A stretch of 64,000 nucleotides of DNA. It comes from Kitasatospora setae KM-6054 (lineage in GTDB: Bacteria; Actinomycetota; Actinomycetes; Streptomycetales; Streptomycetaceae). Numbering within the stretch: position 1 is the first letter of the stretch; every line of letters begins with the position of its first letter. The notes beneath the pieces are model-generated. The model was not told where the DNA came from, did no database searches, and worked only from the letters and a program-made list of their open reading frames with translations. This document shows, in pieces, positions 1 to 64,000 of this stretch. The stretch covers positions 4,650,001-4,714,000 of the forward strand of contig NC_016109.1 in assembly GCF_000269985.1 (NCBI RefSeq), in the 5' to 3' direction. The translations under genes were made by a program, and so were the position numbers.

Positions 1-99
1 GTAGCCGCGCCCGGCGGCGAGCAGCGCGGTGGCCGCGCCGATGCCGCGCCCGCCGCCGGTGACCACCAGTACGTCGTCCAGTACGTCGTCCTGTGCCAT
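1..99 (-). CDS. Short-chain dehydrogenase/reductase, N-terminal fragment
   Basis: The first 33 codons of a minus-strand gene that runs off the left edge. The translation holds the Rossmann-fold cofactor motif TGGGRGIGAAT at about residues 14-24, which is the TGxxxGIG signature of the SDR family (NAD(P)-dependent oxidoreductases). The ATG at 97-99 is taken as the start because it places the motif at the usual distance from the N terminus. The catalytic Ser-Tyr-Lys region lies outside the window, so the substrate cannot be inferred. Confidence 0.8.
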   Translation of the reverse strand, partial: MAQDDVLDDVLVVTGGGRGIGAATALLAAGRGY

Positions 100-207
100 G
101 GGGTTCGCTCCGTCCACGAGGGGGTTCGGACCCGACCGTAGCCGGTCCGCGGTCCGGTGGGCGAAACCCCTTTGCGGGGCGTGCGGTCGGGGCCCGAGCA
201 TCGGCGG

Positions 208-828
208 ATGGATCTCTCCGCCTCCCCCCACGGCCCGCTGCGGGCCGACCGGCCGGACGACCCGGCCGCGTACCTCGCCGCCGACGCGGTCATCGACCAC
301 GACCACCCGGCGGTCACCGCGCTCGCCGCCGAACTGCGCCGCCCGGACCCGGTGCGGACGGCCGAGGCCGCCTTCGGGTACGTCCGGGACCGGATCGACC
401 ACTCGGCGGACGTCGGCCGCTGGTCGGCCGCCTACCGGGCCTCCGACGTGCTCGCGGCCGGCAACGCGATCTGCCACGGCAAGTCGCACCTGCTGGCCGC
501 GCTGCTGCGCGCCAACGGCATCCCGGCCGGCCTCTGCTACCAGAAGCTGGAGGTCCTGCACGGGCTCAACGGCTTCCTGCTGCCCGGCAGCCGCTGGTGG
601 GTCCGGCTGGACGGCCGGGGCAACCGCAACGGCGCCGACGGGCACTTCGCCACCACCCCCGCCGAGGAACGGCCCGCCTGGGCCAACGACCCGGCGCGCG
701 GCGAGCACCACTACGCCACCGTGTACGCGACCACACCGGAACCACTGCTGCAACGCCTGCGCACGGCCGTCCCGAACAGCACCGGCTACGGCTACCTGCC
801 GCTCGAACTGCCCGACCCGGTGCGGTAG
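208..828 (+). CDS. Transglutaminase-like domain protein
   Basis: A 207-aa protein resembling the bacterial transglutaminase/protease-like superfamily. The core is the Cys-containing stretch ICHGKSHLLAALLRANG followed by IPAGLCYQ, the usual catalytic-Cys helix and following strand. A later LDGRGNRNG / GHFATTP segment is the likely place for the His/Asp partners. The ATG at 208 is preferred over an in-frame start at 157 because the upstream extension is basic and low-complexity and does not resemble the family. There is no signal peptide, so a cytoplasmic location is likely. It probably acts as an amidase or transglutaminase on peptides, but the substrate is unknown. It stands alone on the plus strand. 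Confidence 0.75.
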   Translation: MDLSASPHGPLRADRPDDPAAYLAADAVIDHDHPAVTALAAELRRPDPVRTAEAAFGYVRDRIDHSADVGRWSAAYRASDVLAAGNAICHGKSHLLAALLRANGIPAGLCYQKLEVLHGLNGFLLPGSRWWVRLDGRGNRNGADGHFATTPAEERPAWANDPARGEHHYATVYATTPEPLLQRLRTAVPNSTGYGYLPLELPDPVR

Positions 829-1025
829 CCGGCGGGCCGGGAGGCGGCCGGTACGCCGGGTTCTGTCTCCCGCGCCCGGGAAACCGCTGGCGCGGGCGGG
901 GTGGCGCGGGCGACACTGCACACCCGTTCGGTCCCGTCCCCGTCCCGTGCTCCGTCCCGCTCCGTTTCGCTCCGTCCGCGACCGCGCCCGTCCGCGACCG
1001 CGCCCGCCCGAGGAGGCGACCGCCC

Positions 1026-1709
1026 GTGCACGTCCTGCTCTCCGGCATCGTCGGCTCCACCGCGTACGGCCTGGCGCACGCCGGCTCCGACCTCGACCGG
1101 CTCGGCCTGTTCGCCGCGCCCACCACCGCCTTCCACGGCCTGCACCGCCCCCCGGAGTCGCACGTCACCACCGGGCCCGACCGCACCCTGCACGAGGCCG
1201 CCAAATGGTGCCGGCTCGCCCTCTCCGGCAACCCGACGGCCAGCGAACTGGTCTGGCTGCCCGAGGAGTTGTACGAGGTGCGGACACCGCTCGGCGAGGA
1301 GCTGATCGGCCTGCGGGAGTCCTTCCTGAGCGGCCCGGCGGTCCGCCGCGCCTACCTCGGCTACGCCGACCAGCAGTTCCGCAAACTCACCGCCCGCGAC
1401 CGCACCGACCCGGCCGGCCGGGCCAAGGCCGCCAAGCACGCCCGGCACCTGGTCCGGCTGGTCCGGCAGGGCGTCACCCTGCACGAGACCGGCCGACTGG
1501 AGACCCGGCTGCCCGACCCCGAACGGGTCCGCGCCCTCGGCGAGCGCTACGCCGACCACCCCCAGGACGCCCAAGCCCTGCTCGCCGACGCCGCGACCCG
1601 CTTCGACCGCCCCGGCGTCCTGCCCACCACCCCCGACGAACGCCCCGCCGAGAGCTGGCTGCAACGCGTCCGAACCGCCCACCTCCCCCCGACCCGCACC
1701 CCGGCCTGA
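1026..1709 (+). CDS. Predicted nucleotidyltransferase (RlaP-like)
   Basis: A 227-aa protein starting at a GTG. Near its N terminus is GSTAYGLAHAGSDLDRLG, the GS-x(n)-SDxD signature of the DNA polymerase beta-like nucleotidyltransferase fold. The rest matches in outline the RlaP-type predicted nucleotidyltransferases: HEAAKWCRLALSGNPTASEL, then a helical C-terminal half with RAKAAKHARHLVRLVRQG. Such proteins transfer a nucleotide to RNA, protein or a small molecule, and the substrate here is unknown. An AGGAGG-like site lies just upstream. The C-terminal 20 residues are Pro/Thr/Arg rich. Confidence 0.72.
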   Translation: MHVLLSGIVGSTAYGLAHAGSDLDRLGLFAAPTTAFHGLHRPPESHVTTGPDRTLHEAAKWCRLALSGNPTASELVWLPEELYEVRTPLGEELIGLRESFLSGPAVRRAYLGYADQQFRKLTARDRTDPAGRAKAAKHARHLVRLVRQGVTLHETGRLETRLPDPERVRALGERYADHPQDAQALLADAATRFDRPGVLPTTPDERPAESWLQRVRTAHLPPTRTPA

Positions 1710-1831
1710 CCCCCGCCCCGCCCCCACCCCCACCCGGGCGACCCGCCCGGTAATCCACTGGCCACCACCGCCGGGGCACCAGGTAGGATCACCCCGGCAG
1801 GCGCTGTCCCACCCGGTTCCACGCCTGCCGC

Positions 1832-1904
1832 GGGCCGCTAGCTCAATTGGCAGAGCTGCGGACTTTTAATCCGTAGGTTCAGGGTTCGAACCCCTGGCGG
1901 CCCA
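1832..1904 (+). tRNA. tRNA-Lys (anticodon UUU)
   Basis: The sequence folds by hand into a complete cloverleaf. It has a 7-bp acceptor (GGGCCGC pairing with GCGGCCC), a D-arm GCTC/GAGC, a 5-bp anticodon stem GCGGA/TCCGT with loop CTTTTAA (anticodon TTT), and a T-arm CAGGG-TTCGAAC-CCCTG. The discriminator base is A and no CCA is encoded. The 3' part of this gene is duplicated at 11979-12023, so it is a probable integration target. A strong terminator follows at 1943-1979. Confidence 0.97.
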
Positions 1905-1905
1905 C
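1861..1905 (+). repeat. 45-bp direct repeat, left att-like copy (in tRNA-Lys)
   Basis: This 45-bp stretch covers the anticodon loop to the 3' end of tRNA-Lys plus one base. It is repeated without mismatch at 11979-12023. Flanking bases diverge at once on both sides, so the repeat has clean limits. Confidence 0.9.
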
Positions 1906-1942
1906 TCGGAACGTGGCGGTCATACCGCCTCTGACCTGCAGC

Positions 1943-1979
1943 GCAGCACCCCGACTAGTTCGAGTAGTCGGGGTGCTGC
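1943..1979 (+). terminator. Intrinsic terminator after tRNA-Lys
   Basis: A perfect 15-bp inverted repeat (arms 1943-1957 and 1965-1979) encloses a 7-nt loop. It sits 38 nt past the tRNA and ends the tRNA transcript. A similar stem (core CACCCCG/CGGGGTG) follows the second tRNA copy at 12057-12092. Confidence 0.85.
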
Positions 1980-2077
1980 TGTGTTCTCGGGGCATCTGCG
2001 TGAGCGGACTGCTAGACAGGGCCGAGCACGGAGGTGGACGGGGCGTCCTTTGGGGACCTTGCCCGGGGGACCAGGGT

Positions 2078-2317
2078 GCCCTGGTCCTCGACGCCGCCAC
2101 TCGCGAACTCGGCCAGCGGCAGGCAGCCATCCAGCGCGACCCGGAGCGCTTGACCGCCATTGTCGAACGGTGGGATGTCCTCCGGGAACTCGCACGCGAG
2201 CCCGACAGCCTCCACACCCTCCAAGTCCTCGACGGCCTCACCACCGACCACCGCGAGCTGCTCAGCCCCCTCATCGTCGGCGAAGCCGAGCTCTGCGCAG
2301 GGGAGCAGGCCGCCTGA
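2078..2317 (+). pseudogene. Coding remnant of unknown function
   Basis: The frame ending at 2317 shows strong third-position G/C bias and an amphipathic helical sequence (for example ATRELGQRQAAIQRDPERL). It has no convincing start codon or ribosome binding site near the point where the coding bias begins. It reads as the C-terminal part of a roughly 80-aa or longer protein whose 5' end was lost close to the left end of the inserted element. I do not recognise the family. The preceding 100 bases lack codon bias in this frame. Confidence 0.4.
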
Positions 2318-2371
2318 ACCACCTGGAGCCTACCCAACTCATCTGCTGTGATGTCGGTTTGATGTCGTCTG

Positions 2372-2399
2372 CGGCGGCCGGGAACACCACCGGCCGCCG
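2372..2399. terminator. Bidirectional hairpin terminator
   Basis: A 10-bp G/C-rich perfect inverted repeat (arms 2372-2381 and 2390-2399) with an 8-nt loop, followed on the plus strand by a T-containing stretch. It lies between two convergent gene remnants and would stop transcription from both sides. Confidence 0.6.
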
Positions 2400-2419
2400 T
2401 ACGTTTTGTGGTGTCGCTG

Positions 2420-2810
2420 AACCCGTTGCCGGTCGAAGGGCACCACTTAACCGACCCCAGTCCCGACCACCGCCCCGTCGCCCGAGCCGTCCCCCAGGGG
2501 GAACTCGACGCCCGCGGCATCCCCATCACCTGCACCAGCACTGCTCGGCCACGCAGTTGGAGGTCCAGGCCGATCAACTGCACCTCGGCCAGTTGGCTGG
2601 AGGTCAGCCGTTCGGGCTGCTTCGTGCCGGTCGGGTGCGGACGGCGTTGCCGATGAGTTCCGACACCACCAGCAGCACGGTGTCGATCAGCCCGGAGGGT
2701 GTCTGCCAGCGCTCCAGCACGTCGCGGGTGTGGCGCCTGGCCCAGCTGGCCGCGTTGGGGGTGTCGGCCAGCAGCAGGTGGTCGTGGTGCGTGGTGGGGA
2801 CTTGCGACAT
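2420..2810 (-). pseudogene. Decayed ATP-binding protein (RsbW-like HATPase)
   Basis: The first ~55 residues, from an ATG at 2808-2810, read SWARRHTRDVLERW then DTVLLVVSELIGNAV. This is the N-terminal helix and N-box start of the small Streptomyces anti-sigma-like histidine-kinase-type ATPases. The frame then breaks down (stop at 2604). Sequence further downstream still shows family-like pieces in other frames, such as VLVQVM and GDGSGDG. The usual length is about 140 aa, so this is an inactivated copy. It lies downstream of the methyltransferase gene on the same strand. Confidence 0.65.
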
Positions 2811-2878
2811 TGCGGACGCCTCCCGGCGGGGCGGTGGCCCGGGGCGACCGGGTCACCGCGCTGGTTGGGGCCGAGTGC

Positions 2879-3619
2879 CTACTTGGTGGCGATGACGTAG
2901 ACGCTGGCCCACTCGCGCTTCGGGTTGGCCAGGGTGGCGTCGAAGGTCCAGGGCTTCACGGTGCTGAAGCCGGCCTCGGTGAACAGCTGGGCGAGCTTCT
3001 CGAAGTCGTAGGCCCACAGGTGCGGGGTGTAGTGCGGGTCGTCGTCCTGGTCGCGGAAGACGTAGTTGACCAGGTCGAGGTAGGTGTTGATGTCGTCGCG
3101 GCAGCTGCGCTTGGAGTACCAGCGCCGGATCGTCTCGTCGGCCTCGGCCGATGCGGCCGGGTAGCGGTTGAGCATGTGTGCGGCGTCCGGCACTCCGGTG
3201 ATGACCTGGCCGCCCGGGGTGAGAACCCGGAAGCTCTCGGCGGCGAAGCCCTTGGCGGAGCGCGGGTAGTCGATGTGCTCCAGGAAGTGCTCGTTGAACA
3301 GCAACTCGACGGTGCCGTCCGGCAGCGGGACGCCCTCGCGCACGTCCCAGAGGAAGTCGGCCGGCGGTACCAGGTCGATGTTGAAGAAGCCGTCCAGCTG
3401 GTGGCTGCCGCCGCCGATCTGGACCTTGGCCGGTCGTTCCTCCGGGCCGTCGGGAAAGGCGCGCCGGGTGGCCCGGTGATAGCGGCTCAGCTCGACTTCC
3501 TTGGACGCGGCACGCAGCGCGCGGGCCAGGCCGTGGCCGGTGGTCGGCTCGGCGAGCACTCGCGCGATCTGCTCTCCGAGCAGGTCGATGGACGGTATGC
3601 CGGGAATGTCCGGTGACAT
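2879..3619 (-). CDS. Class I SAM-dependent methyltransferase
   Basis: A 246-aa cytoplasmic protein, last gene of the minus-strand operon. Residues ~65-90 (VQIGGGSHQLDGFFNIDL) correspond to motif I of Rossmann-fold methyltransferases. LFNEHFLEHIDYP is the typical motif of the methyltransferase-11/predicted SAM methyltransferase group (EHxxEH form). FRVLTPGGQVITGVPD is the post-motif III strand-turn. The start ATG at 3617-3619 has a GAGGAG ribosome site 8-13 nt upstream. The substrate is unknown; the operon context (NDK, CYTH, HD) suggests a nucleotide or phosphorylated small molecule, which is only an inference. Confidence 0.8.
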   Translation of the reverse strand: MSPDIPGIPSIDLLGEQIARVLAEPTTGHGLARALRAASKEVELSRYHRATRRAFPDGPEERPAKVQIGGGSHQLDGFFNIDLVPPADFLWDVREGVPLPDGTVELLFNEHFLEHIDYPRSAKGFAAESFRVLTPGGQVITGVPDAAHMLNRYPAASAEADETIRRWYSKRSCRDDINTYLDLVNYVFRDQDDDPHYTPHLWAYDFEKLAQLFTEAGFSTVKPWTFDATLANPKREWASVYVIATK

Positions 3620-3662
3620 GGCAGACGTCTCCTCGTCAGGGGTGGGGTGGGACCGGGGCAGG

Positions 3663-5066
3663 TCACCCGGTGCGACGGTGGGTTCGGGCGAGCGCGGGCG
3701 ACGCGGCCCACTGGTTGTTGCGCATCAGGGTGGAGCGGAGGTCCACCAGGCGCGGGGTGACCGTCAGGTCGAGCTGCTCGGTCGGGTGGAGGTTGCCGAC
3801 CTCGTCGGCTTCGGCGCGCCAGACGCGGTACCGGAGGTCCGGGTAGGCCGGGTTGATGCCGATCTCGCCCTTGGGGATGGTGCCGTTGAAGGGCGCGGGG
3901 ATGTCGAGGTGGTTCCAGTAGTTCCAGGCTTGGAGGGCCTTGACCTGGTCGAAGTAGAAGTAGAAGTCCGGCGAGCGGCCGAAGGTGCGCAGTTCGCGGT
4001 GGATCAGGTGGCCGAGCAGGGGGCCGAGTTGGGCGGCGAGGCCGTCGAACTCCCACTTGGTGTGGCGCCAGCGGTCCGGGGTCTGCCCGGGGGTGAAGAG
4101 GCGGGCGGCCACCAGGTGGCTGATGCGGTCGGTGAGGTAGGCCGCGGCCGAGGCGGGGTCGAGGGTGCGGTCGACCTTCGCCAGGGTGACGGCCAGGTCG
4201 GGCACGTGGAACTTGGCGAGGTCGAACCGGCCGATCATGCCGGGGACGGCGAACAGCAGTTCCTTGTAGAGCCAGTTGTTGAACTCGCCCAGTTCGGCCA
4301 GCCGCCGCGTGCGCGGGCTGGTCGAGTGCAGCATCACGTACTCGGACAGGGCCTCGAAGAACAGGTAGCCGAGGATCGGCAGGCGGGGGATCGTCGCGTC
4401 GAGCTGCCGCAGGAAGTCCGCGGGTTCGACGACCGCGCCCCGGTAGGCGACGGCGGCGGCCAGCGCCAGGAAGGCGGTGGAGTTCTTCACCCGGCTCACC
4501 ACCGTCTCGCGCAGCTGGTGCCGCTCGCTCTTGGACAGCAGGTATTCGAGGTGGGTGTAGATGGCCAGGTGGATCGAGCCGAGCCGCAGGTAGTCCACCC
4601 CGGCGAGCCCTTGGTACGCCTGCGGCGGCAGGTCCAACTCGAAGACCAGCGGGGTGGGTCGGTGGTCCGCCCGCCCGATCTTCGCGAGGAAGGCCGGCGC
4701 TTCGCGGGTGAGCACGTAGGAGCCGAGGTTGTGCGGACGGAAGCCGCTGCCCGTCGCGGTGAGCGGCGCGCAGTAGATGCTGCCGACCAGGCAGCCCCCT
4801 GACGGGTAGAGCACGCCGTCCCGGCTGATCTTCTCCAGGGCGTGGGTGACGTGCAGCAGGTGGAGCTTGCCGCCCGCGGCGAGGGAGTCGAAGAGGGCGT
4901 TGTGGCGCAGCAAGTGGCCGTTGGGGGTGCCGAGGGCGAGCCGGTCGGTCCAGGCGGCCTTCTGGGCGCCGAGCGGGTCGTCCGGGTCGGGCAGCGCCGG
5001 GACGAGGCTGGTACCGAAGAACGTGTGCGCGTCCGCCCAGCTCTCGTACGAGTCCGTGAAGTCCAC
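3663..5066 (-). CDS. Unknown 467-aa protein of the NDK/CYTH/HD operon
   Basis: I do not recognise the family. The GTG at 5064-5066 is chosen as the start because it follows the stop codon of the HD gene by only 4 nt, indicating translational coupling, and gives an N terminus VDFTDSYESWADAHTFFG. Notable stretches are LLHVTHALEKISRDGVLYPSGG with GSIYCAPLTATG (Cys and Gly rich, possibly a catalytic loop), a helical middle with FFEALSEYVMLHS, and HTKWEFDGLAAQLGPLLGHLIHREL near residue 350. Aromatic residues are abundant (FYFYFDQVKALQAWNYWNHLD). There is no signal peptide or membrane segment. Sandwiched between an HD protein and a methyltransferase, it is a candidate for the central enzyme of this pathway. 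Confidence 0.8.
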   Translation of the reverse strand: MDFTDSYESWADAHTFFGTSLVPALPDPDDPLGAQKAAWTDRLALGTPNGHLLRHNALFDSLAAGGKLHLLHVTHALEKISRDGVLYPSGGCLVGSIYCAPLTATGSGFRPHNLGSYVLTREAPAFLAKIGRADHRPTPLVFELDLPPQAYQGLAGVDYLRLGSIHLAIYTHLEYLLSKSERHQLRETVVSRVKNSTAFLALAAAVAYRGAVVEPADFLRQLDATIPRLPILGYLFFEALSEYVMLHSTSPRTRRLAELGEFNNWLYKELLFAVPGMIGRFDLAKFHVPDLAVTLAKVDRTLDPASAAAYLTDRISHLVAARLFTPGQTPDRWRHTKWEFDGLAAQLGPLLGHLIHRELRTFGRSPDFYFYFDQVKALQAWNYWNHLDIPAPFNGTIPKGEIGINPAYPDLRYRVWRAEADEVGNLHPTEQLDLTVTPRLVDLRSTLMRNNQWAASPALARTHRRTG

Positions 5067-5070
5067 GGCC

Positions 5071-5832
5071 CTACACCAGCCCCTTCTCGGCCACCGCGAA
5101 CCGGACCGCCTCGATGCTGGACGCACCGGCCAGGAAAGCGGCCTCCGAGGTGACGACGAGGTCGAAGGCCAGCGGCTTCAACTGCTCGAAGGCCGGTTCG
5201 CGGACGCGGCGGGCGTCCGGCCACCAGGAGAGCTTCGGCAGCCGGTAGCGGTCGAGGGCGTCCGCGGCCTTCACCAGGTCGCAGACGCGGGCGAACCGGG
5301 CGTGGTCGGCGCGGTCGTCGGCGCTGAACGCCTCGTACGGCACCTCGTGCAGCCGGGTTGCGGTGGCGGCCTTGACGACCTCGCCGGGGTTGGGCGTCCG
5401 GCCGAAGTGCGTCCAGACCAGGTCGGCGTTGGCGGCCAGCCAGATCGCGGCCCGGCCACCGTGCCCCGGGTCGTCCTTGTCGTGGTGGCGCTGGCAGTCG
5501 TGCACGGCTGCCGCGATGACCGCGGCGGCGGTGTCGGACTCGTCCAGGTCGTGCCGGTCGGCCAGCAGCGCGGCGAGTACCGCCGTCCGCAGGCCGTGCC
5601 GGTGCCCGTGGAGCGAGTCGGCGAGCCGGGGTTCGGCCAGCCACTGGACGGGGACGGCGGCCGACTCGACCAGGGTCTTGGTGCCGGTGCGCAGCGGCGG
5701 CGGCCAGGCCGACGGGAAGTCCGGCCGGTTGGCCTTGATCCACTCGACGGTGGCGGTGTCGGTGAACTGGTGGAGCGGCAGTTCCTTGCGGGCAGCCAGG
5801 GCGACCAGGCTGCCTGTGCGGGTCGTGCTCAT
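5071..5832 (-). CDS. HD-domain phosphohydrolase-like protein
   Basis: A 253-aa protein with the metal-binding pattern of the HD superfamily: GHRHGLRTAVLAALLADRH gives the first His, VIAAAVHDCQRHHDKDD gives the His-Asp doublet, and VCDLVKAADALDRYRL gives the distal Asp. HD enzymes hydrolyse phosphate mono- or diesters, often nucleotides. The start ATG at 5830-5832 lies 41 nt after the CYTH gene, and the 3' end is 4 nt from the next gene's start. The neighbouring NDK and CYTH proteins support a triphosphate- or nucleotide-linked substrate, but this is inference. Confidence 0.78.
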   Translation of the reverse strand: MSTTRTGSLVALAARKELPLHQFTDTATVEWIKANRPDFPSAWPPPLRTGTKTLVESAAVPVQWLAEPRLADSLHGHRHGLRTAVLAALLADRHDLDESDTAAAVIAAAVHDCQRHHDKDDPGHGGRAAIWLAANADLVWTHFGRTPNPGEVVKAATATRLHEVPYEAFSADDRADHARFARVCDLVKAADALDRYRLPKLSWWPDARRVREPAFEQLKPLAFDLVVTSEAAFLAGASSIEAVRFAVAEKGLV

Positions 5833-5873
5833 GGTGCGGCCCACCCCCTCGGTGGTCGGGACGGCTGGGAGCG

Positions 5874-6452
5874 CTACCTGATCTCGGCGGACCGCGCGGC
5901 CTTGCGGGCGGCTTCCGCGGCCTCGAAGGCGGCGGTGAAGGCGGCCAGCTCCTCCTCGCTCATCAGGGCGACGCCCAGCTCGGCGGCCGTGTCGATGATT
6001 CGGGCGGCGGCCTCGTCCTTGGCGGCGTCGGAGGCGCCGTCGGGCAGCAGCACCTCGAACTCGGCGTGGTGGCCCCACGCCTCGCTCCACTTGACCGCGA
6101 TCTCGACGCCGCCGAAGCGGAAGTTGCGGCGGAAGTTGAACGCCTCGTGCCGGGTGTCCTCGAAGCCCAGGGCCGCGAAGAGCTGAACGGCCTTGGCCAC
6201 GTCCGCCCGCGCGATCGGGAACTCGGTCTCGCCGAACGCCGTGCCCCGGCCGATCCTGCCGTCCTTGAGCGTGATCTTGGCGGTGTCGGCGGACTGGTTG
6301 TCGGTGACCTTCAGCAGCTGGTCCGGCAGCACGAAGAAGTGGATGCTCTTGTTGTCCTCGCCCAAGTCCTCACCGTCGCGGAGCAGCCGCTCCACCAGCG
6401 ACTCGTGGGTGTCCTTGTCGAACCGGGCGCGCATCTCGATCTCGACGGCCAT
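5874..6452 (-). CDS. CYTH-domain protein (triphosphate tunnel family)
   Basis: A 192-aa protein that opens with VEIEMRARFD, the ExExK/R-type strand of the CYTH (class IV adenylyl cyclase / thiamine triphosphatase) superfamily. It continues with alternating charged strands typical of the tunnel fold: LLKVTDNQSADTAKITLK, ETEFPIARADVAKAVQLF, RRNFRFGGVEIAVKWSE, AEFEVLLP. The middle also fits the class IV cyclase order. The C-terminal ~45 residues are an Ala/Glu-rich helix. The ATG at 6450-6452 has a GGGAGGAC ribosome site. It may hydrolyse a triphosphate or cyclise ATP; which of these cannot be decided by eye. Confidence 0.72.
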   Translation of the reverse strand: MAVEIEMRARFDKDTHESLVERLLRDGEDLGEDNKSIHFFVLPDQLLKVTDNQSADTAKITLKDGRIGRGTAFGETEFPIARADVAKAVQLFAALGFEDTRHEAFNFRRNFRFGGVEIAVKWSEAWGHHAEFEVLLPDGASDAAKDEAAARIIDTAAELGVALMSEEELAAFTAAFEAAEAARKAARSAEIR

Positions 6453-6603
6453 CGCGGTCGTCCTCCCTGTTTCGGGCATGGCTGATGGGGCCGAGCCGGC
6501 ATCAGGTACCCCCTGGCCGACCCGGATGGGCACGTGTTCAGTTGGTCGCCGGTGGTGCGGCCGGTCACTGCTCTCCCGGCCGCACCACCGGCCGTCCGCT
6601 ACG

Positions 6604-6903
6604 TCAGGCCAGCTCGCCGAACCGCTCGCGGACCACGCCCGGGTGCAGGTAGTTCGGCAGCGGCACGCCACCGACGGCGGTGCGCCGGGTCGCCACCTGC
6701 TCCTCGGTGTCGGACGGGAAGCCGTCCAGCAGCTGGAGGCACTGCTTGACCCACTCCCGCGAGGTGTCCCACTCGCCGGCGTCGCGCAGCCGCAGCGCCA
6801 GGGCGTACGCCGTCTCGGCCGCGGCCCAGCGGTCGGTCGCCAGCTCCTGCTGGAAGGCGGCCTCCAGCTCGGCCGGGGAGGCCAGGCGGATCGTGCTCGT
6901 CAT
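6604..6903 (-). CDS. Small 99-aa hypothetical protein
   Basis: A 99-aa soluble protein between the NDK and CYTH genes in the same operon. The first ~70 residues look like paired helices reminiscent of tetratricopeptide packing (ETAYALALRLRDAGEWDTSREW, LLDGFP). The C-terminal part is PLPNYLHPGVVRERFGELA. A GAGAGGG ribosome site precedes the ATG. I do not recognise it. The conserved-looking Trp and Pro positions and the operon setting suggest a specific accessory subunit. Confidence 0.7.
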   Translation of the reverse strand: MTSTIRLASPAELEAAFQQELATDRWAAAETAYALALRLRDAGEWDTSREWVKQCLQLLDGFPSDTEEQVATRRTAVGGVPLPNYLHPGVVRERFGELA

Positions 6904-6985
6904 CGTTGCCCTCTCGTCGTGCCAGTCGTTCCGTGGTGGTGAACTTGGCCGGCGTCCTCGGAGTGACGCCCGGACGGCCTTCGGG

Positions 6986-7495
6986 TCAGTAGATGTACGA
7001 CTCGGCCAGCGTCTTGTAGTCGAACAGCTCGTCCTTGGCGAACCACAGCTCGACTTCCTGCGCGGCTTCCTCGCGGTTGCCGGAGGCGTGGATCAGGTTG
7101 GCGACCGCCTTGCCGACGGTCACGCTGGCGCCCCGGCTCATGTGGGAGAAGTCGCCGCGGATGGTGCCGGCCGGAGCCTGGTCCGGGTAGGTGCTGCCCA
7201 CGATCTTGCGGACCGTTGCGATCGCGTCATAGCCCTCCAGCACCAAGGCGATGACCGGGCCCTGCTGCATGAAGGTGGCGGTCAGGTTGTAGACCTCGGA
7301 ACCGAGGCGCTCCTCCAGGTCCGCGTAGTGCCTGCGGGTGAACTCGGCGTCCATCCACTTCATCTTCGTGCCGACGATCTTGAGTGCGGCGTCCTCGAAC
7401 CGCTGCAGAACCCGGCCGGACAGACCACGGGCCACCGCGTCGGGCTTGAGAAGCACGAGCGTGCGCTCGACCTGCCCCTGGGTCTCCTCGGTCAT
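6986..7495 (-). CDS. ndk: Nucleoside diphosphate kinase
   Basis: A 169-aa enzyme that transfers phosphate between NTPs and NDPs. The N terminus RTLVLLKPDAVARGLSGRVL is the canonical NDK start. The active-site histidine is His136 in VANLIHASGN. GTIRGDF at ~110-116 is the conserved loop. An insert of about 13 residues (SHMSRGASVTVGK) between that loop and the catalytic His makes it longer than the ~137-aa housekeeping enzyme typical of actinomycetes. I therefore infer a specialised second copy. It is the first gene of the minus-strand operon and has an AAGGGGAAAGGG ribosome region. Confidence 0.92.
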   Translation of the reverse strand: MTEETQGQVERTLVLLKPDAVARGLSGRVLQRFEDAALKIVGTKMKWMDAEFTRRHYADLEERLGSEVYNLTATFMQQGPVIALVLEGYDAIATVRKIVGSTYPDQAPAGTIRGDFSHMSRGASVTVGKAVANLIHASGNREEAAQEVELWFAKDELFDYKTLAESYIY

Positions 7496-7899
7496 TTGTT
7501 CCCTTTCCCCTTGCCAGAGTGGTGATTTGACGATGTGTCGGATGTATCTGGCACTGAGGTTACCCGCGCCGGTGAAGCGGTTTTCGATTAGTCGGGTCGG
7601 CCCGCCGAGAGGTCGGACAGCCTGTCCTTCCGATCGCTCGATGCGGTGATCGGCCCTGGCCTAGAATCAGTCAGTACCGAACCCGCAACTGTCTGTGCAG
7701 AAGCGGGTCTTGGTCGCGAACCCCAGTCTGAAGCTGCCGCCGGCCCGGAGCCATGCCGTCGCAGTGCGGCCGCAGTGCATCCGCGGTGCAGCAGCCGAGC
7801 AGACCAGCCGCACCACGACCAGCGCGACCGAAGCACTCCGCCGCGCCCGAAGCGAAGACGCGAGGTGCGGCCAGGTATCGCTTTCCGGGAGGGCAGCAG
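7496..7899. promoter_or_regulatory. Divergent promoter region between ndk and NUDIX genes
   Basis: A 404-bp non-coding stretch separates the divergent ndk operon and the HTH-NUDIX gene, so both promoters should lie here. A TAGAAT hexamer at 7662-7667 is a plausible -10 box for the plus-strand gene, which would give a leader of over 200 nt. No convincing -35 box or named riboswitch was recognised. The region is richer in A/T than the flanking genes only around 7525-7600. Confidence 0.4.
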
Positions 7900-8547
7900 A
7901 TGGACGTCGTCGTGAGCTGGACGGGCAAGTCCGCCTGTCAGCTCCAGGAGGCACTGCGCGATACCAACGAAGCGTTCGCCGCCCGGCTGGGCATCGGACT
8001 GCGAACGGTGGCCAGCTGGCACAAGAGCCCCGAGCTGGTTCCGCGCACCGAGATGCACCAGTTACTCGACCAGGCACTGGAGACCGCTCCGCCCACCGCG
8101 CAGAAGCGATTCGCGCTCCTGATCGCGGAGCCCGGCGCCCAGGCCGCCCAGTCCTTGCGAGTTGCTGTTGCGGTGGTGGTCCGCGGCGCCGAGGTGCTGC
8201 TCGTCTGCCGCCATGACGACGAATCCGCCGGCATCCGCTGGCAGTTCCCGGCGGGCGTCATCAAGCCGGGCAGGAGTCCGGCGTCGACGGCCGTCCGCGA
8301 GACGCTGGCCGAGACGGGTGTCCACTGCCTGGTGGGTGAGGACCTCGGCGGGCGGCTTCACCCCGCCACCGGGGTGTGGTGCCAGTACTTCCTCGCCGAG
8401 TACCTGGCGGGCGTCGCCCAGAACCAGGACACGGCCGAGAACGCCGACGTGATGTGGGTTCCGCGAAACACGGTGACCCGCTTCATCCCCACCGATACGA
8501 TCTTCCAGCCCATCCTGGCCGCCTTGGAGGAGCCGCAGCATGACTGA
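7900..8547 (+). CDS. HTH-like N-terminal domain fused to NUDIX domain
   Basis: A 215-aa protein. Residues ~8-60 (SACQLQEALRDTNEAFAARL, then GIGLRTVASWHKSPE) look like a helix-turn-helix of the XRE type. Residues ~85-205 form a NUDIX hydrolase domain. The NUDIX box reads G-VIKPG-R-SPASTAV-RETLAETGV: the RExxxExG core is kept, but the first Glu is Arg and one Glu of the EE pair is Ala, so catalysis may be altered. The ATG at 7900 has a GGGAGG site upstream and is preferred over the in-frame 7753 start. The stop overlaps the next gene by 8 bp. A ligand-sensing regulator is a reasonable alternative to an enzyme. Confidence 0.75.
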   Translation: MDVVVSWTGKSACQLQEALRDTNEAFAARLGIGLRTVASWHKSPELVPRTEMHQLLDQALETAPPTAQKRFALLIAEPGAQAAQSLRVAVAVVVRGAEVLLVCRHDDESAGIRWQFPAGVIKPGRSPASTAVRETLAETGVHCLVGEDLGGRLHPATGVWCQYFLAEYLAGVAQNQDTAENADVMWVPRNTVTRFIPTDTIFQPILAALEEPQHD

Positions 8548-8956
8548 GCAGACCGACAAGCCGGGCATCGCCGCCGCCATCATCGTGCAGGACGGCCGCG
8601 TCCTGATGGTCCAGCGCCGGGTGAAGGAGGGCGAGCTGTCGTGGCAGTTCCCGGCCGGTGAGGTCGAGGCCGGCGAAACGCCGGAGGCGGCGGCCGTCCG
8701 TGAGACCGCAGAAGAAGTCGGCCTGACCGTGAAGGCCACCCGGCTGCTCGGCGAGCGCGTGCACCCGAAGACCGGGCGGCAGATGTCGTACACCGCCTGC
8801 GAGGTGGTGAGCGGAACCGCCACTGTGGTCGACACCGAGGAGCTGGCCGAGCTGGCATGGATTATTTACGACCAGATCGTCGATTTTGTGCCGTACGGCC
8901 TGTTCGGGCCGGTGCAGGCATACCTCGACGCCGAGATGCAGTCAGCATCCTTTTGA
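8540..8956 (+). CDS. NUDIX hydrolase
   Basis: A 138-aa single-domain NUDIX enzyme with a perfect box, G-EVEAG-E-TPEAAAV-RETAEEVGL. It would cleave a nucleoside diphosphate linked to another moiety. Its start overlaps the end of the HTH-NUDIX gene by 8 bp, so the two are co-translated. The sequence aligns by eye with the second half of its neighbour (QDGRVLMVQRR, WQFPAGEVEAGE). The pair may therefore derive from a duplication in which the upstream copy gained an HTH domain and lost catalytic residues. The exact substrate is unknown. Confidence 0.85.
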   Translation: MTEQTDKPGIAAAIIVQDGRVLMVQRRVKEGELSWQFPAGEVEAGETPEAAAVRETAEEVGLTVKATRLLGERVHPKTGRQMSYTACEVVSGTATVVDTEELAELAWIIYDQIVDFVPYGLFGPVQAYLDAEMQSASF

Positions 8957-9059
8957 ACCAGGTTGCTGTCCAACTCGGTGCACGACCCGCATCCCTCCGG
9001 TCGGAGCGTACCCCTCGCACGCATTCCAATAATGCAGTCGAATGATTATTTTAGCCTCG

Positions 9060-10184
9060 TCAGAAAGGAGGATCTGTAGCTTTCGACACCAGGGCTGCCA
9101 TTTCCTCAAGGCCAGCCTCTCGGAGATGTTGTTCGAAATCAGAATGGCGCCCATATGGGATTCCGCGCATCACCTCGATCAATGCATCGGTGGGCATTGA
9201 CTTCTTTTTGAAATCTGCAACTGTCGCACGCAGGCGATATTTATCACCCTTGCTGGCGATGCCACGGAGGATGAGATTCCTGTCGTCGATCCTTGCTTTT
9301 AGTTGAAAGTGATTCACTACTCCGCTGAGGCGGTCGAATTGTCTTCCGCTCCCGACTAGGCCAAGGAGCTTTTTTGCGTCAGATGGCAGTGCGGCCTGCC
9401 TCAGGTGGTCGACTGCCTTCTCGATATTGCCCGCTAGATGCCAAGCTCCAATGCAATTGAGATAGTAGTCCACATATTGACCAATTCCTGCCCGCCGCAT
9501 GCCTGCCACGATCGCAGGTGACGAGCCGGATCCGTGCCTACGGGCGGTGAGCCTTAGCAGTTCTAGTGCGGTGAGGTCATTCTCCTCGGGAGGGCCCCAC
9601 GGGTCGTCGCCCCAAGCTGAGGGCTGCCCCGGGGGGAATTCCTTTTCCAGGGCGGCTGCTAGCGAAACTATCCCCCTGGGCTCATCCTGGGATGCAACCT
9701 CAATGTAGCTGGAAATTTTCATCCCGGCGTTCATCATTTCGCGTAGAACTCCGGGAAGCCAGGCGGCCAGATGGTTACTGCGTGAGGCTTCGAGATCCGA
9801 CAGAACATCGAACATTTCTGCTTGCCGCAGCGGCTCCCAGTCGAATTCTAGACGGCTTCCTTCTTGGGGCGTTTGATCTGCGGCTGCATTCTCTTTCTTG
9901 TCCGCTTGGGATGGCGATCTGACAACTCTGTCTCGCCATACAGACTGATCAATCTCCTCAGGCGGGAGCGGGGAGTTGTTAAGGCGTCCGTACTCCCCCA
10001 GGGCCTCAACGATAGAGAGAACTTGAGTAAAATTTGCCGGGCTTCTGCCTGAGAACTTCTCCTGGATGGTTGAACGAGCCATCGGTCGATTGCGTCCTTG
10101 GCGAGCGATCAGGCGCTCGATCTCACGCACTGACGGCGATCCAGCATGTGTTCGTAGTTGACGAAGTTCGGCAGCCAGATCCAT
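9060..10184 (-). CDS. Streptomycete-type HTH regulator with large C-terminal domain
   Basis: A 374-aa protein. The N-terminal ~80 residues (MDLAAELRQLRTHAGSPSVREIERL, with RSTIQEKFSG and FTQVLSIVEALG) match the HTH domain common in Streptomyces proteins that pair an XRE-like domain with variable sensor modules. The remaining ~280 residues contain helical repeats (YYLNCIGAWHLAGNIEKAVDHL) of unknown role. The gene is visibly richer in A and T and uses rare codons such as TTT, AAT and AGT more than its neighbours, a sign of recent transfer. It is divergent from a small membrane protein gene. Confidence 0.75.
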   Translation of the reverse strand: MDLAAELRQLRTHAGSPSVREIERLIARQGRNRPMARSTIQEKFSGRSPANFTQVLSIVEALGEYGRLNNSPLPPEEIDQSVWRDRVVRSPSQADKKENAAADQTPQEGSRLEFDWEPLRQAEMFDVLSDLEASRSNHLAAWLPGVLREMMNAGMKISSYIEVASQDEPRGIVSLAAALEKEFPPGQPSAWGDDPWGPPEENDLTALELLRLTARRHGSGSSPAIVAGMRRAGIGQYVDYYLNCIGAWHLAGNIEKAVDHLRQAALPSDAKKLLGLVGSGRQFDRLSGVVNHFQLKARIDDRNLILRGIASKGDKYRLRATVADFKKKSMPTDALIEVMRGIPYGRHSDFEQHLREAGLEEMAALVSKATDPPF

Positions 10185-10447
10185 AGATCACCCCTCCTGC
10201 GCTGGACTGTCCAGTGCTGTCTGTGAATGTCCGGCATCGTCCGGAGCAGATGCCTGGCTCCTGGTAGGAGTGGTGTCCCCCTGTCCGGATGCTGCCGGAT
10301 CTTACCGTGCTGGTCGCCTTTGCTGAGCCGGACGGGTTCCTATGGAAAGGCAGAGACAGACCGTGCAAAGTAGGCAGCTGGTCGGGCTGGGACGCCTCGG
10401 AAGAGGGCTTACAGGCAGACCTGCGGCGTTTCATTGGAGAGGCTCAT

Positions 10448-10597
10448 ATGGATCTTGAAAGTTCATCCGGCCCGGAGTCCGGCCAGGAGCCGAGTGGCAA
10501 CACTCCCTCGGGCTTCAGTCGCCTGGTCATGCTGATGACCTCCTGCGCTGGTCTGATCGCGGCCGTGGCTGCCTTGATCACAGCCATTCGGAGCTGA
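10448..10597 (+). CDS. Small single-pass membrane protein (49 aa)
   Basis: A 49-aa protein. A hydrophilic N-terminal half (DLESSSGPESGQEPSGN) is followed by one predicted transmembrane helix (LVMLMTSCAGLIAAVAALIT) and a short basic end. A GGAGAGG ribosome site sits 6-12 nt before the ATG, which supports this start over longer in-frame readings. It is divergent from the HTH regulator, an arrangement that suggests a linked function, possibly a membrane sensor or toxin-like peptide. I do not recognise the family. Confidence 0.6.
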   Translation: MDLESSSGPESGQEPSGNTPSGFSRLVMLMTSCAGLIAAVAALITAIRS

Positions 10598-10711
10598 ACG
10601 GCCTATAACAGGCGAGTGCAGCACGGAGATTGGGTGGGAGTGTCGCGCGTCAGACTTTGTGGCAGGGCTCGTTTGTTGCGGGTCCTGCTGCGTGAAGGAG
10701 TCTGATCGATC

Positions 10712-11026
10712 ATGGTGAGGCCACCGGCACTGCCGCCGGAGGAGAAGGTCCGGATCGTGCTGTCGATCCTGGCCGGTGAGATGACCGTCGCCGAGGCCGC
10801 GCGGCGGGCGAAGGTGTCGGGGCAGTCGATCGGGACGTGGAAGCGCCGGTTCCTGGAGTCCGGCCGGGCCGGCCTCGCGGGCAAGTCCGGCCCCGGCACC
10901 CGGGAACGGCAACTCGAATCCCAGGTCGCCGACTTGACCCAGGCGCTGGGTGAGGCGGCAGTCGAGCTGCGGGTGTGGAAGAAGTCCGCGGAGGGCCGGT
11001 TGGGCCTTTCGAGGACCTCGAGGTGA
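10712..11026 (+). CDS. IS3-like transposase OrfA
   Basis: A 104-aa protein with an N-terminal helix-turn-helix (EEKVRIVLSILAGEMTVAEA, then ARRAKVSGQSIGTWKRRF) and a C-terminal leucine-zipper-like helix (QLESQVADLTQALGEAAVEL). This is the usual architecture of IS3 OrfA. The 3' end overlaps OrfB, which lies in the -1 frame, consistent with programmed frameshifting to give the OrfAB transposase. Confidence 0.8.
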   Translation: MVRPPALPPEEKVRIVLSILAGEMTVAEAARRAKVSGQSIGTWKRRFLESGRAGLAGKSGPGTRERQLESQVADLTQALGEAAVELRVWKKSAEGRLGLSRTSR

Positions 11027-11969
11027 TCCGCGCCGAGGCGGGCATGCCGACCGCGAGGTTCTGTCGGCTGATCGGCGTGCCCGAGCGGGCCTGGCGCCGT
11101 CACCAGGCCCGTGCCCGCCAGGGCGCGCCTACCAGAGGGTCGTGGCCGCGTCCGGCCCGCGAGGGCGTCCGGGAGACCGCCCGCCGGCACGCGCTCGCGC
11201 ATCCGGCCTGGGGCCACCGCAAGGTGTGGGCGATGTGCCGCTGGGACGGCCACTGCGTCTCCCAGGCGACCGTGTTGCGACTGCTGCGGGACGAGGGCCT
11301 GCTGCTGGAGGCGAACTACCAGCGCGAACGGCGCCAGCTCGCCGCCCGCCGCAAGGCCGCCTTCGCGACCGAGCCGACCGGCCCGAACCAGGTCTGGCAG
11401 CTGGACTTCTCCGCGTTCGAGACCGCCTCGGGCGGGACCTGGCGGCTCGCGGGCTGCCGGGACTACTGGTCGAAGTACGAGCTCGGCCGGCACGTGTCGC
11501 CCACCGCGAACCAGCACGACGCCGTCGCTGCGATTGAACTCGTCTTGAGGGAACGGAGTTGCTGGCCGGGAAGCCACTGGCCGAGTTCGCCCCGCGCGAC
11601 GCGGGCGGGACCGTGAAGCCGCTGGTCACCATCGTGACCGACAACGGCGGACCGTTCCGCTCCTTCCGCATCGAGGCGTTCATCGCCACCCGACCGGAGT
11701 TGCGGCACGTCCGCACCCGGGTCCGTACGCCCGGGCAGAACGGCTCACGTGAGCGCGGCTTCGGCTCGCTCAAGTACGAGAAGCTGTTCCTCGAGGAGAT
11801 CCCCGACGCCCTCGATCTGGTCCGGCACGCCGAGGACTACCGGCGCGACTACAACACCGTCCGACCGCACGAGGCCCTGGCCTGGAACCGGCCCCACGAC
11901 GTCCACACCGGCGCCGCGGACCCGCTCGTCCCCAATTTTCCCGAACCCGAAAACCTGCCAACTGCTTGA
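10975..11969 (+). pseudogene. IS3-like transposase OrfB, frameshifted
   Basis: The catalytic subunit is split over two frames. The first part (to 11616) includes the HTH_21-like region and the first catalytic Asp in QVWQLDFSAFE. The second part, in the -1 frame (readable from ~11544 to 11969), carries the second Asp in VTDNGGPF and the Glu in NGSRERGFGSLKYE of the DDE triad. The two frames overlap near 11550, where the product continues as ELLAGKPLAEF, so one small indel explains the break. The encoded integrase domain cannot be made intact without a second frameshift. Confidence 0.8.
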
Positions 11970-11978
11970 CGCGGGACA

Positions 11979-12023
11979 GACTTTTAATCCGTAGGTTCAG
12001 GGTTCGAACCCCTGGCGGCCCAC
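11979..12023 (+). repeat. 45-bp direct repeat, right att-like copy of tRNA-Lys
   Basis: An exact copy of 1861-1905, covering the anticodon loop to the 3' end of tRNA-Lys. The 5' half of a tRNA is absent, because the IS3-like element ends one base before it, so no functional tRNA is encoded here. A terminator similar to that of the intact tRNA follows. Confidence 0.9.
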
Positions 12024-12056
12024 CTGCGACGAAGGGGCTCGGCCCCCGTCCGTAGT

Positions 12057-12092
12057 GCGGCACCCCGGCTGGCCGAAGCGTCGGGGTGCCGC
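12057..12092 (+). terminator. Intrinsic terminator after the second tRNA copy
   Basis: An inverted repeat with 11-bp perfect arms (12057-12067 and 12082-12092). The arm core CACCCCG/CGGGGTG is shared with the tRNA-Lys terminator at 1943-1979. In an element-free chromosome this would be the natural terminator of the tRNA. The rest of 12093-12303 is a non-coding, relatively A/T-rich stretch in which I see no further feature. Confidence 0.75.
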
Positions 12093-12307
12093 TGTGGTTT
12101 CGGGCCGGCCGTGGCTTGCGGGGAGGAGCCGGATCCGTTCTTCCGTGATCACTTTCTTTCATGGTTCATTGAATCTCGGACTTCTAGGCTGATTGATGCT
12201 GTCCATCGCGCATCCTGTGCCAGTGAAAGCACCTCCGATGGTGCTGGTGATCGTGTGAATCATGAGGACAGCCAGTGAATTCAGGGCAGCAAATGACTCC
12301 GGGCTAG

Positions 12308-13711
12308 TACTGCAACGGTGCTTACCGTGACGGTTGTTGGGTTCGCTCGTTGGGCGGTTCATGGGTGGAGACATATCCGAGGTCGATGCTCGTCGCTGGT
12401 CGGACGGGCTGGCCGACCTGCACGAGCGGTTTGCTCACCGGTTCGCGCGGAGCGAGTCGCGCGAGTCGGCACTGGCCTACATGCGGGGCCTGCTGGCGCC
12501 GTTGGAGCGCAAGAACGGCTGGACGGTGGCGGAGGAGGCCGGCCATGGCGGGCCGGACCGGATCCAGAGGCTGCTGAACCGCATCGACTGGGACGCGGAC
12601 GGGGTGCTCGACGACGTGCGCGAGTACGTCGTCGAGCACCTGGCGGATCCCTGCGGCGTGCTGATCGTGGACGACACCGGCTTCCTGAAGAAGGGCGTGC
12701 GGTCAGCCGGCGTCCAGCGGCAGTACTCCGGCACCGCGGGGCGGACCGAGAACTGCCAGGTCGGAGTCTTCCTCGCCTACTCCAGCGAGCTGGGCCGGAC
12801 GTTGATCGACCGGGCGCTCTACCTGCCGAAGTCCTGGACCGACGACCGCGTGCGCTGCCGAACGGCCGGGATCGGCGACGAGGTCGAGTTCGCCACCAAG
12901 GTCCAGCTCGCACGGGCGATGGTCCGCCGCGCGATCGACGACAAGATCCCGTTCCGCTGGGTGACCGCGGATGCCGGCTACGGCTACAGCAAGGGCTGGC
13001 GCTACGAACTCGAGCAGGCCGACGTCTTCCACGTCATGGCCACCACCAGCCACGACACCGTCGTCACCTGGCAGGCCATGGACCATCGGCTGCACGACCT
13101 GGTCGCCGACCTGCCCCGGCAGAGGTGGAAGCGCCGCTCCTGCGGCGAGGGCGCCCACGGCCTGCGGATCTACGACTGGGCTCGCGTGGAGGTCCGCCCC
13201 TGGCACCGTCCTGACCGCAGGCACTGGGTCCTGGCCCGCCGCAGCATCAGCGATCCCACGAAGGTCGCCTACTACATCGCCTACGCGCCGGCCGAGGCCA
13301 CACTCAACGAGTTGATCGCCGTCGCGGGCGCCCGTTGGGCGATCGAGGAGTGCTTCCAGACCGCGAAAGGCCAGTGCGGCCTCGACGACTACCAGGTCCG
13401 CCGCCACCCGGGCTGGTACCGGCACATCACCCTGGCCATGGCCGCCCACGCCTACCTCACCGTCGTGCGGGCCCAGCAGCTCGAAAAGGGGCCGGACCCG
13501 CTCGAACGCCAGACCTGGTACCCCTCACCCTCCCCGAGATCCGCCGGCTGATCACGCAGCTCACCCGGCCTGTCCGCCGCAGCATAGGCCACGTCCTGCA
13601 CTGGTCCCGATGGCGCCGCAGACGCCAACAACAGGCCCGGACCAGCCATTACAAGAGACGAGGCCACAGCCCAAGAGCTGAAGCCTCGTCAGGGTAAGCA
13701 CTGTTGCAGTA
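12308..13711 (+). mobile_element. IS701-family insertion sequence
   Basis: Terminal inverted repeats start TACTGCAACRGTGCTTACC at both ends (left from 12308, right to 13711). The 4-bp sequence CTAG flanks each end directly (12304-12307 and 13712-13715), which is the target duplication known for the IS701 family. The 1.4-kb length and a single transposase gene also fit. The insertion lies just upstream of the putative nuclease gene and may have separated it from its promoter. Confidence 0.88.
12361..13697 (+). pseudogene. IS701-family DDE transposase, 3' frameshift
   Basis: The translation from 12361 follows the IS701 transposase pattern: LAPLERKNGWTVAEEAGH, the DDE-fold motif VLIVDDTGFLKKG, RWVTADAGYG for the second Asp, and WAIEECFQTAKGQCGLDDY for the Glu region. 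The frame stops at 13551 after RQTWYPSPSP. The expected family C terminus (LVPLTLPEIRRL ... VLHWSRWRRRRQQQARTSHY) continues in another frame to 13697. One indel near 13515 therefore removes about 60 residues, and the copy is likely inactive. Confidence 0.85.
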
Positions 13712-13763
13712 CTAGTTTCCGAAGGTCCTTCCGTGGCCGGCTCGCGCCGGAGGCGCACCGCAT

Positions 13764-14680
13764 GTGCCGGGCGGCCCGACGGAGATCATCAGGAATCTCA
13801 GGGCGCTCTTGGAGGACATTGCGAGGGACTCCGGCTACGACCGGTCCTTCACCTGGCCGGGGGCGGACACTCCGACCCAACTACGCAAGGTGATGCACCT
13901 CATGGGTACCTGTGGGCTCGTGGTCCGCGAGGGGCGTCCGATGCGGCTGGGACTCACGGAGGCAGCCCGTCACTTCCTTGCCACCGGTGACGAGCTCTAC
14001 CTGATCGGGGTGCTCCACGCGAACGTGAGGTTCATCGGGGAGGCGCTCGCCGGTGTCGGAGAAGGCAAGACCCACGTCGAGTTGAACAAGGTGGCGGTCG
14101 AGCAGTACGGCCTCGGCTGGGAATCGCTCGATCAGGTGCGCCGACGTGTGTACTGGCTCCGGGCGGCCGGGCTGGTCGAGTTCTGGAGCAACGGCAGGAT
14201 CGTTCTGACCGAACGGGGCCGGCAGTTCCTGCCGTTCCTGGAGTCGGCGAAGCCGGAGGATCTGCCGCACCGTCGCAAGGGCTCGGCGACGGATCTCGAA
14301 CTCCCAGCGCCAACTGCCTTGTTGGCGGTCGGTCTGGAGGGTCTCGACCAGGTGGCGCTGCGGGAGCGGAAAATTCCCACGGGGTACGTCGCGGGTGGGT
14401 GGCGAGTGGAGGGGATCAGCCGCCTGGTGAACGCGGCCGTTCCCGAGATCGACCGGGACGGTTTCACGGCCTTCTGCGTTGAGGAGTTCGGTGTTTCGGA
14501 GTCGTCTGCGGAGCAGACCCTGCAGACCCTGCGGGCATTGGGATTTCTGACTCAGGTGGGGGCTGACGCGTTCGCCGCGAGTGACCTCGGTGCGAGTTGT
14601 CTGGCTTCGGGCGAAGCGCTGGACCTCATCCGGTTGCTGCACATGAAGGTCGCGTTGGTGGGGGTGGGCTTGATCCGCTT
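13764..14680 (+). pseudogene. 5' half of IS-split winged-helix/nuclease gene
   Basis: About 305 codons from a GTG preceded by a GGAGG site 10 nt upstream. The product is made of repeated winged-helix-like units: LRKVMHLMGTCGLVVREGRP, then VRRRVYWLRAAGLVEFWSNG, then LQTLRALGFLTQVGADAFAA. The frame enters the left terminal repeat of an IS3 element and ends ten bases into it. The reading resumes after the IS at 15934 with the nuclease half. The two halves have the same strand and codon style. The intact protein would be roughly 750 aa. The join is inferred, since no clean target duplication was found. Confidence 0.6.
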
Positions 14681-14719
14681 TGACGGACACTCCTGATCAG
14701 GGGCTTCGGCCCCGGAAGG

Positions 14720-15040
14720 ATGATGTCCATCATGGAGAGCATGGGGAAGAAGAAGCCGCGCCCTCGCCGCTCGTTCACGCCGGAGTTCAAGGCCGAGATC
14801 GTCGAGCTGTGCCGACGCGGCGACCGTTCGGTCGGCCAGGTCGCCAAGGACTTCGATCTGACCGAGACCGCGGTGCGTGACTGGATCAAGCAGGCGGAGG
14901 TCGACGCTGGCCAGCGCGATGGCCTGACCAGCGACGAGCGCGAGGAACTGGCGAGGCTGCGGCGGGAGAACCGCCGTCTGCGGGAGGACGTCGACATCCT
15001 CAAGCGCGCCACGGCTTTCTTCGCGAAGGAGACCCGGTGA
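14720..15040 (+). CDS. IS3-family transposase OrfA
   Basis: A 106-aa protein with the HTH of the family (SFTPEFKAEIVELCRRG, SVGQVAKDFDLTETAVRDWI) and a zipper helix (LARLRRENRRLREDVDILKR). It ends ATAFFAKETR, a very typical IS3 OrfA terminus. OrfB starts in the -1 frame within the last codons (GTGA), so an OrfAB fusion can arise by programmed frameshifting. Confidence 0.92.
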   Translation: MMSIMESMGKKKPRPRRSFTPEFKAEIVELCRRGDRSVGQVAKDFDLTETAVRDWIKQAEVDAGQRDGLTSDEREELARLRRENRRLREDVDILKRATAFFAKETR

Positions 15041-15909
15041 CGGTGCACCCGTTCATCGAGGCGGAGAAGCAGGCAGGTCACAACGTCAAACGGGCGTGCG
15101 AGCTGCTCAAGGTCTCCCGTGCCGCCTTCTACGCCCGCCGCACCGTCACCCCCGGCCCGCGCGCGGTCCGGGACGTCGAGCTGACCGAGAGGATCACGGA
15201 GGTCCACGCGACCTCGCGCGGCAGCTACGGTGCCCCTCGGATACATGCCGCACTCCAACGCGGCGGCGAGCGGTGCGGCCGCCGAAGGGTCGCCCGGCTA
15301 ATGCGGCAGGCCGGACTGCAGGGCCGGCACCGCCGACGGCAGCAACGCACCACCATCCCCGATCCGCGTGCTGCCCTGCGGCCGGACCTGGTCCTGCGGG
15401 ACTTCCAACCCGACCCGACCGCCCTCGATGCACGGTGGTGCGGCGACATCACCTACATCCCGACCGACGAGGGCTGGCTCTACCTCGCCACCGTCATCGA
15501 CATCGCCTCCCGCCGCGTGGTCGGCTGGGCCACAGCCGACCATCTGCGGACCGAACTCGTCGCCGACGCCCTGCGAGCCGCCTGCCACCAGCGGCACCCG
15601 AACGGGCCGGTGGTCTTCCACTCGGATCGCGGCTGCCAATACACCGGTCGTGAATTCGCCGATCTGGCAGGCAAGTTCAACATTCAGCTGTCAGTCGGCC
15701 GGACCGGCCAGTGCTGGGACAACGCACTCGCCGAGTCCTTCTTCGCCACCATCAAACGGGAGCTGATCGGCGACCGGCCCTGGCCCAGCCGATCCGCTGC
15801 CCACAGCGCGATCTTCGAGTGGATCGAAGCCTGGTACAACATTCGCAGGCTGCACAGCAGCCTCGGCTACCGCAGTCCCGCCGAGTACGAGACCGTCCTC
15901 GCGGCCTGA
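15037..15909 (+). CDS. IS3-family transposase OrfB (DDE integrase)
   Basis: A 290-aa catalytic protein. An HTH_21-type N-terminal region (GSYGAPRIHAALQRGG) precedes the rve core. The DDE residues lie in WCGDITYIP, VFHSDRGCQYTG and DNALAESFFATIKRE. The C terminus YNIRRLHSSLGYRSPAEYE is the family hallmark. Length and motifs are complete, so the transposase should be functional. Confidence 0.95.
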   Translation: MTVHPFIEAEKQAGHNVKRACELLKVSRAAFYARRTVTPGPRAVRDVELTERITEVHATSRGSYGAPRIHAALQRGGERCGRRRVARLMRQAGLQGRHRRRQQRTTIPDPRAALRPDLVLRDFQPDPTALDARWCGDITYIPTDEGWLYLATVIDIASRRVVGWATADHLRTELVADALRAACHQRHPNGPVVFHSDRGCQYTGREFADLAGKFNIQLSVGRTGQCWDNALAESFFATIKRELIGDRPWPSRSAAHSAIFEWIEAWYNIRRLHSSLGYRSPAEYETVLAA

Positions 15910-15933
15910 TCACCACACCGCGGGTGTCCGTCA

Positions 15934-17280
15934 AAGCGGAGCAAGCTCAGGGAGACCCTGGATGCGATCACTGGCGAGGTGAAGGCCGCTGAGCTTGTGG
16001 ACCTGTTGGCTCGCCGCTACCCCGGTGTGCATCTCACCCGGGAGGAGACGACGCGTCGCATCGCACTGTTGCTGGAGACCGGGTTGGCGGAGCGGATCGG
16101 ACTGGTCATCCGGAGGACCGAGTTGGGGACCGCGCTGGTCCGGACGCTCCCGCTGCTTGATCCGTCGGACGGCACCGATCCGGCGGGCGGAGCGGCCGGG
16201 GAGCACCCCGGGCCGCCGCGGACGACGGAGAGCGTCGTCGACGTCCCGAACTGGCGTGAGCTGCTGGCCGCCGAGATCGTCCGGGCGGCCACGGACAGTA
16301 CGGACCACCAGCGGTTCGAGCGGGCGGTTGCCAGGGCCTTCCGCACGCTCGGGTTGGAGGTCGAGGCTCATGGCGGGCCGAAGAAGACCGATGTGGTCAT
16401 CGATTTGTGGCGGTCGCCGACCGACCGGCTGCGGGTTGCGGTTGAGGTCAAGACGGACGGAGCGGGGCTGGTCACAGACCAGGACGTCAAGTTCCTGCGG
16501 CTGGGTGAGCACCGGGCCCGCCACGGAGCGCAGCACACCCTGTTGGTCGGGCCCCGCTTCGACACCCGGGTGCAGCGAGAAGCGGCCCAGGACGGAGTCG
16601 CTCTGCTCACTGCGGAGCAGCTCGCGGACGCCGTGCTGCGTCACGGCCGCACCCCGTTGGCACCGCACGAGATCTCCGGACTGGTGACCGTGACGGACGC
16701 GAGCGGGTTCGAACCGGTCTGGCAGGCGGCGGAACGGCGACAGGACGCGCTGAGTCAGGTGTTGCTCGCCTTGTGGCGGAGCGGGAACGATCCTGCCGAC
16801 ATCGAGCACAATGCCGGTGCGCTCGGGGTGCGCGACATCTGGCGGGAGACCAAGGGGGCCTTGGAGACGCCGCTGGAGCGGCAGGAGATCGAGGAAGCTC
16901 TGGAGTTCATGGCGTCGCCGTTCGTGGCCGCGGTCGCGCAGAACCACGGCGATCACGTCGTCACGGTGCCGCCGGCCCTGGTCGCCGCTCGGCTGCGGGC
17001 GCTGGCCGCAGTGATCGACGCCGCTGGTGGTGCGGGTACCACTGCGGGAGGGGCTATCACGGACCCGCCCCGGCCGTCCCCGCAGTCCGTCCCCGTGTCA
17101 GAGCCACAGGAGCGGGAGGCGGCAGGCGGGACCGTGGCCGTAACGGTGGCCGAGGGTGTGGATTCGAGGCTGGTCCGGAAGTGGGCCAAGAGCCAGGGGC
17201 GGGTGATCAGCGAGCGCGGGCGGCTGTCCAGCGGGTTGATCAAGGAGTACCAGCGAGCCCACGGTCTGACGGGCGACTGA
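15934..17280 (+). CDS. PD-(D/E)XK nuclease with Lsr2-type C-terminal domain (3' half of split gene)
   Basis: The open frame runs from the IS right end; an internal GTG at 15979 could act as a start, giving 433 aa. After a winged-helix-like piece (ELVDLLARRYPGVHLTREET), residues ~105-180 form a restriction-endonuclease-type fold: FERAVARAFRTLGLEVEAHG, then KKTDVVIDLW, then VAVEVKTDG, giving the D...ExK catalytic set. Residues ~395-433 (VDSRLVRKWAKSQG, VISERGRLSSGLIKEY) match the C-terminal DNA-binding domain of Lsr2, the actinobacterial H-NS analogue that binds A/T-rich foreign DNA. A Pro/Gly-rich linker of ~50 residues precedes it. A defence nuclease is inferred. The IS insertion probably disables or truncates it. 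Confidence 0.72.
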   Translation, partial: KRSKLRETLDAITGEVKAAELVDLLARRYPGVHLTREETTRRIALLLETGLAERIGLVIRRTELGTALVRTLPLLDPSDGTDPAGGAAGEHPGPPRTTESVVDVPNWRELLAAEIVRAATDSTDHQRFERAVARAFRTLGLEVEAHGGPKKTDVVIDLWRSPTDRLRVAVEVKTDGAGLVTDQDVKFLRLGEHRARHGAQHTLLVGPRFDTRVQREAAQDGVALLTAEQLADAVLRHGRTPLAPHEISGLVTVTDASGFEPVWQAAERRQDALSQVLLALWRSGNDPADIEHNAGALGVRDIWRETKGALETPLERQEIEEALEFMASPFVAAVAQNHGDHVVTVPPALVAARLRALAAVIDAAGGAGTTAGGAITDPPRPSPQSVPVSEPQEREAAGGTVAVTVAEGVDSRLVRKWAKSQGRVISERGRLSSGLIKEYQRAHGLTGD

Positions 17281-17336
17281 CGCCGCCGGGGTGGGCGGTC
17301 CGGTGGCGATCGTCGAGCGGAAAGCGCTTGGCGTGA

Positions 17337-17352
17337 CGTAATACGCGTAATA
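17337..17352 (+). promoter_or_regulatory. Direct-repeat operator candidate upstream of antitoxin
   Basis: Two copies of CGTAATA (17337-17343 and 17346-17352) lie 9 bp apart and 11 bp before the antitoxin ATG, in an otherwise G/C-rich region. Ribbon-helix-helix antitoxins usually autoregulate by binding such short tandem repeats, and the second copy overlaps a TAATAT that could be a -10 box. Confidence 0.5.
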
Positions 17353-17362
17353 TGGTGAGGGC

Positions 17363-17689
17363 ATGGCCAAGACCAGGATCAGCATCAGTCTCGACAGCGA
17401 TCACGCCGAGCGCATTCGGGAGCATGCCGAGCGCGCGGGTCTGGATGTTTCGGCTTATCTCGTCAACGCCGCTACCCGGCAGATGGCCGAGGCGGAAGCC
17501 GCTGAGGCGCAGTTCGCGCGGATCGACGCGGTGATCGCCGCGGCGGAGGCGGAGGCCGCCGAACTGCCTCCGCTGCCTGATGTCGCCGATGAGGACCTGA
17601 CGGAGGATGAGCGCCGGGAGGTCGCGGAGGCCATGGAGCTCATCTATGGTGCGGACGCTCCTGCGGCCCGGCCGGGCAACGCCGCGTGA
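17363..17689 (+). CDS. Ribbon-helix-helix antitoxin
   Basis: A 108-aa protein with an N-terminal RHH DNA-binding domain (KTRISISLDSDHAERIREHA, GLDVSAYLVNAA) and an acidic Ala/Glu-rich tail (EDLTEDERREVAEAME) that would wrap the toxin. The 3' end overlaps the toxin start by 4 bp (GTGA), the standard toxin-antitoxin layout. Tandem CGTAATA sites upstream suggest autorepression. Confidence 0.82.
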   Translation: MAKTRISISLDSDHAERIREHAERAGLDVSAYLVNAATRQMAEAEAAEAQFARIDAVIAAAEAEAAELPPLPDVADEDLTEDERREVAEAMELIYGADAPAARPGNAA

Positions 17690-18171
17690 CCACGCGGGTG
17701 CCGGTCTACGACACCGGCATGCTGATCGCGCTCGCCGACCGAAAGCCCAAGGCTGTACGGCTGCACGCCGGCCTCAAGGACACACCGCATCGCGCGGTCG
17801 TGCTCGGCCCGGTGCTGGCCCAGGTGTGGCGACCCAGTCCCGCCACTGTGCACGCCATGGCCGCGGTCCTCAAGGACTGCACGGTGCCCCAGGCGCGCAG
17901 CTCGGCCCTGGCGATGCGCCCCACTACTGCCGGCCAGACGGTATGCATCATGTGTGCGACCGGGCCGGATCTGGCGGAGTGGCAGCGCATCGGTAGCGCG
18001 CTCGCCGTGGCCGAGTTGCCTCCGAAGAAGCGCCCGGACGCCGTGGATGCCTTGGTCGCGCTGACTGCGGCCCGACACGGCAGCGCCGTTGTTTTCACCA
18101 GTGACCCGGATGACCTCACGGCTTACCTGAAGGCGTTGGACGCCCAGGACGTCCATGTGGTCCAGATCTGA
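17686..18171 (+). CDS. PIN-domain-like toxin
   Basis: A 161-aa protein starting at a GTG that overlaps the antitoxin stop. VPVYDTGMLIALADR supplies the first conserved Asp of PIN RNases. RPDAVDALVALTAARHG and VVFTSDPDDLTAYL supply the distal acidic cluster. VLGPVLAQVW fits the second helix, where the usual Glu may be replaced by Gln. It would cleave RNA when free of its antitoxin. The pair is VapBC-like, though more divergent than typical VapC. Confidence 0.78.
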   Translation: MTTRVPVYDTGMLIALADRKPKAVRLHAGLKDTPHRAVVLGPVLAQVWRPSPATVHAMAAVLKDCTVPQARSSALAMRPTTAGQTVCIMCATGPDLAEWQRIGSALAVAELPPKKRPDAVDALVALTAARHGSAVVFTSDPDDLTAYLKALDAQDVHVVQI

Positions 18172-18441
18172 TCCGAGTTCGGACCAGAAGGGCGGAGGGA
18201 AACGCGGCGGGCCCTTCGCCTGGCCGCGTCACCGGTGGCCCCAGGAGCCTGCGCGCGCTTGCCGATGTGTGAGCGGACGTCGGTCGCCGGTCTTCTGACG
18301 GCCGGGCCCGGCCTGGCCCGGTTCGGGCGGCCAGGGTGGTCGGGGCCCGTCGGCGGTGCACCGGTCCGGGAGTTCGGGGGGCGGGGTGCGTCTGTGGCGC
18401 AGGTCGCGGCAACGGCCGGACGTGGCCGGACAGGTACGGGT

Positions 18442-18866
18442 GTGAGGAGAACGACGCGCGCTCGGAGACGGGCCGGGGACGCGGGGGCGTTCGGGGAGGT
18501 GTTCGAGGACCATGCCCGCGCGGTGTACCGGCACGCCGTGCGGATGGCGGGGGAGGGGGACGTCGCCGAGGAGGTGGTCTCGCTGACCTTCCTGGAGGCG
18601 TGGCGGCTGTGCGCCAGGGTCGAACCGGGGGGGAGGTGAGCCTGCTGCCGTGGCTGTCGGGCGTCGCCACCAACGTCATCCGCGACACCCGCCGGGCCGC
18701 CCGCTGCCACCAGAGGGCGCTGGCCGCGCTTTCCCCGCGCGAAGCCGTTCCCGGCATCGCCGTCGAGCTGGTCGGCCGGATGGCCGCCGCCGGGCAGATC
18801 GCCGCGGCGAAGGCCGCGAAAGTCCGACCAATCCGGGGGCGGAGCGGGCTCGAACCGGGGATGTGA
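18442..18866 (+). pseudogene. Decayed ECF sigma factor
   Basis: Sigma region 2 is readable (FGEVFEDHARAVYRHAVRM, DVAEEVVSLTFLEAW) from a GTG at 18442. The frame ends at 18639 after a run of seven G; adding one G would restore it into SLLPWLSGVATNVIRDTRRA. Even then it stops at 18866 without sigma region 4. It is therefore broken by an indel and a 3' truncation. The stop overlaps the GTG of the oxidoreductase gene. The 270 bp upstream (18172-18441) show no other feature. Confidence 0.75.
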
Positions 18867-20458
18867 GCAACCGACCGACTCCTTCCACCGCACGGGCCAG
18901 CAGCCTGTCGCGGGCGGCCGGCGCGGCCGGCGCGGCCGTGGTCGGGCTGGCGGCGGCGGTGGCGGCGCTCGGGGCGGGGGAGTTGGCGGCGTCCGCCACC
19001 GGGGCCGGTAGCGCGCCGGTGATCGCGGTGGGGGCGGCGGCGATCGACCTGACGCCGACGCCGTTGAAGGAGTACGCGGTCCGCACCTTCGGCACCCACG
19101 ACAAGCCGGTGCTGCTGGGCGGGATCTACCTGACGATGGCCCTGTTCGCCGCGCTGGCCGGCCTGTTGGCGGTGCGCCGTCCGTTCGCCGGGGCCGCGGT
19201 GTTCGGGGTGTTCGGCGGTCTCGGGGCCTGGGCGGCGCTGTCCCGTCCCGGCGGGTCGGCCGCGGACTGCGTCCCGTCGCTGGTCGCCGGGTTGGTCGGC
19301 GCGGTCGCGGTGCTGGTGCTGGCCCGGCTGTGGCGCCGTACGGGGGCGGGGGCGACGGCGGGGGCGGAACCGGACGGCAGCGGGGCGGCGAGCCGTCGTA
19401 CGGTGCTGGCCGCCACCGCCGGGACGCTCGCGGCGGGCGCCCTGGCCGGGGTGGGCGGGCGGGTGCTGACCGACCGCCGGTACGACGTCACCGCCGCGCG
19501 GGACGCCGTCCGCCTGCCCGCGCCGGCCGTCCCGCTGCCGCCGCTGCCCGCCGCCGTCCACCCGAACGTCCCGGGCCTGTCCCCGTTCGGCACGCCGAAC
19601 GCGGACTTCTACCGGGTCGACACCGCCCTGACGATCCCCCGGATCGACCCCCGGGACTGGACGCTGCGGATCCACGGCCTGGTCGACCGGCCGCAACTCC
19701 TCAGCTTCGACGACCTGCTGCGCGAACCCCTGGAGGAGCTCGACCACACGCTGTCCTGCGTCTCCAACGAGGTCGGCGGCCCCTACGTCGGCACCACCCG
19801 CTGGCTCGGCGCCGCGCTGCCCGCGCTGCTGCGCCGGGCCGGGGTCCGGGCCGGGGCCGACCAGTTGGTGGGGCGTTCCGAGGACGGCATGACCATCGGC
19901 ACCCCGCTGGAGTCCGTGCTGGACGGTCGCCGGGCGCTGCTCGCGGTGGCGATGAACGGCGAGGCGCTGCCGCTCGCGCACGGCTTCCCGTGCCGCAGCG
20001 TGGTGCCCGGCTTCTACGGCTACACCTCCGCCACCAAGTGGCTGGTCGACCTGGAGGTCACCACCTTCGCCGCTTTCGACCCGTACTGGGTGCGGCGCGG
20101 CTGGGACCGCACCGGCGCCGTCCGCACCGCCTCCCGGATCGAGGTCCCGGCCCCGTTCGCCAAGGTCCCGGCGGGGGACGTCGACGTCGCCGGGACGGCC
20201 TGGGCCACCCACCGGGGTGTCGCCGCCGTCGAGGTCCGGATCGACGGCGGGGCCTGGCAGCCGGCCGGGCTCGCCGCCGACGCCGGGCCCGACCTGTGGC
20301 GCCAGTGGTCCTACCACTGGCGCGGGGCCGCCCCCGGCACGCACCGGATCGAGGTGCGCGCCACCGACGCCACCGGCGCCGTGCAGCCCGAGAGCCGCGC
20401 CGCGCCCTTCCCCGCCGGGGCGACGGGCTGGCACAGCACCGTCGTCATCGTCACCTGA
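18863..20458 (+). CDS. Membrane-anchored molybdopterin oxidoreductase (sulfite oxidase family)
   Basis: A 531-aa protein with about four hydrophobic segments in the first 175 residues (for example AAGAAGAAVVGLAAAVAALG and GIYLTMALFAALAGLLAV). A twin-Arg-like ASRRTVLAATAGTLAAG follows, then an extracytoplasmic oxidoreductase domain. The Mo-coordinating Cys is in DHTLSCVSNEVGG, and HGFPCRSVVPGFYGYTSATKW is the second cofactor-binding stretch. The C-terminal ~100 residues (VAAVEVRIDGGAWQPA) are the Mo-co dimerisation domain. It starts at a GTG. The likely role is reduction or oxidation of small sulfoxides or protein Met-SO outside the membrane. A fasciclin lipoprotein gene follows. Confidence 0.88.
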   Translation: MSNRPTPSTARASSLSRAAGAAGAAVVGLAAAVAALGAGELAASATGAGSAPVIAVGAAAIDLTPTPLKEYAVRTFGTHDKPVLLGGIYLTMALFAALAGLLAVRRPFAGAAVFGVFGGLGAWAALSRPGGSAADCVPSLVAGLVGAVAVLVLARLWRRTGAGATAGAEPDGSGAASRRTVLAATAGTLAAGALAGVGGRVLTDRRYDVTAARDAVRLPAPAVPLPPLPAAVHPNVPGLSPFGTPNADFYRVDTALTIPRIDPRDWTLRIHGLVDRPQLLSFDDLLREPLEELDHTLSCVSNEVGGPYVGTTRWLGAALPALLRRAGVRAGADQLVGRSEDGMTIGTPLESVLDGRRALLAVAMNGEALPLAHGFPCRSVVPGFYGYTSATKWLVDLEVTTFAAFDPYWVRRGWDRTGAVRTASRIEVPAPFAKVPAGDVDVAGTAWATHRGVAAVEVRIDGGAWQPAGLAADAGPDLWRQWSYHWRGAAPGTHRIEVRATDATGAVQPESRAAPFPAGATGWHSTVVIVT

Positions 20459-20531
20459 CCGACCGTCAATCTTTCTTTCACGTCACTTCGTCACTTCGTC
20501 ACTTCATCCGAGCACCGAGGAGAGATCCGCC

Positions 20532-21188
20532 ATGTCCGCTTCCGTCCGCAACCGCCGCACCTTCACCGCCCTGCTCGCCGCCGGCGCGCTGGCCCTGACC
20601 CTGGGCGCGTGCAGCAGCAGCGGTGGTTCCAGCTCCTCGTCCGCCTCCGCCGCGGACTCCTCGTCGGCGGCGATGTCCGGCGCCACCGCCACCGCCTCCG
20701 CCGCGACGGCCGCCGACCAGCCGTTCGGCAGCGCCTGTGCCGCCGTGCCGAAGGACGGCGCCGGGTCGTTCAGCGGCATGGCCAAGGACCCGGTCGCCAC
20801 CGCCGCCTCCAACAACCCGCTGCTGTCCACCCTGGTGACCGCCGTCAAGCAGGCCGGGCTGGTCGACACCCTCAACTCGGCGCAGAACATCACGGTCTTC
20901 GCGCCCACCAACGACGCGTTCGCCAAGGTCCCGAAGGCCGACCTGGACGCGCTGCTGGCCGACAAGGCCAAGCTCACCAAGGTGCTCACCTACCACGTCA
21001 CCCCCGACCGGCTGTCCCCGAACGCGCTGGCCGGCACGCACAAGACCCTGGAGGGCGGCAACCTCACCGTCGCCGGCTCCACGCCGGACTTCACCGTCAA
21101 CGGCAACTCGAAGGTGCTGTGCGGCAACGTGCAGACCGCCAACGCCACCGTCTACATCGTCGACACCGTGCTGATGCCGACCTCCTGA
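20532..21188 (+). CDS. Fasciclin-domain lipoprotein
   Basis: A 218-aa exported protein. The lipobox LTLGACSSS at ~25-32 follows an Ala/Leu signal helix, and a Ser/Ala-rich linker runs to ~70. The fasciclin (FAS1) domain then carries NPLLSTLVTAVKQAGLVDTL, the H1 motif ITVFAPTNDAFAKVP, the YH motif VLTYHVTPDRLSP and a C-terminal NATVYIVDTVLMP. A GAGGAGAG site precedes the ATG. It probably acts in adhesion or as a partner of the upstream oxidoreductase. A strong terminator follows. Confidence 0.93.
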   Translation: MSASVRNRRTFTALLAAGALALTLGACSSSGGSSSSSASAADSSSAAMSGATATASAATAADQPFGSACAAVPKDGAGSFSGMAKDPVATAASNNPLLSTLVTAVKQAGLVDTLNSAQNITVFAPTNDAFAKVPKADLDALLADKAKLTKVLTYHVTPDRLSPNALAGTHKTLEGGNLTVAGSTPDFTVNGNSKVLCGNVQTANATVYIVDTVLMPTS

Positions 21189-21200
21189 CCCGCCCCCGCA

Positions 21201-21236
21201 CCGAGGGCCCCGACCGGAACCGGTCGGGGCCCTCGG
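21201..21236. terminator. Strong bidirectional terminator
   Basis: A perfect 16-bp inverted repeat (arms 21201-21216 and 21221-21236) with a 4-nt GAAC loop lies between the convergent fasciclin and TPR genes. Confidence 0.9.
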
Positions 21237-21248
21237 CATGACGGCGGG

Positions 21249-22556
21249 TCAACGGCTGAGCGCGGCCAGCGCGGAGCGGGCCCGCGGGGCCTGGAGGGGG
21301 TTGAACTCCGGGTCGGTGGCGAGGGCCCGCTCCAGGTCGGTGCGGGCGTCGCCGGTGCGGCCGAGGGCGCGCTCGATCTCGCCGCGGTGGTAGTGGAACA
21401 GGGCGTTGCGCCAGCCGTGGGCGAGGGCGAGGTCGGCGAGGTCGAGCGCTTCGCGGTCGGCGCCGGTGCGGTGCAGCGCCCAGGCGAGGGCGTCGGCGAC
21501 CAGGACGTTGTGGCGGCGGTCCCACTCGGCCCGCAGCAGTCGGACGGCCGTGCCGGGGTCGCCGTGGTCGGCCTCGAACTGGCCGAGCGCCAGGTCGTCG
21601 ACGACGCCGTTCGCGGCGGCCAGGTCGGCTTCGGCGCGCAGCAGCCGGTACTGCTCGGCGGCCTGGGCGGTGTGGCCGAGGGATTCGTGGAGTTCGCCGA
21701 GTTCGAGGAGGTACTGGGGCAGCGGCACCTTCGCGGCGGCCTGCGCGTAGTGGGCGAGGGCGTCGTCGGTGCGGCCGAGGGCGGCCTCGGCGCGGGCCTG
21801 TCCGGCGAGGGCGGCGGTGTGCGCGGGGTCGGTGGCCAGGGCGCTCCGGTAGCCGTCGAGGGCGGCTTCGGCGCGGCCGGCGTTCCGGTCGAGCTCGGCC
21901 AGCTGGTAGCGGCAGAACGCCTGGTCGGCGGGGTCGTAGGCGTCGGCGAGGGCGCGTCGCAGGGCCGTGCGGGCGTCGTCCGGGCGGCCGTGCTGTTCGA
22001 GGTCGTAGGCGGCCCGGGTGAAGGACGCGGTGCCCGGGTGCAGGTCGAGCAGGTGCTGGGCGGCGTCGGTGGCGCCCGGGTCGTCGCCGAGCTGGGTGCG
22101 GGCGTCGGTGAGGACGGCCCACGCCTGCCAGTGCAGCGGCGCCGCGTCGAGGGCCCGCCGGGCGTGCTCGGCGGCCTCGGCGAACAGGTGGCGGGCGTTG
22201 GCGAGGGCGCCGAGCCCGGTGAGGGCGTCGGTGTTGCCGTCCGGGGCGAGGGCGAGCGAGCGGTGGAGGGCCTCGTCGGCCTTCGGGTAGTACGAGGCGT
22301 CGGCGGTCAGCCGGGCCTGTTCGACGTACTCGCCGCCGAGCCGGGCCCAGGCCGCGGCGTCCTCGGGGCGGGCGCGCAGGTGCCGCTGGTCGGCGGCGAT
22401 CGCGGCGGCGAGGGCGGATCCGGCGGGTGGCGCGGCGCGGGTCGTGGCGGGCGGGGGAGCGGGAGCGGGAGCGGCCGGGTGGTCGGTGAGGCCGCCGGTG
22501 TAGGCGAGGCCGGCGCACAGCGCGGCGGCGGTGAGCAGCAGGGGCAGGCGGCGCAC
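21249..22556 (-). CDS. Secreted TPR-repeat protein
   Basis: A 435-aa protein starting at a GTG with an N-terminal signal segment (LPLLLTAAALCAGLAYTGG). The rest is about ten tetratricopeptide repeats, for example ALAPDGNTDALTGLGALANA, AAYDLEQHGRPDDARTALRR, LGRTDDALAHYAQAAAKVP and LGELHESLGHTAQAAEQYRL. It follows the DUF4331 gene on the same strand with a 62-bp gap that contains a hairpin. It is probably an extracytoplasmic scaffold that works with the DUF4331 protein. Confidence 0.85.
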   Translation of the reverse strand: MRRLPLLLTAAALCAGLAYTGGLTDHPAAPAPAPPPATTRAAPPAGSALAAAIAADQRHLRARPEDAAAWARLGGEYVEQARLTADASYYPKADEALHRSLALAPDGNTDALTGLGALANARHLFAEAAEHARRALDAAPLHWQAWAVLTDARTQLGDDPGATDAAQHLLDLHPGTASFTRAAYDLEQHGRPDDARTALRRALADAYDPADQAFCRYQLAELDRNAGRAEAALDGYRSALATDPAHTAALAGQARAEAALGRTDDALAHYAQAAAKVPLPQYLLELGELHESLGHTAQAAEQYRLLRAEADLAAANGVVDDLALGQFEADHGDPGTAVRLLRAEWDRRHNVLVADALAWALHRTGADREALDLADLALAHGWRNALFHYHRGEIERALGRTGDARTDLERALATDPEFNPLQAPRARSALAALSR

Positions 22557-22583
22557 GGCAGGGTTCCCTCGACGAGGAGCGGG

Positions 22584-22610
22584 CGGCGGCCCCGGTCGCC
22601 GGGGCCGCCG
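22584..22610. terminator. Intercistronic hairpin
   Basis: Perfect 12-bp G/C arms (22584-22595 and 22599-22610) with a 3-nt loop lie between the DUF4331 stop and the TPR start on the minus strand. It may attenuate transcription into the TPR gene or protect the upstream mRNA. Confidence 0.6.
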
Positions 22611-22618
22611 CGCGGGGG

Positions 22619-24064
22619 TCACTTCTGGTTGACGGCCTTGTCGTAGGGCAGGGCGAGGTAGGGGAACGTCGCGGCGAACGGCCGGTCGGGCCCGTTGACC
22701 TTGTCGCCGGCGGCGAGGGCCTGGACGAACTTCCCGGGGGTGGCGCCCTCGACGACCTGGAGGGCGATGTCGACGACGTCGTCGCCGAGGCGGCGGCCGT
22801 TGGGGAAGCCCTGGAAGTCGCCGTTGAGGACGCCGAGGCGGTCCGGCTTCGGCGTCACCGGGGTGGACAGGTTCAGCCGCAGTTCCTCGGCGGGGACGAA
22901 CCGGTTCGGGTCGATGTCCTGGTTCATCAGCTGGGAGTTGAGGTCGACGGCGAGCGGGCCGTTCGCGGCCTTGGCGATGCCGGTGAGGAAGATCTCCTGG
23001 AGGTCGGTGCGCGGCGCGGCGGGCGCGGGCAGGCCGTAGATCGCCTGGACGAGCTTGGGCACCTCCGGGTCGAGGACCTTGGCGACCACGGCGGGCTGGT
23101 TGTGGTCCTCGGACGGCGGCAGCGCGTTGAACGCGTCCTTCAGCCCGGCCGGCACCACGACCTCGTTGACCAGCGGGTTGCCCAGCCGCGAGACCTGCAC
23201 GTAGTCGCCGACCGGGTCGGCCTTGCCCGGGCTGAGCTTCAGGCTCCGCTTCTCGGTGCTCGACCAGACGCCGATGACGGGGTTGCGGGTCGGGTCGCCC
23301 TTGTACGCGAGGTGGCTCTTCGGGATCTGCAGCGCGACGGAGTTGACGTTGTACCCGGCCAGGGTGTTCTGGCCGACCTCGGAGAGGTTGCCGCCGTACA
23401 GCAGGTCGAAGACCCGCAGGTCGAGGAAGAACGGGTCGGCCGCCTGGGTGGCCACCGTCTGCCCGCCGCCCGGGAGTTGGACGGTGGCCTGCTGCCGCAG
23501 CCGCCCGTAGTCCGGGATCGAGGCCCGGCCGGTGTCGGACGGGGCGACCTGGCCGTGCGCGACCAGGGTCACCGGGTCGCAGTTCGGGTGGAGCTCCTGG
23601 AGCGTGTAGTACTGGCGGAAGCGCAGGGTGTCGTCGGTGAGGTTGTTCACCGGGCCCTTGTCGTAGAGGAAGGTGTCGGTGCCGCGCAGGTCCTCGGTGT
23701 GGAAGGTCCAGCGGTAGGTCACGTCCGGGTGGCCGGTGCCCTGCGAGTCGATGTTGATGTCGTAGTGCGCGCCGTCCGCCCACGGGTAGAAGTTCGGGCC
23801 GCCGTTGGGCTCCTGGAACGGCAGCCAGTTGGCGATCAGCGTGACCGTGTCCGGGTTGTCGGGGCTGGTGAAGGCGTACAGGTCGGTGTTGTCGACCTGC
23901 GGGTCGGCGGCGATCAGCGGGGCCTCGCGGTGGCTGGACGCCGCGGAGGTGCCGGCGCCGGTGCCGAGCAGGGCGGTGCCGGCCATGCCGAGGGCGAGGG
24001 CGGTGAGGACGGCGGCCCCGCGGGCGGCGGAACGGCGACCCGTGGATCGACGAAGAAGGCTCAT
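22619..24064 (-). CDS. Secreted DUF4331 protein
   Basis: A 481-aa protein with a signal sequence (AAVLTALALGMAGTALLG) ending near SAASSHREAP. It shows the family's opening motif SHREAPLIAADPQVDNTDLY and AFTSPDNPDTVTLIANWLPF, and the later FLDLRVFDLLYGG and RRLGDDVVDIALQV stretches. The molecular function of DUF4331 is unknown. The start at 24062-24064 is chosen for its GGAG site 8 nt upstream. It is divergent from a metal transporter gene and followed by a TPR protein, a common combination that suggests an envelope metal or stress function. Confidence 0.88.
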   Translation of the reverse strand: MSLLRRSTGRRSAARGAAVLTALALGMAGTALLGTGAGTSAASSHREAPLIAADPQVDNTDLYAFTSPDNPDTVTLIANWLPFQEPNGGPNFYPWADGAHYDINIDSQGTGHPDVTYRWTFHTEDLRGTDTFLYDKGPVNNLTDDTLRFRQYYTLQELHPNCDPVTLVAHGQVAPSDTGRASIPDYGRLRQQATVQLPGGGQTVATQAADPFFLDLRVFDLLYGGNLSEVGQNTLAGYNVNSVALQIPKSHLAYKGDPTRNPVIGVWSSTEKRSLKLSPGKADPVGDYVQVSRLGNPLVNEVVVPAGLKDAFNALPPSEDHNQPAVVAKVLDPEVPKLVQAIYGLPAPAAPRTDLQEIFLTGIAKAANGPLAVDLNSQLMNQDIDPNRFVPAEELRLNLSTPVTPKPDRLGVLNGDFQGFPNGRRLGDDVVDIALQVVEGATPGKFVQALAAGDKVNGPDRPFAATFPYLALPYDKAVNQK

Positions 24065-24388
24065 CAAGGAGTCTCCGATTTCCTTGTCAGGAACGGTCGT
24101 TCGCATTCGTGCGAGATGCGGAACGTGCGGATGTCGTGCGGCGGGTCGGCCGACACGTACTCTCCTCCGCCGTCACGTGCGGTTCGCCGCGAACAGCCCC
24201 CCGGCGTGCCCCGGTCACCCGGGCGGCCCAGCGCGGTCACCCGTCCGGCCGTGCGGCCCGGCCGTGCCGGTGGACACGGCGAACGGGCGGACGCGACAGT
24301 GTGCGGGCCCAGCGCCGAAACCCTGCCGCGCCGCCAGCCCGCACGGGGCGCCCGCGCCCACCGCCGTTCCGCTCCCCGGAGGCACCGC
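24065..24388. promoter_or_regulatory. Divergent intergenic region
   Basis: 324 bp between the divergent DUF4331 and NicO-type genes. Both promoters must lie here. I see no clear -35/-10 pair, operator or RNA element, only a GGAGG ribosome site at 24378-24382 for the plus-strand gene. Confidence 0.3.
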
Positions 24389-26047
24389 GTGGCAGTCCAC
24401 CGCACCCTGACCCGTACCGGGGGCGCCCTCGCCGCGGCCCTCGCCCTGACCGCGCTGGCCGCACCGTCCGCCCGGGCCCACCCGCTCGGCAACTTCTCGG
24501 TCAACCACTACCTCGGACTCACCGTCGAGGCCGACGGCGTCGACGCCCTCGCCGTCACCGACCTCGCCGAGATCCCCACCCTCCAGGAACAGCCCGCCGC
24601 CGACACCGACCACGACGGCACCGTCGACGCCGCCGAGAGCGCCGCCCACGCCGCCCGCCAGTGCGACGACACCGCCCGCCGGATCCGGCTCACCGCCGAC
24701 GGCACCGCCCTCGCCTGGACGGTCGCCTCGTCCTCGTCCACCCACCAGGACGGCGCGGCCGGCCTGCCCACCAGCCGCCTCGAATGCCGCCTGCACGCCG
24801 ACCACCGACTCCCGGCGGACGGCGCGGACTTCCGCGTCGAGACCGGCACCGACCCCACCCGGGTCGGCTGGAACGAGATCACCGCCCGCGGCGACGGCAC
24901 CGCGCTCGGCCCCTGCGACGTCCCGGCCGACTCGGTGAGCCGCGAACTACGCGACTACCCCAGGGACTTGCTCGACCGGCCGGAAGGCGTCACCGCCGCC
25001 GCCTTCCGCGCCCGCCCCGGCTCCGGCCCCGGCACCGCCCCGCTCGCGGACGCACCGACCACCGGTTCCACGGGCAGCTGGCTGGCCTCCCTCGACGCCC
25101 GCCTCGCCGCGCTCGGCACCGCCCGGCACCTCACCCTGCCGCTGGGCCTGCTCGCCGTCCTGCTCTCGCTCGTCCTCGGCGCCGGCCACGCCCTGCTGCC
25201 CGGCCACGGCAAGACCGTCATGGCCGCCTACCTCGCCGGGCGACGCGGCCGCCCCCGCGACGCGCTCACCGTCGGCGCCACCGTCACCCTCACCCACACC
25301 GCCGGCGTCCTGGCCACCGGCCTGCTGCTGACCACGGTCTCCACCCTCGCCGGAGACCGCCTGCTCGCCCGACTCGGCATCGTCAGCGGCGCCCTCGTCC
25401 TGCTCGTCGGCGCGCTGCTGCTCCGGGACGCCCTGCGCTCCCGCCGCGCCCACCGGGCACCGGCGGCCGAGAACGCCGACCGGCACGTGCACGAACCGCA
25501 CCCGGTCCTGGCGGGCGTGGCGGCCGGGGCCGCGGCGCACTCCGGCGGCGGGGACGAGCAGCACGGGCACGGGCACCACGGGCACGAGCACCACGAGCAC
25601 GGGCATGGCCACGGGCACGAGCACCACGACCATCACGGCCACCGGCACGGCCTGTTCGGCCGTCACCACCACCATCACGCCCACGACCACGACCACGCCC
25701 ACGCCCCGAACCGGGGGGCCGAACGGCGCCGGCTGATCGGTCTGGGGATCGCCGGCGGCCTGGTGCCGAGCCCCTCCGCGCTGGTCGTGCTGCTCGGTGC
25801 CGTCGCCCTCGGACGCACCCTGTTCGGCACCGCCCTGGTGCTCGCCTACGGGCTGGGCATGGCCGCCACCCTGACCGGCGCGGGCCTGCTCCTGGTCGGC
25901 CTCGGCCGCCGCACGGAGCGGCTCACCGCCCATCCGGCCCTCGCCCGCCTGCGCGGCCTCGCTCCGTACAGCGCCCTGCTGACCGCGCTGCTCGTTCTCG
26001 CCGTCGGCGCGGGCATGGTGCTGCGCAGCCTGCCCTCCGCCGTCTGA
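24389..26047 (+). CDS. NicO-family nickel/cobalt transporter with His-rich loop
   Basis: A 552-aa membrane protein. A signal segment ending SARAHPLGNFSVNHY precedes a ~200-residue extracytoplasmic domain containing DTDHDGTVDAAES, an EF-hand-like acidic loop. The transporter core then begins LVLGAGHALLPGHGKTVMAA, the family's HxxxPGHGK motif, followed by TVGATVTLTHTAGVL. Residues ~366-440 are a cytoplasmic loop extremely rich in His (HGHGHHGHEHH, HHHHHAHDHDHAH), a metal reservoir or sensor. Four more helices follow. It starts at a GTG with GGAGG. Metal specificity is not decidable here. Confidence 0.87.
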   Translation: MAVHRTLTRTGGALAAALALTALAAPSARAHPLGNFSVNHYLGLTVEADGVDALAVTDLAEIPTLQEQPAADTDHDGTVDAAESAAHAARQCDDTARRIRLTADGTALAWTVASSSSTHQDGAAGLPTSRLECRLHADHRLPADGADFRVETGTDPTRVGWNEITARGDGTALGPCDVPADSVSRELRDYPRDLLDRPEGVTAAAFRARPGSGPGTAPLADAPTTGSTGSWLASLDARLAALGTARHLTLPLGLLAVLLSLVLGAGHALLPGHGKTVMAAYLAGRRGRPRDALTVGATVTLTHTAGVLATGLLLTTVSTLAGDRLLARLGIVSGALVLLVGALLLRDALRSRRAHRAPAAENADRHVHEPHPVLAGVAAGAAAHSGGGDEQHGHGHHGHEHHEHGHGHGHEHHDHHGHRHGLFGRHHHHHAHDHDHAHAPNRGAERRRLIGLGIAGGLVPSPSALVVLLGAVALGRTLFGTALVLAYGLGMAATLTGAGLLLVGLGRRTERLTAHPALARLRGLAPYSALLTALLVLAVGAGMVLRSLPSAV

Positions 26048-26067
26048 CGCCACCTCAGGAGAACCAC

Positions 26068-26406
26068 GTGTCCGCCCGCCCCACCACGCTCCTGCGCGGC
26101 TTCGTCGCCGGCGTCCTGCCCGTCCTGCTGCTGGCCGGCTGCGGCGGCCCGGAACGGGGCAGCCTCGACACCCAGCCCGCCACCCCGTCGCCCACCTGCC
26201 GCGCCCACCAGGTCCGCGAGCCCGCCGAGCGCTACACCGCCGGTCGGGAGGCCGACACCGGCGCGGTGCTGGAGATGCTGCGCTACTACACCGCCAACGG
26301 CCGCACCCCGTACTGCGACGGGAAGCAGCCCACCACCGCCGACCGGGCCTGGCAGCAGCTCTACACCCGCCTCGGCGGAGACCCGACCCATCTCGCCCAG
26401 CCCTGA
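26068..26406 (+). CDS. Small lipoprotein, metal-transporter partner
   Basis: A 112-aa protein with a lipobox (LLLAGCGGPE) after a hydrophobic signal. The mature part has Cys-containing PTCRAHQVREPAE and TPYCDGKQPTTADRAW, two Cys that could form a disulfide. It lies 20 bp after the NicO-type gene and is co-transcribed with it; an AGGAGAA site precedes the GTG. No family is recognised. Confidence 0.75.
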   Translation: MSARPTTLLRGFVAGVLPVLLLAGCGGPERGSLDTQPATPSPTCRAHQVREPAERYTAGREADTGAVLEMLRYYTANGRTPYCDGKQPTTADRAWQQLYTRLGGDPTHLAQP

Positions 26407-26636
26407 TCCGGGGCGGCCGGCACCCCGCGTTGCGCCGATCGGGTGAATGCCCGGGGTCCGCACCAAGCCCGCGCCCCCGCCGCGGCGAACGGAGGGTGTG
26501 CGCGCAGCCAGGGTCGGCCGTCACGCGCACACGCGGGGACGGGACCCACCGGCTGGCACCACGGGTCCCGTCCCCGACCGTCCCCGACCGTTCAGGGCCC
26601 GACGGCTGTCGAGCGGCGGTGGGCGATGATGGCGGG

Positions 26637-27248
26637 GTGACCACCCCCCGTCGCCACTCGGCGAAGCGTCGTGAAGAACTCGTCGAGGCGGCCGAGCGCG
26701 CGCTGCTGCGCAGCGGGCTGTCCGCGTTGACGGTGCGGGCGGTGGCGAGCGAGGCGGGGGTGTCGCCGGGGGCGGTGCTGTACCACTACGCGAAGGCCGA
26801 CGACCTGGTGTACGAGCTGCACCGGACACTGGTCGACCGCTACGTGGCCGCCCGGATGCGGGCGGTGGCGAAGCTGGCGGACCCGGCCCGGCGGCTGGTG
26901 CGGGCGTTCGAGTCGGGCCTGCCGGCCGGGCCGGGCGACCCGACCTGTCGGCTGCTGTACGAGCTGCACGCGCTGGCCGGTCGCAGCCGCTCGCACGCGG
27001 CGCTGATGGCCTCGCTGTGGGACCGCGAACTGATGCTGTACGAGAGCATCGTGCAGGCGGGGGTGGCCGGCGGCGCGTTCCGCACCGAGCGGGACCCGCA
27101 CGACATCGCGGCCTCGCTGCTGGCGATGGAGGACGGCCTGGGCCTGCACATCGTCAGCGGGAACTCGTCGATGGCGGTCGGGGACGCCGTCCGGCTGCTG
27201 GTCGAGACCGCGAGTGGGCAGCTCGGCTGCGAGCTGCCCACCGGGTGA
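26637..27248 (+). CDS. TetR-family transcriptional regulator
   Basis: A 203-aa protein. The N-terminal HTH is ELVEAAERALLRSGLSALTV, then RAVASEAGVSPGAVLYHYAK, the TetR recognition-helix pattern. The C-terminal ~140 residues are the helical ligand-binding domain (FRTERDPHDIAASLLAMEDG). It starts at a GTG. The flanking genes give no target; it is convergent with the MurG paralogue. Confidence 0.9.
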   Translation: MTTPRRHSAKRREELVEAAERALLRSGLSALTVRAVASEAGVSPGAVLYHYAKADDLVYELHRTLVDRYVAARMRAVAKLADPARRLVRAFESGLPAGPGDPTCRLLYELHALAGRSRSHAALMASLWDRELMLYESIVQAGVAGGAFRTERDPHDIAASLLAMEDGLGLHIVSGNSSMAVGDAVRLLVETASGQLGCELPTG

Positions 27249-27283
27249 GCGGGGCAGTGCGGGGGTGCGGCGGTCAGCGGCGG

Positions 27284-28462
27284 TCAGCGGGCGGCGATCG
27301 CCGCGAGCAGGACGTCGACCAGGCGCTGGGCCGCGTCCGGCCGGCCGCGCTCCCGGGCGCGGTCGGCCATCGCGGCGCGCCGGTCGGGGTCGGCGAGCAG
27401 CGGGGCCAGCGCGGTGCGCAGGTGGTCGGGGGTGACGGTGCCGAGCAGGGCGACGGCCGCGCCGGCGCTCTCCAGGTGGGCGGCGTTGTGGGCCTGCTCG
27501 TTGCCGGCGGCGGAGGCGAGCGGGACGAACACGGCGGCCTTGCCGAGCGCGGTCAGCTCGGCGAGGGTGCCCGCGCCGCTGCGGCTGACCACGACGTCGG
27601 CCAGCGCCAGGACGTCCGGCAGTTCGGCGCCGGTGTAGCCGGTCAGCAGGTAGCGCCCGGCCAGGTGCGGCGGCAGCGCCGCGGCCGGTCCGCGCAGCGC
27701 CGCCTCGTTGGCCGGGCCGCACTGGTGGATCACGTTGGCGTGCTCCAGCAGCCACGGCAGGACGGCCGACACCAGGCCGTTGATCTGCGCCGAGCCCTGC
27801 GCCCCGCCCGTGACGTACACGGTCGGCAGCGCGCGGTCGAACCCGTCCAGGCCGAGCGCGGTGACGGCCTTGTCGGCCCGTCCGGTGAGCACCGCCGGGC
27901 GGACCGGGTTGCCGGTCACCGCGGCGGTGCGCCGGGCCGCGGCGGGCAGCAGCGGCAGGGTCGACTCCGAGGAGACCGCGACCCGGGTCGCCGCCCGGGC
28001 CAGCACCCGGTTCGCCAGGCCGAGGCGCACCGTCTGCTCGTGCACCACCAGCGGCACCCCGCAGGAGCGCGCCGCCAGCCCGACCGGCACCGCCACGTAC
28101 CCGCCGGTGGCCAGCACCGCGTCCGGCGCGAAGCGCCTGATCAGCGCGCGGGCCTGCCAGGCGCCCAGCGGGACGCGGCACATGTCCCGGACGTTCGCCG
28201 GGGAGAGCAGCTTCAGCGGGTTCGAGGAGCGCCGGACCTTCCCGGTGGCGACCGGCTCGAACCGGATCCCCTCGGCGGGCGCGACCCGGGCCTCCAGGCC
28301 CGCCGCGGTGCCCACCCACAGCACCTCCACCGTCCGCCGCTCGGCGGCCAACCGCTCCTGCAGCGCCCGCACCGCGGTCAGCGCCGGGTAGGTGTGCCCG
28401 CCGGTGCCGCCGCCGGTGACCACCAGCCGCAGTGGTCCGTCGCCCCGGTTCGTCCGCGCCAT
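27284..28462 (-). CDS. murG: MurG-type GlcNAc transferase paralogue
   Basis: A 392-aa glycosyltransferase of the GT28 family. It has the N-terminal G-loop VVTGGGTGGHTYPALT, VLATGGYVAVPVGLAARS, and the C-terminal donor site GGAQGSAQINGL and VVSRSGAGTLAELTALGKAAVFVPL. MurG converts lipid I to lipid II using UDP-GlcNAc. It stands alone, with no other mur or fts genes nearby, so it is probably a second copy rather than the division-cluster gene. It may serve another acceptor or confer tolerance to a cell-wall antibiotic (inference). Confidence 0.85.
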   Translation of the reverse strand: MARTNRGDGPLRLVVTGGGTGGHTYPALTAVRALQERLAAERRTVEVLWVGTAAGLEARVAPAEGIRFEPVATGKVRRSSNPLKLLSPANVRDMCRVPLGAWQARALIRRFAPDAVLATGGYVAVPVGLAARSCGVPLVVHEQTVRLGLANRVLARAATRVAVSSESTLPLLPAAARRTAAVTGNPVRPAVLTGRADKAVTALGLDGFDRALPTVYVTGGAQGSAQINGLVSAVLPWLLEHANVIHQCGPANEAALRGPAAALPPHLAGRYLLTGYTGAELPDVLALADVVVSRSGAGTLAELTALGKAAVFVPLASAAGNEQAHNAAHLESAGAAVALLGTVTPDHLRTALAPLLADPDRRAAMADRARERGRPDAAQRLVDVLLAAIAAR

Positions 28463-28585
28463 GCCCGTCTCCTGTCCGCCGTCGGGTCCGTCCGACCCGG
28501 TTGACGAGTCGTCAGCCTACGGCGGTTCCGGGCGGCGGTGCGGCGGTGCTGCGGGCGCCGGTGCGGGGGCGGCCTGGGGTGGCCT

Positions 28586-28607
28586 GGGGGGGGGGGGGGG
28601 GGGGGGG
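28586..28607 (+). repeat. G22 homopolymer tract
   Basis: Twenty-two consecutive G lie in the 278-bp intergenic region between the MurG paralogue and the antiporter gene, 133 bp before the latter's start. The rest of that region is G-rich without another clear feature. The tract could form a G-quadruplex, vary in length, or be a sequencing artefact. Confidence 0.9.
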
Positions 28608-28740
28608 TGCGGGTGGTGCGGCGCGCGGAAACGGGGCGTATCGGGTGAAAAGGTGCGCCCGGTTGGTAGCGTTCCGCCCGCGGCGGCGGCGCGCGGGACG
28701 GCCGGGCGGTCGGGTCCGCGGGCGAGAGGGAGCGGCGCGG

Positions 28741-30204
28741 GTGGCGACGGAGGAGACCGGGGAGACCGGTGCGGCGGGGGCGGCGGGGGCGGCGGTCCGC
28801 GAGGCGGAGGCCGGGGCGGCGAAGCTGGCGCTGCCGACGCTGACCATGCTGGTGGTCGGCTCGATGGTCGGCGCGGGCGTGTTCTCGCTGCCGGGGCGGT
28901 TCGCCCAGGAGACCGGGGTGCTGGGCGCGCTGGTCGCCTGGCTGATCGCGGGCACCGGCATGCTGACGCTGGCCCTGGTCTTCCAGTCGCTGGCGGTCCG
29001 CCGGCCCGGACTGGACGCGGGCGTGTACGCGTACGCCAAGGCCGGGTTCGGCGAGTACCTGGGCTTCTTCTCGGCGTTCGGCTACTGGGCGAGCGCCTGC
29101 GTCGGCAACGTGACGTACTGGGTGCTGATCATGTCGACGGTCGGGGCGCTCGTCCCGGCGCTCGGGGACGGGGACACGGCCCTCGCGGTGGCGCTCTCCT
29201 CGGTCGGGCTGTGGGGCTTCTTCCTGCTGGTGCGGCGCGGCGTCAAGGAGGCCGCGATGATCAACCGGGTCGTCACGGTCGCCAAGCTGGTGCCGATCCT
29301 GGTGTTCGTGCTGCTGGCGCTGTTCTGCTTCGACGCGGACGTGTTCGCCGACAACTTCCAGGGCGCGTCCTACGCCGGCTCGCTCTACGACCAGGTGCAC
29401 GGGACGATGCTGGCCACCGTCTTCGTCTTTCTCGGCGTGGAGGGCGCGAGCGTCTACTCCCGGCACGCGAAACGGCGTTCGGACGTCGGCCGGGCCACCG
29501 TGCTCGGCTTCCTGAGCGTCTTCGCGGTGTTCGCCTCGGTGACGATCGTGTCCTACGGCCTGTTGCCGATGGGCGAGATCGCCGAACTGCGACAGCCCTC
29601 GATGGCGGGCGTCCTGGAGGCGGCGGTCGGCACCTGGGGGTCGGTACTGGTCAGCGTCGGCCTCGTCGTCTCGGTGCTCGGCGCGTACCTGGCCTGGACG
29701 CTGATGGCCGCCGAGGTGCTGTTCGTCGCCGCCAAGGACGAGGACATGCCGCGCTTCCTGGCCCGCGCCACCGACCAGGACGTGCCCGTCCCCGCCCTGC
29801 TGCTGACCACCGCGCTCTCGCAGCTGATGCTGGTGGTGACGGCGTTCTCGGACGACGCCTTCGACCTCGCGCTCGACCTGACCAGCACGCTCAGCCTGAT
29901 CCCGTACCTGCTGGCGGCCGGCTACGCGGTCATGGTGGCCCGCCAGGACCGCGCGGGCCCGGCCGCGCTGGCGGTGGCCGGGCTGGCCACCGCGTACACC
30001 GCCTTCCTGGTGTACGCGGCGGGCTGGGCGTACCTGCTGGTGTCGTTCATCATCTACGCGCCCGCGACGGTGCTGTTCGTGATGGCCCGCCGGGAGCAGG
30101 GCCGCCGGCTGTTCTCGCCGCGCGAGGCGGTGGTGCTGGCGGTGTCGGTGGCCGGGGCGGTGCTGGGCGTGGTGGCGCTGGCGGCGGGGTGGATCAGCCC
30201 GTGA
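28741..30204 (+). CDS. Basic amino acid/polyamine antiporter (ArcD-like APC transporter)
   Basis: A 487-aa protein with 12-13 hydrophobic segments. The APC-superfamily start is LTMLVVGSMVGAGVFSLPGR (GxGIF-like), followed by AGVYAYAKAGFGEYLGFFSA and VFLGVEGASVYSRHAKRRSDVG, a pattern of the arginine/ornithine antiporters. About 40 Ala/Glu-rich residues precede the first helix. The GTG at 28741 is preceded by a GGGAG site. Arginine deiminase is encoded 307 bp downstream on the same strand. I infer exchange of arginine for ornithine or citrulline. Confidence 0.87.
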   Translation: MATEETGETGAAGAAGAAVREAEAGAAKLALPTLTMLVVGSMVGAGVFSLPGRFAQETGVLGALVAWLIAGTGMLTLALVFQSLAVRRPGLDAGVYAYAKAGFGEYLGFFSAFGYWASACVGNVTYWVLIMSTVGALVPALGDGDTALAVALSSVGLWGFFLLVRRGVKEAAMINRVVTVAKLVPILVFVLLALFCFDADVFADNFQGASYAGSLYDQVHGTMLATVFVFLGVEGASVYSRHAKRRSDVGRATVLGFLSVFAVFASVTIVSYGLLPMGEIAELRQPSMAGVLEAAVGTWGSVLVSVGLVVSVLGAYLAWTLMAAEVLFVAAKDEDMPRFLARATDQDVPVPALLLTTALSQLMLVVTAFSDDAFDLALDLTSTLSLIPYLLAAGYAVMVARQDRAGPAALAVAGLATAYTAFLVYAAGWAYLLVSFIIYAPATVLFVMARREQGRRLFSPREAVVLAVSVAGAVLGVVALAAGWISP

Positions 30205-30210
30205 GGTTCC

Positions 30211-30479
30211 GTGACGCGACATCGGTGACGTGGCATCGGTGACGCGGCAGTTGGTGTCGTCACAACTGGTGGCACGGCATCGGTGTGGCGTCATGCGTGC
30301 CGTGACATCCATGACGCGTCACGTGTGTCGCGACATGTGTGCCGTGACATCCGTGTCGCGTCACGCGTGTTGCGACATCGGTGTCGTGACACCAAGTGCC
30401 ACGTCATCGATGTCGTGACATCCATGCCGGGACACACGTGCCGCGACATCCATGACGCGACACCTATGACGTGACACCC
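30211..30479 (+). repeat. Degenerate 14-bp tandem repeat array, 19 units
   Basis: Practically the whole gap between the antiporter and arcA is a tandem array of 14-bp units (three are 15 bp) with rough consensus RTGNCGYGACATCS. Examples are GTGACGCGACATCG, GTGCCGTGACATCC and ATGTCGTGACATCC. Many units contain the near-palindrome TGTCGYGACA. Units differ at several positions, so the array is old or under constraint for a motif rather than a sequence. It is not CRISPR: there are no unique spacers. It could be an operator array, a multi-hairpin element or a neutral minisatellite. Confidence 0.9.
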
Positions 30480-30511
30480 ATTCACACCCCCGCTGCGAAG
30501 GGACCGTTTCG

Positions 30512-31750
30512 ATGACTGCTCTGGGCGTCCACTCCGAGGTCGGCCGGCTGCGCAAGGTGCTGGTCTGCCGGCCGGGGCTCGCGCACCGGCGGCTCACCCC
30601 GGGCAACGCCGACGACCTGCTGTTCGACGACGTGATGTGGGTGGAGAACGCCCAGCGCGACCACGCCGACTTCGTGGCGAAGCTGACCGGGCGCGGGGTC
30701 GAGGTGGTCGAGCTGCACGATCTGCTGGCGGAGACGATGGCGGTGCCGGGGGCCCGGGACTGGCTGCTGGACCGCAAGATCGTTCCGGACCAGGTCGGGC
30801 TCGGGCTGGTGGACGGGACCCGCGGCTACCTGGAGGGGCTGGTGCCGGCCGAGCTGGCGGAGCTGCTGATCGGCGGGCTGGCCACCGGTGACCTGCCGGA
30901 GGAGTTCCGGTCCGGGTACCTGGCGTTGGCGCGGGAGGCGACCGGGGTGCGCGAGTACCTGATGCCGCCGCTGCCCAACACCCTCTACACCCGGGACACC
31001 ACCTGCTGGCTGTACGGCGGGGTGACGCTCAACCCGCTGTACTGGCCCGCCCGGCACGACGAGACGCTGCTGATGAAGGCGGTCTACTCCTTCCACCCGG
31101 ACTTCACCGGCGCCACCGTCTGGTGGGGCGACCCCGAGCGGGACTGGGGGCAGTCCACCTTCGAGGGCGGCGACATCATGCCGGTCGGCAACGGCGTGGT
31201 GCTGATGGGCATGAGCGAGCGGACCTCGCGGCAGGCCATCACCCAGGTCGCCGCCGCGCTGTTCGAGCGGGGCGCGGCCCGACGGGTGGTGGTCGCCGGG
31301 ATGCCGAAGCTGCGTTCCGCGATGCACCTGGACACCGTCTTCACCTTCGCCGACCGCGAGACGGTCACCCTCTACCCGGCGATCGTCGACCGGGTGCACG
31401 CCTTCACCCTCCACCCCTCCGACCGGGCCCCCGGCGTGGAGGTGGTGGACGAGGGCTCCCGGCCGTTCACCGAGGTGGTCGCCGAGGCGCTCGGGCTGTC
31501 CGGGCTGCGGGTGATCGGCACCGGCGGCGACGTGTACGCCTCCGAGCGCCAGCAGTGGGACAGCGGCAACAACGCGGTGGCGATCGAACCCGGCGTGGTG
31601 ATCACGTACGACCGCAACACCACCACCAACGCGCTGCTGCGGAAGGCCGGCGTCGAGGTGGTCACCATCGTCGGCGCGGAGCTCGGCCGGGGGCGGGGCG
31701 GCGGGCACTGCATGACCTGTCCGCTGATCCGTGAGCCGGTGGACTACTGA
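30512..31750 (+). CDS. arcA: Arginine deiminase
   Basis: A 412-aa enzyme converting arginine to citrulline and ammonia. Family motifs are present: the N-terminal [65 protein letters not shown] and the catalytic Cys400 in [10 protein letters not shown] near the C terminus. Length is standard. An AGGGACC-like site precedes the ATG. Only the antiporter lies nearby. Ornithine carbamoyltransferase and carbamate kinase genes, needed to gain ATP, are not in the window. Confidence 0.96.
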
Positions 31751-31786
31751 CGCCCGGTCCGCACGGCAGGCCCGTCCCCGGGCGCG

Positions 31787-31828
31787 CCGCCCCCGTCCGC
31801 GTACCGTCCGCGTACCGGCCGGGGGCGG
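31787..31828 (+). terminator. Probable terminator after arcA
   Basis: 9-bp perfect G/C arms (31787-31795 and 31820-31828) enclose a 24-nt loop that itself holds a repeated GTCCGCGTACC. Confidence 0.5.
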
Positions 31829-31920
31829 ACGTGTGTGCGGACGGGCGGTGAAACACCCGGGGACGGAGGCGCGTCTATAGGGGTGGACAGCCCGGAACGG
31901 CCGGGCCACGGGGGTGCGAT

Positions 31921-33744
31921 GTGATACGCGGACAGGCCGGTACCGCCCGGGTGGCGGAGGACGGGTCCGGGAGCGCGGTGCCCAGGCAGCGTTCGGGCGG
32001 CGCGGGCACGGATGGCGCGGGCGGCGCTGGCACGGGCCCCGGTGGGCGGGCGGCCCGGCGGCGGGAGCAGCAGGGCCGGAGCCGCGGCCGGGGGCAGCGG
32101 GGCCGGGGCCGGCGGTGGCTGCGGGGGTGGCGGCGGGTGCTGGTGTTCGGGGTGGTCGGGGTGGTGGTGCTGACCGTCGGGGCGGGCGGGTACCTGTACT
32201 TCCGGCTGAACGCCAACATCCAGCACGCGCCGCTGTTCGCGGGCGAGGAGGGCGACGCGGGCCACGAGGTGCCGGACGCGTTCGGCCGGACGCCGATCAA
32301 CGTGCTGGTGATCGGCTCCGACTCGCGCGCGAACCCGGAGGACTGCACCATCGGCGGCGCCTGCGGGGAGGGCGCCAACGCCGACGTCAACCTGCTGCTG
32401 CACGTCGCCGCGGACCGCAGCAACGCGACGGTGATGAGCATCCCGCGCGACCTGGTGACCGACCTGCCGGGCTGCAGGAACGAGGCGGGCAAGTCCGTGT
32501 TCAAGGCCCGCCGCGACATGATCAACTCGACTCTGCAGGGCGGCCCCGGCTGCACCGTGGCGGCCGTCCGCAAGCTCACCGACCTGCCGATCGACCACTT
32601 CGTGCAGGTCGACTTCAGCGGCGTGATCAAGATGTCGGACGCGGTGGGCGGCGTCCCGGTGTGCGTCACCGAGAACGTCTACGACCCGTACTCGCACCTC
32701 AAGCTGGCGAAGGGCACGCACACCCTGCAGGGCATGGCGGCGCTGCAGTTCGTCCGGACCAGGCACGGCTTCGGCGACGGCAGCGACATCCGCCGCGCCT
32801 CGGCGCAGCACGACTTCCTCGCCTCGATGGTCCGCCAGCTGAAGAGCGCCGGGACGCTCACCGACCCGGGCAGGCTGCTCTCGCTCGCCGACGCCGCGAC
32901 CAAGGCGCTCACCGTCGACCCGGGGCTGGCCGGGGTCACCAAGCTGATCGGCCTCGGCGAGGACGTCCAGAAGGTGCCGTCCGAGCGGATCACCTTCACC
33001 ACCATGCAGGTCGTGGAGGACCCGGCCGACACCGACCGGCGGGTGATCGGCCCGAACGCGACGCAGCTGTTCCGGATGATCCGGGACGACCGCCCGCTCA
33101 CCGGCGACCCGCAGGCCCCGGCCGCCGCGCCCGGCCCGTCCGCCACCGCCACCGCCACCGCCACCGCCGCTACCGCGCCCGCCACCGCGTCGAGCACCCC
33201 GCCCGCGGCCGGCCCGGCCCGGGGCAGCGTCACCGTCGTGGTGCGCAACGGCACCGGCGTCACCGGCCGGGCCGGGGCGGTCGCCGACGCGCTGCGGCAG
33301 GCGGGCTTCGGCAAGGGCACCGCCGCCGGGCCGGCCGTCACCGCCGCCCGCAGCGCGGTCACCTACCCGGCGGGCAAGGAGGCCGCCGCCCGCCAGGTCG
33401 CCGACGCGCTGGGCCTGCCCGCGGACGCCGTCCGGGCCGGCCAGGGCGCCTCGGTCGAGCTGCTGATCGGCACCGACTGGCCGTCCGGAACCGCCTACCC
33501 GGCCGCCGCAGCCGGGGCCGGTACGGGCGGCGGCGGCGCGAGCAGCGGTGGGAGCGCGCCGGCGAAGCCCGCCGCCGACCCGTCGGCCGCGCTCAAGGGC
33601 GCCGACGCGCTCACCGCCGACGACAGCAGCGGCTGCACGAAGGTCGGCGACTTCAAGACCGTCGAACTCCCCGGCTACCGGGGCTCGATGACGCCGGTCC
33701 AGGCCTTCGACCGCAGCAAGGACGTCCCGGTCTCGGCGCCCTGA
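31921..33744 (+). CDS. LytR-CpsA-Psr (LCP) family protein
   Basis: A 607-aa protein with a ~70-residue basic cytoplasmic N terminus, one membrane helix (VLVFGVVGVVVLTVGAGGYL) and an extracellular LCP domain. Key motifs are INVLVIGSDSR, ADVNLLLHVAADRSNATVMS with IPRDL, and FVRTRHGFGDGSDIRR, the Asp/Arg residues that bind the polyprenyl pyrophosphate. A Thr/Ala-rich linker at ~405-430 leads to a LytR_C-like domain (SVTVVVRNGTGVTGRAGAVA). LCP enzymes attach anionic polymers to peptidoglycan. A terminator follows. Confidence 0.92.
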   Translation: MIRGQAGTARVAEDGSGSAVPRQRSGGAGTDGAGGAGTGPGGRAARRREQQGRSRGRGQRGRGRRWLRGWRRVLVFGVVGVVVLTVGAGGYLYFRLNANIQHAPLFAGEEGDAGHEVPDAFGRTPINVLVIGSDSRANPEDCTIGGACGEGANADVNLLLHVAADRSNATVMSIPRDLVTDLPGCRNEAGKSVFKARRDMINSTLQGGPGCTVAAVRKLTDLPIDHFVQVDFSGVIKMSDAVGGVPVCVTENVYDPYSHLKLAKGTHTLQGMAALQFVRTRHGFGDGSDIRRASAQHDFLASMVRQLKSAGTLTDPGRLLSLADAATKALTVDPGLAGVTKLIGLGEDVQKVPSERITFTTMQVVEDPADTDRRVIGPNATQLFRMIRDDRPLTGDPQAPAAAPGPSATATATATAATAPATASSTPPAAGPARGSVTVVVRNGTGVTGRAGAVADALRQAGFGKGTAAGPAVTAARSAVTYPAGKEAAARQVADALGLPADAVRAGQGASVELLIGTDWPSGTAYPAAAAGAGTGGGGASSGGSAPAKPAADPSAALKGADALTADDSSGCTKVGDFKTVELPGYRGSMTPVQAFDRSKDVPVSAP

Positions 33745-33761
33745 CATCGCCCCCGCAGGAC

Positions 33762-33791
33762 AGCCGCCCCGGCCGCCCGGCCGGGGCGGCT
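33762..33791. terminator. Terminator after the LCP gene
   Basis: A perfect 13-bp G/C stem (arms 33762-33774 and 33779-33791) with a 4-nt loop starts 17 bp past the LCP stop codon. Confidence 0.8.
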
Positions 33792-33929
33792 CCGTGCGTT
33801 CCGGGCCCGGAACGGCGGAACTCCCGCGCGGAGAAAGGAAGTTTCCGGCCGGATCCGCCGAACCCGGGGCGGTCGGGGTGGCAATAGCGGGTGGAAGCAG
33901 TGAACCGGCCGCCGTGAAGGAGACGCGAT

Positions 33930-34637
33930 GTGGACGACCGACCAGGTGCCGCCGACGGCCCGCCGGGCCCACCGGTGGCGGCGGTGAGGGCCGGAACGGC
34001 GGTGGCGCCGGGGGCGGCGGTGGCGGCGGTGGCGCCGGGGGCGGCGGTGACGCCGGGGGCGGCGGTGGCGCCGACGGCGGGGGAGCCCGGGGCGGACGAC
34101 GCGGCGGTGATCGGGGCGTCGCTGGCCGCGCCGGACCGGTTCGGCGAGGTGTACGACCGGCACGCCGACGCGGTGCACCGCTACCTGGCCCGCCGGGTCG
34201 GGGCGGCGGTCGCCGACGACCTCACCTCGGAGACCTTCCTGGCCGCGTTCCGCCACCGCGGCCGCTACGACCGGGAGCGGTCCGACGCCCGGCCCTGGCT
34301 GTACGGGATCGCGACCAACCTGCTGCACCGCCACCAGCGCACCGAACGGGCCGGCTACCGGGCGCTGGCCCGCAGCGGCGTCGACCCGCTGGACGCCGGG
34401 GACCACGCCGACTCGGTGGCCGCCCGGGTGAGCGCCGGCGCCCGGGCGCAGGAGATCGCCGCGGTGCTGGCCGGGCTGACCGCGAAGGAGCGGGACGTCC
34501 TGCTGCTGTTCGCCTGGGCCGAGCTGACGTACCAGGAGATCGCCGAGGCGCTGGCGATCCCGCTCGGCACCGTCCGCTCCCGGCTCAACCGGGCCCGCCG
34601 GCGGCTGCACGCCGCGCTCGACCACCCGACGCACTGA
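33930..34637 (+). CDS. ECF-type RNA polymerase sigma factor
   Basis: A 235-aa protein with sigma region 2 (FGEVYDRHADAVHRYLARRV, DDLTSETFLAAFRH, ARPWLYGIATNLLHRHQR) and region 4 (LTAKERDVLLLFAWAELTYQ, IAEALAIPLGTVRSRLNRAR). The first ~60 residues are a low-complexity run of VAPGAA-type repeats, unusual for ECF factors and reflected in G/C-rich DNA repeats at 33998-34080. It starts at a GTG with GAAGGAGA. The downstream gene encodes its probable partner, 13 bp away. Confidence 0.92.
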   Translation: MDDRPGAADGPPGPPVAAVRAGTAVAPGAAVAAVAPGAAVTPGAAVAPTAGEPGADDAAVIGASLAAPDRFGEVYDRHADAVHRYLARRVGAAVADDLTSETFLAAFRHRGRYDRERSDARPWLYGIATNLLHRHQRTERAGYRALARSGVDPLDAGDHADSVAARVSAGARAQEIAAVLAGLTAKERDVLLLFAWAELTYQEIAEALAIPLGTVRSRLNRARRRLHAALDHPTH

Positions 34638-34650
34638 TGGAGGACCCGCC

Positions 34651-35604
34651 ATGGACGAGATCGCCCGGCTCGCCGAGTTCCGAGCCGACACCGCACCGCT
34701 GTCCGCCCCGGCACGCTCCCGCGGCCGACGGCAACTGGCCGTCGCCGCCGCCGCGGCCGCCCGCCGGCCGTCCTGGTGGCGTCCGGCCCGGGGACGCCCG
34801 CTCACCCGCCGCGGGCTGCCGGGCGGGCGCCGACGGCTGCTGGTCGCGGTGGCGATGACGCTGGCGCTCACCGCCGGGGTGGCGGGGAGCCAGCTCGCGG
34901 GGCCGGGCGCGGGCGAGTCCAGCGCGCAGGCGGTCTCGGTGCTGAACCTCGCCGCCGACGCGGTGGTGAACGGGCCGATGCCGCGCCCGGACCAGTACGT
35001 CTACATCGACGTCCTGGACGTCACCAGCCTCCCGGACGACCCCACGGTCAGCGAGCGGTGGATCTCCGTCGACGGCTCCCGGCCGAACACCTACCGCCTG
35101 TCCGGCGCGTACGTGAACCGGAGCGGCCCCCTCGACCCCTACGGCATCGCGGGGAGCCTGCTCAACGCCTCCTACCTCAGGATGGCCGAACTGCCCACCG
35201 ATCCGGAGGAGTTGCTGAAGATCCTGCGCGCGGACCCGTTCGTCGACGCCGACCTCGGCTACCCCGGGATGACCCGCGACGTCGGCGTCTGGGACCTGAT
35301 CCGCTCCCTGCTGACGGGCCCCTGCCCGCCGGCCCAGCAGGCCGCGCTGTTCCGGGCGGCGGCCCGGCTGCCGGGCATCGGCTACGTCGAGGAGGCCACT
35401 GACGCCCTCGGCCGCCCCGGCGAGGCGGTCGCCCTGTTCAACCCCCGGGTGGGCCGCAGCGAACTCGTCCTCGACCGGAAGACCCACGCCTTCCTCGGCG
35501 AACGCGTCCTCGGCGACGGCCCGGACGGCAAGCCGATCGTCGCGCTCAACAGCGCGGTCCGCACCGTCGCCTTCGTCGACGGCCCCGGCCGGCTGCCGTC
35601 CTGA
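34651..35604 (+). CDS. CU044_5270-type membrane protein, sigma-factor partner
   Basis: A 317-aa protein with a cytoplasmic N terminus of ~70 residues (MDEIARLAEFRADTAPLS), one membrane helix (LLVAVAMTLALTAGVAGSQL) and an extracellular domain with QYVYIDVLDVTS, PTDPEELLKILRADPF and LPGIGYVEEATDALGRPG. This is the pattern of the CU044_5270 family, which regularly follows ECF sigma genes in actinomycetes and may serve as an anti-sigma factor. A GGAGG site overlaps the end of the sigma gene region. Confidence 0.85.
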   Translation: MDEIARLAEFRADTAPLSAPARSRGRRQLAVAAAAAARRPSWWRPARGRPLTRRGLPGGRRRLLVAVAMTLALTAGVAGSQLAGPGAGESSAQAVSVLNLAADAVVNGPMPRPDQYVYIDVLDVTSLPDDPTVSERWISVDGSRPNTYRLSGAYVNRSGPLDPYGIAGSLLNASYLRMAELPTDPEELLKILRADPFVDADLGYPGMTRDVGVWDLIRSLLTGPCPPAQQAALFRAAARLPGIGYVEEATDALGRPGEAVALFNPRVGRSELVLDRKTHAFLGERVLGDGPDGKPIVALNSAVRTVAFVDGPGRLPS

Positions 35605-35667
35605 CCGCGCGGGGCGCAGGGGTGCAGGGGCGGGGCGCAGTGCGATACGCCGTATTGCGTTGGAGGA

Positions 35668-35931
35668 ATGAAGACCATCACGCAGCGGGAGCTCGCCGCC
35701 CGGTCCACGGCGGTGCTGGACGACGTCGAAGCGGGGGAGACCTACCACGTCACCCGGAACGGCACCGAGATCGCCGAGCTGCGGCCGCTGGGAACGCGCC
35801 GCCGGTTCGTGCCGGTCGACGAGTTGTGGCGCAAGTGGCGGGCCGCTCCGGCGGTCGACGCGGCGCGGAGGCGCGCGGAGGCGGACGGGTTCTTCGGCGG
35901 CGGGGAGCGGGACGGCGGCGATCGGGGATAG
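35668..35931 (+). CDS. Phd/YefM-family antitoxin, apparently without toxin
   Basis: An 87-aa protein. The N-terminal KTITQRELAARSTAVLDDVE and YHVTRNGTEIAELRPL form the Phd/YefM DNA-binding fold. The basic and then acidic tail RRFVPVDELWRKW would bind a PIN toxin. No PIN gene follows: the next gene is the ABC exporter, 96 bp downstream. It may be an orphan, or pair with a toxin elsewhere. A TTGGAGG site precedes the ATG. Confidence 0.85.
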   Translation: MKTITQRELAARSTAVLDDVEAGETYHVTRNGTEIAELRPLGTRRRFVPVDELWRKWRAAPAVDAARRRAEADGFFGGGERDGGDRG

Positions 35932-36027
35932 GGGGCGGATAGGCGGGGCGGTTCGGCGGGATAGGGGCGGTCGGGAGAGTGGTGCTCACAGCAGGCGGGA
36001 CCCCGCCGGAGCGTGAGGACTCGGAAG

Positions 36028-37056
36028 ATGACGGATTATCAGGACCGAACGGCGTCGAGGGGGACGGCGTCCGAACCCCTGGCGGCCGAACTGACCGGTG
36101 TGGTCAAGCGGTTCGAGAACGCCAAGGGCGAGGTGTTCACCGCGGTGGACGGGCTGGATCTGCGGATCCGGCGGGGCGAGGTGGTGGCGTTCCTCGGGCC
36201 GAACGGCGCGGGCAAGACCACCTCGATCGACATCCTGCTCGGGCTGACCCGCCCGGACGAGGGCGAGGTGCGGCTGTTCGGCACGGACCCGGAGCGGGCC
36301 GTGCGGGCCGGCCGGGTGGCGGCGGTGCTGCAGTCCGGCGGGCTGCTGCCGGACCTCACGGTCGAGGCGACGGTGCGGATGCTGGCCTCGCTGCACCCGG
36401 GCGCCGACCCGGAGCGCTGCATGCACCGGGCCGGGGTGACCGAGCTGCGCGACCGCCGGGTGGCGGCCTGCTCGGGCGGTGAGCAGCAGCGGCTGCGGTT
36501 CGCGCTGGCGCTGCTCCCGAAGCCGGACTTCCTGGTGCTGGACGAGCCGACGGCCGGCATGGACGTGGTGGCGCGGCGGGACTTCTGGGCGGCCGTCCGG
36601 GAGGACGCGGCGCGCGGCACGACCGTCATGTTCGCCACCCACTACATGGAGGAGGCGGACCAGTTCGCCGACCGGGTGGTGATGGTCGACAAGGGCGCCG
36701 TGGTGGCCGACGGTTCGGCCTCCTCGATCCGCGCGGCGATCAGCGGCCGGACCGTCTCGGCGCTGATCAGCCCGTACGAGGCCGAACTGGCCGCCCGGAC
36801 GCCCGGGGTGCGCGCCACCTCGGTGCGCGGCGAGCGCACCTACTTCAGCTGCGCCGACTCGGACGCGCTGCTGCGGGTGCTGGTCGGCGAGACCCGGGCC
36901 CGCGAGGTCGAGGTCGCGCCGCGCAGCCTGGAGGAGGCCTTCCTGGCCATCACCGAGAACGCCCGCGCCGACCGCGAGGCCCGCGCCGACCGCGAGGCCC
37001 GCGCCGTCCGTGAGGCCCGCCCCGCGACGCCCGCCCCCGTGAAGGAGAACGCCTGA
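36028..37056 (+). CDS. ABC transporter ATP-binding protein
   Basis: A 342-aa ATPase. Walker A is FLGPNGAGKTTS, the Q-loop VLQSGGLLPDL, the signature CSGGEQQRLRFALALL, Walker B FLVLDEPTAGMD, and the switch His is in FATHYMEEAD. This is the DrrA/antibiotic-exporter type, with a C-terminal extension of ~100 residues that ends in imperfect ADREARADREARAVREARP repeats. The ATG at 36028 is preferred for its GAGG site 8 nt upstream. It overlaps the permease start (TGATG). It probably exports the product of the adjacent cluster. Confidence 0.92.
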   Translation: MTDYQDRTASRGTASEPLAAELTGVVKRFENAKGEVFTAVDGLDLRIRRGEVVAFLGPNGAGKTTSIDILLGLTRPDEGEVRLFGTDPERAVRAGRVAAVLQSGGLLPDLTVEATVRMLASLHPGADPERCMHRAGVTELRDRRVAACSGGEQQRLRFALALLPKPDFLVLDEPTAGMDVVARRDFWAAVREDAARGTTVMFATHYMEEADQFADRVVMVDKGAVVADGSASSIRAAISGRTVSALISPYEAELAARTPGVRATSVRGERTYFSCADSDALLRVLVGETRAREVEVAPRSLEEAFLAITENARADREARADREARAVREARPATPAPVKENA

Positions 37057-37850
37057 TGGCCGCCGTCTCGGCGCCCGCCGCCGCCCGCACCTCGGTCTTC
37101 AACGGGGTGAACCCGGCCTTCGTCCGGTACGAGCTGCGCCGGCGCTTCAACCGCCAGACCACGATCTTCACGGTGCTGCTGCCCGCGGTGCTGTACCTGG
37201 CGCTGTTCCGCACCGCCCCGTCCGGCGGGGCGAGCCTGCCGCACGGCAACTTCGCGGCCTGGATGATGATCGGCCAGGCCGTGTACGGCGCGGCCACCGC
37301 CGCGGTCAGTTCGGCCGCCACCATCTCGGTGGAGAAGTCGGTCGGCTGGATGCGGACCATCGCGATGAGTCCGCTCACCCCGCCCGGCTACCTGCTGGTC
37401 AAGGTGCTGTGCTCGGTGCTGATGGCGGGCGTGCCGGTGCTGATCGTCGGCGGGCTGGGCGCGCTGACCGGCGCGCAGGCCGACGCGGACGTCTGGCTGG
37501 TGTCGCTGCTGGTGGCCTGGGTCGGTTCGGCGGTGTTCGCCGCGCTCGGCATCGGGATGGGCCTGGCGATGAAGCCCGACGTGGTGATGCACATGCCCGG
37601 CCTGGTGATGACCGCGCTGGCCTTCCTGGGCAACCTGTTCATCCCGCTGACCGGGACGATGCTGGAGGTCTCCCGCTACACCCCGATGTACGGGGTGGCG
37701 ACGCTGGCCCGGTACCCGCTGAACGACGGTTTCTCCTTCCACGGGGAGCACTCCGCCGTGGCCGGCGCGGTGTTCAACCTGCTGGCCTGGTTCGCCGGCT
37801 TCTCGTTCCTGGCGGTCCGCCGCTTCCGCAAGTCCACCGGCCGCCCGTAG
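37056..37850 (+). CDS. ABC-2-type transporter permease
   Basis: A 264-aa membrane protein with six hydrophobic segments: TIFTVLLPAVLYLALFRT, then FAAWMMIGQAVYGAATAAVS, then LVKVLCSVLMAGVPVLIVGG, WLVSLLVAWVGSAVFAALG, GLVMTALAFLGNLFIPLTG and a last one near the C terminus. The FxxLxxxxxxxPLxGT pattern is that of DrrB-like ABC-2 permeases. It is translationally coupled to the ATPase. Its last 21 bases are included in a 30-bp sequence repeated just downstream. Confidence 0.9.
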   Translation: MAAVSAPAAARTSVFNGVNPAFVRYELRRRFNRQTTIFTVLLPAVLYLALFRTAPSGGASLPHGNFAAWMMIGQAVYGAATAAVSSAATISVEKSVGWMRTIAMSPLTPPGYLLVKVLCSVLMAGVPVLIVGGLGALTGAQADADVWLVSLLVAWVGSAVFAALGIGMGLAMKPDVVMHMPGLVMTALAFLGNLFIPLTGTMLEVSRYTPMYGVATLARYPLNDGFSFHGEHSAVAGAVFNLLAWFAGFSFLAVRRFRKSTGRP

Positions 37851-37900
37851 CCGGCGCACGACACCTCGGAAAGTCCACCGGCCGCCCGTAGCCGGCGCAC
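37830..37900 (+). repeat. 30-bp direct repeat at the 3' end of the permease gene
   Basis: Two perfect 30-bp copies (37830-37859 and 37871-37900), 41 bp apart, begin AAGTCCACCGGCCGCCCGTA. The first contains the permease stop codon. The second is a non-coding copy. Confidence 0.9.
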
Positions 37901-37975
37901 CACTCCGCAGAGCACACCGACGTCCGGCGCCCGCCTCCTCGGGCGCGGGCCCCACCCGAAAGGGGGTTAGAACAC

Positions 37976-38923
37976 ATGTTCGCATTCATCGCGCCGGGGC
38001 AGGGGTCCCAGACCCCGGGCCTGCTGGCCGCCTGGCTGCGCGACCCGGCCACCGCCGAGCGGGTGCAGGCCTGGTCCGAGGCCGCCGACACCGACCTGGT
38101 CCACCTCGGCACCAGGGCCCCGGCCGCCGAGATCGCCCGCACCGAGCACACCCAGCCGCTGCTGGTGGCCGCCGGACTGCTCGCCCACCACGCCCTGCAG
38201 GACGCCGTCCCGGCCGGCGGCGCGGTCGTCGCCGGCCACTCGGTCGGCGAGCTGACCGCCGCCGCGTACGCCGGGGTGCTGAGCCCCGCCGACGCCGTCC
38301 GCCTCGCCGCCGTCCGCGGCCGGGCGATGGCGGTGGCCTGCACCGAGGCGCCCACCTCGATGGCCGCCGTGGTCGGCGGCGAGAAGAGTGAAGTCCTGGA
38401 CCGAATAGGCGAGTTGGGGCTCTTCCCGGCGACCTTCAACGGCCCCGGCCAGATCGTCGCGGCCGGCCTGGCCGACGCCCTCGACCAGCTCGCGGCCGCC
38501 CCGCCGGCCGGCGCCACCGTCAAGCGGCTCGCCGTCGCCGGCGCCTTCCACACCCCGTACATGGAGTCGGCCCGGCAGACCTTCGAGGAGGCCGCCGCCC
38601 TGGTGCCGTTCGCCGCGCCGGAGCTGCCGCTGCTCTCCAACGCCGACGGCGCGTCCGTCACCGACCCGGCGGAGATCCGCCGGCGGCTGGTCGGGCAGCT
38701 GGTCGGGCCGGTCCGCTGGGACCACTGCCTGACCCAACTCGCCTCGCTGGCACCGGAGCTGACCGTCTCGCTGCCGCCCGCCAAGACCCTCGCGGGCATC
38801 CTCAAGCGCCAGCACCCCGAGCTGGACGTGCTGTCCGTCACCACCGCCCGGGACGTCGCCCGGGTCCGGGAGCGGCTGGCCGCCCCCGCCGGCCGAGGAG
38901 CGTCCGTCCATGCCGGTGTCTGA
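37976..38923 (+). CDS. Acyl-carrier-protein malonyltransferase-like acyltransferase
   Basis: A 315-aa FabD-type protein. The N terminus FAFIAPGQGSQTPGLL and the nucleophile GHSVGELTAAAYAGVL are canonical. VRGRAMAVAC supplies the carboxylate-binding Arg. GAFHTPYMESA supplies the catalytic His and the FH pair found in malonyl-specific enzymes. It would load malonyl units onto the cluster ACP (47114). An AAAGGGGG site precedes the ATG. The 3' end overlaps the adenylation gene by 14 bp. Confidence 0.9.
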   Translation: MFAFIAPGQGSQTPGLLAAWLRDPATAERVQAWSEAADTDLVHLGTRAPAAEIARTEHTQPLLVAAGLLAHHALQDAVPAGGAVVAGHSVGELTAAAYAGVLSPADAVRLAAVRGRAMAVACTEAPTSMAAVVGGEKSEVLDRIGELGLFPATFNGPGQIVAAGLADALDQLAAAPPAGATVKRLAVAGAFHTPYMESARQTFEEAAALVPFAAPELPLLSNADGASVTDPAEIRRRLVGQLVGPVRWDHCLTQLASLAPELTVSLPPAKTLAGILKRQHPELDVLSVTTARDVARVRERLAAPAGRGASVHAGV

Positions 38924-40430
38924 CCTGCTGGAGTACCCGCGCGCCGAGCGGGCCGCCCACACCGCCCTGATCGACGCCCAAGGAGCCCTGACCTACCGCC
39001 AGTTGGGCACCGCCGTGGACCGCGCCGTCGGCTGGCTGCGCGGCCAGGGCATCGCCCCCGGCGACCGGGTGGTGTACGCCGGCGGCAACGACCGGGCCTT
39101 CCTCGCCCTGTTCTGGGCCACCCTGCGGGCCGGCGCCGTCTTCGTCCCGGTCCACCCCGAGCTGACCGACCACCAGATCGACCACATCGTCGCCGACAGC
39201 GGCGCCGCGCTCGCCGTCTGCCGCCCGTCGGCCGGCCGCCGGGCCGCCCGCAGCACGGACGTCGAGCGGGCCTGGGAGCAGGTCCTCGCCAGTGCCGAGG
39301 ACCCGTACCGGGCCGAGGCCGACGAGGACGCGGTGGCGATGCTGATCTACACCTCCGGCACCACCGGCCGCCCCAAGGGCGTGGTCTGCCCGCACCGGCA
39401 GATGCTCGCCGCCGTCGACGCGGTGCACGCCTGCCTCGGCTACCGGGCCGACGACGTGGTGCTGTGCCGGCTGCCGCTCTCCTTCGACTACGGCCTCTAC
39501 CAGGCCCTGATGACCGCGCTGGTCGGCGGCACCCTGGTGCTGGCCCGGCGCAGCGACGACATGGGACTGCTGAAGCTGGTCGAGCGGACCGGCGTCACCG
39601 TCGTCCCGCTGGTGCCCTCGCTGGCGCAGATCCTCACCCTGCTGCAGGGCAAGGCGCACCGGCCGACGAAGGTCCGGCTGTTCACCAACACCGGCGCCCG
39701 CCCCGGCCGGGCCGTCACCGCCGAGCTGCTGGAGCTGTTCCCCGGCTCCGAGTTCGCCTCGATGTACGGCATGACCGAGTGCAAGCGGATCTCCATCCTC
39801 GACCCCGCCGAGTACGCGGCCCACCCCGACTCGGTCGGCCCGCCGATCCCCGGCGACCGGATCCGGATCCTGGCCCCCGACGGCACCGAGCTCGGCCCCC
39901 GGCTCACCGGCGAGATCGCCGTCCGCGGCGCCACCGTGATGGCCGGCTACTGGAACGTCCCGATGGCCGAGCAGAACCGGTTCGTCCCGCACCCCGACGG
40001 CGGCCTGGAACTGCGCACCGGCGACAACGGCTGGCTGGACGAGGAGGGCCGGCTCCACTTCGTCGGCCGCGACGACGACGTGGTCAAGCGCCGCGGCGTC
40101 CGGATCGCCCTCACCGAGGTCGAGGACGCCGCCGAGCGGATCCCCGGCGTCAGCGCCGCCGTCGCGCTCCGCCCCGAACCCGAGGGCGCCCCGCTGCTGC
40201 TGGCCGTGCACGGCAGCGTCCCGGCCGACCGGGTGCGCGCCCTGCTGGCCGCCGAACTCGACCACAGCCGGATGCCCGACCGGGTCGTCCCGATCGCCGC
40301 CGTGCCGCTCACCGCCAACGGCAAGCCCGACCGCGCCGCCGCCCGCCGCCTGGTCGAGGCCGCCGAAGCCGCCGAGGCCCCCGAAACCGCCACCACCCCG
40401 AGGAGCAGCCATGAACCAGTCGCAGTTTGA
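38910..40430 (+). CDS. Adenylate-forming enzyme (AMP-dependent ligase)
   Basis: A 506-aa ANL-superfamily enzyme. Core motifs are AMLIYTSGTTGRPKGVVCPH (A3), SMYGMTECKRISIL (A5), LELRTGDNGWLDEEG (A7), GRDDDVVKRRGVRI (A8) and LTANGKPDRAA (A10 Lys). It would activate an acid or amino acid and load the 80-aa carrier protein whose gene overlaps its 3' end. The pocket DYGLYQA at the A4 position, without the usual amino-acid-binding Asp being obvious, makes a carboxylic acid substrate at least as likely as an amino acid. Confidence 0.88.
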   Translation: MPVSDLLEYPRAERAAHTALIDAQGALTYRQLGTAVDRAVGWLRGQGIAPGDRVVYAGGNDRAFLALFWATLRAGAVFVPVHPELTDHQIDHIVADSGAALAVCRPSAGRRAARSTDVERAWEQVLASAEDPYRAEADEDAVAMLIYTSGTTGRPKGVVCPHRQMLAAVDAVHACLGYRADDVVLCRLPLSFDYGLYQALMTALVGGTLVLARRSDDMGLLKLVERTGVTVVPLVPSLAQILTLLQGKAHRPTKVRLFTNTGARPGRAVTAELLELFPGSEFASMYGMTECKRISILDPAEYAAHPDSVGPPIPGDRIRILAPDGTELGPRLTGEIAVRGATVMAGYWNVPMAEQNRFVPHPDGGLELRTGDNGWLDEEGRLHFVGRDDDVVKRRGVRIALTEVEDAAERIPGVSAAVALRPEPEGAPLLLAVHGSVPADRVRALLAAELDHSRMPDRVVPIAAVPLTANGKPDRAAARRLVEAAEAAEAPETATTPRSSHEPVAV

Positions 40431-40653
40431 CCAGCTCGTCGAGCGGACCTGCTCCGTGCGGGTCACCGACTCCGAGACCCCGCTGGTGGACCTGGGCGTC
40501 GACTCCCTGCACACCATCGCCCTGCTGATGGCGATCGAGGAGGAGTTCGGCTTCGAGGTCGACCCCGACGCCCTCGCCGACCCGGCGCTCGCCTCCCCGG
40601 CCGGCCTGCTGCGCTACGTGCGCGCCAGCACCGCCGCCCCGGCCGGGATCTGA
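40411..40653 (+). CDS. Stand-alone carrier protein (PCP/ACP)
   Basis: An 80-aa phosphopantetheine carrier with the attachment Ser in LVDLGVDSLHTIALLMAIEE. It lies between the adenylating enzyme (20-bp overlap) and the aminotransferase, so it probably carries the adenylated starter or amino acid. It is distinct from the second carrier at 47114, which belongs with the PKS enzymes. Confidence 0.9.
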   Translation: MNQSQFDQLVERTCSVRVTDSETPLVDLGVDSLHTIALLMAIEEEFGFEVDPDALADPALASPAGLLRYVRASTAAPAGI

Positions 40654-40666
40654 GGAGCCGGCAGCC

Positions 40667-41872
40667 ATGTGGACCGACACCAGACCCCCGGCCGAGATGC
40701 CGAAGCTGTTCGAACGCGGCGCGGACGTGATCTCGCTGGCCGGCGGCCTGCCCGACCTGGACGTCCTCCCGCTGGACGAGATATCCGCCCAGCTCGGCCG
40801 GCTCGTGCGGCTCGGCGGCAGGCTCGCCCTGCAGTACACCACCCCGCACGTCGCCAAGGCCCTCGTCCCCGCCGTCGCCGACCTGATGGCCCGCGAGGGC
40901 GGCCTGGCCGACGCCGACAACCTGATCCCGACCAGCGGCTCGCAGATGGGCCTGACCGCCGTCGCCCTCGCCCTCGGCAGCCCCGGCGACACCATCCTCA
41001 CCCAGACCCCCGCCTACCCCGGCGCCACCGCCGCCTTCCGCACCGCCGGCCTGCTGCCGTACGCCGCCGCGGAGGACGCCGAGGGCCTCGACCCGGTCGA
41101 ACTCAGAAGAACCGTCCAGGAGTTGCGCTCCGCCGGGCACACCGTCCGGCTGCTCTACACCAACCCGACCTTCCAGAACCCGACCGGCGCCACCCTCGCC
41201 GTCCCGCGCCGCGCCGCGATCCTCGCCGCCTGCCGCGAGCTCGACCTGCTGCTGGTCGAGGACAACCCGTACGGCCTGCTCGGCTTCGACGGCACCACCA
41301 CCACGCTGTTCCAGGCCCTCGACCCGGAGCGGGTGGTCTACCTCGGGACGTTCTCCAAGATCTTCGCGCCCGGCCTGCGCTCCGGCTGGATCGCCGCCCC
41401 CGCCCACCTGCGGCACGACCTGGCCCGGGTCGCCGAGATCATCTCGCTGTCGCCCTCCGCGCTCGCCCAGGGCGCGCTGGCCGCCTACCACTCCCGCTCC
41501 GGCTGGGACACCCTGATCGACCGCTACCGGGACAGCTACCGCGAGCGCTGCGCCCTGATGGCCGACGCGCTGGACGCCGAACTCGGCACCGGCACCCCCT
41601 GGCACTGGCAGCGCCCCGGCGGCGGCTTCTACCTCTGGCTGCGCCACCGCGACCGGGCCGACGCCGGACCGTACGCGCGGGCCGCCGCCGACCGCGGCGT
41701 CTCGGTCGTCCCCGGCGGGCACTTCTCGATCGACGGCGAGCACGCCGACGGCCTGCGGCTGTGCTTCAGCAACGTGCCCCGCAGGAAGATCGCCGAGGCG
41801 GTCGGCCGGCTCTCCGCCGCGCTCACCGAAACCCCTTCCGAGCAGCGCGAGTTCGCGGAGGTGGCGGGATGA
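40667..41872 (+). CDS. PLP-dependent aminotransferase (fold type I)
   Basis: A 401-aa class I/II aminotransferase of the MocR/2-aminoadipate-like group. It has VISLAGGLPDLDVLP at the N terminus, TSGSQMGLTAVALAL at the cofactor phosphate site, YTNPTFQNPTGATL, the Asp in LLLVEDNPYGLL, and the Schiff-base Lys in YLGTFSKIFAPGLRSGW. It may aminate the carrier-bound or free acyl product, or make the amino acid substrate. The ATGA overlap with the LanB-like gene couples the two. Confidence 0.9.
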   Translation: MWTDTRPPAEMPKLFERGADVISLAGGLPDLDVLPLDEISAQLGRLVRLGGRLALQYTTPHVAKALVPAVADLMAREGGLADADNLIPTSGSQMGLTAVALALGSPGDTILTQTPAYPGATAAFRTAGLLPYAAAEDAEGLDPVELRRTVQELRSAGHTVRLLYTNPTFQNPTGATLAVPRRAAILAACRELDLLLVEDNPYGLLGFDGTTTTLFQALDPERVVYLGTFSKIFAPGLRSGWIAAPAHLRHDLARVAEIISLSPSALAQGALAAYHSRSGWDTLIDRYRDSYRERCALMADALDAELGTGTPWHWQRPGGGFYLWLRHRDRADAGPYARAAADRGVSVVPGGHFSIDGEHADGLRLCFSNVPRRKIAEAVGRLSAALTETPSEQREFAEVAG

Positions 41873-44232
41873 CCGCGCCCGCCGTCGAGACCCTCGCGGA
41901 AGACACCGGGCCCGCCGCCGTCGACTGGGCCGACCTCGGCCCGCGCCACCGGCTGGCCGGCACCGACTGGCGGGTCTGGGGCGTCGGACTGCTCCGCAAC
42001 GCCGGGTTCCCGGTCTCCGGCCTCGACCTGGTCGGCGGCACCCGCGCCCCGGCCGCCGCCGCCGCGCTCACCGCCGGCCACGGCACCGCCGACGCGTTCC
42101 ACGCCGCCTACGCCGCCGACGCCGACGCCGAGGGCACCGCCCTCGCCCGCCTCGCCACCGACCCCAGGCTCCGCCTCGCCATCGCCTGGCAGAACCGCAC
42201 CGTCTACCGGATCCTCGACTCGCTGGCCGCCCCCGGCGGCAAGGAGACCAAGCGCCGCCAGCGCGAACGCACCCTCGCCATGTACTGGCTGCGCTACTGC
42301 GCCAAGGCCGACACCATCGGCTTCTTCGGCCCCGCCGCCTGGATCGGCGTCGGCCGCACCGACCGCGCCGTCGACGTCGAGCCAGGCCCCGGCCTGGTCG
42401 CCGCCACCCACACCGCCCTGGAGCGCTGGACGGTCGCCGCCGTCGCCGACTGGATGGCCGAACAGCCCGGCGCCCGCTGGTGGTTCCCGCCGGTGCTGCG
42501 CCCCGACGTCCAGCTGGACGGCGACCGGCTGGTGCTGCCCACCCGCAAGGTGCTCCGGCTGCGCCCCGAGGAGGCCCAGCTGCTGCGGCTCGCCGACGGC
42601 GACCGCCACGCCGAGCGGATCACCGACCTGCTGATCGCCGAGCACGGCTGGGACGCCGCCACCGCCCGCGACAGGGTGGAGAAGGCCCTCGGCCGGCTGC
42701 TGCGCCAGCGCGTCCTCGGCTGGGACGCCAACATCCCGGTCGACGTCCGCGCCGAGCGGGTGCTGCGCCGCCGGGTCGACGCCATCGGCGACCCCGCGCT
42801 GTTCGTCCGCTACGACGCGGTGCTGACCGAACTCGCCCGCCACAAGCGGGAGATCGAGCGGGCCGGGACCGCCGAGCAGCTGGTCGAGGCACTGGACGCG
42901 CTGGACGCGTACTTCGTCGAGACCACCGGCGAGGCCGCCTCCCGCGAGGAGGGCAAGGCGTACGCCGGGCGCACCCTGAGCTACCAGGACGCGCTGCGGG
43001 ACTGCCGGATGGAGCTCGGCCGGGACTTCCTGGACGCGCTGGCCCGCCCGCTCGCCCTGGTCGCCGACGCCGCCGACTGGTTCGGCAACCGGCTGGCCGA
43101 ACTCGTCGAGGCCGAGGTCGCCGGATTCGTCCGGGCCGCCGCCGCCAAGCTGCCGGCCGGCACGCCCGTCACCCTCGCCGACGTCTGGCCGCAGACCCTG
43201 GCGCTGTTCTGGGGCGAGCACGACCACCCGGTGCGGCGCGCGGTCGGCGAACTCGCCCTGAAGTGGCGCGAGGTGATCGGCGAGCTGCCCGACGGCGCCA
43301 CCCGGGTCGAGCTGCCCGCCGACCGGATCGCCGCCCGGGTCCGGGAGGTCTTCGCCACCGGCGAGGTGCGCTCCCCGCACCTCGCCGTGCACAGCCCCGA
43401 CCTCCAGGTGGTGGCCCGCTCCGCGGCGGCGGTCAACGCGGGCGACTACACGGTGGTGCTCGGCGAGATGCACGCCTGCCTGGCCACCCTCGACCTGCCG
43501 TTCCTGGACTGGACGGCCGGCCCCGGCGGCACCGTCCGCGACCGGGTCAACCGGGTGATCGGCGCCGAACGCCTGGTGCCGCTGCTCCCGGTCGGCTGGA
43601 AGCGCAACAGCGGCCGGATGGTGCCCGCCCCGATCGGCGCCGGCGACCGGCTGATCGGCTTCACCCGCGCCCCGTTCGACCAGCGCGACCGGATCGAGCC
43701 CGCCGTCTCCATCACGCTCGCCGAACAGGACGGGCGGGTCACCGCGACCACCGCCGACGGCCGTGCCCGCTCGCTCTCCGAACTGCTCGCGGTGCTGATC
43801 TCGATCATCGCCTGCGACGCCTTCAAGATCGGCCTGGACCGGCCGCACGCCCCCCGGGTCACCCTGGACGGCCTGGTGCTGTTCCGGGAGACCTGGCGGC
43901 TGCCGCCGACCGGCGTCGAGCTCCCCGCCAAGGCCGACCGGCACCGCGACTACCTGGCGGTGCGCCGCTGGGTGGACGCCAACGGCCTGCCGGACCGGGC
44001 GTTCGTCAAGTTCCCCGAGGAGACCAAACCCTCCCTGGTCGACTTCACCAGCCCGGTGCTGGTGCTGTCCTTCGCCAACCTCGTCCGCCGCGCGGTGCAG
44101 TCCGACCCGGACGCCGTGGTGACCGTCAGCGAACCGCTGCCGGCCCCCGAGGAGTCCTGGCTGCCCGACGCCGACGGCGAGCGCTACGTCAGCGAGCTTC
44201 GGCTCCAGATCAGCCGAGAGGTGCCGCAATGA
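41869..44232 (+). CDS. Stand-alone LanB-like lantibiotic dehydratase-family protein
   Basis: A 787-aa protein that resembles the N-terminal (glutamylation) domain of LanB dehydratases. It has LAMYWLRYCAKADTIGFFGP, IAWQNRTVYRILDSL, AELVEAEVAGFVR and late VSITLAEQDGRV, VTLDGLVLFRETWR and PDRAFVKFPEETKP segments. Full LanB enzymes are ~1000 aa and act with LanC on a precursor peptide; neither partner is present. Known short relatives use aminoacyl-tRNA to form amide bonds (PEARL-type enzymes) or to activate hydroxyls. Here it lies between an aminotransferase and diaminopropionate genes (4-bp overlaps on both sides), suggesting aminoacyl transfer in small-molecule assembly. Function is inferred. 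Confidence 0.78.
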   Translation: MTAPAVETLAEDTGPAAVDWADLGPRHRLAGTDWRVWGVGLLRNAGFPVSGLDLVGGTRAPAAAAALTAGHGTADAFHAAYAADADAEGTALARLATDPRLRLAIAWQNRTVYRILDSLAAPGGKETKRRQRERTLAMYWLRYCAKADTIGFFGPAAWIGVGRTDRAVDVEPGPGLVAATHTALERWTVAAVADWMAEQPGARWWFPPVLRPDVQLDGDRLVLPTRKVLRLRPEEAQLLRLADGDRHAERITDLLIAEHGWDAATARDRVEKALGRLLRQRVLGWDANIPVDVRAERVLRRRVDAIGDPALFVRYDAVLTELARHKREIERAGTAEQLVEALDALDAYFVETTGEAASREEGKAYAGRTLSYQDALRDCRMELGRDFLDALARPLALVADAADWFGNRLAELVEAEVAGFVRAAAAKLPAGTPVTLADVWPQTLALFWGEHDHPVRRAVGELALKWREVIGELPDGATRVELPADRIAARVREVFATGEVRSPHLAVHSPDLQVVARSAAAVNAGDYTVVLGEMHACLATLDLPFLDWTAGPGGTVRDRVNRVIGAERLVPLLPVGWKRNSGRMVPAPIGAGDRLIGFTRAPFDQRDRIEPAVSITLAEQDGRVTATTADGRARSLSELLAVLISIIACDAFKIGLDRPHAPRVTLDGLVLFRETWRLPPTGVELPAKADRHRDYLAVRRWVDANGLPDRAFVKFPEETKPSLVDFTSPVLVLSFANLVRRAVQSDPDAVVTVSEPLPAPEESWLPDADGERYVSELRLQISREVPQ

Positions 44233-45284
44233 CCGTGCTCGTCCCCGACGGCGCCGCGGTACGGGTACGCCCGCACCGGCCGTCGGACCCCGACATCGTC
44301 GCCACGATCGGCGGAACCCCGCTGGTCGCGCTCGACCGCCTGTTCCCGCCCGCCCGCTTCCAGGTGTACGCCAAGTGCGAGCGGTTCAACCCCGGCGGCT
44401 CCATCAAGGACCGGGCCGCCAAGTCGATGGTCGAGCAGGCCATCGCCAGCGGCCGGATCGTCCCCGGCGTCTCCACCGTGGTGGAGTCCTCCTCCGGGAA
44501 CCTGGGCATCGCGCTCGCCCAGCTGTGCAACTTCCACCGGCTCGGCCTGGTCATCGTGGTCGACCCGCGCACCACCCCGCAGAACCTCGCCATCATGCGG
44601 GCCTACGGCGCCAGGGTGGAGGTGGTCGAGCACCGCGACCCGGCCACCGGCGAGTACCTGCCGGCCCGGATCGCCCGGGTCCGGCACCTGCTGGAGACCG
44701 TCCCCGACGCCTGGTGGCCCAACCAGTACGCCAACGAGGACAACGCCCGCGCCCACCACGGCACCATGCGGGAGATCGTCGAGGCGCTGCCCGCCGCCCC
44801 CGACTACCTGTTCCTGGCGGCCGGCACCACCGGCACCCTGCGCGGCTGCGCCGAGTACGTCCAGGCCCAGGGGCTGTCCACCCGGGTGGTCGCGGTGGAC
44901 GCCGTCGGCAGCGTGATCTTCGGCCCGCCGGAGCCCTGGGAGGCCGCCCACAAGCGCACCATCCCCGGCCACGGCGCCGCCGTCGTCCCCGCGCTGCTGC
45001 GGCCCGGACTGGCCGACCGGGTGGTCAAGGTGACCGACTCCGAGTGCATCCGGGGCTGCCGCAGCCTGCTGGCCGAGGAGTCGATCCTGGCCGGCGGCTC
45101 CTCCGGCGCGGTGATCGCCGCGCTCCGGCAGTCCGCCGACTGGATCGAGCCCGGCGCCGTCTGCGTCGCGGTGCTCCCGGACGGCGGCGACCGCTACCTC
45201 GACACCATCTACGACGACCAGTGGGTCGAGTCCTACCTCCGGCAGTACCTGCCGCCCACCGAGCAAGAGAGAGACACGCCATGA
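44229..45284 (+). CDS. sbnA: 2,3-Diaminopropionate biosynthesis protein SbnA-like
   Basis: A 351-aa fold type II PLP enzyme of the cysteine synthase family. The cofactor Lys is in NPGGSIKDRAAKSM, the substrate loop is VESSSGNLGIALAQ, the phosphate loop is AAGTTGTLRG, and GGSSGAV lies near the C terminus. SbnA condenses O-phosphoserine with glutamate to give N-(1-amino-1-carboxyethyl)-glutamate. The immediate partner gene is SbnB-like (4-bp overlap), which makes this assignment much more likely than cysteine synthesis. Confidence 0.9.
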   Translation: MTVLVPDGAAVRVRPHRPSDPDIVATIGGTPLVALDRLFPPARFQVYAKCERFNPGGSIKDRAAKSMVEQAIASGRIVPGVSTVVESSSGNLGIALAQLCNFHRLGLVIVVDPRTTPQNLAIMRAYGARVEVVEHRDPATGEYLPARIARVRHLLETVPDAWWPNQYANEDNARAHHGTMREIVEALPAAPDYLFLAAGTTGTLRGCAEYVQAQGLSTRVVAVDAVGSVIFGPPEPWEAAHKRTIPGHGAAVVPALLRPGLADRVVKVTDSECIRGCRSLLAEESILAGGSSGAVIAALRQSADWIEPGAVCVAVLPDGGDRYLDTIYDDQWVESYLRQYLPPTEQERDTP

Positions 45285-46312
45285 GGATCCTCGGGCGGGA
45301 GGACGTCAGGGTCGCCCTGGCCGACCTCGACTCCGCCGTCATCGGCCTGGTCCGCGACGCCTACGTGCTGCACGGCCAGGGCAAGTCCGACCTCCCCTTC
45401 TCGACCTTCCTGCGCCCGCTGCACCGCTCCGACTCGCGGATCATCGCGCTGCCCGCCTACCTCGGCGGACCGGCCCCGGTGATGGGCCTGAAGTGGATCT
45501 CGTCCTTCCCGGAGAACGTCAAGCGCGGGATGCAGCGCGCCAGTTCGCTGTGCATCCTGAACGACCTGGAGTCCGGCTACCCGCTGGCCCTGATGGAGGG
45601 CAGCCAGATCTCCGCGGTCCGCACCGCGGCCGGCGCGGCGCTCGCCTCCGGCCTGCTGAACACCGGCCGCGAGGTCCGCACCGCCGGCCTGGTCGGCTGC
45701 GGCACCATCAACCACCGGGTGACGCACTTCCTCACCCAGGTGCACGGCGAGCTGGAGACCGTCCTGCTGCAGGACGCCTACCCGGAGCGGGCCGAGGTGT
45801 TCGCCGCCGAACTCGCCGCCGAGTACCCGGACATCGCCTTCCGGGCCGCCCCGCTGAGCCAGGTGCTGACCGCCGACACGGTCTCGATCGCCACCACCGA
45901 CTCCACGTACTGGCTCGACCTCGCCGCCCACCCGCAGCGCCCGCACGGCCAGGTCGTGCTGCACCTGTCGCTGCGCGACCTGTCGGTCGGGTCGGTGCTC
46001 GACGCGGTCAACGTGGTCGACGACGCCGACCACGCGATCCGCGAGCAGACCTCGCTGCACAAGGCCGAACTGCGCTCCGGCCACCGCCGCTTCGTCACCG
46101 CCGAGATCGGCGCGCTGCTCGACGGCACCGCCGAACTGCCGGACGGCGCCCGCACCGTGGTGTTCTCCCCGTTCGGCCTCGGGGTGCTCGACCTGGCCGT
46201 CGCCGAGGCGGTGCTGAACGTCGCCGAGAAGGCCGGGCTCGGCACCGAGGTCGACGGCTTCGACCCCGGCACCCACAAGGTCACCTCGCACTTCACCGGG
46301 AGCCCCGCATGA
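45281..46312 (+). CDS. sbnB: 2,3-Diaminopropionate biosynthesis protein SbnB-like
   Basis: A 343-aa ornithine cyclodeaminase/mu-crystallin-family dehydrogenase. Substrate-binding MGLKWISSFPENVKRGMQRA and LMEGSQISAVRTAAGAALAS precede the NAD-binding TAGLVGCGTINHRVTHFL and VSIATTDSTYW. SbnB oxidatively cleaves the SbnA product into L-2,3-diaminopropionate and 2-oxoglutarate. Together the two genes supply the diamine to this cluster. The start overlaps the SbnA stop and the end overlaps the ketoreductase start. Confidence 0.9.
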   Translation: MRILGREDVRVALADLDSAVIGLVRDAYVLHGQGKSDLPFSTFLRPLHRSDSRIIALPAYLGGPAPVMGLKWISSFPENVKRGMQRASSLCILNDLESGYPLALMEGSQISAVRTAAGAALASGLLNTGREVRTAGLVGCGTINHRVTHFLTQVHGELETVLLQDAYPERAEVFAAELAAEYPDIAFRAAPLSQVLTADTVSIATTDSTYWLDLAAHPQRPHGQVVLHLSLRDLSVGSVLDAVNVVDDADHAIREQTSLHKAELRSGHRRFVTAEIGALLDGTAELPDGARTVVFSPFGLGVLDLAVAEAVLNVAEKAGLGTEVDGFDPGTHKVTSHFTGSPA

Positions 46313-47061
46313 CCGGACTGTTCCAGGAGGGCACCCGGGCCGTCGTCACCGGCGCCTCGCGCGGCATCGGCGCCGCGATCGCCCTCCAGCTCGCCGAGCA
46401 CGGCTGCGACGTCGCGCTCAACTACCGTTCCAGCGCCGGGAAGGCCGAGCAGCTGGCGGAGAAGATCGAGGGCCTGGGCCGGCGCGCCCTGCTGGTGAAG
46501 GCCGACGTCTCGGACGAGGCGCAGGTCACCGCGATGTACAAGGAGATCCGCACCGCCTGGGGCGGGGTCGACGTCGCGGTCCTCAACTCGGGGATCACCG
46601 CCGACGGGCACTTCGCGGCGATGAGCGCCGCCAAGTGGCAGGAGGTGATCTCCACCAACCTGACCGGCGCGTTCCTGACGGCCCGCGAGGCGACCAAGCA
46701 GATGTACGCCTCCGGCGGCTCGATCGTCTTCATCGCCTCCACCTCCGGGATCGCCGGCCGGGTCGGCCAGGCCAACTACGCCGCCTCCAAGGGCGGGGTG
46801 ATCGCGATGGCCAAGACCCTCGCCTACGAGGGCGCGCCGAAGGGCATCCGGGTCAACGTGGTCGCGCCCGGCTTCATCGACACCGACATGGTGAAGAAGG
46901 TGCCGCGCGCCCAGCTCAAGGAGGCCGCGGCGGCGATCCCGCTGGGCCGGATGGGCACCCCGGAGGAGGTCGCCCAGGCGGCGGTCTTCCTGGCCAGCCC
47001 GGCGGCCTCGTACATCACCGCCAAGGTGCTCACCGTCGACGGCGGAATGCTCTACAGCTGA
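46309..47061 (+). CDS. 3-Oxoacyl-ACP reductase (FabG-like ketoreductase)
   Basis: A 250-aa SDR. It has the cofactor motif VVTGASRGIGAAIA, Asn in VAVLNSG, the catalytic Ser-Tyr-Lys in FIASTSGIAGRV and NYAASKGGV, and the C-terminal APGFIDTDMV and VDGGMLYS of FabG. It would reduce the beta-keto group after each chain extension by the KS-CLF. The adjacent ACP and dehydratase complete a reducing type II PKS set. Confidence 0.93.
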   Translation: MTGLFQEGTRAVVTGASRGIGAAIALQLAEHGCDVALNYRSSAGKAEQLAEKIEGLGRRALLVKADVSDEAQVTAMYKEIRTAWGGVDVAVLNSGITADGHFAAMSAAKWQEVISTNLTGAFLTAREATKQMYASGGSIVFIASTSGIAGRVGQANYAASKGGVIAMAKTLAYEGAPKGIRVNVVAPGFIDTDMVKKVPRAQLKEAAAAIPLGRMGTPEEVAQAAVFLASPAASYITAKVLTVDGGMLYS

Positions 47062-47113
47062 CCCCCGTCACCGAACTGACGCTCCATCACATCACCGACG
47101 AGAGGAAACCGCC

Positions 47114-47404
47114 ATGTCCACCGCCACCTTCGAGGACGTCCGCGCCCAGGCCGAGCAGCGCCTGGAGCGGAACCTGAGGATCAAGTCGATGATCATCGAC
47201 CGCCTGGGCCTGGACGCCGAGGCCGAGGTCGTCTCCGACAACCAGCCGCTGTTCGGCCGCGGCCTGGAGATGGACTCGCTGGACACCCTGGAGATCGTTG
47301 TCATGATCAACAACGAGTACGACGTGCTGATCAGCGACGACGACTTCGAGGCGTTCGGCTCCATCAACGCCCTGGTCGACTTCATCGAAGCCCGCGAGGT
47401 CTGA
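47114..47404 (+). CDS. Acyl carrier protein
   Basis: A 96-aa carrier with the phosphopantetheine Ser in FGRGLEMDSLDTLEIVVMIN. The N-terminal 25 residues are a longer helix than in housekeeping ACP. It sits between the ketoreductase and dehydratase genes, so it is the chain-carrying ACP of the type II PKS. A GAGAGGAAA site precedes the ATG. Confidence 0.92.
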   Translation: MSTATFEDVRAQAEQRLERNLRIKSMIIDRLGLDAEAEVVSDNQPLFGRGLEMDSLDTLEIVVMINNEYDVLISDDDFEAFGSINALVDFIEAREV

Positions 47405-47406
47405 CC

Positions 47407-47946
47407 GTGACCCCCGCCACCGCCCTCGCGCCCGCCAAGGCCGCCGCGCCGGGCCGGGAGAAGCCGAAGACCTTCGCCTACTCCTCCGACGACATCAAGC
47501 GGATGCTGCCGCACCGCTGGCCGATGCTGATGATCGACCGCGCCTACGACGTGGTCCCCGGCGTCTCCGGACGCGGCGTCAAGAGCGTCTCGGTGAACGA
47601 GCCGTTCTTCGCCGGCCACTACCCCGACCACTCGATCATGCCCGGCGTGATGATCGTCGAGGCGATGGCCCAGCTGGTCGCCGTGGTCTACGTCGCCGAG
47701 CTGCTGGAGGCCCCGGCCCCGGCCGCCGGAAGCGAGCCCGCCGACCCCTCGGCCAGCGTCGGCTACCTCGGCTCGATCAGCTCGATGAAGTTCTCCCGGC
47801 TGGTCGTCCCCGGCGACCAGCTCACCCTGGAGGCCAAGCTCGGCCAGAAGCTCGGCGGCCTGCGCTCGGTCTCGGTCCGGGCCTCGGTCGGCACCGAACT
47901 CGCCGCCGCCGGCTCGCTGATCGTCACCACCGAGCGCAAGGGCTGA
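47407..47946 (+). CDS. 3-Hydroxyacyl-ACP dehydratase (FabZ-like)
   Basis: A 179-aa hotdog-fold enzyme. The catalytic His is in MLPHRWPMLMIDRA and the Glu in FAGHYPDHSIMPGVMIVEAM, the FabZ signature. An insert with PAPAAGSEPADPSAS after the central helix and an Ala/Lys-rich N terminus make it longer than FabZ (~150 aa). It would dehydrate the 3-hydroxyacyl chain to the enoyl state. With no enoylreductase in the cluster, double bonds should remain. Confidence 0.92.
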   Translation: MTPATALAPAKAAAPGREKPKTFAYSSDDIKRMLPHRWPMLMIDRAYDVVPGVSGRGVKSVSVNEPFFAGHYPDHSIMPGVMIVEAMAQLVAVVYVAELLEAPAPAAGSEPADPSASVGYLGSISSMKFSRLVVPGDQLTLEAKLGQKLGGLRSVSVRASVGTELAAAGSLIVTTERKG

Positions 47947-47998
47947 CCCCGCCCCGCTCCCCGCAGGCCCCGCCCCAGCACAGACAAGGAGGTGTGCC

Positions 47999-50017
47999 AT
48001 GTCCATCACGATCCGCCCCTACCAGGAGGGCGACGCGCACGACATCGCCGAGCTCTACAACCGGCACCGCGACAACCCCAACCCGGTGGCGGGCGGGATC
48101 ACCGGCGCCGAACTGGAACGCGAACTCGCCGAGCGCGACACCGCGACGTTCCTGGTCGCCGTCGAGGACGGCCGGGTGGTGGGCACGTTCGGGCTGTTCC
48201 ACAGCACCGGACGGCGCTCCGCCCGGGCCGGCGAGCTGATCGCCGACATGTTCTTCGTCGCCCCGGCCTACCGCAACGGCGTCATCACCGGCCGGCTGTT
48301 CACCGAGGCCGTCGAGTGGATGATGCGCTGCGGCTGCCTCGTCCTGCGGCTGACCGTCAACCCGGCCAACACCGTCGCCTTCAAGCTCTACCGGCGGGTC
48401 GGCTGCGTCTCGGTCGGCGAGACCGTCCCCGGCGAGGACGGCAACGTCGAACTGCACAACTACATCCCGCTGATCCTGCGCGGCGTCTTCCACGACCTCG
48501 GCCCCGAGGCCGTGGCGGAACTCGGCAAGCTCAGCAGCTTCGGCAGCGTCACCGACGGCCGGGACGGCGAACTCCGCTCCGACGTACGGCTGGTGGACGG
48601 CGTCCGGACGGTCGGCTACGCTCTCGCGCTCGGCGGCTTCAAGCTCACCGCCGGCATCGACGTCGACCGCGGCCTGCTGCTCGACGCCCGGCTCACCGAC
48701 CCGGACGGCGCCACCCGGCAGCTGCGGATCGCCGAAGCCCCCTACGAGGTCAAGGAGTCGACGGGCGGGCAGCCACACCGCTTCGGCGGCGACGGCCTCA
48801 CCGCCGAACTCGACCCCGCCGAGGGCACCCTCACCGTGCACGCCGAGGGCCACCACGGGCCGGTGTTCGTCTCCACCTGGCCCAGCGCCGAGGCCGACCG
48901 CTCGGCCGGCTGGCGCGAGGGCCAGGCCCGGACGCTGGAGGTCCGGGCCGTCGAGCACGGCGTCGAGGTCTCCGAGCGCACCGGCGGCAACCTGGTCACC
49001 GGCACCCTCACGCTCCACCGGGGCGTGCTGGAACAGCAGTTCAGCTACACCACCCGGCCCGGCCGGATCTTCCAGACCGTCGGACTGCGCCAGGGCGAGT
49101 TCGCCCTGACCGGCCCCGACGGCGCCGAACGGCACCCGATCGGCACCGGCATCGGCGTCCGCGACACCTCCGAGGTGGTCGCCGCCGCCCGGACCGCCCC
49201 GGCGGGCAGCGCGCTCGCCTGGACCGACGGCACCACCCGGGTCGCGCTCCCGGCCGGCCACCCGGTCCGGCTGATCACCGCCACCCTGGTCGAACGGCAC
49301 CTCGTCCCCGACGCCGACGGCACCGCCCGGCTGCGCACCGAGTTCGCCACCGGCCCGGACCGGGCCGCCACCCGCACCGCCTCGGTCGGACAACCGCTCG
49401 ACGGACAACGGAAGTTGACCGTCAAGGCGGCGGCCGGCGGAATCACCGGCTGGACCGAGGACGGCACCAAGGTGCTCCGCAGCCCCGCCCCCCGCACCCG
49501 CGCCTTCGGCTGCAACCCGCGCTGGCGGGCCGGGGCCTGGGTCACCCGCGAACACCACCGGCACAGCCTCGCCACCGGCCTCGGCTGGGGCGTCGCCACC
49601 CCGGAGTGGGAGCAGAAGCACCCGCTCGGCCTGGCCGCCCCGCAGGAGGGCGTCAGCTGGGAGGTCACCGCCCCCGAACGGACCGCCGAACCGGTCCGGC
49701 TCGACGTCCACGCCCCCGGCGCGGACGAGGAGACCGTCCTCTGGCTCACCCCCGACACCCCGGCCGACACCGCCGTGGTGATCGACTCGGCCGGCACCCG
49801 GCACGCCCTGGACAGCGGCGCCTTCCGGCAGGTCTGGGCCGCCGCCGCCGCGGTCCGGCTGACCGGCGGCCACTGGCTGCACCTCACCCCCGCCGGCCCG
49901 GCCGGCACCCAGGAGATCGTCCTGCGCACCACCTCCTCCGGACTGCTGATCGGCTGCGCCTCGGCCGGAGCCGACGCCGCCTGGCAGCTGTCCGTCCACC
50001 CCGCACCCGCGATCTGA
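47999..50017 (+). CDS. GNAT acyltransferase fused to large unknown domain
   Basis: A 672-aa protein. Residues 1-~165 form a GNAT fold: ITIRPYQEGDAHDIAELYNR, MFFVAPAYRNGVITGRLFTE (acyl-CoA-binding loop) and LRLTVNPANTVAFKLYRRVG. The following ~500 residues are strand-rich with no signature I recognise (for example QPHRFGGDGLTAELDPAEG and HRHSLATGLGWGVATPEWEQ). They have a sugar-epimerase- or beta-sandwich-like flavour, which is only an impression. An AAGGAGG site precedes the ATG. It may acylate an amine of the product, with the C-terminal part as a substrate-binding module. Confidence 0.72.
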   Translation: MSITIRPYQEGDAHDIAELYNRHRDNPNPVAGGITGAELERELAERDTATFLVAVEDGRVVGTFGLFHSTGRRSARAGELIADMFFVAPAYRNGVITGRLFTEAVEWMMRCGCLVLRLTVNPANTVAFKLYRRVGCVSVGETVPGEDGNVELHNYIPLILRGVFHDLGPEAVAELGKLSSFGSVTDGRDGELRSDVRLVDGVRTVGYALALGGFKLTAGIDVDRGLLLDARLTDPDGATRQLRIAEAPYEVKESTGGQPHRFGGDGLTAELDPAEGTLTVHAEGHHGPVFVSTWPSAEADRSAGWREGQARTLEVRAVEHGVEVSERTGGNLVTGTLTLHRGVLEQQFSYTTRPGRIFQTVGLRQGEFALTGPDGAERHPIGTGIGVRDTSEVVAAARTAPAGSALAWTDGTTRVALPAGHPVRLITATLVERHLVPDADGTARLRTEFATGPDRAATRTASVGQPLDGQRKLTVKAAAGGITGWTEDGTKVLRSPAPRTRAFGCNPRWRAGAWVTREHHRHSLATGLGWGVATPEWEQKHPLGLAAPQEGVSWEVTAPERTAEPVRLDVHAPGADEETVLWLTPDTPADTAVVIDSAGTRHALDSGAFRQVWAAAAAVRLTGGHWLHLTPAGPAGTQEIVLRTTSSGLLIGCASAGADAAWQLSVHPAPAI

Positions 50018-50053
50018 CCCCGCGCCACTCCTCGAAAGGACACCGAGACCACC

Positions 50054-51082
50054 ATGACCACCGCCCCCGCCCGCACCGCCCAGGACGACTACACCACCGT
50101 CCGCACCGCCATCGGCGCCTACCGGATCACCGCCCCGCTGGTCCGGATCTCCGGCGGCGACCGCTACGAGTTCCTCGACCTGTTCCTGGCCAAGTCCAGC
50201 GAGTACGTCGAGCCGGACAGCGTCCGCGAGGCCCTGGCGCTGAACGCCGACGGCACCCCGTTCGCGATCCTGCTGCACTTCGAGATCGGCGACGACTCCT
50301 GGCTGCTGCCCCGCACCCCGGTCACCGCCGAGGAGCTGACCGCCTACCTGGCCGCCGTCGACGCCCCGGCCGACGCCACCGTCGAGGTCGCGCCGGAGGG
50401 CTGGGGCGCCAGCGCCTTCGAGGGCCCGCAGGCGTGGTCCGCCGCGGCGAAGTTCGTCGAGTTCGACATCTCCGGCCTGACCCTGCACGGCGTCACCGAG
50501 TCCGCCGTCCCCGGCGAGCCGGCCGCGCTCGCCCACCTCGCCCGGGTCGGCACCACCGGCGAGTACGGCTACCTGCTGCTCTCCAACGCCCCCGAGGCCG
50601 CGCACGCCGCGGTCGTCGAGGCGGTCGCCGCCGAGGACGGCGCCGAGGTCGGCCCGCAGGGCCTGGCCCGGGTCCAGGCCGAGGCCGGGATGGCCGTCTA
50701 CGCGGCCGGCTTCACCGGGCTGCCGGTGCACGAGGCCGACCTCGCCTGGATGGTCGACTGGAACCGGATCGGCGAGTTCCAGGGCTCCGACGAGCTGGTC
50801 AAGCCCACCGCCGAGACCGCCAAGACCACCGCCCTGGCCGCCCCGGCCGGCGCCGAGCTCGCCCCCGGCACCGCCGTCACCGCCGGCGGGCAGCGGGTCG
50901 GCACCGTCGTCTGGCAGGCCCCGTCCGCCAACGCCGACGAGGAACTCGTCGTCGCCCTGCTGGACGCCCCGTTCTGGGTCCCCGGCCTGGAGCTCGCCGC
51001 CGGCGACGCCGCCCAGACCCCGCTGCGCACCGTCACCCAGCCCCGCGTCATCGCCCGCTCCCTCACCACCCGGATCCACTGA
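50054..51082 (+). CDS. GcvT/YgfZ-like (aminomethyltransferase-family) protein
   Basis: A 342-aa protein with the T-protein fold. It has PLVRISGGDRYEFLDLFLAK at the N terminus, FVEFDISGLTLHG, TGEYGYLLLSN (the conserved G-E-x-G-(F/Y) motif), GPQGLARVQAEAGM (R-x-E-x-G) and a C-terminal barrel with GGQRVGTVVWQAPS. GcvT uses tetrahydrofolate as one-carbon carrier. In this cluster it may move a methylene or methyl group, or bind another pterin or substrate. The 3' end overlaps the KS-CLF start by one base. Confidence 0.78.
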   Translation: MTTAPARTAQDDYTTVRTAIGAYRITAPLVRISGGDRYEFLDLFLAKSSEYVEPDSVREALALNADGTPFAILLHFEIGDDSWLLPRTPVTAEELTAYLAAVDAPADATVEVAPEGWGASAFEGPQAWSAAAKFVEFDISGLTLHGVTESAVPGEPAALAHLARVGTTGEYGYLLLSNAPEAAHAAVVEAVAAEDGAEVGPQGLARVQAEAGMAVYAAGFTGLPVHEADLAWMVDWNRIGEFQGSDELVKPTAETAKTTALAAPAGAELAPGTAVTAGGQRVGTVVWQAPSANADEELVVALLDAPFWVPGLELAAGDAAQTPLRTVTQPRVIARSLTTRIH

Positions 51083-53406
51083 TGACCGACACCACGACCG
51101 AGCGCATCGCCCTCACCGGGATCGGCCTGATCACCGGCGCCGGCGACGACGCCGAGAAGAGCTGGACCGCGATCTCCCAGGGCATCTCCGGGATCAAGAC
51201 CAACACCCTCTTCGACACCACCGAGCTGCTCACCGACTGGGCCGGCATGGTCACCGCCGAGCAGCCCGCCGACCTGGACCGCTGCTACGCGCTGGCCGCC
51301 ACCGCGATCCGCGAGGCCCTGCGCAGCTCCGGCCTCGACCTGGACACCGTGGACCGCGACCGGGTCGCCGTGGTGGTCGGCTCCAGCCTCGGCGCGATGC
51401 CGACCCTGGAGAACGTCCACCGCGGCCTGGTCAAGGACGGCGAACTGGACGCCCCGGCCGCCGCCGCCTCCCAACTCCCCTGCGTCGGCGACTACATCGC
51501 CGCCGAGTTCGACCTGCGCGGCCCGCGGATCGTGCTCTCCAACGCCTGCGCGGCCAGCGCCGTAGCCCTCGGCTACGCGGCCGAACTGCTCTGGAAGGGC
51601 GAGGTCGACCACGTCATCTGCGGCGGCGTCGACCCGCTGGCCGAACTCTCCGCGTACGGCTTCTCCGCCCTCGGCGCGCTCGACCCCGAGCCGTGCGCGC
51701 CGATGTCCGCCTCCACCGGGCTGACCCTCGGCGAGGGCGCGGGCTTCATGGTCCTGGAGTCCGTCGAACGGGCCGCCGCCCGCGGCGCCGCCGCGCTCGC
51801 CGAACTCGGCGGCTACGGCCTCTCCTGCGACGGCTACCACCAGACCGCGCCCGACCCCAGCGGCAAGGGCGCCGCCGCCGCGATGGCCCAGGCCCTGAAG
51901 ACCGCCGGCCTGGCCCCCGAGGACGTCGACTACGTCAACCTGCACGGCACCGGCACCCCCGCCAACGACGTGTCCGAACCCAAGGCCGTCAAGCTGCTGT
52001 TCGGCACCGACCTGCCGCCCGCCAGCTCCACCAAGTCGATGCTCGGCCACACCCTGGGCGCGGCCGGCGCGGTCGAGGCGATCGTCTCCACCCTCGCCAT
52101 CGACCGGGGCGTCATCCCGCCGACCGTCAACACCCGGGGCACCGCCTCCCCGTTCGGCCTGGACATCGTCCCCGACGACGGGCGGCCCGCGCCGCTGGAG
52201 GTGGTCGCCTCCAACTCCTTCGCGTTCGGCGGCAACAACGCCACCGTCGTCCTCAACAAGCCCGGACGGCCCGCCCGTTCGGCCCGGCACACCCAGCCCG
52301 TCCAGCACGTCGTGGTCACCGGCGTGGCCGGCCTGGCCGGCTCGGCCGGCTCCACCGCCGAACTCACCGCCGCGCTCGCCGAGGGCCGGATCGGCTACGA
52401 CACCCTGGAGCACGTCACCGGCATCGGCGACCGCCCGATCGGCCGGATCGACGTCAAGGCCGTCACCAAGCGCCTCAACCCCAGCAAGGCCCGCCGGATG
52501 GACCCGCTCGGCGTGCTCGCCGCCGGCGCCGTCGGCGACCTGTACGACCGGCACGGCAAGCCCTCCCGGGCCGAGGCCGAGGGCACCGGCATCGTCTTCG
52601 CCACCGGCTACGGCCCGGTCACCTCGGTGCTCAACTTCCACCAGGGCGTGCTGGAACAGGGCATCACCGGCGCCAACCCGGCGATGTTCGCCAACACCGT
52701 CGTCAACGCCGCCGCCGGACACGTCGCGATGCTGCACCGCTACCGCGGCTACACCGCGACCATCGCCAACGGCGGCACCTCCTCCGTCCTCGCCCTGCAA
52801 CTCGCCGCCCGGGTCATCGCCCGCGGCATGGCCGACCGCATCATGGTCGTGGTCGCCGACGAGTTCCCCGAGCAGGCCCTCGCCACCCAGGCCCGGCTGC
52901 CCGGGTACGCGAAGACCGCCCGGATCGTCCCCGACGGCGGCACCGGCACCGTCCTCGCCGAGGGCGCCGCCGCGATCCTGCTCGAATCCGAGGCGTCCGC
53001 CGCCGCCCGCGGCGCGCACGTCCTGGCGGACGTCCGCGGCTTCGGGGCCTCCGGCGAGTCCGTCGGCATCGGCCGGATCGGCCGCGACGGCGAAGCCTGG
53101 GCCCGCGCCCTGCGCGCCGCCCTCGCCGAAGCCGGCTCCACCCCCGAGCAGATCGACACCGTGGTCTCCGCCGCCTCCGGCTACCGCCTCGTCGACCACG
53201 CCCAGCGCCGCGCCCTCGCGCTGGCCGGCCTCGCCGAACGCCCCACCCGCACCCCCAAGGCCCAACTCGGCGAGACCTACGGCTCGGCCGGCGCCCTCGG
53301 CCTGGTCGCCGCCCTGGCCGGCGACGCCCCGGCCGGCCGGCTGCTGCTCTCCAGCTTCGCCTACGGCGGCTCCTACGCCGCCGCGGTGTTCGACGCGAGG
53401 GCCTGA
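51082..53406 (+). CDS. Fused ketosynthase-chain length factor (KS-CLF)
   Basis: A 774-aa protein with two tandem thiolase-fold domains. The first (~1-400) is a full beta-ketoacyl synthase with Cys156 in LSNACAASAVAL, His288 in NLHGTGTPANDV and His323 in KSMLGHTLGAAGAVEAI. The second (~408-774) keeps the fold, but the active Cys position is Gly (IANGGTSSVLALQ, ~565) and the second His motif is ETYGSAGALGLVA. It is therefore a chain length factor. In most type II systems KS and CLF are separate genes, so the fusion is unusual. It would extend the chain with malonyl-ACP. Confidence 0.9.
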   Translation: MTDTTTERIALTGIGLITGAGDDAEKSWTAISQGISGIKTNTLFDTTELLTDWAGMVTAEQPADLDRCYALAATAIREALRSSGLDLDTVDRDRVAVVVGSSLGAMPTLENVHRGLVKDGELDAPAAAASQLPCVGDYIAAEFDLRGPRIVLSNACAASAVALGYAAELLWKGEVDHVICGGVDPLAELSAYGFSALGALDPEPCAPMSASTGLTLGEGAGFMVLESVERAAARGAAALAELGGYGLSCDGYHQTAPDPSGKGAAAAMAQALKTAGLAPEDVDYVNLHGTGTPANDVSEPKAVKLLFGTDLPPASSTKSMLGHTLGAAGAVEAIVSTLAIDRGVIPPTVNTRGTASPFGLDIVPDDGRPAPLEVVASNSFAFGGNNATVVLNKPGRPARSARHTQPVQHVVVTGVAGLAGSAGSTAELTAALAEGRIGYDTLEHVTGIGDRPIGRIDVKAVTKRLNPSKARRMDPLGVLAAGAVGDLYDRHGKPSRAEAEGTGIVFATGYGPVTSVLNFHQGVLEQGITGANPAMFANTVVNAAAGHVAMLHRYRGYTATIANGGTSSVLALQLAARVIARGMADRIMVVVADEFPEQALATQARLPGYAKTARIVPDGGTGTVLAEGAAAILLESEASAAARGAHVLADVRGFGASGESVGIGRIGRDGEAWARALRAALAEAGSTPEQIDTVVSAASGYRLVDHAQRRALALAGLAERPTRTPKAQLGETYGSAGALGLVAALAGDAPAGRLLLSSFAYGGSYAAAVFDARA

Positions 53407-54635
53407 TGGACACCACCCGGCGCACCACCCCCGACCCCGGCGCCCTCGCCGCCGGCTGGTCCCTCCGCCTCGGCCCGCTCCAGCACGCGGCGGGCCGGGC
53501 CGGGCGACCGGAGGGCCAACTCGCCGCGCTGGGCGAGTCGTTGACCGGGGGCGGCGACGCCTCCGCAGCGACGGCGGACAGTTCCGCGACGGCGGGCTCC
53601 GGCCGGCCGGAGGCTGCGGTCGACGGTGGGCGCCCGGCGGGCCAACCGGCCGCGCTGAGTGGGTCGTTGGCGGGCATCGACGCCTCCGGCGCGACGGCGG
53701 GTGCGGGTCGACTCGCCGTTGCCGACGGGGCGTTGGCGAACAGCGTCGCGACGGCGGGTTCCGGTCGACCGGAGGCTGCGGCCGACGGCGGACACCTGAC
53801 AAGCCAACTCGCGTCTTTCGAGCGGTCGTTGGCGACAGGTGCCGCTCCGGTGGTCGAACACCGCTTCGCCGAGCCGCGGTTGCCCGGTGCCGGCGGGTCC
53901 GCAGGCCGGCTGGTCGCGGCGTGCCTCGCGGCGCGCCGGCTGACCGTCCGGCTGGTGGGCGGCGGGGCCGACCGGTCCGGGGTCCGTACCGCGGTTGCTC
54001 CGGCGGCGGCCGGGGCCGGGGCGGAGCCGCAGGCGGTCGTGGACTGCCTGGTCACCCGGCACCCGAACCTGCCCCGGGACCGGATGGGCAACCGGCTGAA
54101 CGACGCCGGGCGGTGGCTGATCGCCGAGGCGGTGGCCACCCTGCACGGGGTGCGGGTCCCGCCCCGCGCACTGGTTCGGGACGAGCACCGGCGCTGGAGC
54201 GTGCCGGAGGCGGGCCTGACCGCCTCGGTCGCGCACTGCGCCGGGTACTCGACGGTGGCACTGGTGGCCGGGCAGACCGTCGGGGTGGACCTGCAGGACC
54301 ACCGGGACCGGCCGTTCGCGATGCAGTGGCTGGGCGCGCTGCTCGGCCGCCCGGACGGCGAGCCCGCCACCATGCGGGACTTCGCCGAGTGCGAGGCGCT
54401 GATCAAGGCTTCGCACCTCCGCAAGGAGACCTTCGCCGGCGTCCGCCTCCCGGACTGGCGGCCGGGCTGGCGGCCCACCAACGTCGGCTACCTGGTCCGC
54501 TCCGCCGACCTCGGCGACGGCCTCCAACTGGCCCTGGCCACCGACGCCCCCGCCCACGTCCGCTGGTGGTGGCAGTCGGACCCGGCCGCCCCGGCCGTCC
54601 CGCTGCCCGCCCCGAGCCTGGAGTCCGCCGCGTGA
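53406..54635 (+). CDS. 4'-Phosphopantetheinyl transferase-like protein with repetitive N terminus
   Basis: A 409-aa protein. The C-terminal ~180 residues look like a Sfp-type phosphopantetheinyl transferase: LTASVAHCAGYSTVALVAGQ, then TVGVDLQDHRDRP (the G-(V/I)-D Mg-binding motif), and FAECEALIKASHLRKETFAG (the (W/F)xxxEAxxKA motif). Residues ~30-150 are Ala/Gly-rich and contain imperfect ~40-residue repeats around TAGSGRPEAA.DGG. RHPNLPRDRMGNRLNDAGRW at ~220 may be part of the first lobe. It would activate both carrier proteins. Confidence 0.75.
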   Translation: MDTTRRTTPDPGALAAGWSLRLGPLQHAAGRAGRPEGQLAALGESLTGGGDASAATADSSATAGSGRPEAAVDGGRPAGQPAALSGSLAGIDASGATAGAGRLAVADGALANSVATAGSGRPEAAADGGHLTSQLASFERSLATGAAPVVEHRFAEPRLPGAGGSAGRLVAACLAARRLTVRLVGGGADRSGVRTAVAPAAAGAGAEPQAVVDCLVTRHPNLPRDRMGNRLNDAGRWLIAEAVATLHGVRVPPRALVRDEHRRWSVPEAGLTASVAHCAGYSTVALVAGQTVGVDLQDHRDRPFAMQWLGALLGRPDGEPATMRDFAECEALIKASHLRKETFAGVRLPDWRPGWRPTNVGYLVRSADLGDGLQLALATDAPAHVRWWWQSDPAAPAVPLPAPSLESAA

Positions 54636-54781
54636 ACGCCGCCGGCGCCCTGCCCGCCACCCGTACCCGCCCGGCCGCCACCCGTACCCGCCCGGCTGCC
54701 GCGGGCGCCCGCTCCGGCCGTCGACCCGGCTGCGCGCAGCGGTCGTTCGCCGCCGCCCCGTCCCTGGAGTCCGCCGCATGA
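54632..54781 (+). CDS. Small coupled ORF (49 aa), possible peptide or repeat artefact
   Basis: A GTG-start frame overlaps the phosphopantetheinyl transferase stop (GTGA) and ends overlapping the next start (ATGA). The product contains TRTRPAATRTRPAA and one Cys, and ends PSLESAA, the same last residues as the upstream protein. The DNA holds a 21-bp tandem repeat and a copy of the upstream 3' end, so it may merely result from duplication. With a LanB-like enzyme in the cluster it is the only visible peptide-sized candidate substrate; this is speculative. Confidence 0.35.
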   Translation: MNAAGALPATRTRPAATRTRPAAAGARSGRRPGCAQRSFAAAPSLESAA

Positions 54782-55977
54782 CCGCGACCGCCACCGCCAC
54801 CGCTCCTGCCACCGCTCCCGCTCCCGCCACCGCGCCCGCCGCCAGGGCCTACACCCGGCGGATCTCGCAGATCGAGCGCGGCTACCTGAACGCGAACGCC
54901 ACCGGCACCCCGCAGCTGATCCAGATGGTGATCGAGGGCGCCGGCCGGATCGACCCGGCCGAACTCGCCGACGCCGTACGGCGGTCGACCGCCGTCAACC
55001 CGGGCCTCGCGGTCCGCCGCAAGGGCCCGAACTGGCGGGCCGGGGACACCCCGCCGCCGATCACCGAGCTGCCGGCCGAGGCCGGGTACGCGCATCCGTT
55101 CTTCCACCGCGACCTGGACGTGGTGACCGGCCCGGTCTGCGAACTCGGCCTGGCGAACGGGCCGGTGACCCGGTTGGTGGTGCGGGCCAGCCACATCGTC
55201 ACGGACGGCCGCGGGCTGCGGTACTGGATCGAGGACCTGTTCCGCGCGCTGCGCGGCGAGCCGCTGCTCGGCGCCGACTCCACCGTCGACGACACGCACT
55301 TCCGGGCCGCCGCCGCCCCCGTCCCGGCGGCGCCCGTACCGGCCCGGGTGCCCGGGTTCCCGGCGATCCTCGGGCAGGGCCCGGCGGACGGCGGCGCGCT
55401 GTGGCTGCGCCGCTCGGTCGCGGCGACGCCGTCCGCGGTGACCGCCCGGGTGGGCGCCGCGGTCTCCCGGCGGCTGGCGACCGACAGCGGGCGGCTGATC
55501 ATCCCGGTGGACCTGCGCCGGCACGACCGCGAGGTGCGCTCCACCGCCAACCTGACCTCCCAGCTGGTGCTCGACCTGCATCGCGAGGACCGCTGGAACC
55601 GACTGCACAGCCAACTGCTGGCCGCGATGCTCCGCAAGCGCGAAGTCGCGGCGCTGGCAAGGGACTTCCTGCGCGACAACCCGTTCGCGAACTCGCTGCG
55701 CGAAGCCCAGGAGCTGGACGGCAGCCGCTTCCCGTGCACCGCGATCCTCACCGACCACGGCCGGATCGACACCGGGCTGTACCGCACCGCGGACTTCCGC
55801 CCGACCGGCTACCACACGCTGCCGATGCTCGTCCCGTACGCCGAGATGTTCCTGAGCACCTGTCAGATCGACGACCGCACCGAGCTCACCCTGTCCTGCC
55901 GCAACCGCCCCGACGCCCGCCCGGCCGCCGAGGCCGTGCTGGACGAGGTCGAGCGCGCCCTGCTCGCGGCCGACTGA
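54778..55977 (+). CDS. Condensation-domain-like acyltransferase
   Basis: A 399-aa protein similar to stand-alone NRPS condensation/PapA-type acyltransferases. The HxxxDG catalytic motif appears in VVRASHIVTDGRGLRYWIED. TARVGAAVSRRLATDSGRLI and VDLRRHDREVRSTANLTSQL match the latch and DFGWG-side regions. The first His of HHxxxDG is Ser. The first ~27 residues are a TATATAPATAPAPATAP run. It could join the polyketide acyl chain to the carrier-bound amino acid or to diaminopropionate. Confidence 0.8.
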   Translation: MTATATATAPATAPAPATAPAARAYTRRISQIERGYLNANATGTPQLIQMVIEGAGRIDPAELADAVRRSTAVNPGLAVRRKGPNWRAGDTPPPITELPAEAGYAHPFFHRDLDVVTGPVCELGLANGPVTRLVVRASHIVTDGRGLRYWIEDLFRALRGEPLLGADSTVDDTHFRAAAAPVPAAPVPARVPGFPAILGQGPADGGALWLRRSVAATPSAVTARVGAAVSRRLATDSGRLIIPVDLRRHDREVRSTANLTSQLVLDLHREDRWNRLHSQLLAAMLRKREVAALARDFLRDNPFANSLREAQELDGSRFPCTAILTDHGRIDTGLYRTADFRPTGYHTLPMLVPYAEMFLSTCQIDDRTELTLSCRNRPDARPAAEAVLDEVERALLAAD

Positions 55978-56029
55978 CCCCGGCCCGGGCCCCCAACCTC
56001 CTCTCCCCGCTGATGAAGGACCCGCGAAG

Positions 56030-57739
56030 ATGCCCACCACACCCGCCCGCACCACGGTGAACGCGGCCAAGGGCAAGGCCCGCCGCAAGCCGGGCCCGGC
56101 CCGCAAGCCCGCCCCGAAGCCCACCGCCACCGCGACCAAGTCCAAGCCGCAGGCCAACAAGCCGCAGGCCAACAAGCCCCAGCCTGACAAGCCGCAGCCG
56201 AACAAGCCGCAGGCCGGGAAGCCCGCCGCCGAGGCGTCCGCGACCGCGCCGCAGCAGCCCGCACAGCCGCAGGCCGGCCCGCCCGCCGGCTCGCCCGCCG
56301 GCCCGCCCGGCGAGGCGCCGTCGAAGGCCGCGCTGCTGACGATGGTGATCGCGATGGCCGGCGGCTTCATCGCGCTGCTGGACACCACGATCGTGAACGT
56401 CTCGATGCAGGAGACCACCGCCCGGTTCGGCGGCATCAACCAGGTGCAGTGGGTGGTGACGGCGTACCTGCTGGCGTTGGCGGCGGTGATGCCGGCGACC
56501 GGCTGGCTGGCGACCCGGTTCGGGACGAAGCGGGTGTTCGTCGCGGCGGTGGCGCTGTTCGCGCTGGGGTCGGTGGGCTGTGCGGCCGCGCAGTCGCTGG
56601 ACCAGCTGGTCGCGGCGCGCGGCCTGTCGGGGGCGGCGGCGGGCGTGTTGACGCCGGTGTCGACGATCCTGCTGACCCGGGGGGTGCCGCGTGAGCACCT
56701 GGGCCGGGTGCAGGCGCTGAACGGTTCGGTGATGCTGATCGGTCCGCTGCTGGGCCCGACCATCGGCGGTCTGCTGGTGGGCTGGGGCGGCTGGTCGGCG
56801 GTGTACGTGGTGAACGTGCCGTTCTGCGCGGTGCTGCTGGCGGCGGCGCTGCGCTGGGTCCGCAAGGACGCCCCGGCGGAGGGCGGGGCCCGGCCGCTGG
56901 ACGTGCTGGGCCTGGTGTCCTCGGCGACGGCGACGGTCTCGACGGTGCTGGCGATCCACGAGTACGCGGAGCACGGGGCGCGGGCCGGGGCGGCGCTGCT
57001 GGTGCCGGTGGGCCTGGCGGTGCTGGGCGCGGTGGTGTTCGTGCTGCGCGAGCTGCGGGCGAAGGCGCCGCTGCTGGACCTGCGGCTGTTCCGGATCCCG
57101 GTGTACGCGGCCGCGGTGGTGAACATCTTCTGCCTGGGCTTCGTGCTGTACTCGCCGATGATGCTGATCCCGCTGTACTTCGAGGACGCCCGCGGCGAGT
57201 CGGCGGTGGCCACCGGCCTGCTGATGTCGACCGGCGGCCTGGGCGTGGTGACGGCGGCCTGGCTGTCCCGGGTGCTGCTGCGGCGGATCGGCGGCGGGGC
57301 GACGGTGCTGATCGGCATCGGCCTGACGATGCTGGCGACCCTCCCGATGACCGGCCTGACCGGCACCACCCCGTACCCGCTGATCTGCGGGAGCCTGGTG
57401 GTGCGCGGCCTGGGCACCGGCCTGACCATCGTGCCGACGATGACCCGGGCGTTCCAGTCGATCCGGCAGCAGTCCATCCCGGACGCCTCCTCGCAGCTCA
57501 ACCTGACCCAGCGGATCGGCGGCGCGCTGGCCATCGCGGTGGTCACGGTGGTGCTGACCGACTCGGCGAAGGCGCACCACGGCATGGTGCCGGCGGCGTT
57601 CGCGCACTCCTTCGGCTGGCTGCTGGGGGTGTACGGGGTGACACTGCTGCCCGCGCTGGCGCTGCTCCTGGCGGATCTCCGGGAGAAGCGCCGGGCGGCC
57701 CGGCCGGCGGGGGCCGGGCAGCCGGCGCCGGCGGTCTGA
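56030..57739 (+). CDS. MFS drug exporter (DHA2 family, 14 TM)
   Basis: A 569-aa transporter. The first ~100 residues are a hydrophilic Lys/Pro/Gln-rich extension with imperfect repeats of KPQANKPQ. The membrane part follows with GGFIALLDTTIVNVSMQETT, the DHA2 motif, GWLATRFGTKRVFVAAVALF (motif A) and LIGPLLGPTIGGLLVG (motif C of antiporters). The long disordered N terminus is unusual. It is the last plus-strand gene of the cluster and probably a product exporter or self-resistance gene. Confidence 0.9.
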   Translation: MPTTPARTTVNAAKGKARRKPGPARKPAPKPTATATKSKPQANKPQANKPQPDKPQPNKPQAGKPAAEASATAPQQPAQPQAGPPAGSPAGPPGEAPSKAALLTMVIAMAGGFIALLDTTIVNVSMQETTARFGGINQVQWVVTAYLLALAAVMPATGWLATRFGTKRVFVAAVALFALGSVGCAAAQSLDQLVAARGLSGAAAGVLTPVSTILLTRGVPREHLGRVQALNGSVMLIGPLLGPTIGGLLVGWGGWSAVYVVNVPFCAVLLAAALRWVRKDAPAEGGARPLDVLGLVSSATATVSTVLAIHEYAEHGARAGAALLVPVGLAVLGAVVFVLRELRAKAPLLDLRLFRIPVYAAAVVNIFCLGFVLYSPMMLIPLYFEDARGESAVATGLLMSTGGLGVVTAAWLSRVLLRRIGGGATVLIGIGLTMLATLPMTGLTGTTPYPLICGSLVVRGLGTGLTIVPTMTRAFQSIRQQSIPDASSQLNLTQRIGGALAIAVVTVVLTDSAKAHHGMVPAAFAHSFGWLLGVYGVTLLPALALLLADLREKRRAARPAGAGQPAPAV

Positions 57740-57764
57740 CGGGCCGCCGCAGCGGCGCCCGCGG

Positions 57765-58760
57765 TCAGCGCGTGGCGGGGAGCCAGCCGTCCTGGACGGC
57801 GTGCACCCCGGCCTCGAAGCGGCTGCGGGCGTCCAGGCGTTCCATCAGGTTGGCGGCGAACCGGCGGGCGGTGCGCGGGGAGACGCCCATCCGCTTGGCG
57901 ATGGCCTCGTCGGTGTAGCCCTGGGAGAGCATCTTCAGGACGGCGAGCTCCTGCGGGGGCATCCCGTCGGCCTCGCACTTGGGGACGTCGCCGACCGGGA
58001 TCGCGTTGTCCCAGACGCTCTCGAACAGGGCGCACAGCGCGGCGACGGTGCCGGCGCCGCGCAGCACCACGGCGCCGGCCCGGGCGTCCTCGGTGTCGAT
58101 CGGGAGGACGGCCTGCTGCCGGTCGAAGATGATCATGCGGATGGGGAGTTCCGGCACCGTCCGGACCTGGCCGCCCTGCTGGTTCAGCCAGGTCACGTGG
58201 TCCAGGGTGGGCCGGTGGTTGCGGACGCTGTCCAGGTAGACGGTGCGCATCTGCACCCCGCGTTCCAGCAGGGCGGCGTTCGGCGTCCGGCTGGCCCGCA
58301 GGTCCTCCTCGGAGTGCGCGCCGCCGGGGGCGAAGGTCGCCACCTCCTGCCGCACCGAGCCGGCCAGTTCGGCCAGCCGCTCGCGGATCGACTCCGGCCC
58401 GCTCAGCTGCTCGGAGGACGCGTCGGTCGCGGTCGGCCGGAACGCCGAGCACTCCGCGATGAGTTGGGCGGCCGCGGCCCGGGACGCCTCCACCCGCAGC
58501 TGCTGGGCGGCGAGTTCGGCCTGCTGCCGGGCCAGCAGCACCTCCATCGCGGTCTCCGGGCCGACCGCCCGGAACCCTATGCCCTCCCGGGCGGACGGTT
58601 GGACCAGCGCCAGTTCGCTCAGCCGGTCGAGGCCGCGGCGTACCCGCTCCTCGCTGATGCCCAGGCCGAGGGCCAGGGCGAGGACCCCGGACTGCGGTTC
58701 GGCCAGCATCCGCCGGTAGATGGATTCGGCCTCGGTGTCGAGTCCCAGTGCGTCCAGCAT
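57765..58760 (-). CDS. LuxR-type regulator with TrmB-like N terminus
   Basis: A 331-aa protein. The first ~65 residues are a winged helix like TrmB (EAESIYRRMLAEPQSGVLAL, ISEERVRRGLDRLSEL). The central ~190 residues form a sensor with VRTVPELPIRMIIFDRQQAV. The C-terminal LuxR HTH is LAVLKMLSQGYTDEAIAKRM, then GVSPRTARRFAANLMERLDA. It lies downstream of the SARP gene and is convergent with the MFS gene 26 bp away. It is probably a cluster-specific regulator. Confidence 0.9.
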   Translation of the reverse strand: MLDALGLDTEAESIYRRMLAEPQSGVLALALGLGISEERVRRGLDRLSELALVQPSAREGIGFRAVGPETAMEVLLARQQAELAAQQLRVEASRAAAAQLIAECSAFRPTATDASSEQLSGPESIRERLAELAGSVRQEVATFAPGGAHSEEDLRASRTPNAALLERGVQMRTVYLDSVRNHRPTLDHVTWLNQQGGQVRTVPELPIRMIIFDRQQAVLPIDTEDARAGAVVLRGAGTVAALCALFESVWDNAIPVGDVPKCEADGMPPQELAVLKMLSQGYTDEAIAKRMGVSPRTARRFAANLMERLDARSRFEAGVHAVQDGWLPATR

Positions 58761-58933
58761 GAATCGATCCCCGTTTCGATCAGCGCCAGTAACGTTTGCT
58801 CGGAGTCAGAGCTTACTGATCCAGGGCAACCGTGTACCTACCGTCACCTTCCGGAAAGATGACCGGACAACGGACAGGCGGGCGGCGGACGGACGGCGGA
58901 CGGGCGGCACCCGGGCGGCGGGCGGACGGGGGT

Positions 58934-60784
58934 TCACACGGCGGCGGGCACCAGCAGCCGGCCGACCAGCTCGACCGCCTCGGGGAAGACCACCGGCGGG
59001 GGTTCCGCCAGGGCTGACGCGCAGTCACGGAGCAGGCAGTGGAAGGAGAACAGCGCCGACGCCTCCTGCCGGACCAGGTTGTGCTCGAACAGCACGTCCA
59101 GCAGCCCTTCGGCCTCGTCCGGGCTCAGGCCGGTCACCGCGGCGGCCCGCTGGGCGTCGAAACTTTCCTCCCCCTGGCGGCTCATCAGCCGGGAGAAGCT
59201 CCGCTGCGAGCGGTCCAGGTACTGGTAGGAGGCGCGCAGCAGCGCCATCAGGTCCCGGTCGGGGGTGCGCAGGCAGTGCGCCCGCCGGACCGGGTCGGCC
59301 AGCCGGGCGGCCAGTTCGGCGACCGTCCAGGCCGGGCGGTCGCGCAGCTTGGTCGCGGCGATCCGCACCGCCAGCGGCAGGTGGCCGCAGAGCGCGGCGG
59401 CCTCGGCGGCCGCGCCCGGCTCCCGGGCCACCCGGGCCCGGCCGGCCACCCGGGCCAGCAGCTCCACCGCGTCGGCCGGCGGCAGCACGTCCAGCGGGAG
59501 GGCCACCGAGCCGTCCAGGGCGCCCAGTTTGCGGCGGCTGGTGACCAGCACCAGGGTCTCCCCGGCGCCCGGCAGCAGCGGACGGACCTGCGCGCTGTCC
59601 GCCGCGTCGTCCAGCACCAGCAGGCAGCGCCGCCCGGCCAGCCGGGAGCGCCACAGCGCGCTGCGCTCCTCCAGGGTGGCCGGGACCTCCTCCGGCCGGA
59701 GCCCGTCCGCGCGCAGCAGCGCGGCCAGCGCCCGGAGCGGCGGCACCGGCGGCCGGGACTCGTCGAAGCCGTCCAGTCCGACGAAGAACTGCCCGTCCGG
59801 GAACCGGTCGGTCAGCTCGTGCGCGATCCGCACCGCCAGGGTGGTCTTGCCGACGCCGCCCATGCCGTCGACCGCCAGCATCAGCGGCGCGCCCGGCGCC
59901 CGGTGCTCGACCGCCTCCAGCAGCAGCGCGCACTCGGCGCCCCGGCCGGTGAAGTCCGCCAGGTCGTGCGGCAGGCAGTTCGGCCGTCCGGCCGACTCCC
60001 TTGCCTGGTACGGGAGTTCGGGGGCGGCGGCGACCGGCTCGGGGCCGTGCACGCCGGGGCCGTCCGCCAGGATCTCCGCCTGCAGGGCGCGCAGGCCGGG
60101 GCTCGGCTCCAGGCCCAGCTCGGCGGCCAGGAAGCGCCGCCCCTCGTCGTACACCGCCAGCGCGTCGGCCTGCCGGCCGCCGCGGCACAGCGCCGTCATC
60201 AGGCTCCGCCGCAGCGAGTCGCGCAGCGGGTACTCGGCCAGCAGCGCGGTCAACTCGCCGACCAGCGAGGAGGTTTCGCCGACCTTCAGGCGCAGCGCCA
60301 TCAGGTCCTCGACGGCGGTCAGCCGCTGCTCGTTCAGCTTCACGGCGGCACTGGTCACCGCCGGGCAGTGGATGCCCGCGAACGCCTCGCCGCGCCACAG
60401 GTCGACCGCCGACTGCAGCAGCCGGATCGCCTCCGCCGTCCGCCCGTCCCGCTCCGCGGCCCGGGCCTCCCGGACCTTCCGGGCGAACCGGTTGGCGTCC
60501 ACCGCGTCCTCCGGGGCGGCCAGCCGGTAGCCGACGTCCGCCGTGACCAGCCGGTGCTCGCCGGCGGCCAGCACCCGTCTCAGGTCCCGGATCGCGTTGT
60601 GCACCTGGGGCCGGGCCGAGGAGGGCGGGTCCTCCCACAGCTCGTCCACCAGGAAGTCCATCGACACCACCCGGCCGACGTTCAGCAGCAGCAGTGCCAG
60701 CAGCCGCTGCTGCCGCATGCCCCGGACGTCCACGGGGACACCGCTCTGGCGGGCCTCCAGGGCGCCCAGTACCAGGAATTCCAT
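58934..60784 (-). CDS. SARP-family activator with NB-ARC domain
   Basis: A 616-aa regulator. Residues ~1-95 are the OmpR-type winged helix (MEFLVLGALEARQSGVPVDV, PQVHNAIRDLRRVLA), ~100-245 the bacterial transcriptional activation domain (AVYDEGRRFLAAELGLEPSP), and ~265-600 an NB-ARC ATPase with P-loop AVDGMGGVGKTTLAVRIAHE and Walker B CLLVLDDAADS. SARPs of this type activate antibiotic clusters by binding direct heptamer repeats near the -35 region. No TPR extension is present. It is the likely master activator of the cluster. Confidence 0.95.
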   Translation of the reverse strand: MEFLVLGALEARQSGVPVDVRGMRQQRLLALLLLNVGRVVSMDFLVDELWEDPPSSARPQVHNAIRDLRRVLAAGEHRLVTADVGYRLAAPEDAVDANRFARKVREARAAERDGRTAEAIRLLQSAVDLWRGEAFAGIHCPAVTSAAVKLNEQRLTAVEDLMALRLKVGETSSLVGELTALLAEYPLRDSLRRSLMTALCRGGRQADALAVYDEGRRFLAAELGLEPSPGLRALQAEILADGPGVHGPEPVAAAPELPYQARESAGRPNCLPHDLADFTGRGAECALLLEAVEHRAPGAPLMLAVDGMGGVGKTTLAVRIAHELTDRFPDGQFFVGLDGFDESRPPVPPLRALAALLRADGLRPEEVPATLEERSALWRSRLAGRRCLLVLDDAADSAQVRPLLPGAGETLVLVTSRRKLGALDGSVALPLDVLPPADAVELLARVAGRARVAREPGAAAEAAALCGHLPLAVRIAATKLRDRPAWTVAELAARLADPVRRAHCLRTPDRDLMALLRASYQYLDRSQRSFSRLMSRQGEESFDAQRAAAVTGLSPDEAEGLLDVLFEHNLVRQEASALFSFHCLLRDCASALAEPPPVVFPEAVELVGRLLVPAAV

Positions 60785-60886
60785 CGTCCTTCACCCCCGT
60801 GAACGCGATCAGGTCCTTAGGTTCCGTGCTCTTCGTGCGTCTCGTGCGTCTCGTGCCGGTCGTGCGACTGCTGCGCCCCGTGCGGT

Positions 60887-61111
60887 TCAGCCGCCCCAGG
60901 TGACGTCGCCCTGCGGGGAGACGCCCGGGTGCGGGGTGGCGGTGGCGGTCGGGGCCGGGGTCGGGGTCGGGGTCGGAACGGTGTCGATCTGCACGCTCCC
61001 GGCGCCGTCCGCGAGATTTCCGGAGAATTCCACGGCGCCCGCGGAAACGGTCAGTGCGGCTGCGGCAATCACCAGGGAAATCGCGAACTTGGAGACGCGG
61101 GTGACCAGCAC
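60887..61111 (-). CDS. Small secreted peptide upstream of the SARP gene (74 aa)
   Basis: A 74-aa product from a GTG with a GAGGAGAA site. The N-terminal signal is VSKFAISLVIAAAALTVSAG; the mature part is AVEFSGNLADGAGSVQIDTV followed by a Thr/Pro tail (PTPTPTPAPTATATPHP) ending GDVTWGG. The gene is 102 bp upstream of the SARP gene in the same direction, so they may be co-transcribed. It could be an exported signal or a surface peptide. I do not recognise the family. Confidence 0.65.
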   Translation of the reverse strand: MLVTRVSKFAISLVIAAAALTVSAGAVEFSGNLADGAGSVQIDTVPTPTPTPAPTATATPHPGVSPQGDVTWGG

Positions 61112-61276
61112 GGAATTCTCCTCGAAAGTAGTGGGCTGTTCCCGGAGTATTCTCCGGTTTCTCCCGGCCGGGCCGCTCGCCCCCGCCGACTCCTCTACTG
61201 TGCGCCCTCCGCGCCCCGGAGGGAACAGCCGACGGCTGGACGGAACATGCACTGACCTAAGCCGTCCACGCCGACC

Positions 61277-61579
61277 TCACTCGAAGCCCCACCAGGGCCC
61301 GGGGACCGGTGCCACGCCCACCGACAGCACGGTGAAGCCGGCCAGTTCCGGCTCCGCCGCCACCACCCGCCCCAGTAGTGCGGCGGACCGCGACTCGGCC
61401 CCGGCCAGGTCGGGCGCCAGGCTGAACACGCCCACGGTGACCTCGCCGGGAATCTCCGGGTGGACGCTCACGTGCTCCAGCGCGTCCGTCTCCCGGGCAT
61501 GGGAGCGGACCATTTCCGCGAAGCCCGGAGGAACCCCGCCGCCGACCGGTATCCGAATGCGCGCATGAACCAGGTACAT
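61277..61579 (-). CDS. Conserved-looking 100-aa protein of unknown function
   Basis: A 100-aa soluble protein (MYLVHARIRIPVGGGVPPGF, HVSVHPEIPGEVTVGVFSLA, ALLGRVVAAEPELAGFTVLS) with alternating strands and helices like a ferredoxin-like alpha/beta fold. A GGAGAGG site lies upstream of the ATG. It is upstream of the small secreted peptide gene on the same strand. No family is recognised. Confidence 0.6.
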   Translation of the reverse strand: MYLVHARIRIPVGGGVPPGFAEMVRSHARETDALEHVSVHPEIPGEVTVGVFSLAPDLAGAESRSAALLGRVVAAEPELAGFTVLSVGVAPVPGPWWGFE

Positions 61580-61717
61580 GGTTCCATAGTGGGCCTCTCC
61601 ACTAGGTGCCCGAACGAATTCGGCGTGGTCGTTTTATGCCGTGGCACAAACCGTCCTCATCCGGGGTCCGCCCCCCGACCGCCGCCGACCGACGCGCGTT
61701 CGATTACCCTCCCGCAT

Positions 61718-63091
61718 GTGAGACTCCTCAGAGGCCCCTCCGGGCCGCGCCCCCGCAAGCCCGCTGCCAAGGCTGCGGCGCCCCGCCTGGGATGGCTCGA
61801 CGTGCTGCGCGGCATAGCCGCGCTGTCCGTCGCGGTGTACCACTTCGGGCTGCCGTTCTACTGGTTCCACGCCACCAAGCTGCCGAACTACATCGACCCG
61901 GGCATCTTCGGCGTGATGCTGTTCTTCCTGGTCAGCGGCTACATCATCCCGGCCTCGCTGGAGCGGCGCGGCGACGTGCGGTCGTTCTGGATCGGCCGGT
62001 TCTTCCGGATCTACCCGGTGGTCATCGCCGTCGTGGTGCTCAGCATGGTGGTGCTGCCGCGCCGCCACGGCGTCGTGGCGGCCTGGACGTACGAGCACCC
62101 GCTGCTGATGCTCGCGGGCAACGGCACCATGCTGCACGAGCTGTCCGGCGTGCCCGGTGTGATCGGCGTGATGTGGACCCTCGGCTACGAGATGGTCTTC
62201 TACTACTTCGCGACCGCGCTGTTCGTCCTGAACAAGCACCGCCGCAGCGCGCCGATCGCGATGGGCTTCTCCGGCGCGGCCATGCTGCTCGGCTCCTGGC
62301 TGCCGCTGGGCGCGCTCTCCCACGGCACCCACGTCGGGGCCCGCAACGTGACCCTGGCCGGCCTGGTCGTGCTGGGCGCGGCCTTCGTCGCCATCTTCAG
62401 CGGCCGGGCCGACCTGGCCCGCTGGGGCGGCGTGCTGCTCGGCTCGCTCGGGCTGGTGCTGGTGCTGCTCAACAGCCGGTCCGCAGGCTTCGAGACGCTG
62501 ATCATCTTCGGCACGATGTTCGCCGGCACGGTGCTCTACCGCTGGGAGCACGGCCAGCTGGACGGCCTGAAGACGGCGATCTGCTGCGGGTTCGTGATCG
62601 CGGCCGGCGTGCTCGCCGGGTACGAGCACGACCGCGGTGAGGCGCTGTGGCGCAGCTGGACGATGACCTGGAAGTCGTTCTCCTTCGCCTACCTGGCGGC
62701 CTGGCTGCTGTTCCTGGCGGGCATGGCGCTGCGCCACCGGCGCTTCCCCAGGGCGCTGACCTGGCTGGGCACCGTCAGCTACTCGGTGTACCTGCTGCAC
62801 GTCCCGCTGGTCCGGGTGATGGAGTGGGCCCTGGAGGGCCGCAAGCCGTTCACCTCCTGGACCGACCGGGGCCTGCTGACCGCGGCCTTCTTCGGCACGC
62901 TGCTGCTGCTCTCGTTCCTGGCGTACCACCTGATCGAGATGCCCTTCCAGCGCCTGGGCCGCCGGCTCTCCGACGCGCTGAACCGGCGCTTCCCGCCCAG
63001 CGACGGGCCGCGGGAGACCGCTGTGCCGCCCGCGCGCGAGCCGGTGGCGCCCGGTGCCGAGCCGGTGCCGGCCGGGGTGCCCGCGGGCTGA
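61718..63091 (+). CDS. Acyltransferase-3 family membrane protein (OafA/YrhL-like)
   Basis: A 457-aa protein with about ten membrane helices. The family start is LGWLDVLRGIAALSVAVYHF, containing the conserved R and His, followed by GVMLFFLVSGYIIPASLERR and FWIGRFFRIYPVVIAVVVLS (the RxxRIYP motif). These enzymes acylate sugars of the envelope or of natural products. The last ~50 residues are Pro/Ala-rich and cytoplasmic. The GTG at 61718 is chosen because upstream in-frame sequence lacks family features. It may belong to the cluster or be independent. Confidence 0.88.
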   Translation: MRLLRGPSGPRPRKPAAKAAAPRLGWLDVLRGIAALSVAVYHFGLPFYWFHATKLPNYIDPGIFGVMLFFLVSGYIIPASLERRGDVRSFWIGRFFRIYPVVIAVVVLSMVVLPRRHGVVAAWTYEHPLLMLAGNGTMLHELSGVPGVIGVMWTLGYEMVFYYFATALFVLNKHRRSAPIAMGFSGAAMLLGSWLPLGALSHGTHVGARNVTLAGLVVLGAAFVAIFSGRADLARWGGVLLGSLGLVLVLLNSRSAGFETLIIFGTMFAGTVLYRWEHGQLDGLKTAICCGFVIAAGVLAGYEHDRGEALWRSWTMTWKSFSFAYLAAWLLFLAGMALRHRRFPRALTWLGTVSYSVYLLHVPLVRVMEWALEGRKPFTSWTDRGLLTAAFFGTLLLLSFLAYHLIEMPFQRLGRRLSDALNRRFPPSDGPRETAVPPAREPVAPGAEPVPAGVPAG

Positions 63092-63123
63092 CCGCCGGGC
63101 CGTACGGGCCCCGAACGACGAAC

Positions 63124-63162
63124 AGCAGTGCCCGGCCGGGTTCCGTGCGGCCGGGCACTGCT
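63124..63162. terminator. Terminator between convergent genes
   Basis: A perfect 15-bp inverted repeat (arms 63124-63138 and 63148-63162) with a 9-nt loop follows the acyltransferase stop by 33 bp. The stretch 63163-63305 shows no further feature. Confidence 0.85.
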
Positions 63163-63305
63163 GCTCGTCGGGCGGAAAGCCGGGGCGCGAAGCCGGGCCG
63201 GAGAGCCGGGCCGGAGAGCGGACCGTCCCGCCCGCACCGGTCTTGAGCGGGACGGGGCGCGGGCGGGACGGGGTCGGGGCGGGCCGGGGGCCCGGTGGCG
63301 GCGGG

Positions 63306-64000
63306 TCAGACGGCGGCGGCCGCCAGGTGGTCGGGGACCTCGCCGCCGCTGTCCAGGAAGTGCGTCAGCGGCAGGGTCGCGGCGCCCAGGGTGACCGCGT
63401 CGGGGCCGAGGTCGGAGAGCGTGATGGTGGTGCGCGAGCGCGGGTAGGAGAGCGCGTAGCGGGTCGCGGCCTCGTCGATCGCGGGCAGCAGCCGGGGGCC
63501 GAGCAGCAGGCCGGCCCAGCCGCCGATGACGATCCGTTCGGGGTTGAACAGGTTGACCAGGTCGGCGATGGACGCGCCGAGCAGTTCGGCGGCCTCGTCG
63601 AGCAGGGCGACGGCGCTGGGCCGCCCCTCCTCGGCGGCCCGCAGCAGTGCCGCCAGGCCGGCCTTCTCGCTGGTGCCGGCCACGGTGCCGTCCCAGCGCT
63701 CGACCAGTGCCTCGGCGCCGACGTAGGCCTCCAGGCAGCCGCGCGAGCCGCACCGGCAGGGGCGGCCGCCGACGTGCACCTTGGTGTGGCCCCACTCGCC
63801 GGCCGAGCTGGTCGCGCCGCGGAAGCGGGTGCCGTCGGCGATCACGCAGGCGCCGACGCCGGAGCCGAACAGGGCGACCACGGCGTGCCGGCTGCCGCGT
63901 CCGGCGCCGAACCACATCTCGGCCTGGCCGAGGGTCTTGGCGCCGTTGTCGACGTGCAGCGGCAGCGGGGTGTGCGCGCGGAGCATCCGGCCGAACGGGA
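63306..64000 (-). CDS. ROK-family protein (C-terminal part)
   Basis: The gene runs off the right edge; about 231 residues are visible. ROK motifs are present: VVALFGSGVGACVIADG, AGEWGHTKVHVGGRPCRCGS with RGCLEAYVG (the CxCGxxGCxE zinc site), and FNPERIVIGGWAGLL. The ROK family comprises sugar kinases and NagC/XylR-type repressors. The N terminus that would show an HTH is outside the window, so the two cannot be told apart. Confidence 0.9.
   Translation of the reverse strand, partial: PFGRMLRAHTPLPLHVDNGAKTLGQAEMWFGAGRGSRHAVVALFGSGVGACVIADGTRFRGATSSAGEWGHTKVHVGGRPCRCGSRGCLEAYVGAEALVERWDGTVAGTSEKAGLAALLRAAEEGRPSAVALLDEAAELLGASIADLVNLFNPERIVIGGWAGLLLGPRLLPAIDEAATRYALSYPRSRTTITLSDLGPDAVTLGAATLPLTHFLDSGGEVPDHLAAAAV

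What the first reader, a model, noticed from the sequence alone, without database searches (positions are those of the whole stretch)
2879..8956. Undescribed nucleotide-handling cassette: NDK, CYTH, HD, methyltransferase, unknown protein and two NUDIX proteins
Six co-directional genes, tightly spaced and partly coupled, combine a long-form NDK, a CYTH triphosphate-tunnel protein, an HD phosphohydrolase, a SAM methyltransferase and a 467-aa unknown protein. A divergent HTH-NUDIX/NUDIX pair faces them. All recognisable members act on phosphorylated nucleotides or similar compounds, and the set sits on an apparent mobile island. It could make or degrade a modified nucleotide signal, act in phage defence, or make a nucleoside-type metabolite. 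I know of no described system with this composition.
Basis: partly seen in the sequence, partly recalled or inferred. Interest (0 to 1): 0.72.

Follow-up and report, generated by a model that had tools for sequence, protein, structure and literature searches.

The report
Conserved nucleotide-processing gene cassette
A block of six to eight neighbouring genes, built around a protein family that no database names, is kept together in many soil actinomycetes and in a smaller form in tiny bacteria and archaea; it probably makes or controls an unusual nucleotide, but what it does has not been tested.

Summary
NDK, a 99-aa protein, CYTH, HD, a 467-aa protein (U467) and a methyltransferase lie co-directionally at 2879-7495, with a divergent HTH-NUDIX/NUDIX pair to 8956. 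It is not chance: in 51 of 51 actinobacterial loci with U467 and CYTH every recovered cassette gene is co-directional (at least three loci are second copies of one contig). In 199 related genomes CYTH occurs in exactly the 11 with this U467 type, and HD sits beside U467 in 31 of 31 shared genomes. A core of CYTH, HD, U467 and methyltransferase recurs in CPR bacteria and DPANN archaea (U467 39-45% identical). U467 matches no Pfam, NCBIfam or PADLOC family. Two confident models and invariant H-x-T, Tyr and Glu residues weakly suggest an ADP-ribosyltransferase-like fold; not proven. Accessory genes interchange but stay nucleotide-centred (NMP-type kinases, thymidylate-synthase-like, dCMP-deaminase-like, NUDIX, Ham1). 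Best reading: a mobile pathway that makes and polices a non-canonical nucleotide, perhaps in genetic conflict (0.4). Rivals: an NAD-dependent effector (one U467 branch ends pPIWI-RE defence operons) or a nucleoside/nucleotide-sugar metabolite. I found no description in print.

The parts
2879..3619 (-). MT: class I SAM-dependent methyltransferase-like protein, 246 aa
   Evidence: Pfam Methyltransf_11 23.2 bits, above its cut-off; conserved to CPR/DPANN at 43-48%
3663..5066 (-). U467: core protein, 467 aa, no named family; invariant H72-x-T74, Y98, E401; ART-like fold suspected
   Evidence: No Pfam/NCBIfam/PADLOC hit of note; alignments; models pLDDT 86.5 and 92.1
5071..5832 (-). HD-type metal phosphohydrolase, 253 aa; 4-nt gap to U467
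   Evidence: Conserved H...HD...H...D in 17 aligned homologues; beside U467 in 31 of 31 shared genomes
5874..6452 (-). CYTH (triphosphate-tunnel) protein, 192 aa, motif ExExR
   Evidence: Pfam CYTH E 3.6e-4, 20.8 bits, cut-off 23.2; alignment; 11 of 199 genomes, all with this U467 type
6604..6903 (-). p99: small, at most TPR-like protein
   Evidence: TPR_10 E 0.023 only; 10 of 199 genomes, all with the cassette
6986..7495 (-). NDK, long form, 169 aa; catalytic His kept (NLIHAS)
   Evidence: Pfam NDK 3.9e-39; alignment; second NDK elsewhere in the genome, 43% identical
7556..7564 (-). Conserved leader element GGTAAYCTC, 66-70 nt before the NDK start; candidate promoter or operator
   Evidence: 35 of 40 upstream regions; 66 of 20,000 random 150-bp windows
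7900..8547 (+). NUD1: HTH-like N-terminus plus NUDIX domain with degenerate box; probable sensor-regulator (start could be 7753)
   Evidence: Pfam NUDIX 3.5e-17; box read from alignment
8540..8956 (+). NUD2: NUDIX hydrolase with canonical box, overlaps NUD1 by 8 nt
   Evidence: Pfam NUDIX 1.6e-23
2604..2810 (-). Broken remnant of a HATPase_c_2 gene; similar genes follow MT in 20 of 51 loci
   Evidence: Pfam E 2.8e-4

Best explanation
A conserved, horizontally moving pathway that makes, recharges and polices a non-canonical nucleotide. Proposed steps, all inferred from sequence: U467 acts at a glycosidic or ribosyl position of a nucleotide (or NAD+), as an ADP-ribosyltransferase-fold enzyme would; MT (or a thymidylate-synthase-like protein in its place) adds a one-carbon group; HD and CYTH remove phosphate or (tri)phosphate; an NMP-type kinase and NDK recharge to the triphosphate; NUDIX or Ham1 pyrophosphatases keep the odd nucleotide out of cellular DNA and RNA; HTH-NUDIX senses a product and regulates the operon. 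Its purpose is probably conflict (an anti-phage or antimetabolite nucleotide). Shown: gene content, order, co-occurrence, wide but patchy spread, invariant residues. Inferred: every chemical step and the purpose.
For: Cassette genes co-directional in 51 of 51 actinobacterial loci holding U467 and CYTH; 36 show the full order NDK-p99-CYTH-HD-U467-MT, 3 have MT first, 1 lacks NDK near a contig edge, 11 short loci show CYTH-HD-U467-MT (L056-L058 repeat the contigs of L034, L015, L017 and L001 is the window). In 199 relatives: U467 in 33 genomes, CYTH in 11 and p99 in 10, all within the 11 genomes with U467 at 65% identity or more; Fisher p 2.7e-18 and 5.2e-16 (relatedness of genomes ignored). Core of CYTH, HD, U467, MT in L044, L045, L048, L049 and L156; L047 has a thymidylate-synthase-like gene, a second CYTH, a kinase and two NUDIX-like ORFs instead of MT. 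Interchangeable nucleotide enzymes: P-loop kinases after U467 in L037 and L041 (near-identical gene in L039) and Ham1 in L041, dCMP-deaminase-like in L049, plasmid dTMP kinase and NUDIX.
Against: No enzyme activity is known for any member. p99 is unexplained. Two other U467 contexts carry sugar enzymes (epimerase, glycosyltransferases, UDP-sugar dehydrogenase, TauD) and one is a pPIWI-RE operon; none of these needs a nucleotide pathway. NUD1 was not found in 11 of the 40 long actinobacterial loci (from; a few of these are cut by contig ends), and no NUDIX gene was seen in the L048, L049 or L156 stretches. Defence genes in the flanks are scattered single hits (no control set).
Confidence: 0.4

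Rival explanations
1. NAD-dependent effector module: U467 is an ADP-ribosyltransferase or NAD+-consuming effector (works like DarT or the RES toxins), with HD, NUDIX and other enzymes undoing or limiting its product.
For: H-x-T, Tyr, Glu conserved; top VIA match of model 1 is MbcT, Z 4.9, rmsd 5.4, 143 aligned; best profile segments against DarT and KptA fall on the H-x-T motif; U467 is the last gene of pPIWI-RE operons, overlapping the PIWI gene's stop in L040; a KptA-NUDIX fusion is reported in a virus (PMC9503650, passages seen).
Against: MbcT does not recur in the second model's list; Foldseek finds nothing with E under 0.3; profile scores barely exceed decoys and ART-ART controls also fail; NDK, kinases and MT are not needed.
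Confidence: 0.27
2. Biosynthesis of a nucleoside or nucleotide-sugar natural product.
For: Other U467 clusters pair it with NAD-epimerase, DegT aminotransferase, glycosyltransferases, UDP-sugar dehydrogenase and TauD; MT and TS-like genes suit base modification.
Against: No transporter or tailoring set was recurrent in the 90 flanking ORFs scanned; presence in minimal CPR/DPANN genomes is unusual for an antibiotic cluster (general knowledge).
Confidence: 0.2
3. RNA-end processing: CYTH as RNA triphosphatase, HD as cyclic phosphodiesterase, U467 KptA-like, MT and NUDIX as end modifier and decapper.
For: Motif resemblance to KptA (and by eye); CYTH and NUDIX families include RNA-end enzymes (general knowledge).
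Against: No RNA ligase or polynucleotide kinase was noticed; nucleotide kinases, deaminase, Ham1 and TS-like genes do not fit; relatives already carry KptA in 50 of 61 genomes.
Confidence: 0.07

Closest known systems
DarT-DarG and RES (MbcT) ART-fold toxin systems
   Same: Candidate ART-like protein with H-x-T, Tyr and Glu, next to a hydrolase; mobile and patchy
   Different: No Pfam DarT/RES match; large helical insertion; partner is an HD protein, not a macrodomain; six to eight nucleotide-type genes
pPIWI-RE (Ppr) defence operons
   Same: One U467 branch is the last gene of such operons (L040 scanned; L035, L038, L052, L093 share the gene clusters)
   Different: The window proteins scanned include no PIWI, REase or DinG gene; U467 is not mentioned in the paper passages seen (PMC3702460)
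Prokaryotic viperins (pVip)
   Same: Would work alike if the product is an antiviral modified nucleotide; pVip-kinase association is recalled, not checked
   Different: No radical-SAM protein in the cassette
Ter-linked nucleoside-like metabolite operons
   Same: Proposed nucleoside-like product in a stress or conflict setting (recalled; only a search listing seen)
   Different: Gene set recalled as different; no Ter family matched among the ten window proteins scanned

Membership tests
ADP-ribosyltransferase superfamily | Invariant catalytic residues of the H-Y-E type (recalled) | tested here: inconclusive
   H72, T74, Y98, E401 invariant in 38 sequences; H, Y, E invariant and T nearly so in the 36 of A3; their place in an active site is not shown
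ADP-ribosyltransferase superfamily | ART fold | tested here: inconclusive
   MbcT Z 4.9 top for model 1, not listed for model 2; Foldseek nothing significant
ADP-ribosyltransferase superfamily | NAD+ binding and transfer | not testable with these tools
   needs biochemistry
DarT (PF14487), RES (PF08808), KptA (PF01885) | Match to the family model | tested here: not met
   No such hit among 38 U467 members
pPIWI-RE system | PIWI, REase and DinG genes in one operon | tested here: not met
   None among the ten window proteins scanned; met only in another U467 locus, L040
Known anti-phage systems (PADLOC-DB 2023) | Match of cassette members to system proteins | tested here: not met
   Only the two NUDIX proteins hit anything, PDC-S07
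HD phosphohydrolases | H...HD...D metal ligands | tested here: met
   Alignment of 17 homologues; no Pfam match
CYTH superfamily | ExExK motif and family model | tested here: inconclusive
   ExExR; 20.8 bits against cut-off 23.2; the second CYTH of L047 passes, 34.9 bits
Prokaryotic viperin | Radical-SAM domain | tested here: not met
   No radical-SAM hit in the cassette

The most novel reading that the evidence does not exclude
A previously undescribed module, shared by actinomycetes, CPR bacteria and DPANN archaea, makes a new non-canonical nucleotide using a new ART-fold family (U467), with built-in kinases and house-cleaning pyrophosphatases; the same enzyme has been plugged into pPIWI-RE defence and into sugar-nucleotide clusters, so that U467 is a general conflict or signalling catalyst.
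Probability: 0.25. Interest if true: 0.85.

Novelty: categorically new. Interest (0 to 1): 0.66.

Why it matters
It would add a gene system that spans bacteria and archaea, with an unnamed enzyme family at its centre, to the nucleotide-based systems of prokaryotes. It gives a concrete target: one protein family, several genomic contexts, four invariant residues to mutate, and a candidate regulatory element. If the product is an antiviral nucleotide, it parallels viperin with different chemistry.

Tried and rejected
Rejected: chance neighbours (co-occurrence). Rejected: cassette as a filed defence system. Rejected: U467 as a member of DarT, RES or KptA by model match. U467 against solved structures by sequence: nothing convincing (best E 0.074). 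Foldseek against PDB and BFVD: nothing significant. VIA-align rows under Z 5 may reflect common arrangements; besides MbcT, the cyanophage A4 pre-ejectosome chain appears in both lists (Z 4.4 and 4.3), and the two papers listed in a search for it (listing only) did not tell me what that region is. Profile tests against ART families had no power. GenBank phage records: no U467. Wider Actinomycetota: 1 of 396 genomes, the window's own; the phylum of L047: 2 of 379. Literature searches without a description of the cassette: (PMC open-licence library only).

The flank scan used 90 of 156 eligible ORFs (up to four nearest per locus, then a hand-picked subset) and had no control set. Gene calls in high-GC loci come from a home-made caller and can miss or mis-start genes; cassette counts rest on tblastn.
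Full report
What is there. The window lies at 4.65-4.71 Mb of an 8.78 Mb chromosome; the closest named U467 loci are from Streptomycetaceae. Six minus-strand genes run NDK, p99, CYTH, HD, U467, MT (7495 down to 2879), and a plus-strand NUD1/NUD2 pair starts opposite NDK. HD and U467 are 4 nt apart and NUD1 overlaps NUD2 by 8 nt. Library scans name NDK, NUDIX (two) and MT, and place CYTH just under its cut-off; HD and U467 match nothing meaningful. Alignments show the NDK histidine, an HD-type H/HD/H/D pattern, a canonical NUDIX box in NUD2 and a degenerate one in NUD1. The genome holds another NDK 43% identical to this one, so the cassette copy is extra.

It is a unit. U467 has 51 loci in a peptide-pattern search of one genome for each of 84,980 species and matches in 33 of 199 relatives. 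Of the loci analysed, 51 actinobacterial ones hold both U467 and CYTH; every recovered cassette gene is co-directional in all 51, 36 with the full six-gene order, 3 (Allorhizocola, Catellatospora, Longispora) with MT first, 1 lacking NDK near a contig edge, and 11 held only with 1.5-kb flanks. Three of the short ones repeat contigs also present as long loci and one is the window itself. In the same 199 genomes, CYTH is found in 11 and p99 in 10; these fall within the 11 genomes whose best U467 is at 65% identity or more. HD is found in 32 genomes; 31 of these also have U467, and in all 31 the two hits lie within about 110 bp of each other (my reading of the coordinates). The exceptions are G005 (a short HD fragment without U467), G046 (a U467 fragment) and G087. 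Pairwise distances of U467 correlate with those of the other five proteins at 0.93-0.97 over 38 loci, as expected of joint inheritance, though shared species history contributes.

It spans domains. Five loci from CPR bacteria and DPANN archaea came (L044, L045, L047, L048, L049; L044 and L045 are close to each other) and one more CPR genome (L156). U467 identity there is 39-45%. CYTH, HD, U467 and MT are all present in L044, L045, L048, L049 and L156 (CYTH only 28% in L156). L047 lacks MT but has a thymidylate-synthase-like gene right after U467, a second CYTH, a P-loop kinase and, further on, two ORFs that look like NUDIX proteins. L156 lies beside ORFs that read as a recombinase and a DNA methylase (by eye). 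Spread is patchy: 2 of 379 genomes of that phylum and only the window's own among 396 drawn from Actinomycetota.

Accessory genes change but stay on theme. L037 and L041 (and L039 by similarity) have an NMP-type P-loop kinase directly after U467, and L041 adds a Ham1-type pyrophosphatase. L002 and L021 have a second methyltransferase between U467 and MT. L049 has a dCMP-deaminase-like gene between CYTH and HD. A plasmid copy sits with dTMP kinase and NUDIX genes. Kinases that build triphosphates, one-carbon transferases and pyrophosphatases that destroy odd triphosphates are what a pathway for a non-canonical nucleotide would need. That is an inference.

Other contexts of U467. (a) An HTH-TPR regulator, NAD-epimerase, antiparallel GT2, HD and U467, sometimes with a DegT aminotransferase. 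(b) TauD, GT2, UDP-sugar dehydrogenase, U467 and GT4, on plasmids and in virus-classed contigs. (c) The end of a pPIWI-RE operon in L040, with L035, L038 and L052 sharing its gene clusters and L093 a similar arrangement; in L040 the U467 start overlaps the PIWI stop. The 2013 description of pPIWI-RE speaks of a three-gene operon (PMC3702460, passages seen). These contexts weaken any claim that U467 belongs only to a nucleotide pathway and are the best hint of a conflict role.

What U467 may be. Two AlphaFold models from different branches are confident (pLDDT 86.5 and 92.1). Foldseek finds no relative. VIA-align ranks MbcT, an ART-fold toxin (fold recalled), first for model 1 at Z 4.9 (rmsd 5.4, 143 aligned), but does not list it for model 2; such Z values can be incidental. 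H72, T74, Y98 and E401 are invariant in 38 sequences. The segment LLHVTHALEKISRDGVLYP resembles DarT CHFT and KptA YHGT segments by eye, and the best profile segments against both families land on this motif (scores 16.9 and 16.1; decoys for the same half 9.4-14.9), but known ART families do not find each other in this test either (13.6-17.9). I hold the ART-like assignment at about 0.5.

Regulation. GGTAAYCTC lies 66-70 nt before the NDK start in 35 of 40 upstream regions (the misses are L043, L046 and the three loci where MT precedes NDK); random 150-bp windows of the same loci hold it 66 times in 20,000. It also occurs in 9 loci without a detected NUD1, so it need not be the NUD1 operator. 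A HATPase_c_2 gene follows MT in 20 of 51 loci and is broken in the window.

Verdict. A real, conserved, undescribed cassette. The composition is new to the libraries and papers searched. The function is open; I rank a modified-nucleotide pathway first (0.4), an NAD-dependent effector second (0.27) and a metabolite pathway third (0.2). 'Categorically new' is given for the system's composition and core family and is provisional until one activity is measured.

Noticed in passing
2604-2810: Remnant of a HATPase_c_2 (anti-sigma-like) gene, interrupted by stops; similar genes follow MT in 20 of 51 loci, some partial.
   Followed up: partly
10600-16000: Several transposase-like ORFs (by eye) in a stretch of lower GC (0.62-0.68 between 8 and 16 kb) than most of the window (about 0.75).
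   Followed up: no
17363-18171: A 108-aa and a 161-aa ORF side by side, by eye like a toxin-antitoxin pair.
   Followed up: no
38910-57739: Long co-directional run with carrier-protein, ketosynthase-like, dehydratase-like and aminotransferase-like ORFs by eye, probably a biosynthetic gene cluster, with a SARP-like regulator at 58934-60784.
   Followed up: no
L095 and L096 (IMG/VR): Complete cassettes next to tape-measure-like and other ORFs shared with L007 and L012; could be prophage or phage-tail-like loci.
   Followed up: no
L105-L107: DarT-like genes sit beside ORFs that read as ADP-ribosylglycohydrolases and a helicase-like gene, a repeated three-gene arrangement (by eye).
   Followed up: no
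L021, L022, L024: A further CYTH-like ORF (188 aa, no Pfam hit, read by eye) lies directly upstream of NDK, with a HAD-like gene before it in L021 and L022.
   Followed up: partly

Follow-up and report, generated by a model that had tools for sequence, protein, structure and literature searches.

The nuclease domain of the type IIS restriction endonuclease FokI follows several winged helices, and actinobacteria use the Lsr2 domain to recognize A/T-rich foreign DNA. Winged helices are also located upstream of the catalytic domain in the Mrr-type restriction endonucleases (PF04471), and they are fused to nucleases in 6mA-dependent type IV enzymes, which mostly have no methyltransferase neighbor (PMC11037411). 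Cluster J mycobacteriophages encode a DNA-processing protein, Ku, that is fused to the DNA-binding end of Lsr2 (PMC8612146). Cis-mobilizable elements, CIMEs, are located between att repeats at tRNA genes, contain no integration genes, and occur in tandem with other elements (PMC5704250). Furthermore, insertion sequences are known to disrupt defense genes (PMC10359306). Here, we examined a window of 64,000 nucleotides, positions 4650001-4714000 on the 8.78-Mb chromosome of Kitasatospora setae KM-6054. We consider it fairly probable that an inactivated gene in the window encoded a stand-alone restriction-type nuclease, one that has no methyltransferase and works in anti-phage or anti-plasmid defense. 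In this enzyme, winged helices would read the target and an Lsr2 domain would serve as a tether to A/T-rich DNA, and its gene would travel on CIME-like islands.

The closest intact relative of the nuclease gene was found in Kitasatospora phosalacinea NBRC 14627, where one ORF of 771 amino acids (locus L024, positions 5020-7335) spanned both of the ORFs located in the window (13764-14696 and 15979-17280). The protein sequence identity between the window and K. phosalacinea was 90% for the N-terminal half and 85% for the C-terminal half. Both halves were also contained within one ORF in 6 more full-length homologs (L025, L027, L028, L030, L031, and L032), and the lengths of the intact homologs ranged from 761 to 829 amino acids. 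The comparison confirmed the original prediction that segments 13764-14680 and 15934-17280 encode a single protein, the full length of which is about 770 rather than about 750 amino acids. Two unrelated genes located side by side, an arrangement that we looked for among the homologs, could be rejected because the relatives contained intact single ORFs.

The gene was broken by 2 insertion sequences. DNA similarity to K. phosalacinea extended up to position 12303 and started again from position 13716, and the gap was occupied by insertion sequence 1 (12304-13715, plus strand). This element (12308-13711) was 1,404 bp long with inverted ends, contained a DDE_5 transposase gene at 12334-13551 (Pfam, E 1.9e-49), and was flanked by a duplicated CTAG on both sides; other full-length copies were present in the K. 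setae genome, which contained 4 identical copies and one at 99%. Since it was inserted about 10 codons into the gene, the gene is split into 3 pieces, and position 13764 is not the native start. The 5' piece (12275-12303, plus strand) aligned to positions 5020-5048 of the K. phosalacinea locus and contained the native GTG start at about 12275. The middle piece (13716-14664, plus strand), which aligned to residues 28-327 of the K. phosalacinea protein, encodes the first of the predicted winged-helix pairs and the greater part of the second, whereas the 3' piece (15950-17280, plus strand) encodes the end of the fourth winged helix, the nuclease domain, a C-terminal helical part, a linker and the Lsr2 tail. 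Insertion sequence 2 (14665-15949, plus strand) was a 1,285 bp element of the IS3 family (NCBIfam transpos_IS3, E 7.5e-98), with orfA at 14720-15040, orfB at 15037-15909, matching inverted ends TGRGCTTGNTCCGCTTTGACGGACAC and a duplicated GGG. The uninterrupted site was present in K. phosalacinea, and the K. setae genome contained another, identical copy of equal length at 3621316-3622600. A split by an IS3 element had thus been correctly recognized, but it was taken to be the sole insertion and the other element was overlooked. The read-through across the first junction contained one in-frame TAG; because the gene pieces were otherwise open and the insertion sequence copies were identical, the sequences suggest that the gene was broken recently.

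The nuclease domain was located at 16294-16632 (plus strand) and matched the Mrr_cat profile (PF04471) with an E-value of 2e-7 and 31.4 bits, above the Pfam curated cut-off of 21. The aspartate of a TD motif and the (D/E)xK pair, encoded in the window at 16390-16392 (D), 16444-16446 (E), and 16450-16452 (K), were conserved in 17/17 aligned relatives, from Streptomycetaceae to Firmicutes. A model of the domain alone, built from the window's own sequence and 6 homologs, had a pLDDT of 85 and a pTM of 0.82, and its best structural matches were restriction endonucleases with Z-scores of 12.8 to 11.6. The top match was the FokI cleavage domain (Z 12.8, 143 residues, 3.4 A), and further matches were obtained to Nt.BspD6I (Z 12.0), HindIII (11.7), and AspBHI (9.2). 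The profile match, the conserved residues and the predicted fold all indicate that the proposed PD-(D/E)XK nuclease domain is real, and the nuclease fold was recovered when its structure was predicted, as had been suggested.

A profile comparison of the N-terminal 400 residues aligned residues 24-196 with residues 215-402 over 164 columns (probability 99.8, E 5.7e-30), according to which the N-terminus is a duplicated two-winged-helix unit with 4 predicted winged helices in all, in agreement with the repeated winged-helix modules proposed for the upstream half. The assignment to winged helices is based on the order of helices and strands and on weak Pfam matches of the array to several winged-helix families, some of which were above the cut-off in the homologs. 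The full-length model (pLDDT 45) was poor and unreliable because the alignment was too shallow, and served as a hint of the helix order alone. Sequence searches against solved structures yielded a chance winged-helix match alone.

A motif search that extended 6 kb from 18 homolog loci revealed no methyltransferase motif, and the gene is therefore not part of an ordinary restriction-modification pair. A narrower form of the reading given above, in which the target of the reader is named, is that the protein is a modification-dependent (type IV) endonuclease with winged helices that read methylated or modified bases, similar to DpnI and the winged-helix fusion endonucleases, and with an Lsr2 tail that provides no more than general DNA affinity. 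This has to be taken seriously because the fusion endonucleases are known 6mA sensors, mostly without a methyltransferase neighbor (PMC11037411), and both the lack of a methyltransferase motif within 6 kb and the presence of the modification-dependent AspBHI among the structural matches (Z 9.2) are consistent with it. However, FokI and HindIII matched the structure better than AspBHI, the array of 4 winged helices differs from those enzymes, and none of the specific reader domains of type IV enzymes was matched in the sequence above the cut-off, which makes this a possible but doubtful alternative. In the broader form that we prefer for the stand-alone nuclease, the duplicated winged-helix pair would read a feature of the target DNA, be it a sequence, a modification or a structure, the winged helices would make the choice between self and non-self, and the FokI/Mrr-like PD-(D/E)XK domain would cut the DNA.

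The original prediction of an Lsr2-like domain at the C-terminus was also supported. The domain was located at 17158-17259 (plus strand), retained the RGR motif, and matched PF23359 (Lsr2_DNA-bd) with an E-value of 1.6e-8 and 34.2 bits, above the Pfam cut-off of 26.9. The RGR motif was present in 7 of the 8 aligned tails, the exception being L027 with RGK, and the consensus sequence of the tails was VRAWAKAQGRAVSERGRLP, compared to IRAWAKENGYEVNDRGRVP in the Lsr2 proteins of Streptomycetaceae. The Lsr2 oligomerization domain was not matched in the intact protein, for which Mrr_cat and Lsr2_DNA-bd were the only matches above the cut-off. The dN/dS values for the last 50 residues, a short and noisy stretch that represents the tail, were mostly 0.15-0.5, with 0.76 for one pair, which suggests that the tail is mostly under constraint. 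Long ORFs with Lsr2 domains were considered as candidates for additional Lsr2-tailed nucleases, but most of them were ordinary Lsr2 genes with an open frame upstream, and 2 were SUKH-like fusions.

Relatives with 24-31% sequence identity ended at the very position expected for the beginning of the linker that leads to the Lsr2 tail, and the tail was likewise absent from the relatives on plasmids of Gordonia, Priestia, and Staphylococcus. The tail-less homologs, which were identified in Streptomycetaceae, Gordonia, and low-GC Firmicutes, retained both the winged-helix array and the active site. In a tree inferred from the core alone, all 8 tail-bearing rows formed one clade with a support of 100/99, and the tail was therefore probably gained once, in Streptomycetaceae. 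Since the tail appears to be a single gain that the relatives lack, the nuclease would be independent of Lsr2 for its basic task. This weakens the proposal made at the outset, that the Lsr2 domain alone makes the choice between self and non-self and that the enzyme cuts A/T-rich DNA. The proposal agrees with the finding that RGR was intact in all tail-bearing homologs but the one with RGK, and that the tail was retained once gained. However, cutting based on composition is not likely to be the core function because homologs without this single-origin addition, including those on Staphylococcus and Priestia plasmids, keep the winged helices and the active site; moreover, the host itself has A/T-rich loci that are bound by Lsr2, and the tail is a single Lsr2 domain without the Lsr2 dimerization domain. 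We consider cutting by base composition alone unlikely, and the model in which Lsr2 by itself decides improbable. For a nuclease with winged helices as the reader, the flexible linker in one Streptomycetaceae clade would instead add a single Lsr2 DNA-binding domain that holds the enzyme on A/T-rich DNA, and hence enriches it on foreign DNA in a host with 73% GC. The tail would also bind to the A/T-rich loci of the host, and therefore something must prevent self-damage.

The integration site of the islands is a tRNA-Lys (TTT) gene, identified by ARAGORN at 1832-1905 (plus strand) and followed in the window by about 10 kb of other DNA. A second copy of the 3' end of this tRNA gene, an att copy (11981-12024, plus strand), formed the left border of the nuclease island and matched both of the K. 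phosalacinea repeats over 44 bp with 100% identity, no such match being expected by chance. A right border repeat was looked for in the window but the left repeat alone was found. Downstream of the nuclease gene were the genes for a ribbon-helix-helix protein, a probable antitoxin (17363-17689, plus strand; RHH_1 above the cut-off), and a PIN-domain protein, a probable toxin (17686-18171, plus strand; PF01850, E 1.6e-4, just below the Pfam cut-off). The K. phosalacinea island was 3.87 kb long, was located between perfect 44-bp direct repeats (44/44) of the tRNA-Lys(TTT) 3' end, and contained 3 genes, for the nuclease, the ribbon-helix-helix protein, and the PIN protein. The S. typhae island of 3.93 kb, in which a Phd-type antitoxin gene and a PIN gene accompanied the nuclease gene, was located between 45-bp repeats of the tRNA-Pro(CGG) end with one mismatch (44/45), and an island of the same type with a truncated nuclease gene was found in strain HmicA12. 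No recombinase motif was detected in these 3 islands in a loosened motif scan. With 2 att repeats and no integrase, the small islands in K. phosalacinea and S. typhae fit the definition of a CIME (PMC5704250), while in the window the left repeat alone was found. A recombinase-like C-terminal fragment (LGHSSITITGDIY) was noted in L039 near position 17481, outside the nuclease island.

Antitoxin-PIN pairs of 3 kinds were identified near 8 of the 11 tail-bearing loci, among which the case in L025 was weak; no such neighbor was present at L030, L031, and L032. The pairs had the VapBC-type order, with the gene for the RHH or Phd protein followed by the PIN gene, and several of the PIN scores were just below the Pfam cut-off. 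The nuclease gene would travel with the antitoxin-PIN pair on small integrase-less islands between tRNA-end repeats.

The distribution of the family was patchy, with members in 12/395 Streptomycetaceae genomes and in 5/346 genomes in the class. The nuclease gene was broken at 3 of the 11 tail-bearing loci: by the 2 insertion sequences in the window; in HmicA12, in which the N-terminal part was absent and the C-terminal part was out of frame or stopped; and in G009, in which remnants of 62 and 46 residues were found. At all 3 loci, the antitoxin and PIN genes were still open, and a fourth site, in G024, contained an island remnant with a partial PIN gene beside the same tRNA gene and no nuclease. 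Between the window and K. phosalacinea, the nuclease pieces had dN/dS values of 0.15 and 0.32, compared to 0.058 for the antitoxin gene and 0.048 for the toxin gene, and the intact nuclease copies were under purifying selection with values of about 0.2-0.4. In K. setae, 2 insertion sequences destroyed the nuclease next to a toxin-antitoxin pair that stays intact. The losses, which lend indirect support to the original suggestion that the gene is costly, fit a costly nuclease located next to an addictive pair, but 4 losses are insufficient as proof of such a cost.

Searches of viral contigs and of phage records revealed no relatives at the sensitivities applied, and a viral origin of the nuclease was rejected. 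A relative on a Priestia plasmid was located next to an ABC-three-component system and an AbiH gene, and one on a Gordonia plasmid was positioned after Tn7-like transposition genes. PADLOC gave no clear model match but weak partial ones, such as PDC-S02 with E-values of 0.014-0.05, to the tail-bearing proteins. That the protein is instead a nucleoid-bound regulator or a repair nuclease, located on mobile islands by chance, is very improbable given the conserved restriction-type active site, the patchy distribution, the island location and the plasmid relatives near defense-type genes, even though regulators often contain winged helices and Lsr2 domains and Lsr2 is fused to the repair protein Ku in mycobacteriophages (PMC8612146). 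A role of the nuclease in defense is plausible.

A more far-reaching scenario, which we regard as speculative and rather unlikely, is that one Streptomycetaceae clade turned a stand-alone restriction nuclease into a finder of A/T-rich invaders guided by the silencer domain of the host, with one mark serving for both silencing and restriction, and that it spreads between tRNA sites as a minimal cassette of nuclease and toxin-antitoxin genes without an integrase of its own. If the tail steers the cutting, a xenogeneic-silencer domain would be used for destruction rather than silencing, and the part of base composition in the self/non-self choice of a nuclease would become testable. The recurrent islands of 3.9 kb, of which some strains have intact copies and others decayed ones that keep the toxin-antitoxin pair, would be a compact natural case of small defense cassettes that settle and decay at tRNA genes.

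Compared to the known systems, the nuclease domain shares its fold with FokI, Nt.BspD6I, and HindIII, and as in FokI it is preceded by several winged helices; unlike FokI, these are predicted to form a duplicated pair, no methyltransferase partner was found within 6 kb, and an Lsr2 tail is present. The catalytic family is that of the Mrr-type enzymes, from which the protein differs by a much longer N-terminal array, an extra C-terminal part, and the Lsr2 tail. The winged-helix fusion endonucleases (PMC11037411) likewise combine a winged helix with a nuclease and usually have no nearby methyltransferase, whereas the protein described here has 4 putative winged helices and an Lsr2 tail. The same DNA-binding domain with RGR is found in the Lsr2 xenogeneic silencer, but here it is a tail on a nuclease with no detected oligomerization domain. 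The islands share with CIMEs (PMC5704250) the location at a tRNA gene, the att repeats as borders, the lack of integration genes, and the tandem arrangement with other elements, but they hold only the nuclease gene and the toxin-antitoxin pair, and would be mobile by inference. No Lsr2-tailed restriction-type nuclease was found in the open-access literature searched, most subscription journals being outside it. Each of the components is already known, and the nearest published tail is that of the Ku-Lsr2 fusion in cluster J mycobacteriophages (PMC8612146), which is a phage repair protein, in contrast to the bacterial restriction-type nuclease encoded in the window.

In the window, two elements lie in tandem: the nuclease island and, ahead of it, a segment of about 10 kb between the tRNA-Lys gene and the second att copy (window 1906-11980). 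This segment had a GC content of 0.68, compared to 0.76 in the flanks. It yielded no integrase motif, and among its genes were one resembling a methyltransferase gene, two NUDIX genes and an IS3-like pair. In S. beijiangensis, the nuclease island was followed by a further 4.5 kb flanked by att copies of tRNA-Pro (L026:2910-7372), which included a gene for a PIN-like protein, and small att-bounded islands thus stack in tandem. In G009, one of the genomes with a broken tail-bearing locus, what remains of the island lay with two att copies about 120 kb away from the flank of the tRNA-Lys gene (L039:7974-17782; G009:C1:1275056-1275648), and a recombinase-like fragment (LGHSSITITGDIY) was identified near one of these copies. 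Either the tandem array here is very large, or the region has been rearranged.

Streptomycetaceae seem to reuse the Lsr2-type tail as a module, since two other proteins (L123:1133-1942, plus strand; L127:1560-2291, minus strand) look by eye like SUKH (SMI1/KNR4) domains that carry such a tail at the C-terminus. Furthermore, the tail of the nuclease homolog in L032 (8987-9163, minus strand) weakly matched the C-terminal end (positions 535-572 of 587) of the PADLOC type II methyltransferase model PDLC03328 (E 0.007), hinting that Lsr2-tailed methyltransferases exist.

The nuclease relative on the Gordonia plasmid (L041) may belong to the cargo carried by a Tn7-like element, because it is located directly downstream of genes for a TnsA-like protein, a Mu-type transposase and an AAA ATPase (L041:1164-8046).

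Follow-up and report, generated by a model that had tools for sequence, protein, structure and literature searches.

SnaE, from threopeptin biosynthesis in Stackebrandtia nassauensis, is the experimental founder (2024) of the PEARL-like enzymes of NRPS/PKS pathways; in vivo, it joins Thr to a carboxylate that has not been activated (PMC11212132). Its partners are a type I PKS module and a modular NRPS, and Thr is added once ureido chain reversal has taken place. About two thousand NRPS/PKS clusters carry a gene misannotated as "lantibiotic dehydratase", mostly stand-alone (PMC11212132), yet SnaE is the sole case with an assigned role in the literature found. In BhaB7 (BhaBCTrp), which like TglB and AmmB2 is a PEARL acting on a scaffold peptide, Arg34, Tyr205, Arg208, Asp558, Glu575, His577, Arg715, Glu813 and Arg815 contact ATP/Mg, the substrate carboxylate or the CCA end of the tRNA, and several of these residues are backed by TglB or BhaB7 mutants (PMC12945691, PMC11962472).

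The window considered here is a 64,000-nt stretch of the Kitasatospora setae KM-6054 genome (NC_016109.1, positions 4,650,001–4,714,000) which holds a cluster whose syntenic genes number at least 15 (Table 1), one of them encoding a LanB-like protein. The match of this protein to Pfam PF04738 (Lant_dehydr_N) has E 8.6e-24 and scores 84 bits, the cut-off being 28; third-position GC and frame use of its open reading frame agree with coding. Its start overlaps the aminotransferase stop in an ATGA at 41869–41872 and its stop overlaps the SbnA start in another at 44229–44232; the translational coupling on both sides described in an earlier note on this DNA is thus borne out. The survey of homologues beside sbnA/sbnB and KS-CLF genes that the same note proposed yields 22 species-level loci which keep the entire gene order, with LanB identities of 65–92%, so the arrangement is not due to chance.

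Table 1. Features of the cluster and its flanks (positions in the window, the first letter being position 1).
Feature	Position	Strand	Basis
ABC transporter pair (ATPase 36013–37056, permease 37056–37850); upstream limit of conserved cluster	36013..37850	+	PF00005/PF01061; synteny
FabD-like malonyltransferase	37976..38923	+	PF00698; PDB FabD E 3e-73
VinN-type adenylation enzyme; predicted substrate Asp or a close analogue, activated at the beta-carboxylate	38910..40430	+	best PDB match 3wvn (VinN) E 2e-98; pocket residues
Stand-alone carrier protein (PCP/ACP), 80 aa, GVDSL motif	40411..40653	+	PF00550 E 6e-10; DSL Ser conserved in 30 rows
Class I/II aminotransferase, aminoadipate/MppQ-like	40667..41872	+	PF00155; closest solved structures are aminotransferase homologues, alpha-aminoadipate aminotransferases and MppQ
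LanB-like glutamylation-domain protein, stand-alone, 787 aa; predicted amide ligase of PEARL/SnaE type dependent on ATP and aminoacyl-tRNA	41869..44232	+	PF04738; PEARL residues; fold match to TbtB, MibB, NisB
SbnA, diaminopropionate biosynthesis	44229..45284	+	TIGR03945 410 bits (cut-off 350); PDB SbnA E 9e-80
SbnB, diaminopropionate biosynthesis	45281..46312	+	TIGR03944 337 bits (cut-off 327)
Ketoreductase, FabG-like SDR	46309..47061	+	PF13561
Acyl carrier protein of type II PKS	47114..47404	+	PF00550; 81–98% identity across loci
FabZ-like dehydratase	47407..47946	+	PF07977; NF000582 above cut-off
GNAT domain with ~500-aa C-terminal region without fold assignment	47999..50017	+	PF00583; kept in all loci
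GCV_T-like protein, folate-binding aminomethyltransferase family	50054..51082	+	PF01571
Fused KS-CLF, 774 aa	51082..53406	+	PF00109/PF02801 in two stretches
Probable Sfp-type phosphopantetheinyl transferase (C-terminal half)	53406..54635	+	GVDLQ and ECEALIKA motifs, identified by eye; no Pfam match
Stand-alone condensation-domain-fold protein, possible release/condensation enzyme	54778..55977	+	invariant HIVTDG (HxxxDG); Foldseek
MFS exporter, downstream limit of operon	56030..57739	+	PF07690; synteny
LuxR-type regulator	57765..58760	-	PF00196
SARP regulator	58934..60784	-	PF03704

The LanB-like protein is not a dehydratase. A Pfam scan of the protein finds no elimination domain (PF14028), whose genome-wide matches are confined to about 0.549 and 6.59 Mb, more than 1.8 Mb away from the window (4.650–4.714 Mb); in a whole-genome search the closest LanC-like match lies at 5.05 Mb, about 0.33 Mb away; and among the small ORFs checked in the operon interior none is conserved and precursor-like. 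The description of the protein in the earlier note as stand-alone, with neither precursor peptide nor LanC, therefore holds, and a lanthipeptide or pearlin reading is rejected, its PF14028, LanC and precursor partners all being out of reach. An RRE-like fold, the part that usually binds peptides, is retained at residues 201–287 and could speak for a true substrate in the form of a small ribosomal scaffold peptide, for instance the product of a small ORF at about 60890–61120 on the minus strand, near the SARP gene, which is kept in the Kitasatospora loci and in three of the five Streptomyces loci checked. This ORF lies outside the operon and travels with the SARP gene, its product starts with a hydrophobic, signal-peptide-like segment and ends in GDVTWGG, whereas known PEARL substrates have a LALA-type end, and it was not found in L082 or L083, both of which have the LanB gene. 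As a hidden precursor it is rejected, and a RiPP pathway is very improbable here.

Neither phmmer nor a profile search against the PDB gave a full-length match to the LanB-like protein; the structure model did. The AF2 model (pLDDT 85.9) best matches the glutamylation domain of TbtB (Z 22.1), also matches MibB and NisB (Z 17–22 over the three glutamylation domains) and has weak ATP-grasp matches in its C-terminal half: RimK (Z 4.2), a glutathionylspermidine-synthase-like protein (Z 4.2) and DcsG (Z 3.9). The shared fold and the intact tRNA-side residues invite a reading in which a carrier-bound intermediate receives, on a hydroxyl or amine, a glutamyl or other aminoacyl group from tRNA with no ATP activation, as protection or as a handle for elimination; the beta-hydroxyacyl groups made by the ketoreductase would offer such an acceptor. 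Unlike TbtB, NisB and MibB, however, the protein has no elimination domain in itself or in its neighbourhood and no lanthipeptide or thiopeptide context, and it carries invariant ATP-site residues that are missing from canonical LanBs. Plain glutamylation is accordingly improbable, though less so than a RiPP pathway.

All residues reported for PEARLs are present when matched to TglB, BhaB7 and SnaE by motif context and published numbering. The tRNA CCA-binding residues of BhaB7 (Tyr205, Arg208 and Arg34) correspond to Y139 and R142, which form a YxxR motif, and to R43; its ATP-grasp-like site (Asp558, Glu575, His577, Arg715, Glu813xArg815) corresponds to D511, E533xH535, R673 and E776xR778. 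Across an alignment of 24 sequences with identity down to 31%, these residues show little or no variation, and both the 22 orthologues and some 20 distant relatives conserve them. By contrast, the genome's two canonical LanBs have little of the ATP-grasp-like site, both being without D511, E533, H535, R673 and the E-x-R pair. Invariance of the active site in orthologues down to 65% identity also argues against a catalytically dead relic that serves only as a scaffold for an enzyme complex, the least probable of the readings considered. On the strength of these residues and of the model, the protein is probably a PEARL-like ligase that uses ATP and aminoacyl-tRNA. Amide formation from aminoacyl-tRNA on a non-ribosomal substrate, as proposed in the earlier note, is well supported by the conserved tRNA- and ATP-site residues together with the lack of a peptide substrate. 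TglB, AmmB2 and BhaB7, which share these catalytic and tRNA-binding residues, differ in having a scaffold peptide gene, which is absent here; we infer a carrier-bound or free small-molecule acceptor.

The relatives of the protein point to the SnaE kind of enzyme. Distant LanB-like relatives mostly adjoin NRPS or PKS genes, one (L127) being next to a ureido-type C domain (Curea) with the motif EHHMIHDG, as in SnaA; in a tree that does not include SnaE, TglB or BhaB7, the type II PKS clade branches from within the NRPS/PKS-associated LanB-like proteins, with SH-aLRT of 99–100. Like SnaE, the protein is a stand-alone PF04738 protein without PF14028, encoded in a non-ribosomal cluster that has no precursor peptide. 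Unlike the SnaE cluster, this one has no NRPS module and instead encodes a type II PKS, diaminopropionate enzymes, a VinN-type enzyme as a discrete protein and a free-standing carrier. The statement that the activity was known on scaffold peptides alone is outdated, as SnaE acts on an NRPS/PKS product (PMC11212132).

The best clue to the acceptor of the ligase is the VinN-type enzyme. At the pocket positions D230/F231/S299/K330/R331 of VinN it has D/Y/T/K/R, two changes that are both conservative; D, Y, T and R are found in 30 of 30 sequences and K in 28 of 30, and neighbouring NRPS A domains are without the pocket Lys and Arg. The Asp230/Lys330/Arg331 code and the free carrier protein recall VinN/VinL, which load the vicenistatin starter, as well as AfcQ and BolO. 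VinN-type enzymes load Asp-like acids via the beta-carboxylate, leaving the alpha-carboxylate free, and in the vicenistatin and other known VinN-type routes a PLP decarboxylase removes it. Among the annotated genes of the cluster there is no decarboxylase-type PLP gene, of the VinO/AfcP/BolN type or otherwise; unlike the VinN, AfcQ and BolO routes, this one has a LanB-like ligase and an aminotransferase instead. The earlier note settled on no particular acceptor, and the VinN-type enzyme did not figure in its LanB finding. Sister clusters with the same core that are without LanB are also without the VinN-type enzyme, the PCP and the aminotransferase, a joint absence which makes these four genes a cassette.

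The main reading, to which we give a probability of roughly 0.6, is that the LanB-like protein acts as a PEARL-like amide ligase of the NRPS/PKS-associated SnaE kind, for which residues and model speak; the isoaspartyl-carrier scheme for its acceptor is more tentative. In the ATP-grasp-like site, a small biosynthetic intermediate would be phosphorylated by ATP on its free carboxylate; a charged tRNA would attack the acyl phosphate through its amino group, and water would then release the tRNA. The VinN-type enzyme would place an Asp-like acid on the carrier via the beta-carboxylate, and on the resulting isoaspartyl thioester the ligase would add a proteinogenic amino acid as a cap to the free alpha-carboxylate, while the type II KS-CLF/KR/DH set would extend and reduce the beta-thioester. 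Attachment of diaminopropionate from SbnA/SbnB would fall to a further enzyme, possibly the protein with the condensation fold. The sequence of VinN loading, ligase action and aminotransferase is a guess, and the scheme gives no role to the aminotransferase, GNAT and GCV_T proteins. Taken alone, the alpha-carboxylate of the isoaspartyl thioester is the leading, if tentative, hypothesis for the acceptor. Growth in two directions, with a LanB-derived ligase forming an amide from aminoacyl-tRNA on the alpha-carboxylate of a side-chain-tethered, carrier-bound aspartate and a type II PKS extending the other end, is possible but somewhat more doubtful.

A PEARL-like ligase could also act on another carboxylate, that of free or acylated diaminopropionate or of a released polyketide-amino acid, in which case the product would end in acyl-Dap-X. 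The LanB gene is translationally coupled to sbnA, SbnA and SbnB are genuine, with both NCBIfam equivalogs above their cut-offs, and SnaE may itself use a free or a carrier-bound substrate. The sister clusters, however, retain SbnA/SbnB and the entire core, so diaminopropionate chemistry is independent of LanB, whose absence is instead joint with that of its three cassette partners. This alternative is possible, with somewhat lower odds than the isoaspartyl acceptor.

The ligase type is already known from SnaE; what appears to be undescribed is its setting, with a fused KS-CLF type II PKS, SbnA/SbnB and a VinN-type enzyme with its carrier. The open-access literature (subscription content and MIBiG lay outside the search) yielded the SnaE and PEARL papers and no described cluster that combines LanB, SbnAB and a type II PKS, in keeping with what the earlier note supposed, nor is one described in the accessible parts of a review of N-N bonds and of the cispentacin paper. 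Built from discrete proteins, the cluster would be a compact second case: its adenylation code hints at the acceptor, and sister clusters that have no LanB offer a natural control. It would carry tRNA-dependent amide formation into type II polyketide pathways and would aid the mining of products which current annotation pipelines misfile as lanthipeptides.

The polyketide genes comprise a KS-CLF pair, KR, DH and discrete ACP, as expected of a highly reducing type II PKS. In the fused protein, NACAAS lies in the first half and its second-half counterpart, ANGGTSS, is without the catalytic Cys. The set resembles ishigamide-type highly reducing type II PKSs and the type II PKS-like system of cispentacin in having discrete KS-CLF, KR, DH, ACP and AT functions, and differs from them in joining KS and CLF in one protein and in adding the GCV_T-like and GNAT proteins. 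The closest matching polyketide subcluster found is on Priestia megaterium plasmids, which hold the polyketide part only. The condensation-fold protein has Foldseek matches to AzeD, the SrfA-C C domain and PapA5 (E 1e-11 to 6e-14), of which only the fold class is used given the model pLDDT of 59. The AT was also considered as a VinK-type dipeptidyl transferase, an assignment rejected because its match to FabD is far better.

The LanB-like protein of the Kitasatospora setae cluster (LanB; window at 4.650-4.714 Mb in an 8.78-Mb genome) carries PF04738; PF14028 was absent in a Pfam search of the 787-aa protein, an architecture that excludes a dehydratase by domain criteria. It is a stand-alone enzyme, as the earlier note held, and is translationally coupled on both sides, its start overlapping the aminotransferase stop and its stop the SbnA start in ATGA motifs. 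According to Pfam and NCBIfam, the genes run FabD-like malonyltransferase (AT), AMP-binding enzyme, free carrier protein (PCP), aminotransferase, LanB, SbnA and SbnB (both passing NCBIfam equivalog cut-offs), KR, ACP, FabZ-like DH, GNAT fusion, GCV_T-like protein, fused KS-CLF, probable phosphopantetheinyl transferase, condensation-fold protein, MFS, LuxR and SARP. A genome-wide profile search placed elimination domains and LanC far off elsewhere on the chromosome, none near LanB. As controls, the analysis used this genome's own two genuine lanthipeptide-type loci (0.546-0.551 and 6.590-6.596 Mb), where a LanB occurs together with an elimination domain and LanC.

Features of the cluster in window coordinates
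Feature	Position	Strand	Remarks
VinN-type adenylation enzyme	38910-40430		
Carrier protein (PCP)	40411-40653		
Aminotransferase	40667-41872		
LanB, 787 aa	41869-44232	+	PF04738 at residues 98 to 536, with a second stretch beyond
GNAT fusion	47999-50017		GNAT domain plus ~500 residues without Pfam match; present in every locus
Condensation-fold protein	54778-55977		Invariant HIVTDG; Foldseek matches AzeD, SrfA-C C domain, PapA5
Small ORF product	about 60890-61120	-	Lies inside ORF 60887-61252, flanked by the SARP gene and 61277-61579

LanB orthologues (65-92% identity) occupy 22 loci in Kitasatospora and Streptomyces genomes, and all 22 share the gene order within contig reach, from the ABC transporter through KS-CLF and further. 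The cluster is bounded by the ABC transporter on one side and by MFS and regulators on the other, as seen in 13 longer downstream and eight upstream stretches, among which no additional small ORF within the operon is conserved; the proposed lack of a precursor peptide, like that of LanC, is borne out. Because gene order is kept, LanB is an integral cluster member rather than a stray gene. At a threshold of 1400 bits, an orthologue occurs in 16 of 394 evenly drawn Streptomycetaceae genomes. In Kitasatospora cheerisanensis (L004, LanB region from 10001), the frame ends after codon 457 and the protein match continues, probably through an assembly frameshift.

LanB shows the signature of a peptide aminoacyl-tRNA ligase (PEARL; e.g., TglB, BhaB7), as judged from sequence. 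The BhaB7 residues for ATP/Mg, substrate carboxylate and tRNA-CCA, Arg34, Tyr205, Arg208, Asp558, Glu575, His577, Arg715, Glu813 and Arg815 (PMC12945691, PMC11962472), correspond to R43, Y139, R142, D511, E533, H535, R673, E776 and R778, a correspondence set by motif context and published numbering. Across 24 aligned sequences (at least 31% identity), R43 is nearly invariant and the other eight are invariant. The two genuine LanBs keep R43, Y139 and R142; D511, E533, H535 and R673 are replaced, and the E-x-R pair is missing, the E and R under their last two alignment columns falling in a gapped region whose true local motif is AEIVVPL/HEIVIPL. The structure model (pLDDT 85.9) best matches the TbtB glutamylation domain (Z 22.1, 649 residues), followed by MadB, NisB, MibB and GodF; residues 201-287 resemble RRE/PqqD folds, and weak ATP-grasp matches of the C-terminal half (RimK, glutathionylspermidine-synthase-like, DcsG; Z ~4) agree with the ATP-grasp-like site described in the literature. 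From these residues we infer that LanB would catalyze ATP- and aminoacyl-tRNA-dependent amide ligation.

This ligase class is already known through SnaE of the threopeptin pathway, which joins Thr to an NRPS/PKS product through an unactivated carboxylate; its authors counted some two thousand such NRPS/PKS clusters (PMC11212132). The earlier statement that amide formation from aminoacyl-tRNA is known on scaffold peptides but not in a type II PKS context can therefore stand, if at all, only as far as type II PKS pathways are concerned; no description of the type II PKS/VinN/diaminopropionate (Dap) variant was found in the searchable open-access literature. Relatives at 31-39% identity, from Streptomycetaceae and other actinomycete families, mostly adjoin adenylation, condensation, KS or AT domains, less clearly at L067, L068, L129 and L133. 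The NRPS next to one of them (L127) bears the ureido motif EHHMIHDG, the signature that SnaA, the NRPS working with SnaE, is reported to have (PMC11212132). The type II PKS LanBs form one clade (SH-aLRT 100), beside those found in type I PKS/NRPS clusters (SH-aLRT 99); canonical LanBs stand apart. A widespread Streptomyces cluster type (L064, L130, L131, L132, L135) has two PEARL-like LanBs ~5 kb apart; a stand-alone adenylation enzyme, a PALP or related enzyme, a carrier protein and NRPS lie between the two or flank them.

The cluster's adenylation enzyme has VinN as its best solved relative (3wvn, E 2e-98). VinN pocket residues D230, F231, S299, K330 and R331 become D, Y, T, K and R; D, Y, T and R are kept in 30/30 orthologues and K in 28/30. 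In those adenylation domains of neighbouring NRPS clusters that allowed a comparison, T occurs, and the final two positions are filled by M, I, V, T or L. In VinN and AfcQ, the pocket arginine grips the α-carboxylate, directing the β-carboxylate onto a free carrier protein (PMC7756342, PMC12186527, PMC11253843). Pathways of this kind then use a PLP decarboxylase to cut off the α-carboxylate; Pfam annotation of the window cluster reveals no PLP decarboxylase. Sister clusters in three same-genus genomes retain SbnA, AT, KR, ACP, DH, GNAT fusion, GCV_T, KS-CLF, ABC transporter and condensation-fold protein (SbnB and phosphopantetheinyl transferase detected in two), and lack the block of VinN-type enzyme, PCP, aminotransferase and LanB, their AMP-binding protein being only ~30% similar. 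A Priestia megaterium plasmid has only AT-KR-ACP-DH-GCV_T-KS-CLF plus accessory genes, the same polyketide core as in the window, and the GCV_T-like protein appears to belong to the polyketide machinery. The four genes of that block thus behave as a cassette added onto a polyketide-Dap core, and for this reason LanB may act on what the VinN-type enzyme and PCP together yield, the simplest acceptor being the free α-carboxylate of isoaspartyl-S-PCP; Dap or a released intermediate is a possible acceptor instead. The sister clusters (L149-L154; genomes G033, G222, G168) also have two SbnA-like PALP proteins, KS-CLF at 49-51% and an extra 600-aa AMP-binding protein; the plasmid locus (pBMG6, 10370-16433) has a fused KS-CLF 35-37% identical to that of the window and no amino-acid genes.

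The condensation-fold protein, modelled with a pLDDT of only 59, is a candidate for coupling Dap or another amine to acyl-ACP. The small protein beside the SARP gene (VLVTRVSK...GDVTWGG; about 57-75 aa) was not found in the LanB-carrying loci L082 and L083. It is conserved at ten related loci, in both orientations, with a hydrophobic leader and the ending DVTWG(G/S/P), and is perhaps a secreted signal tied to the regulator.
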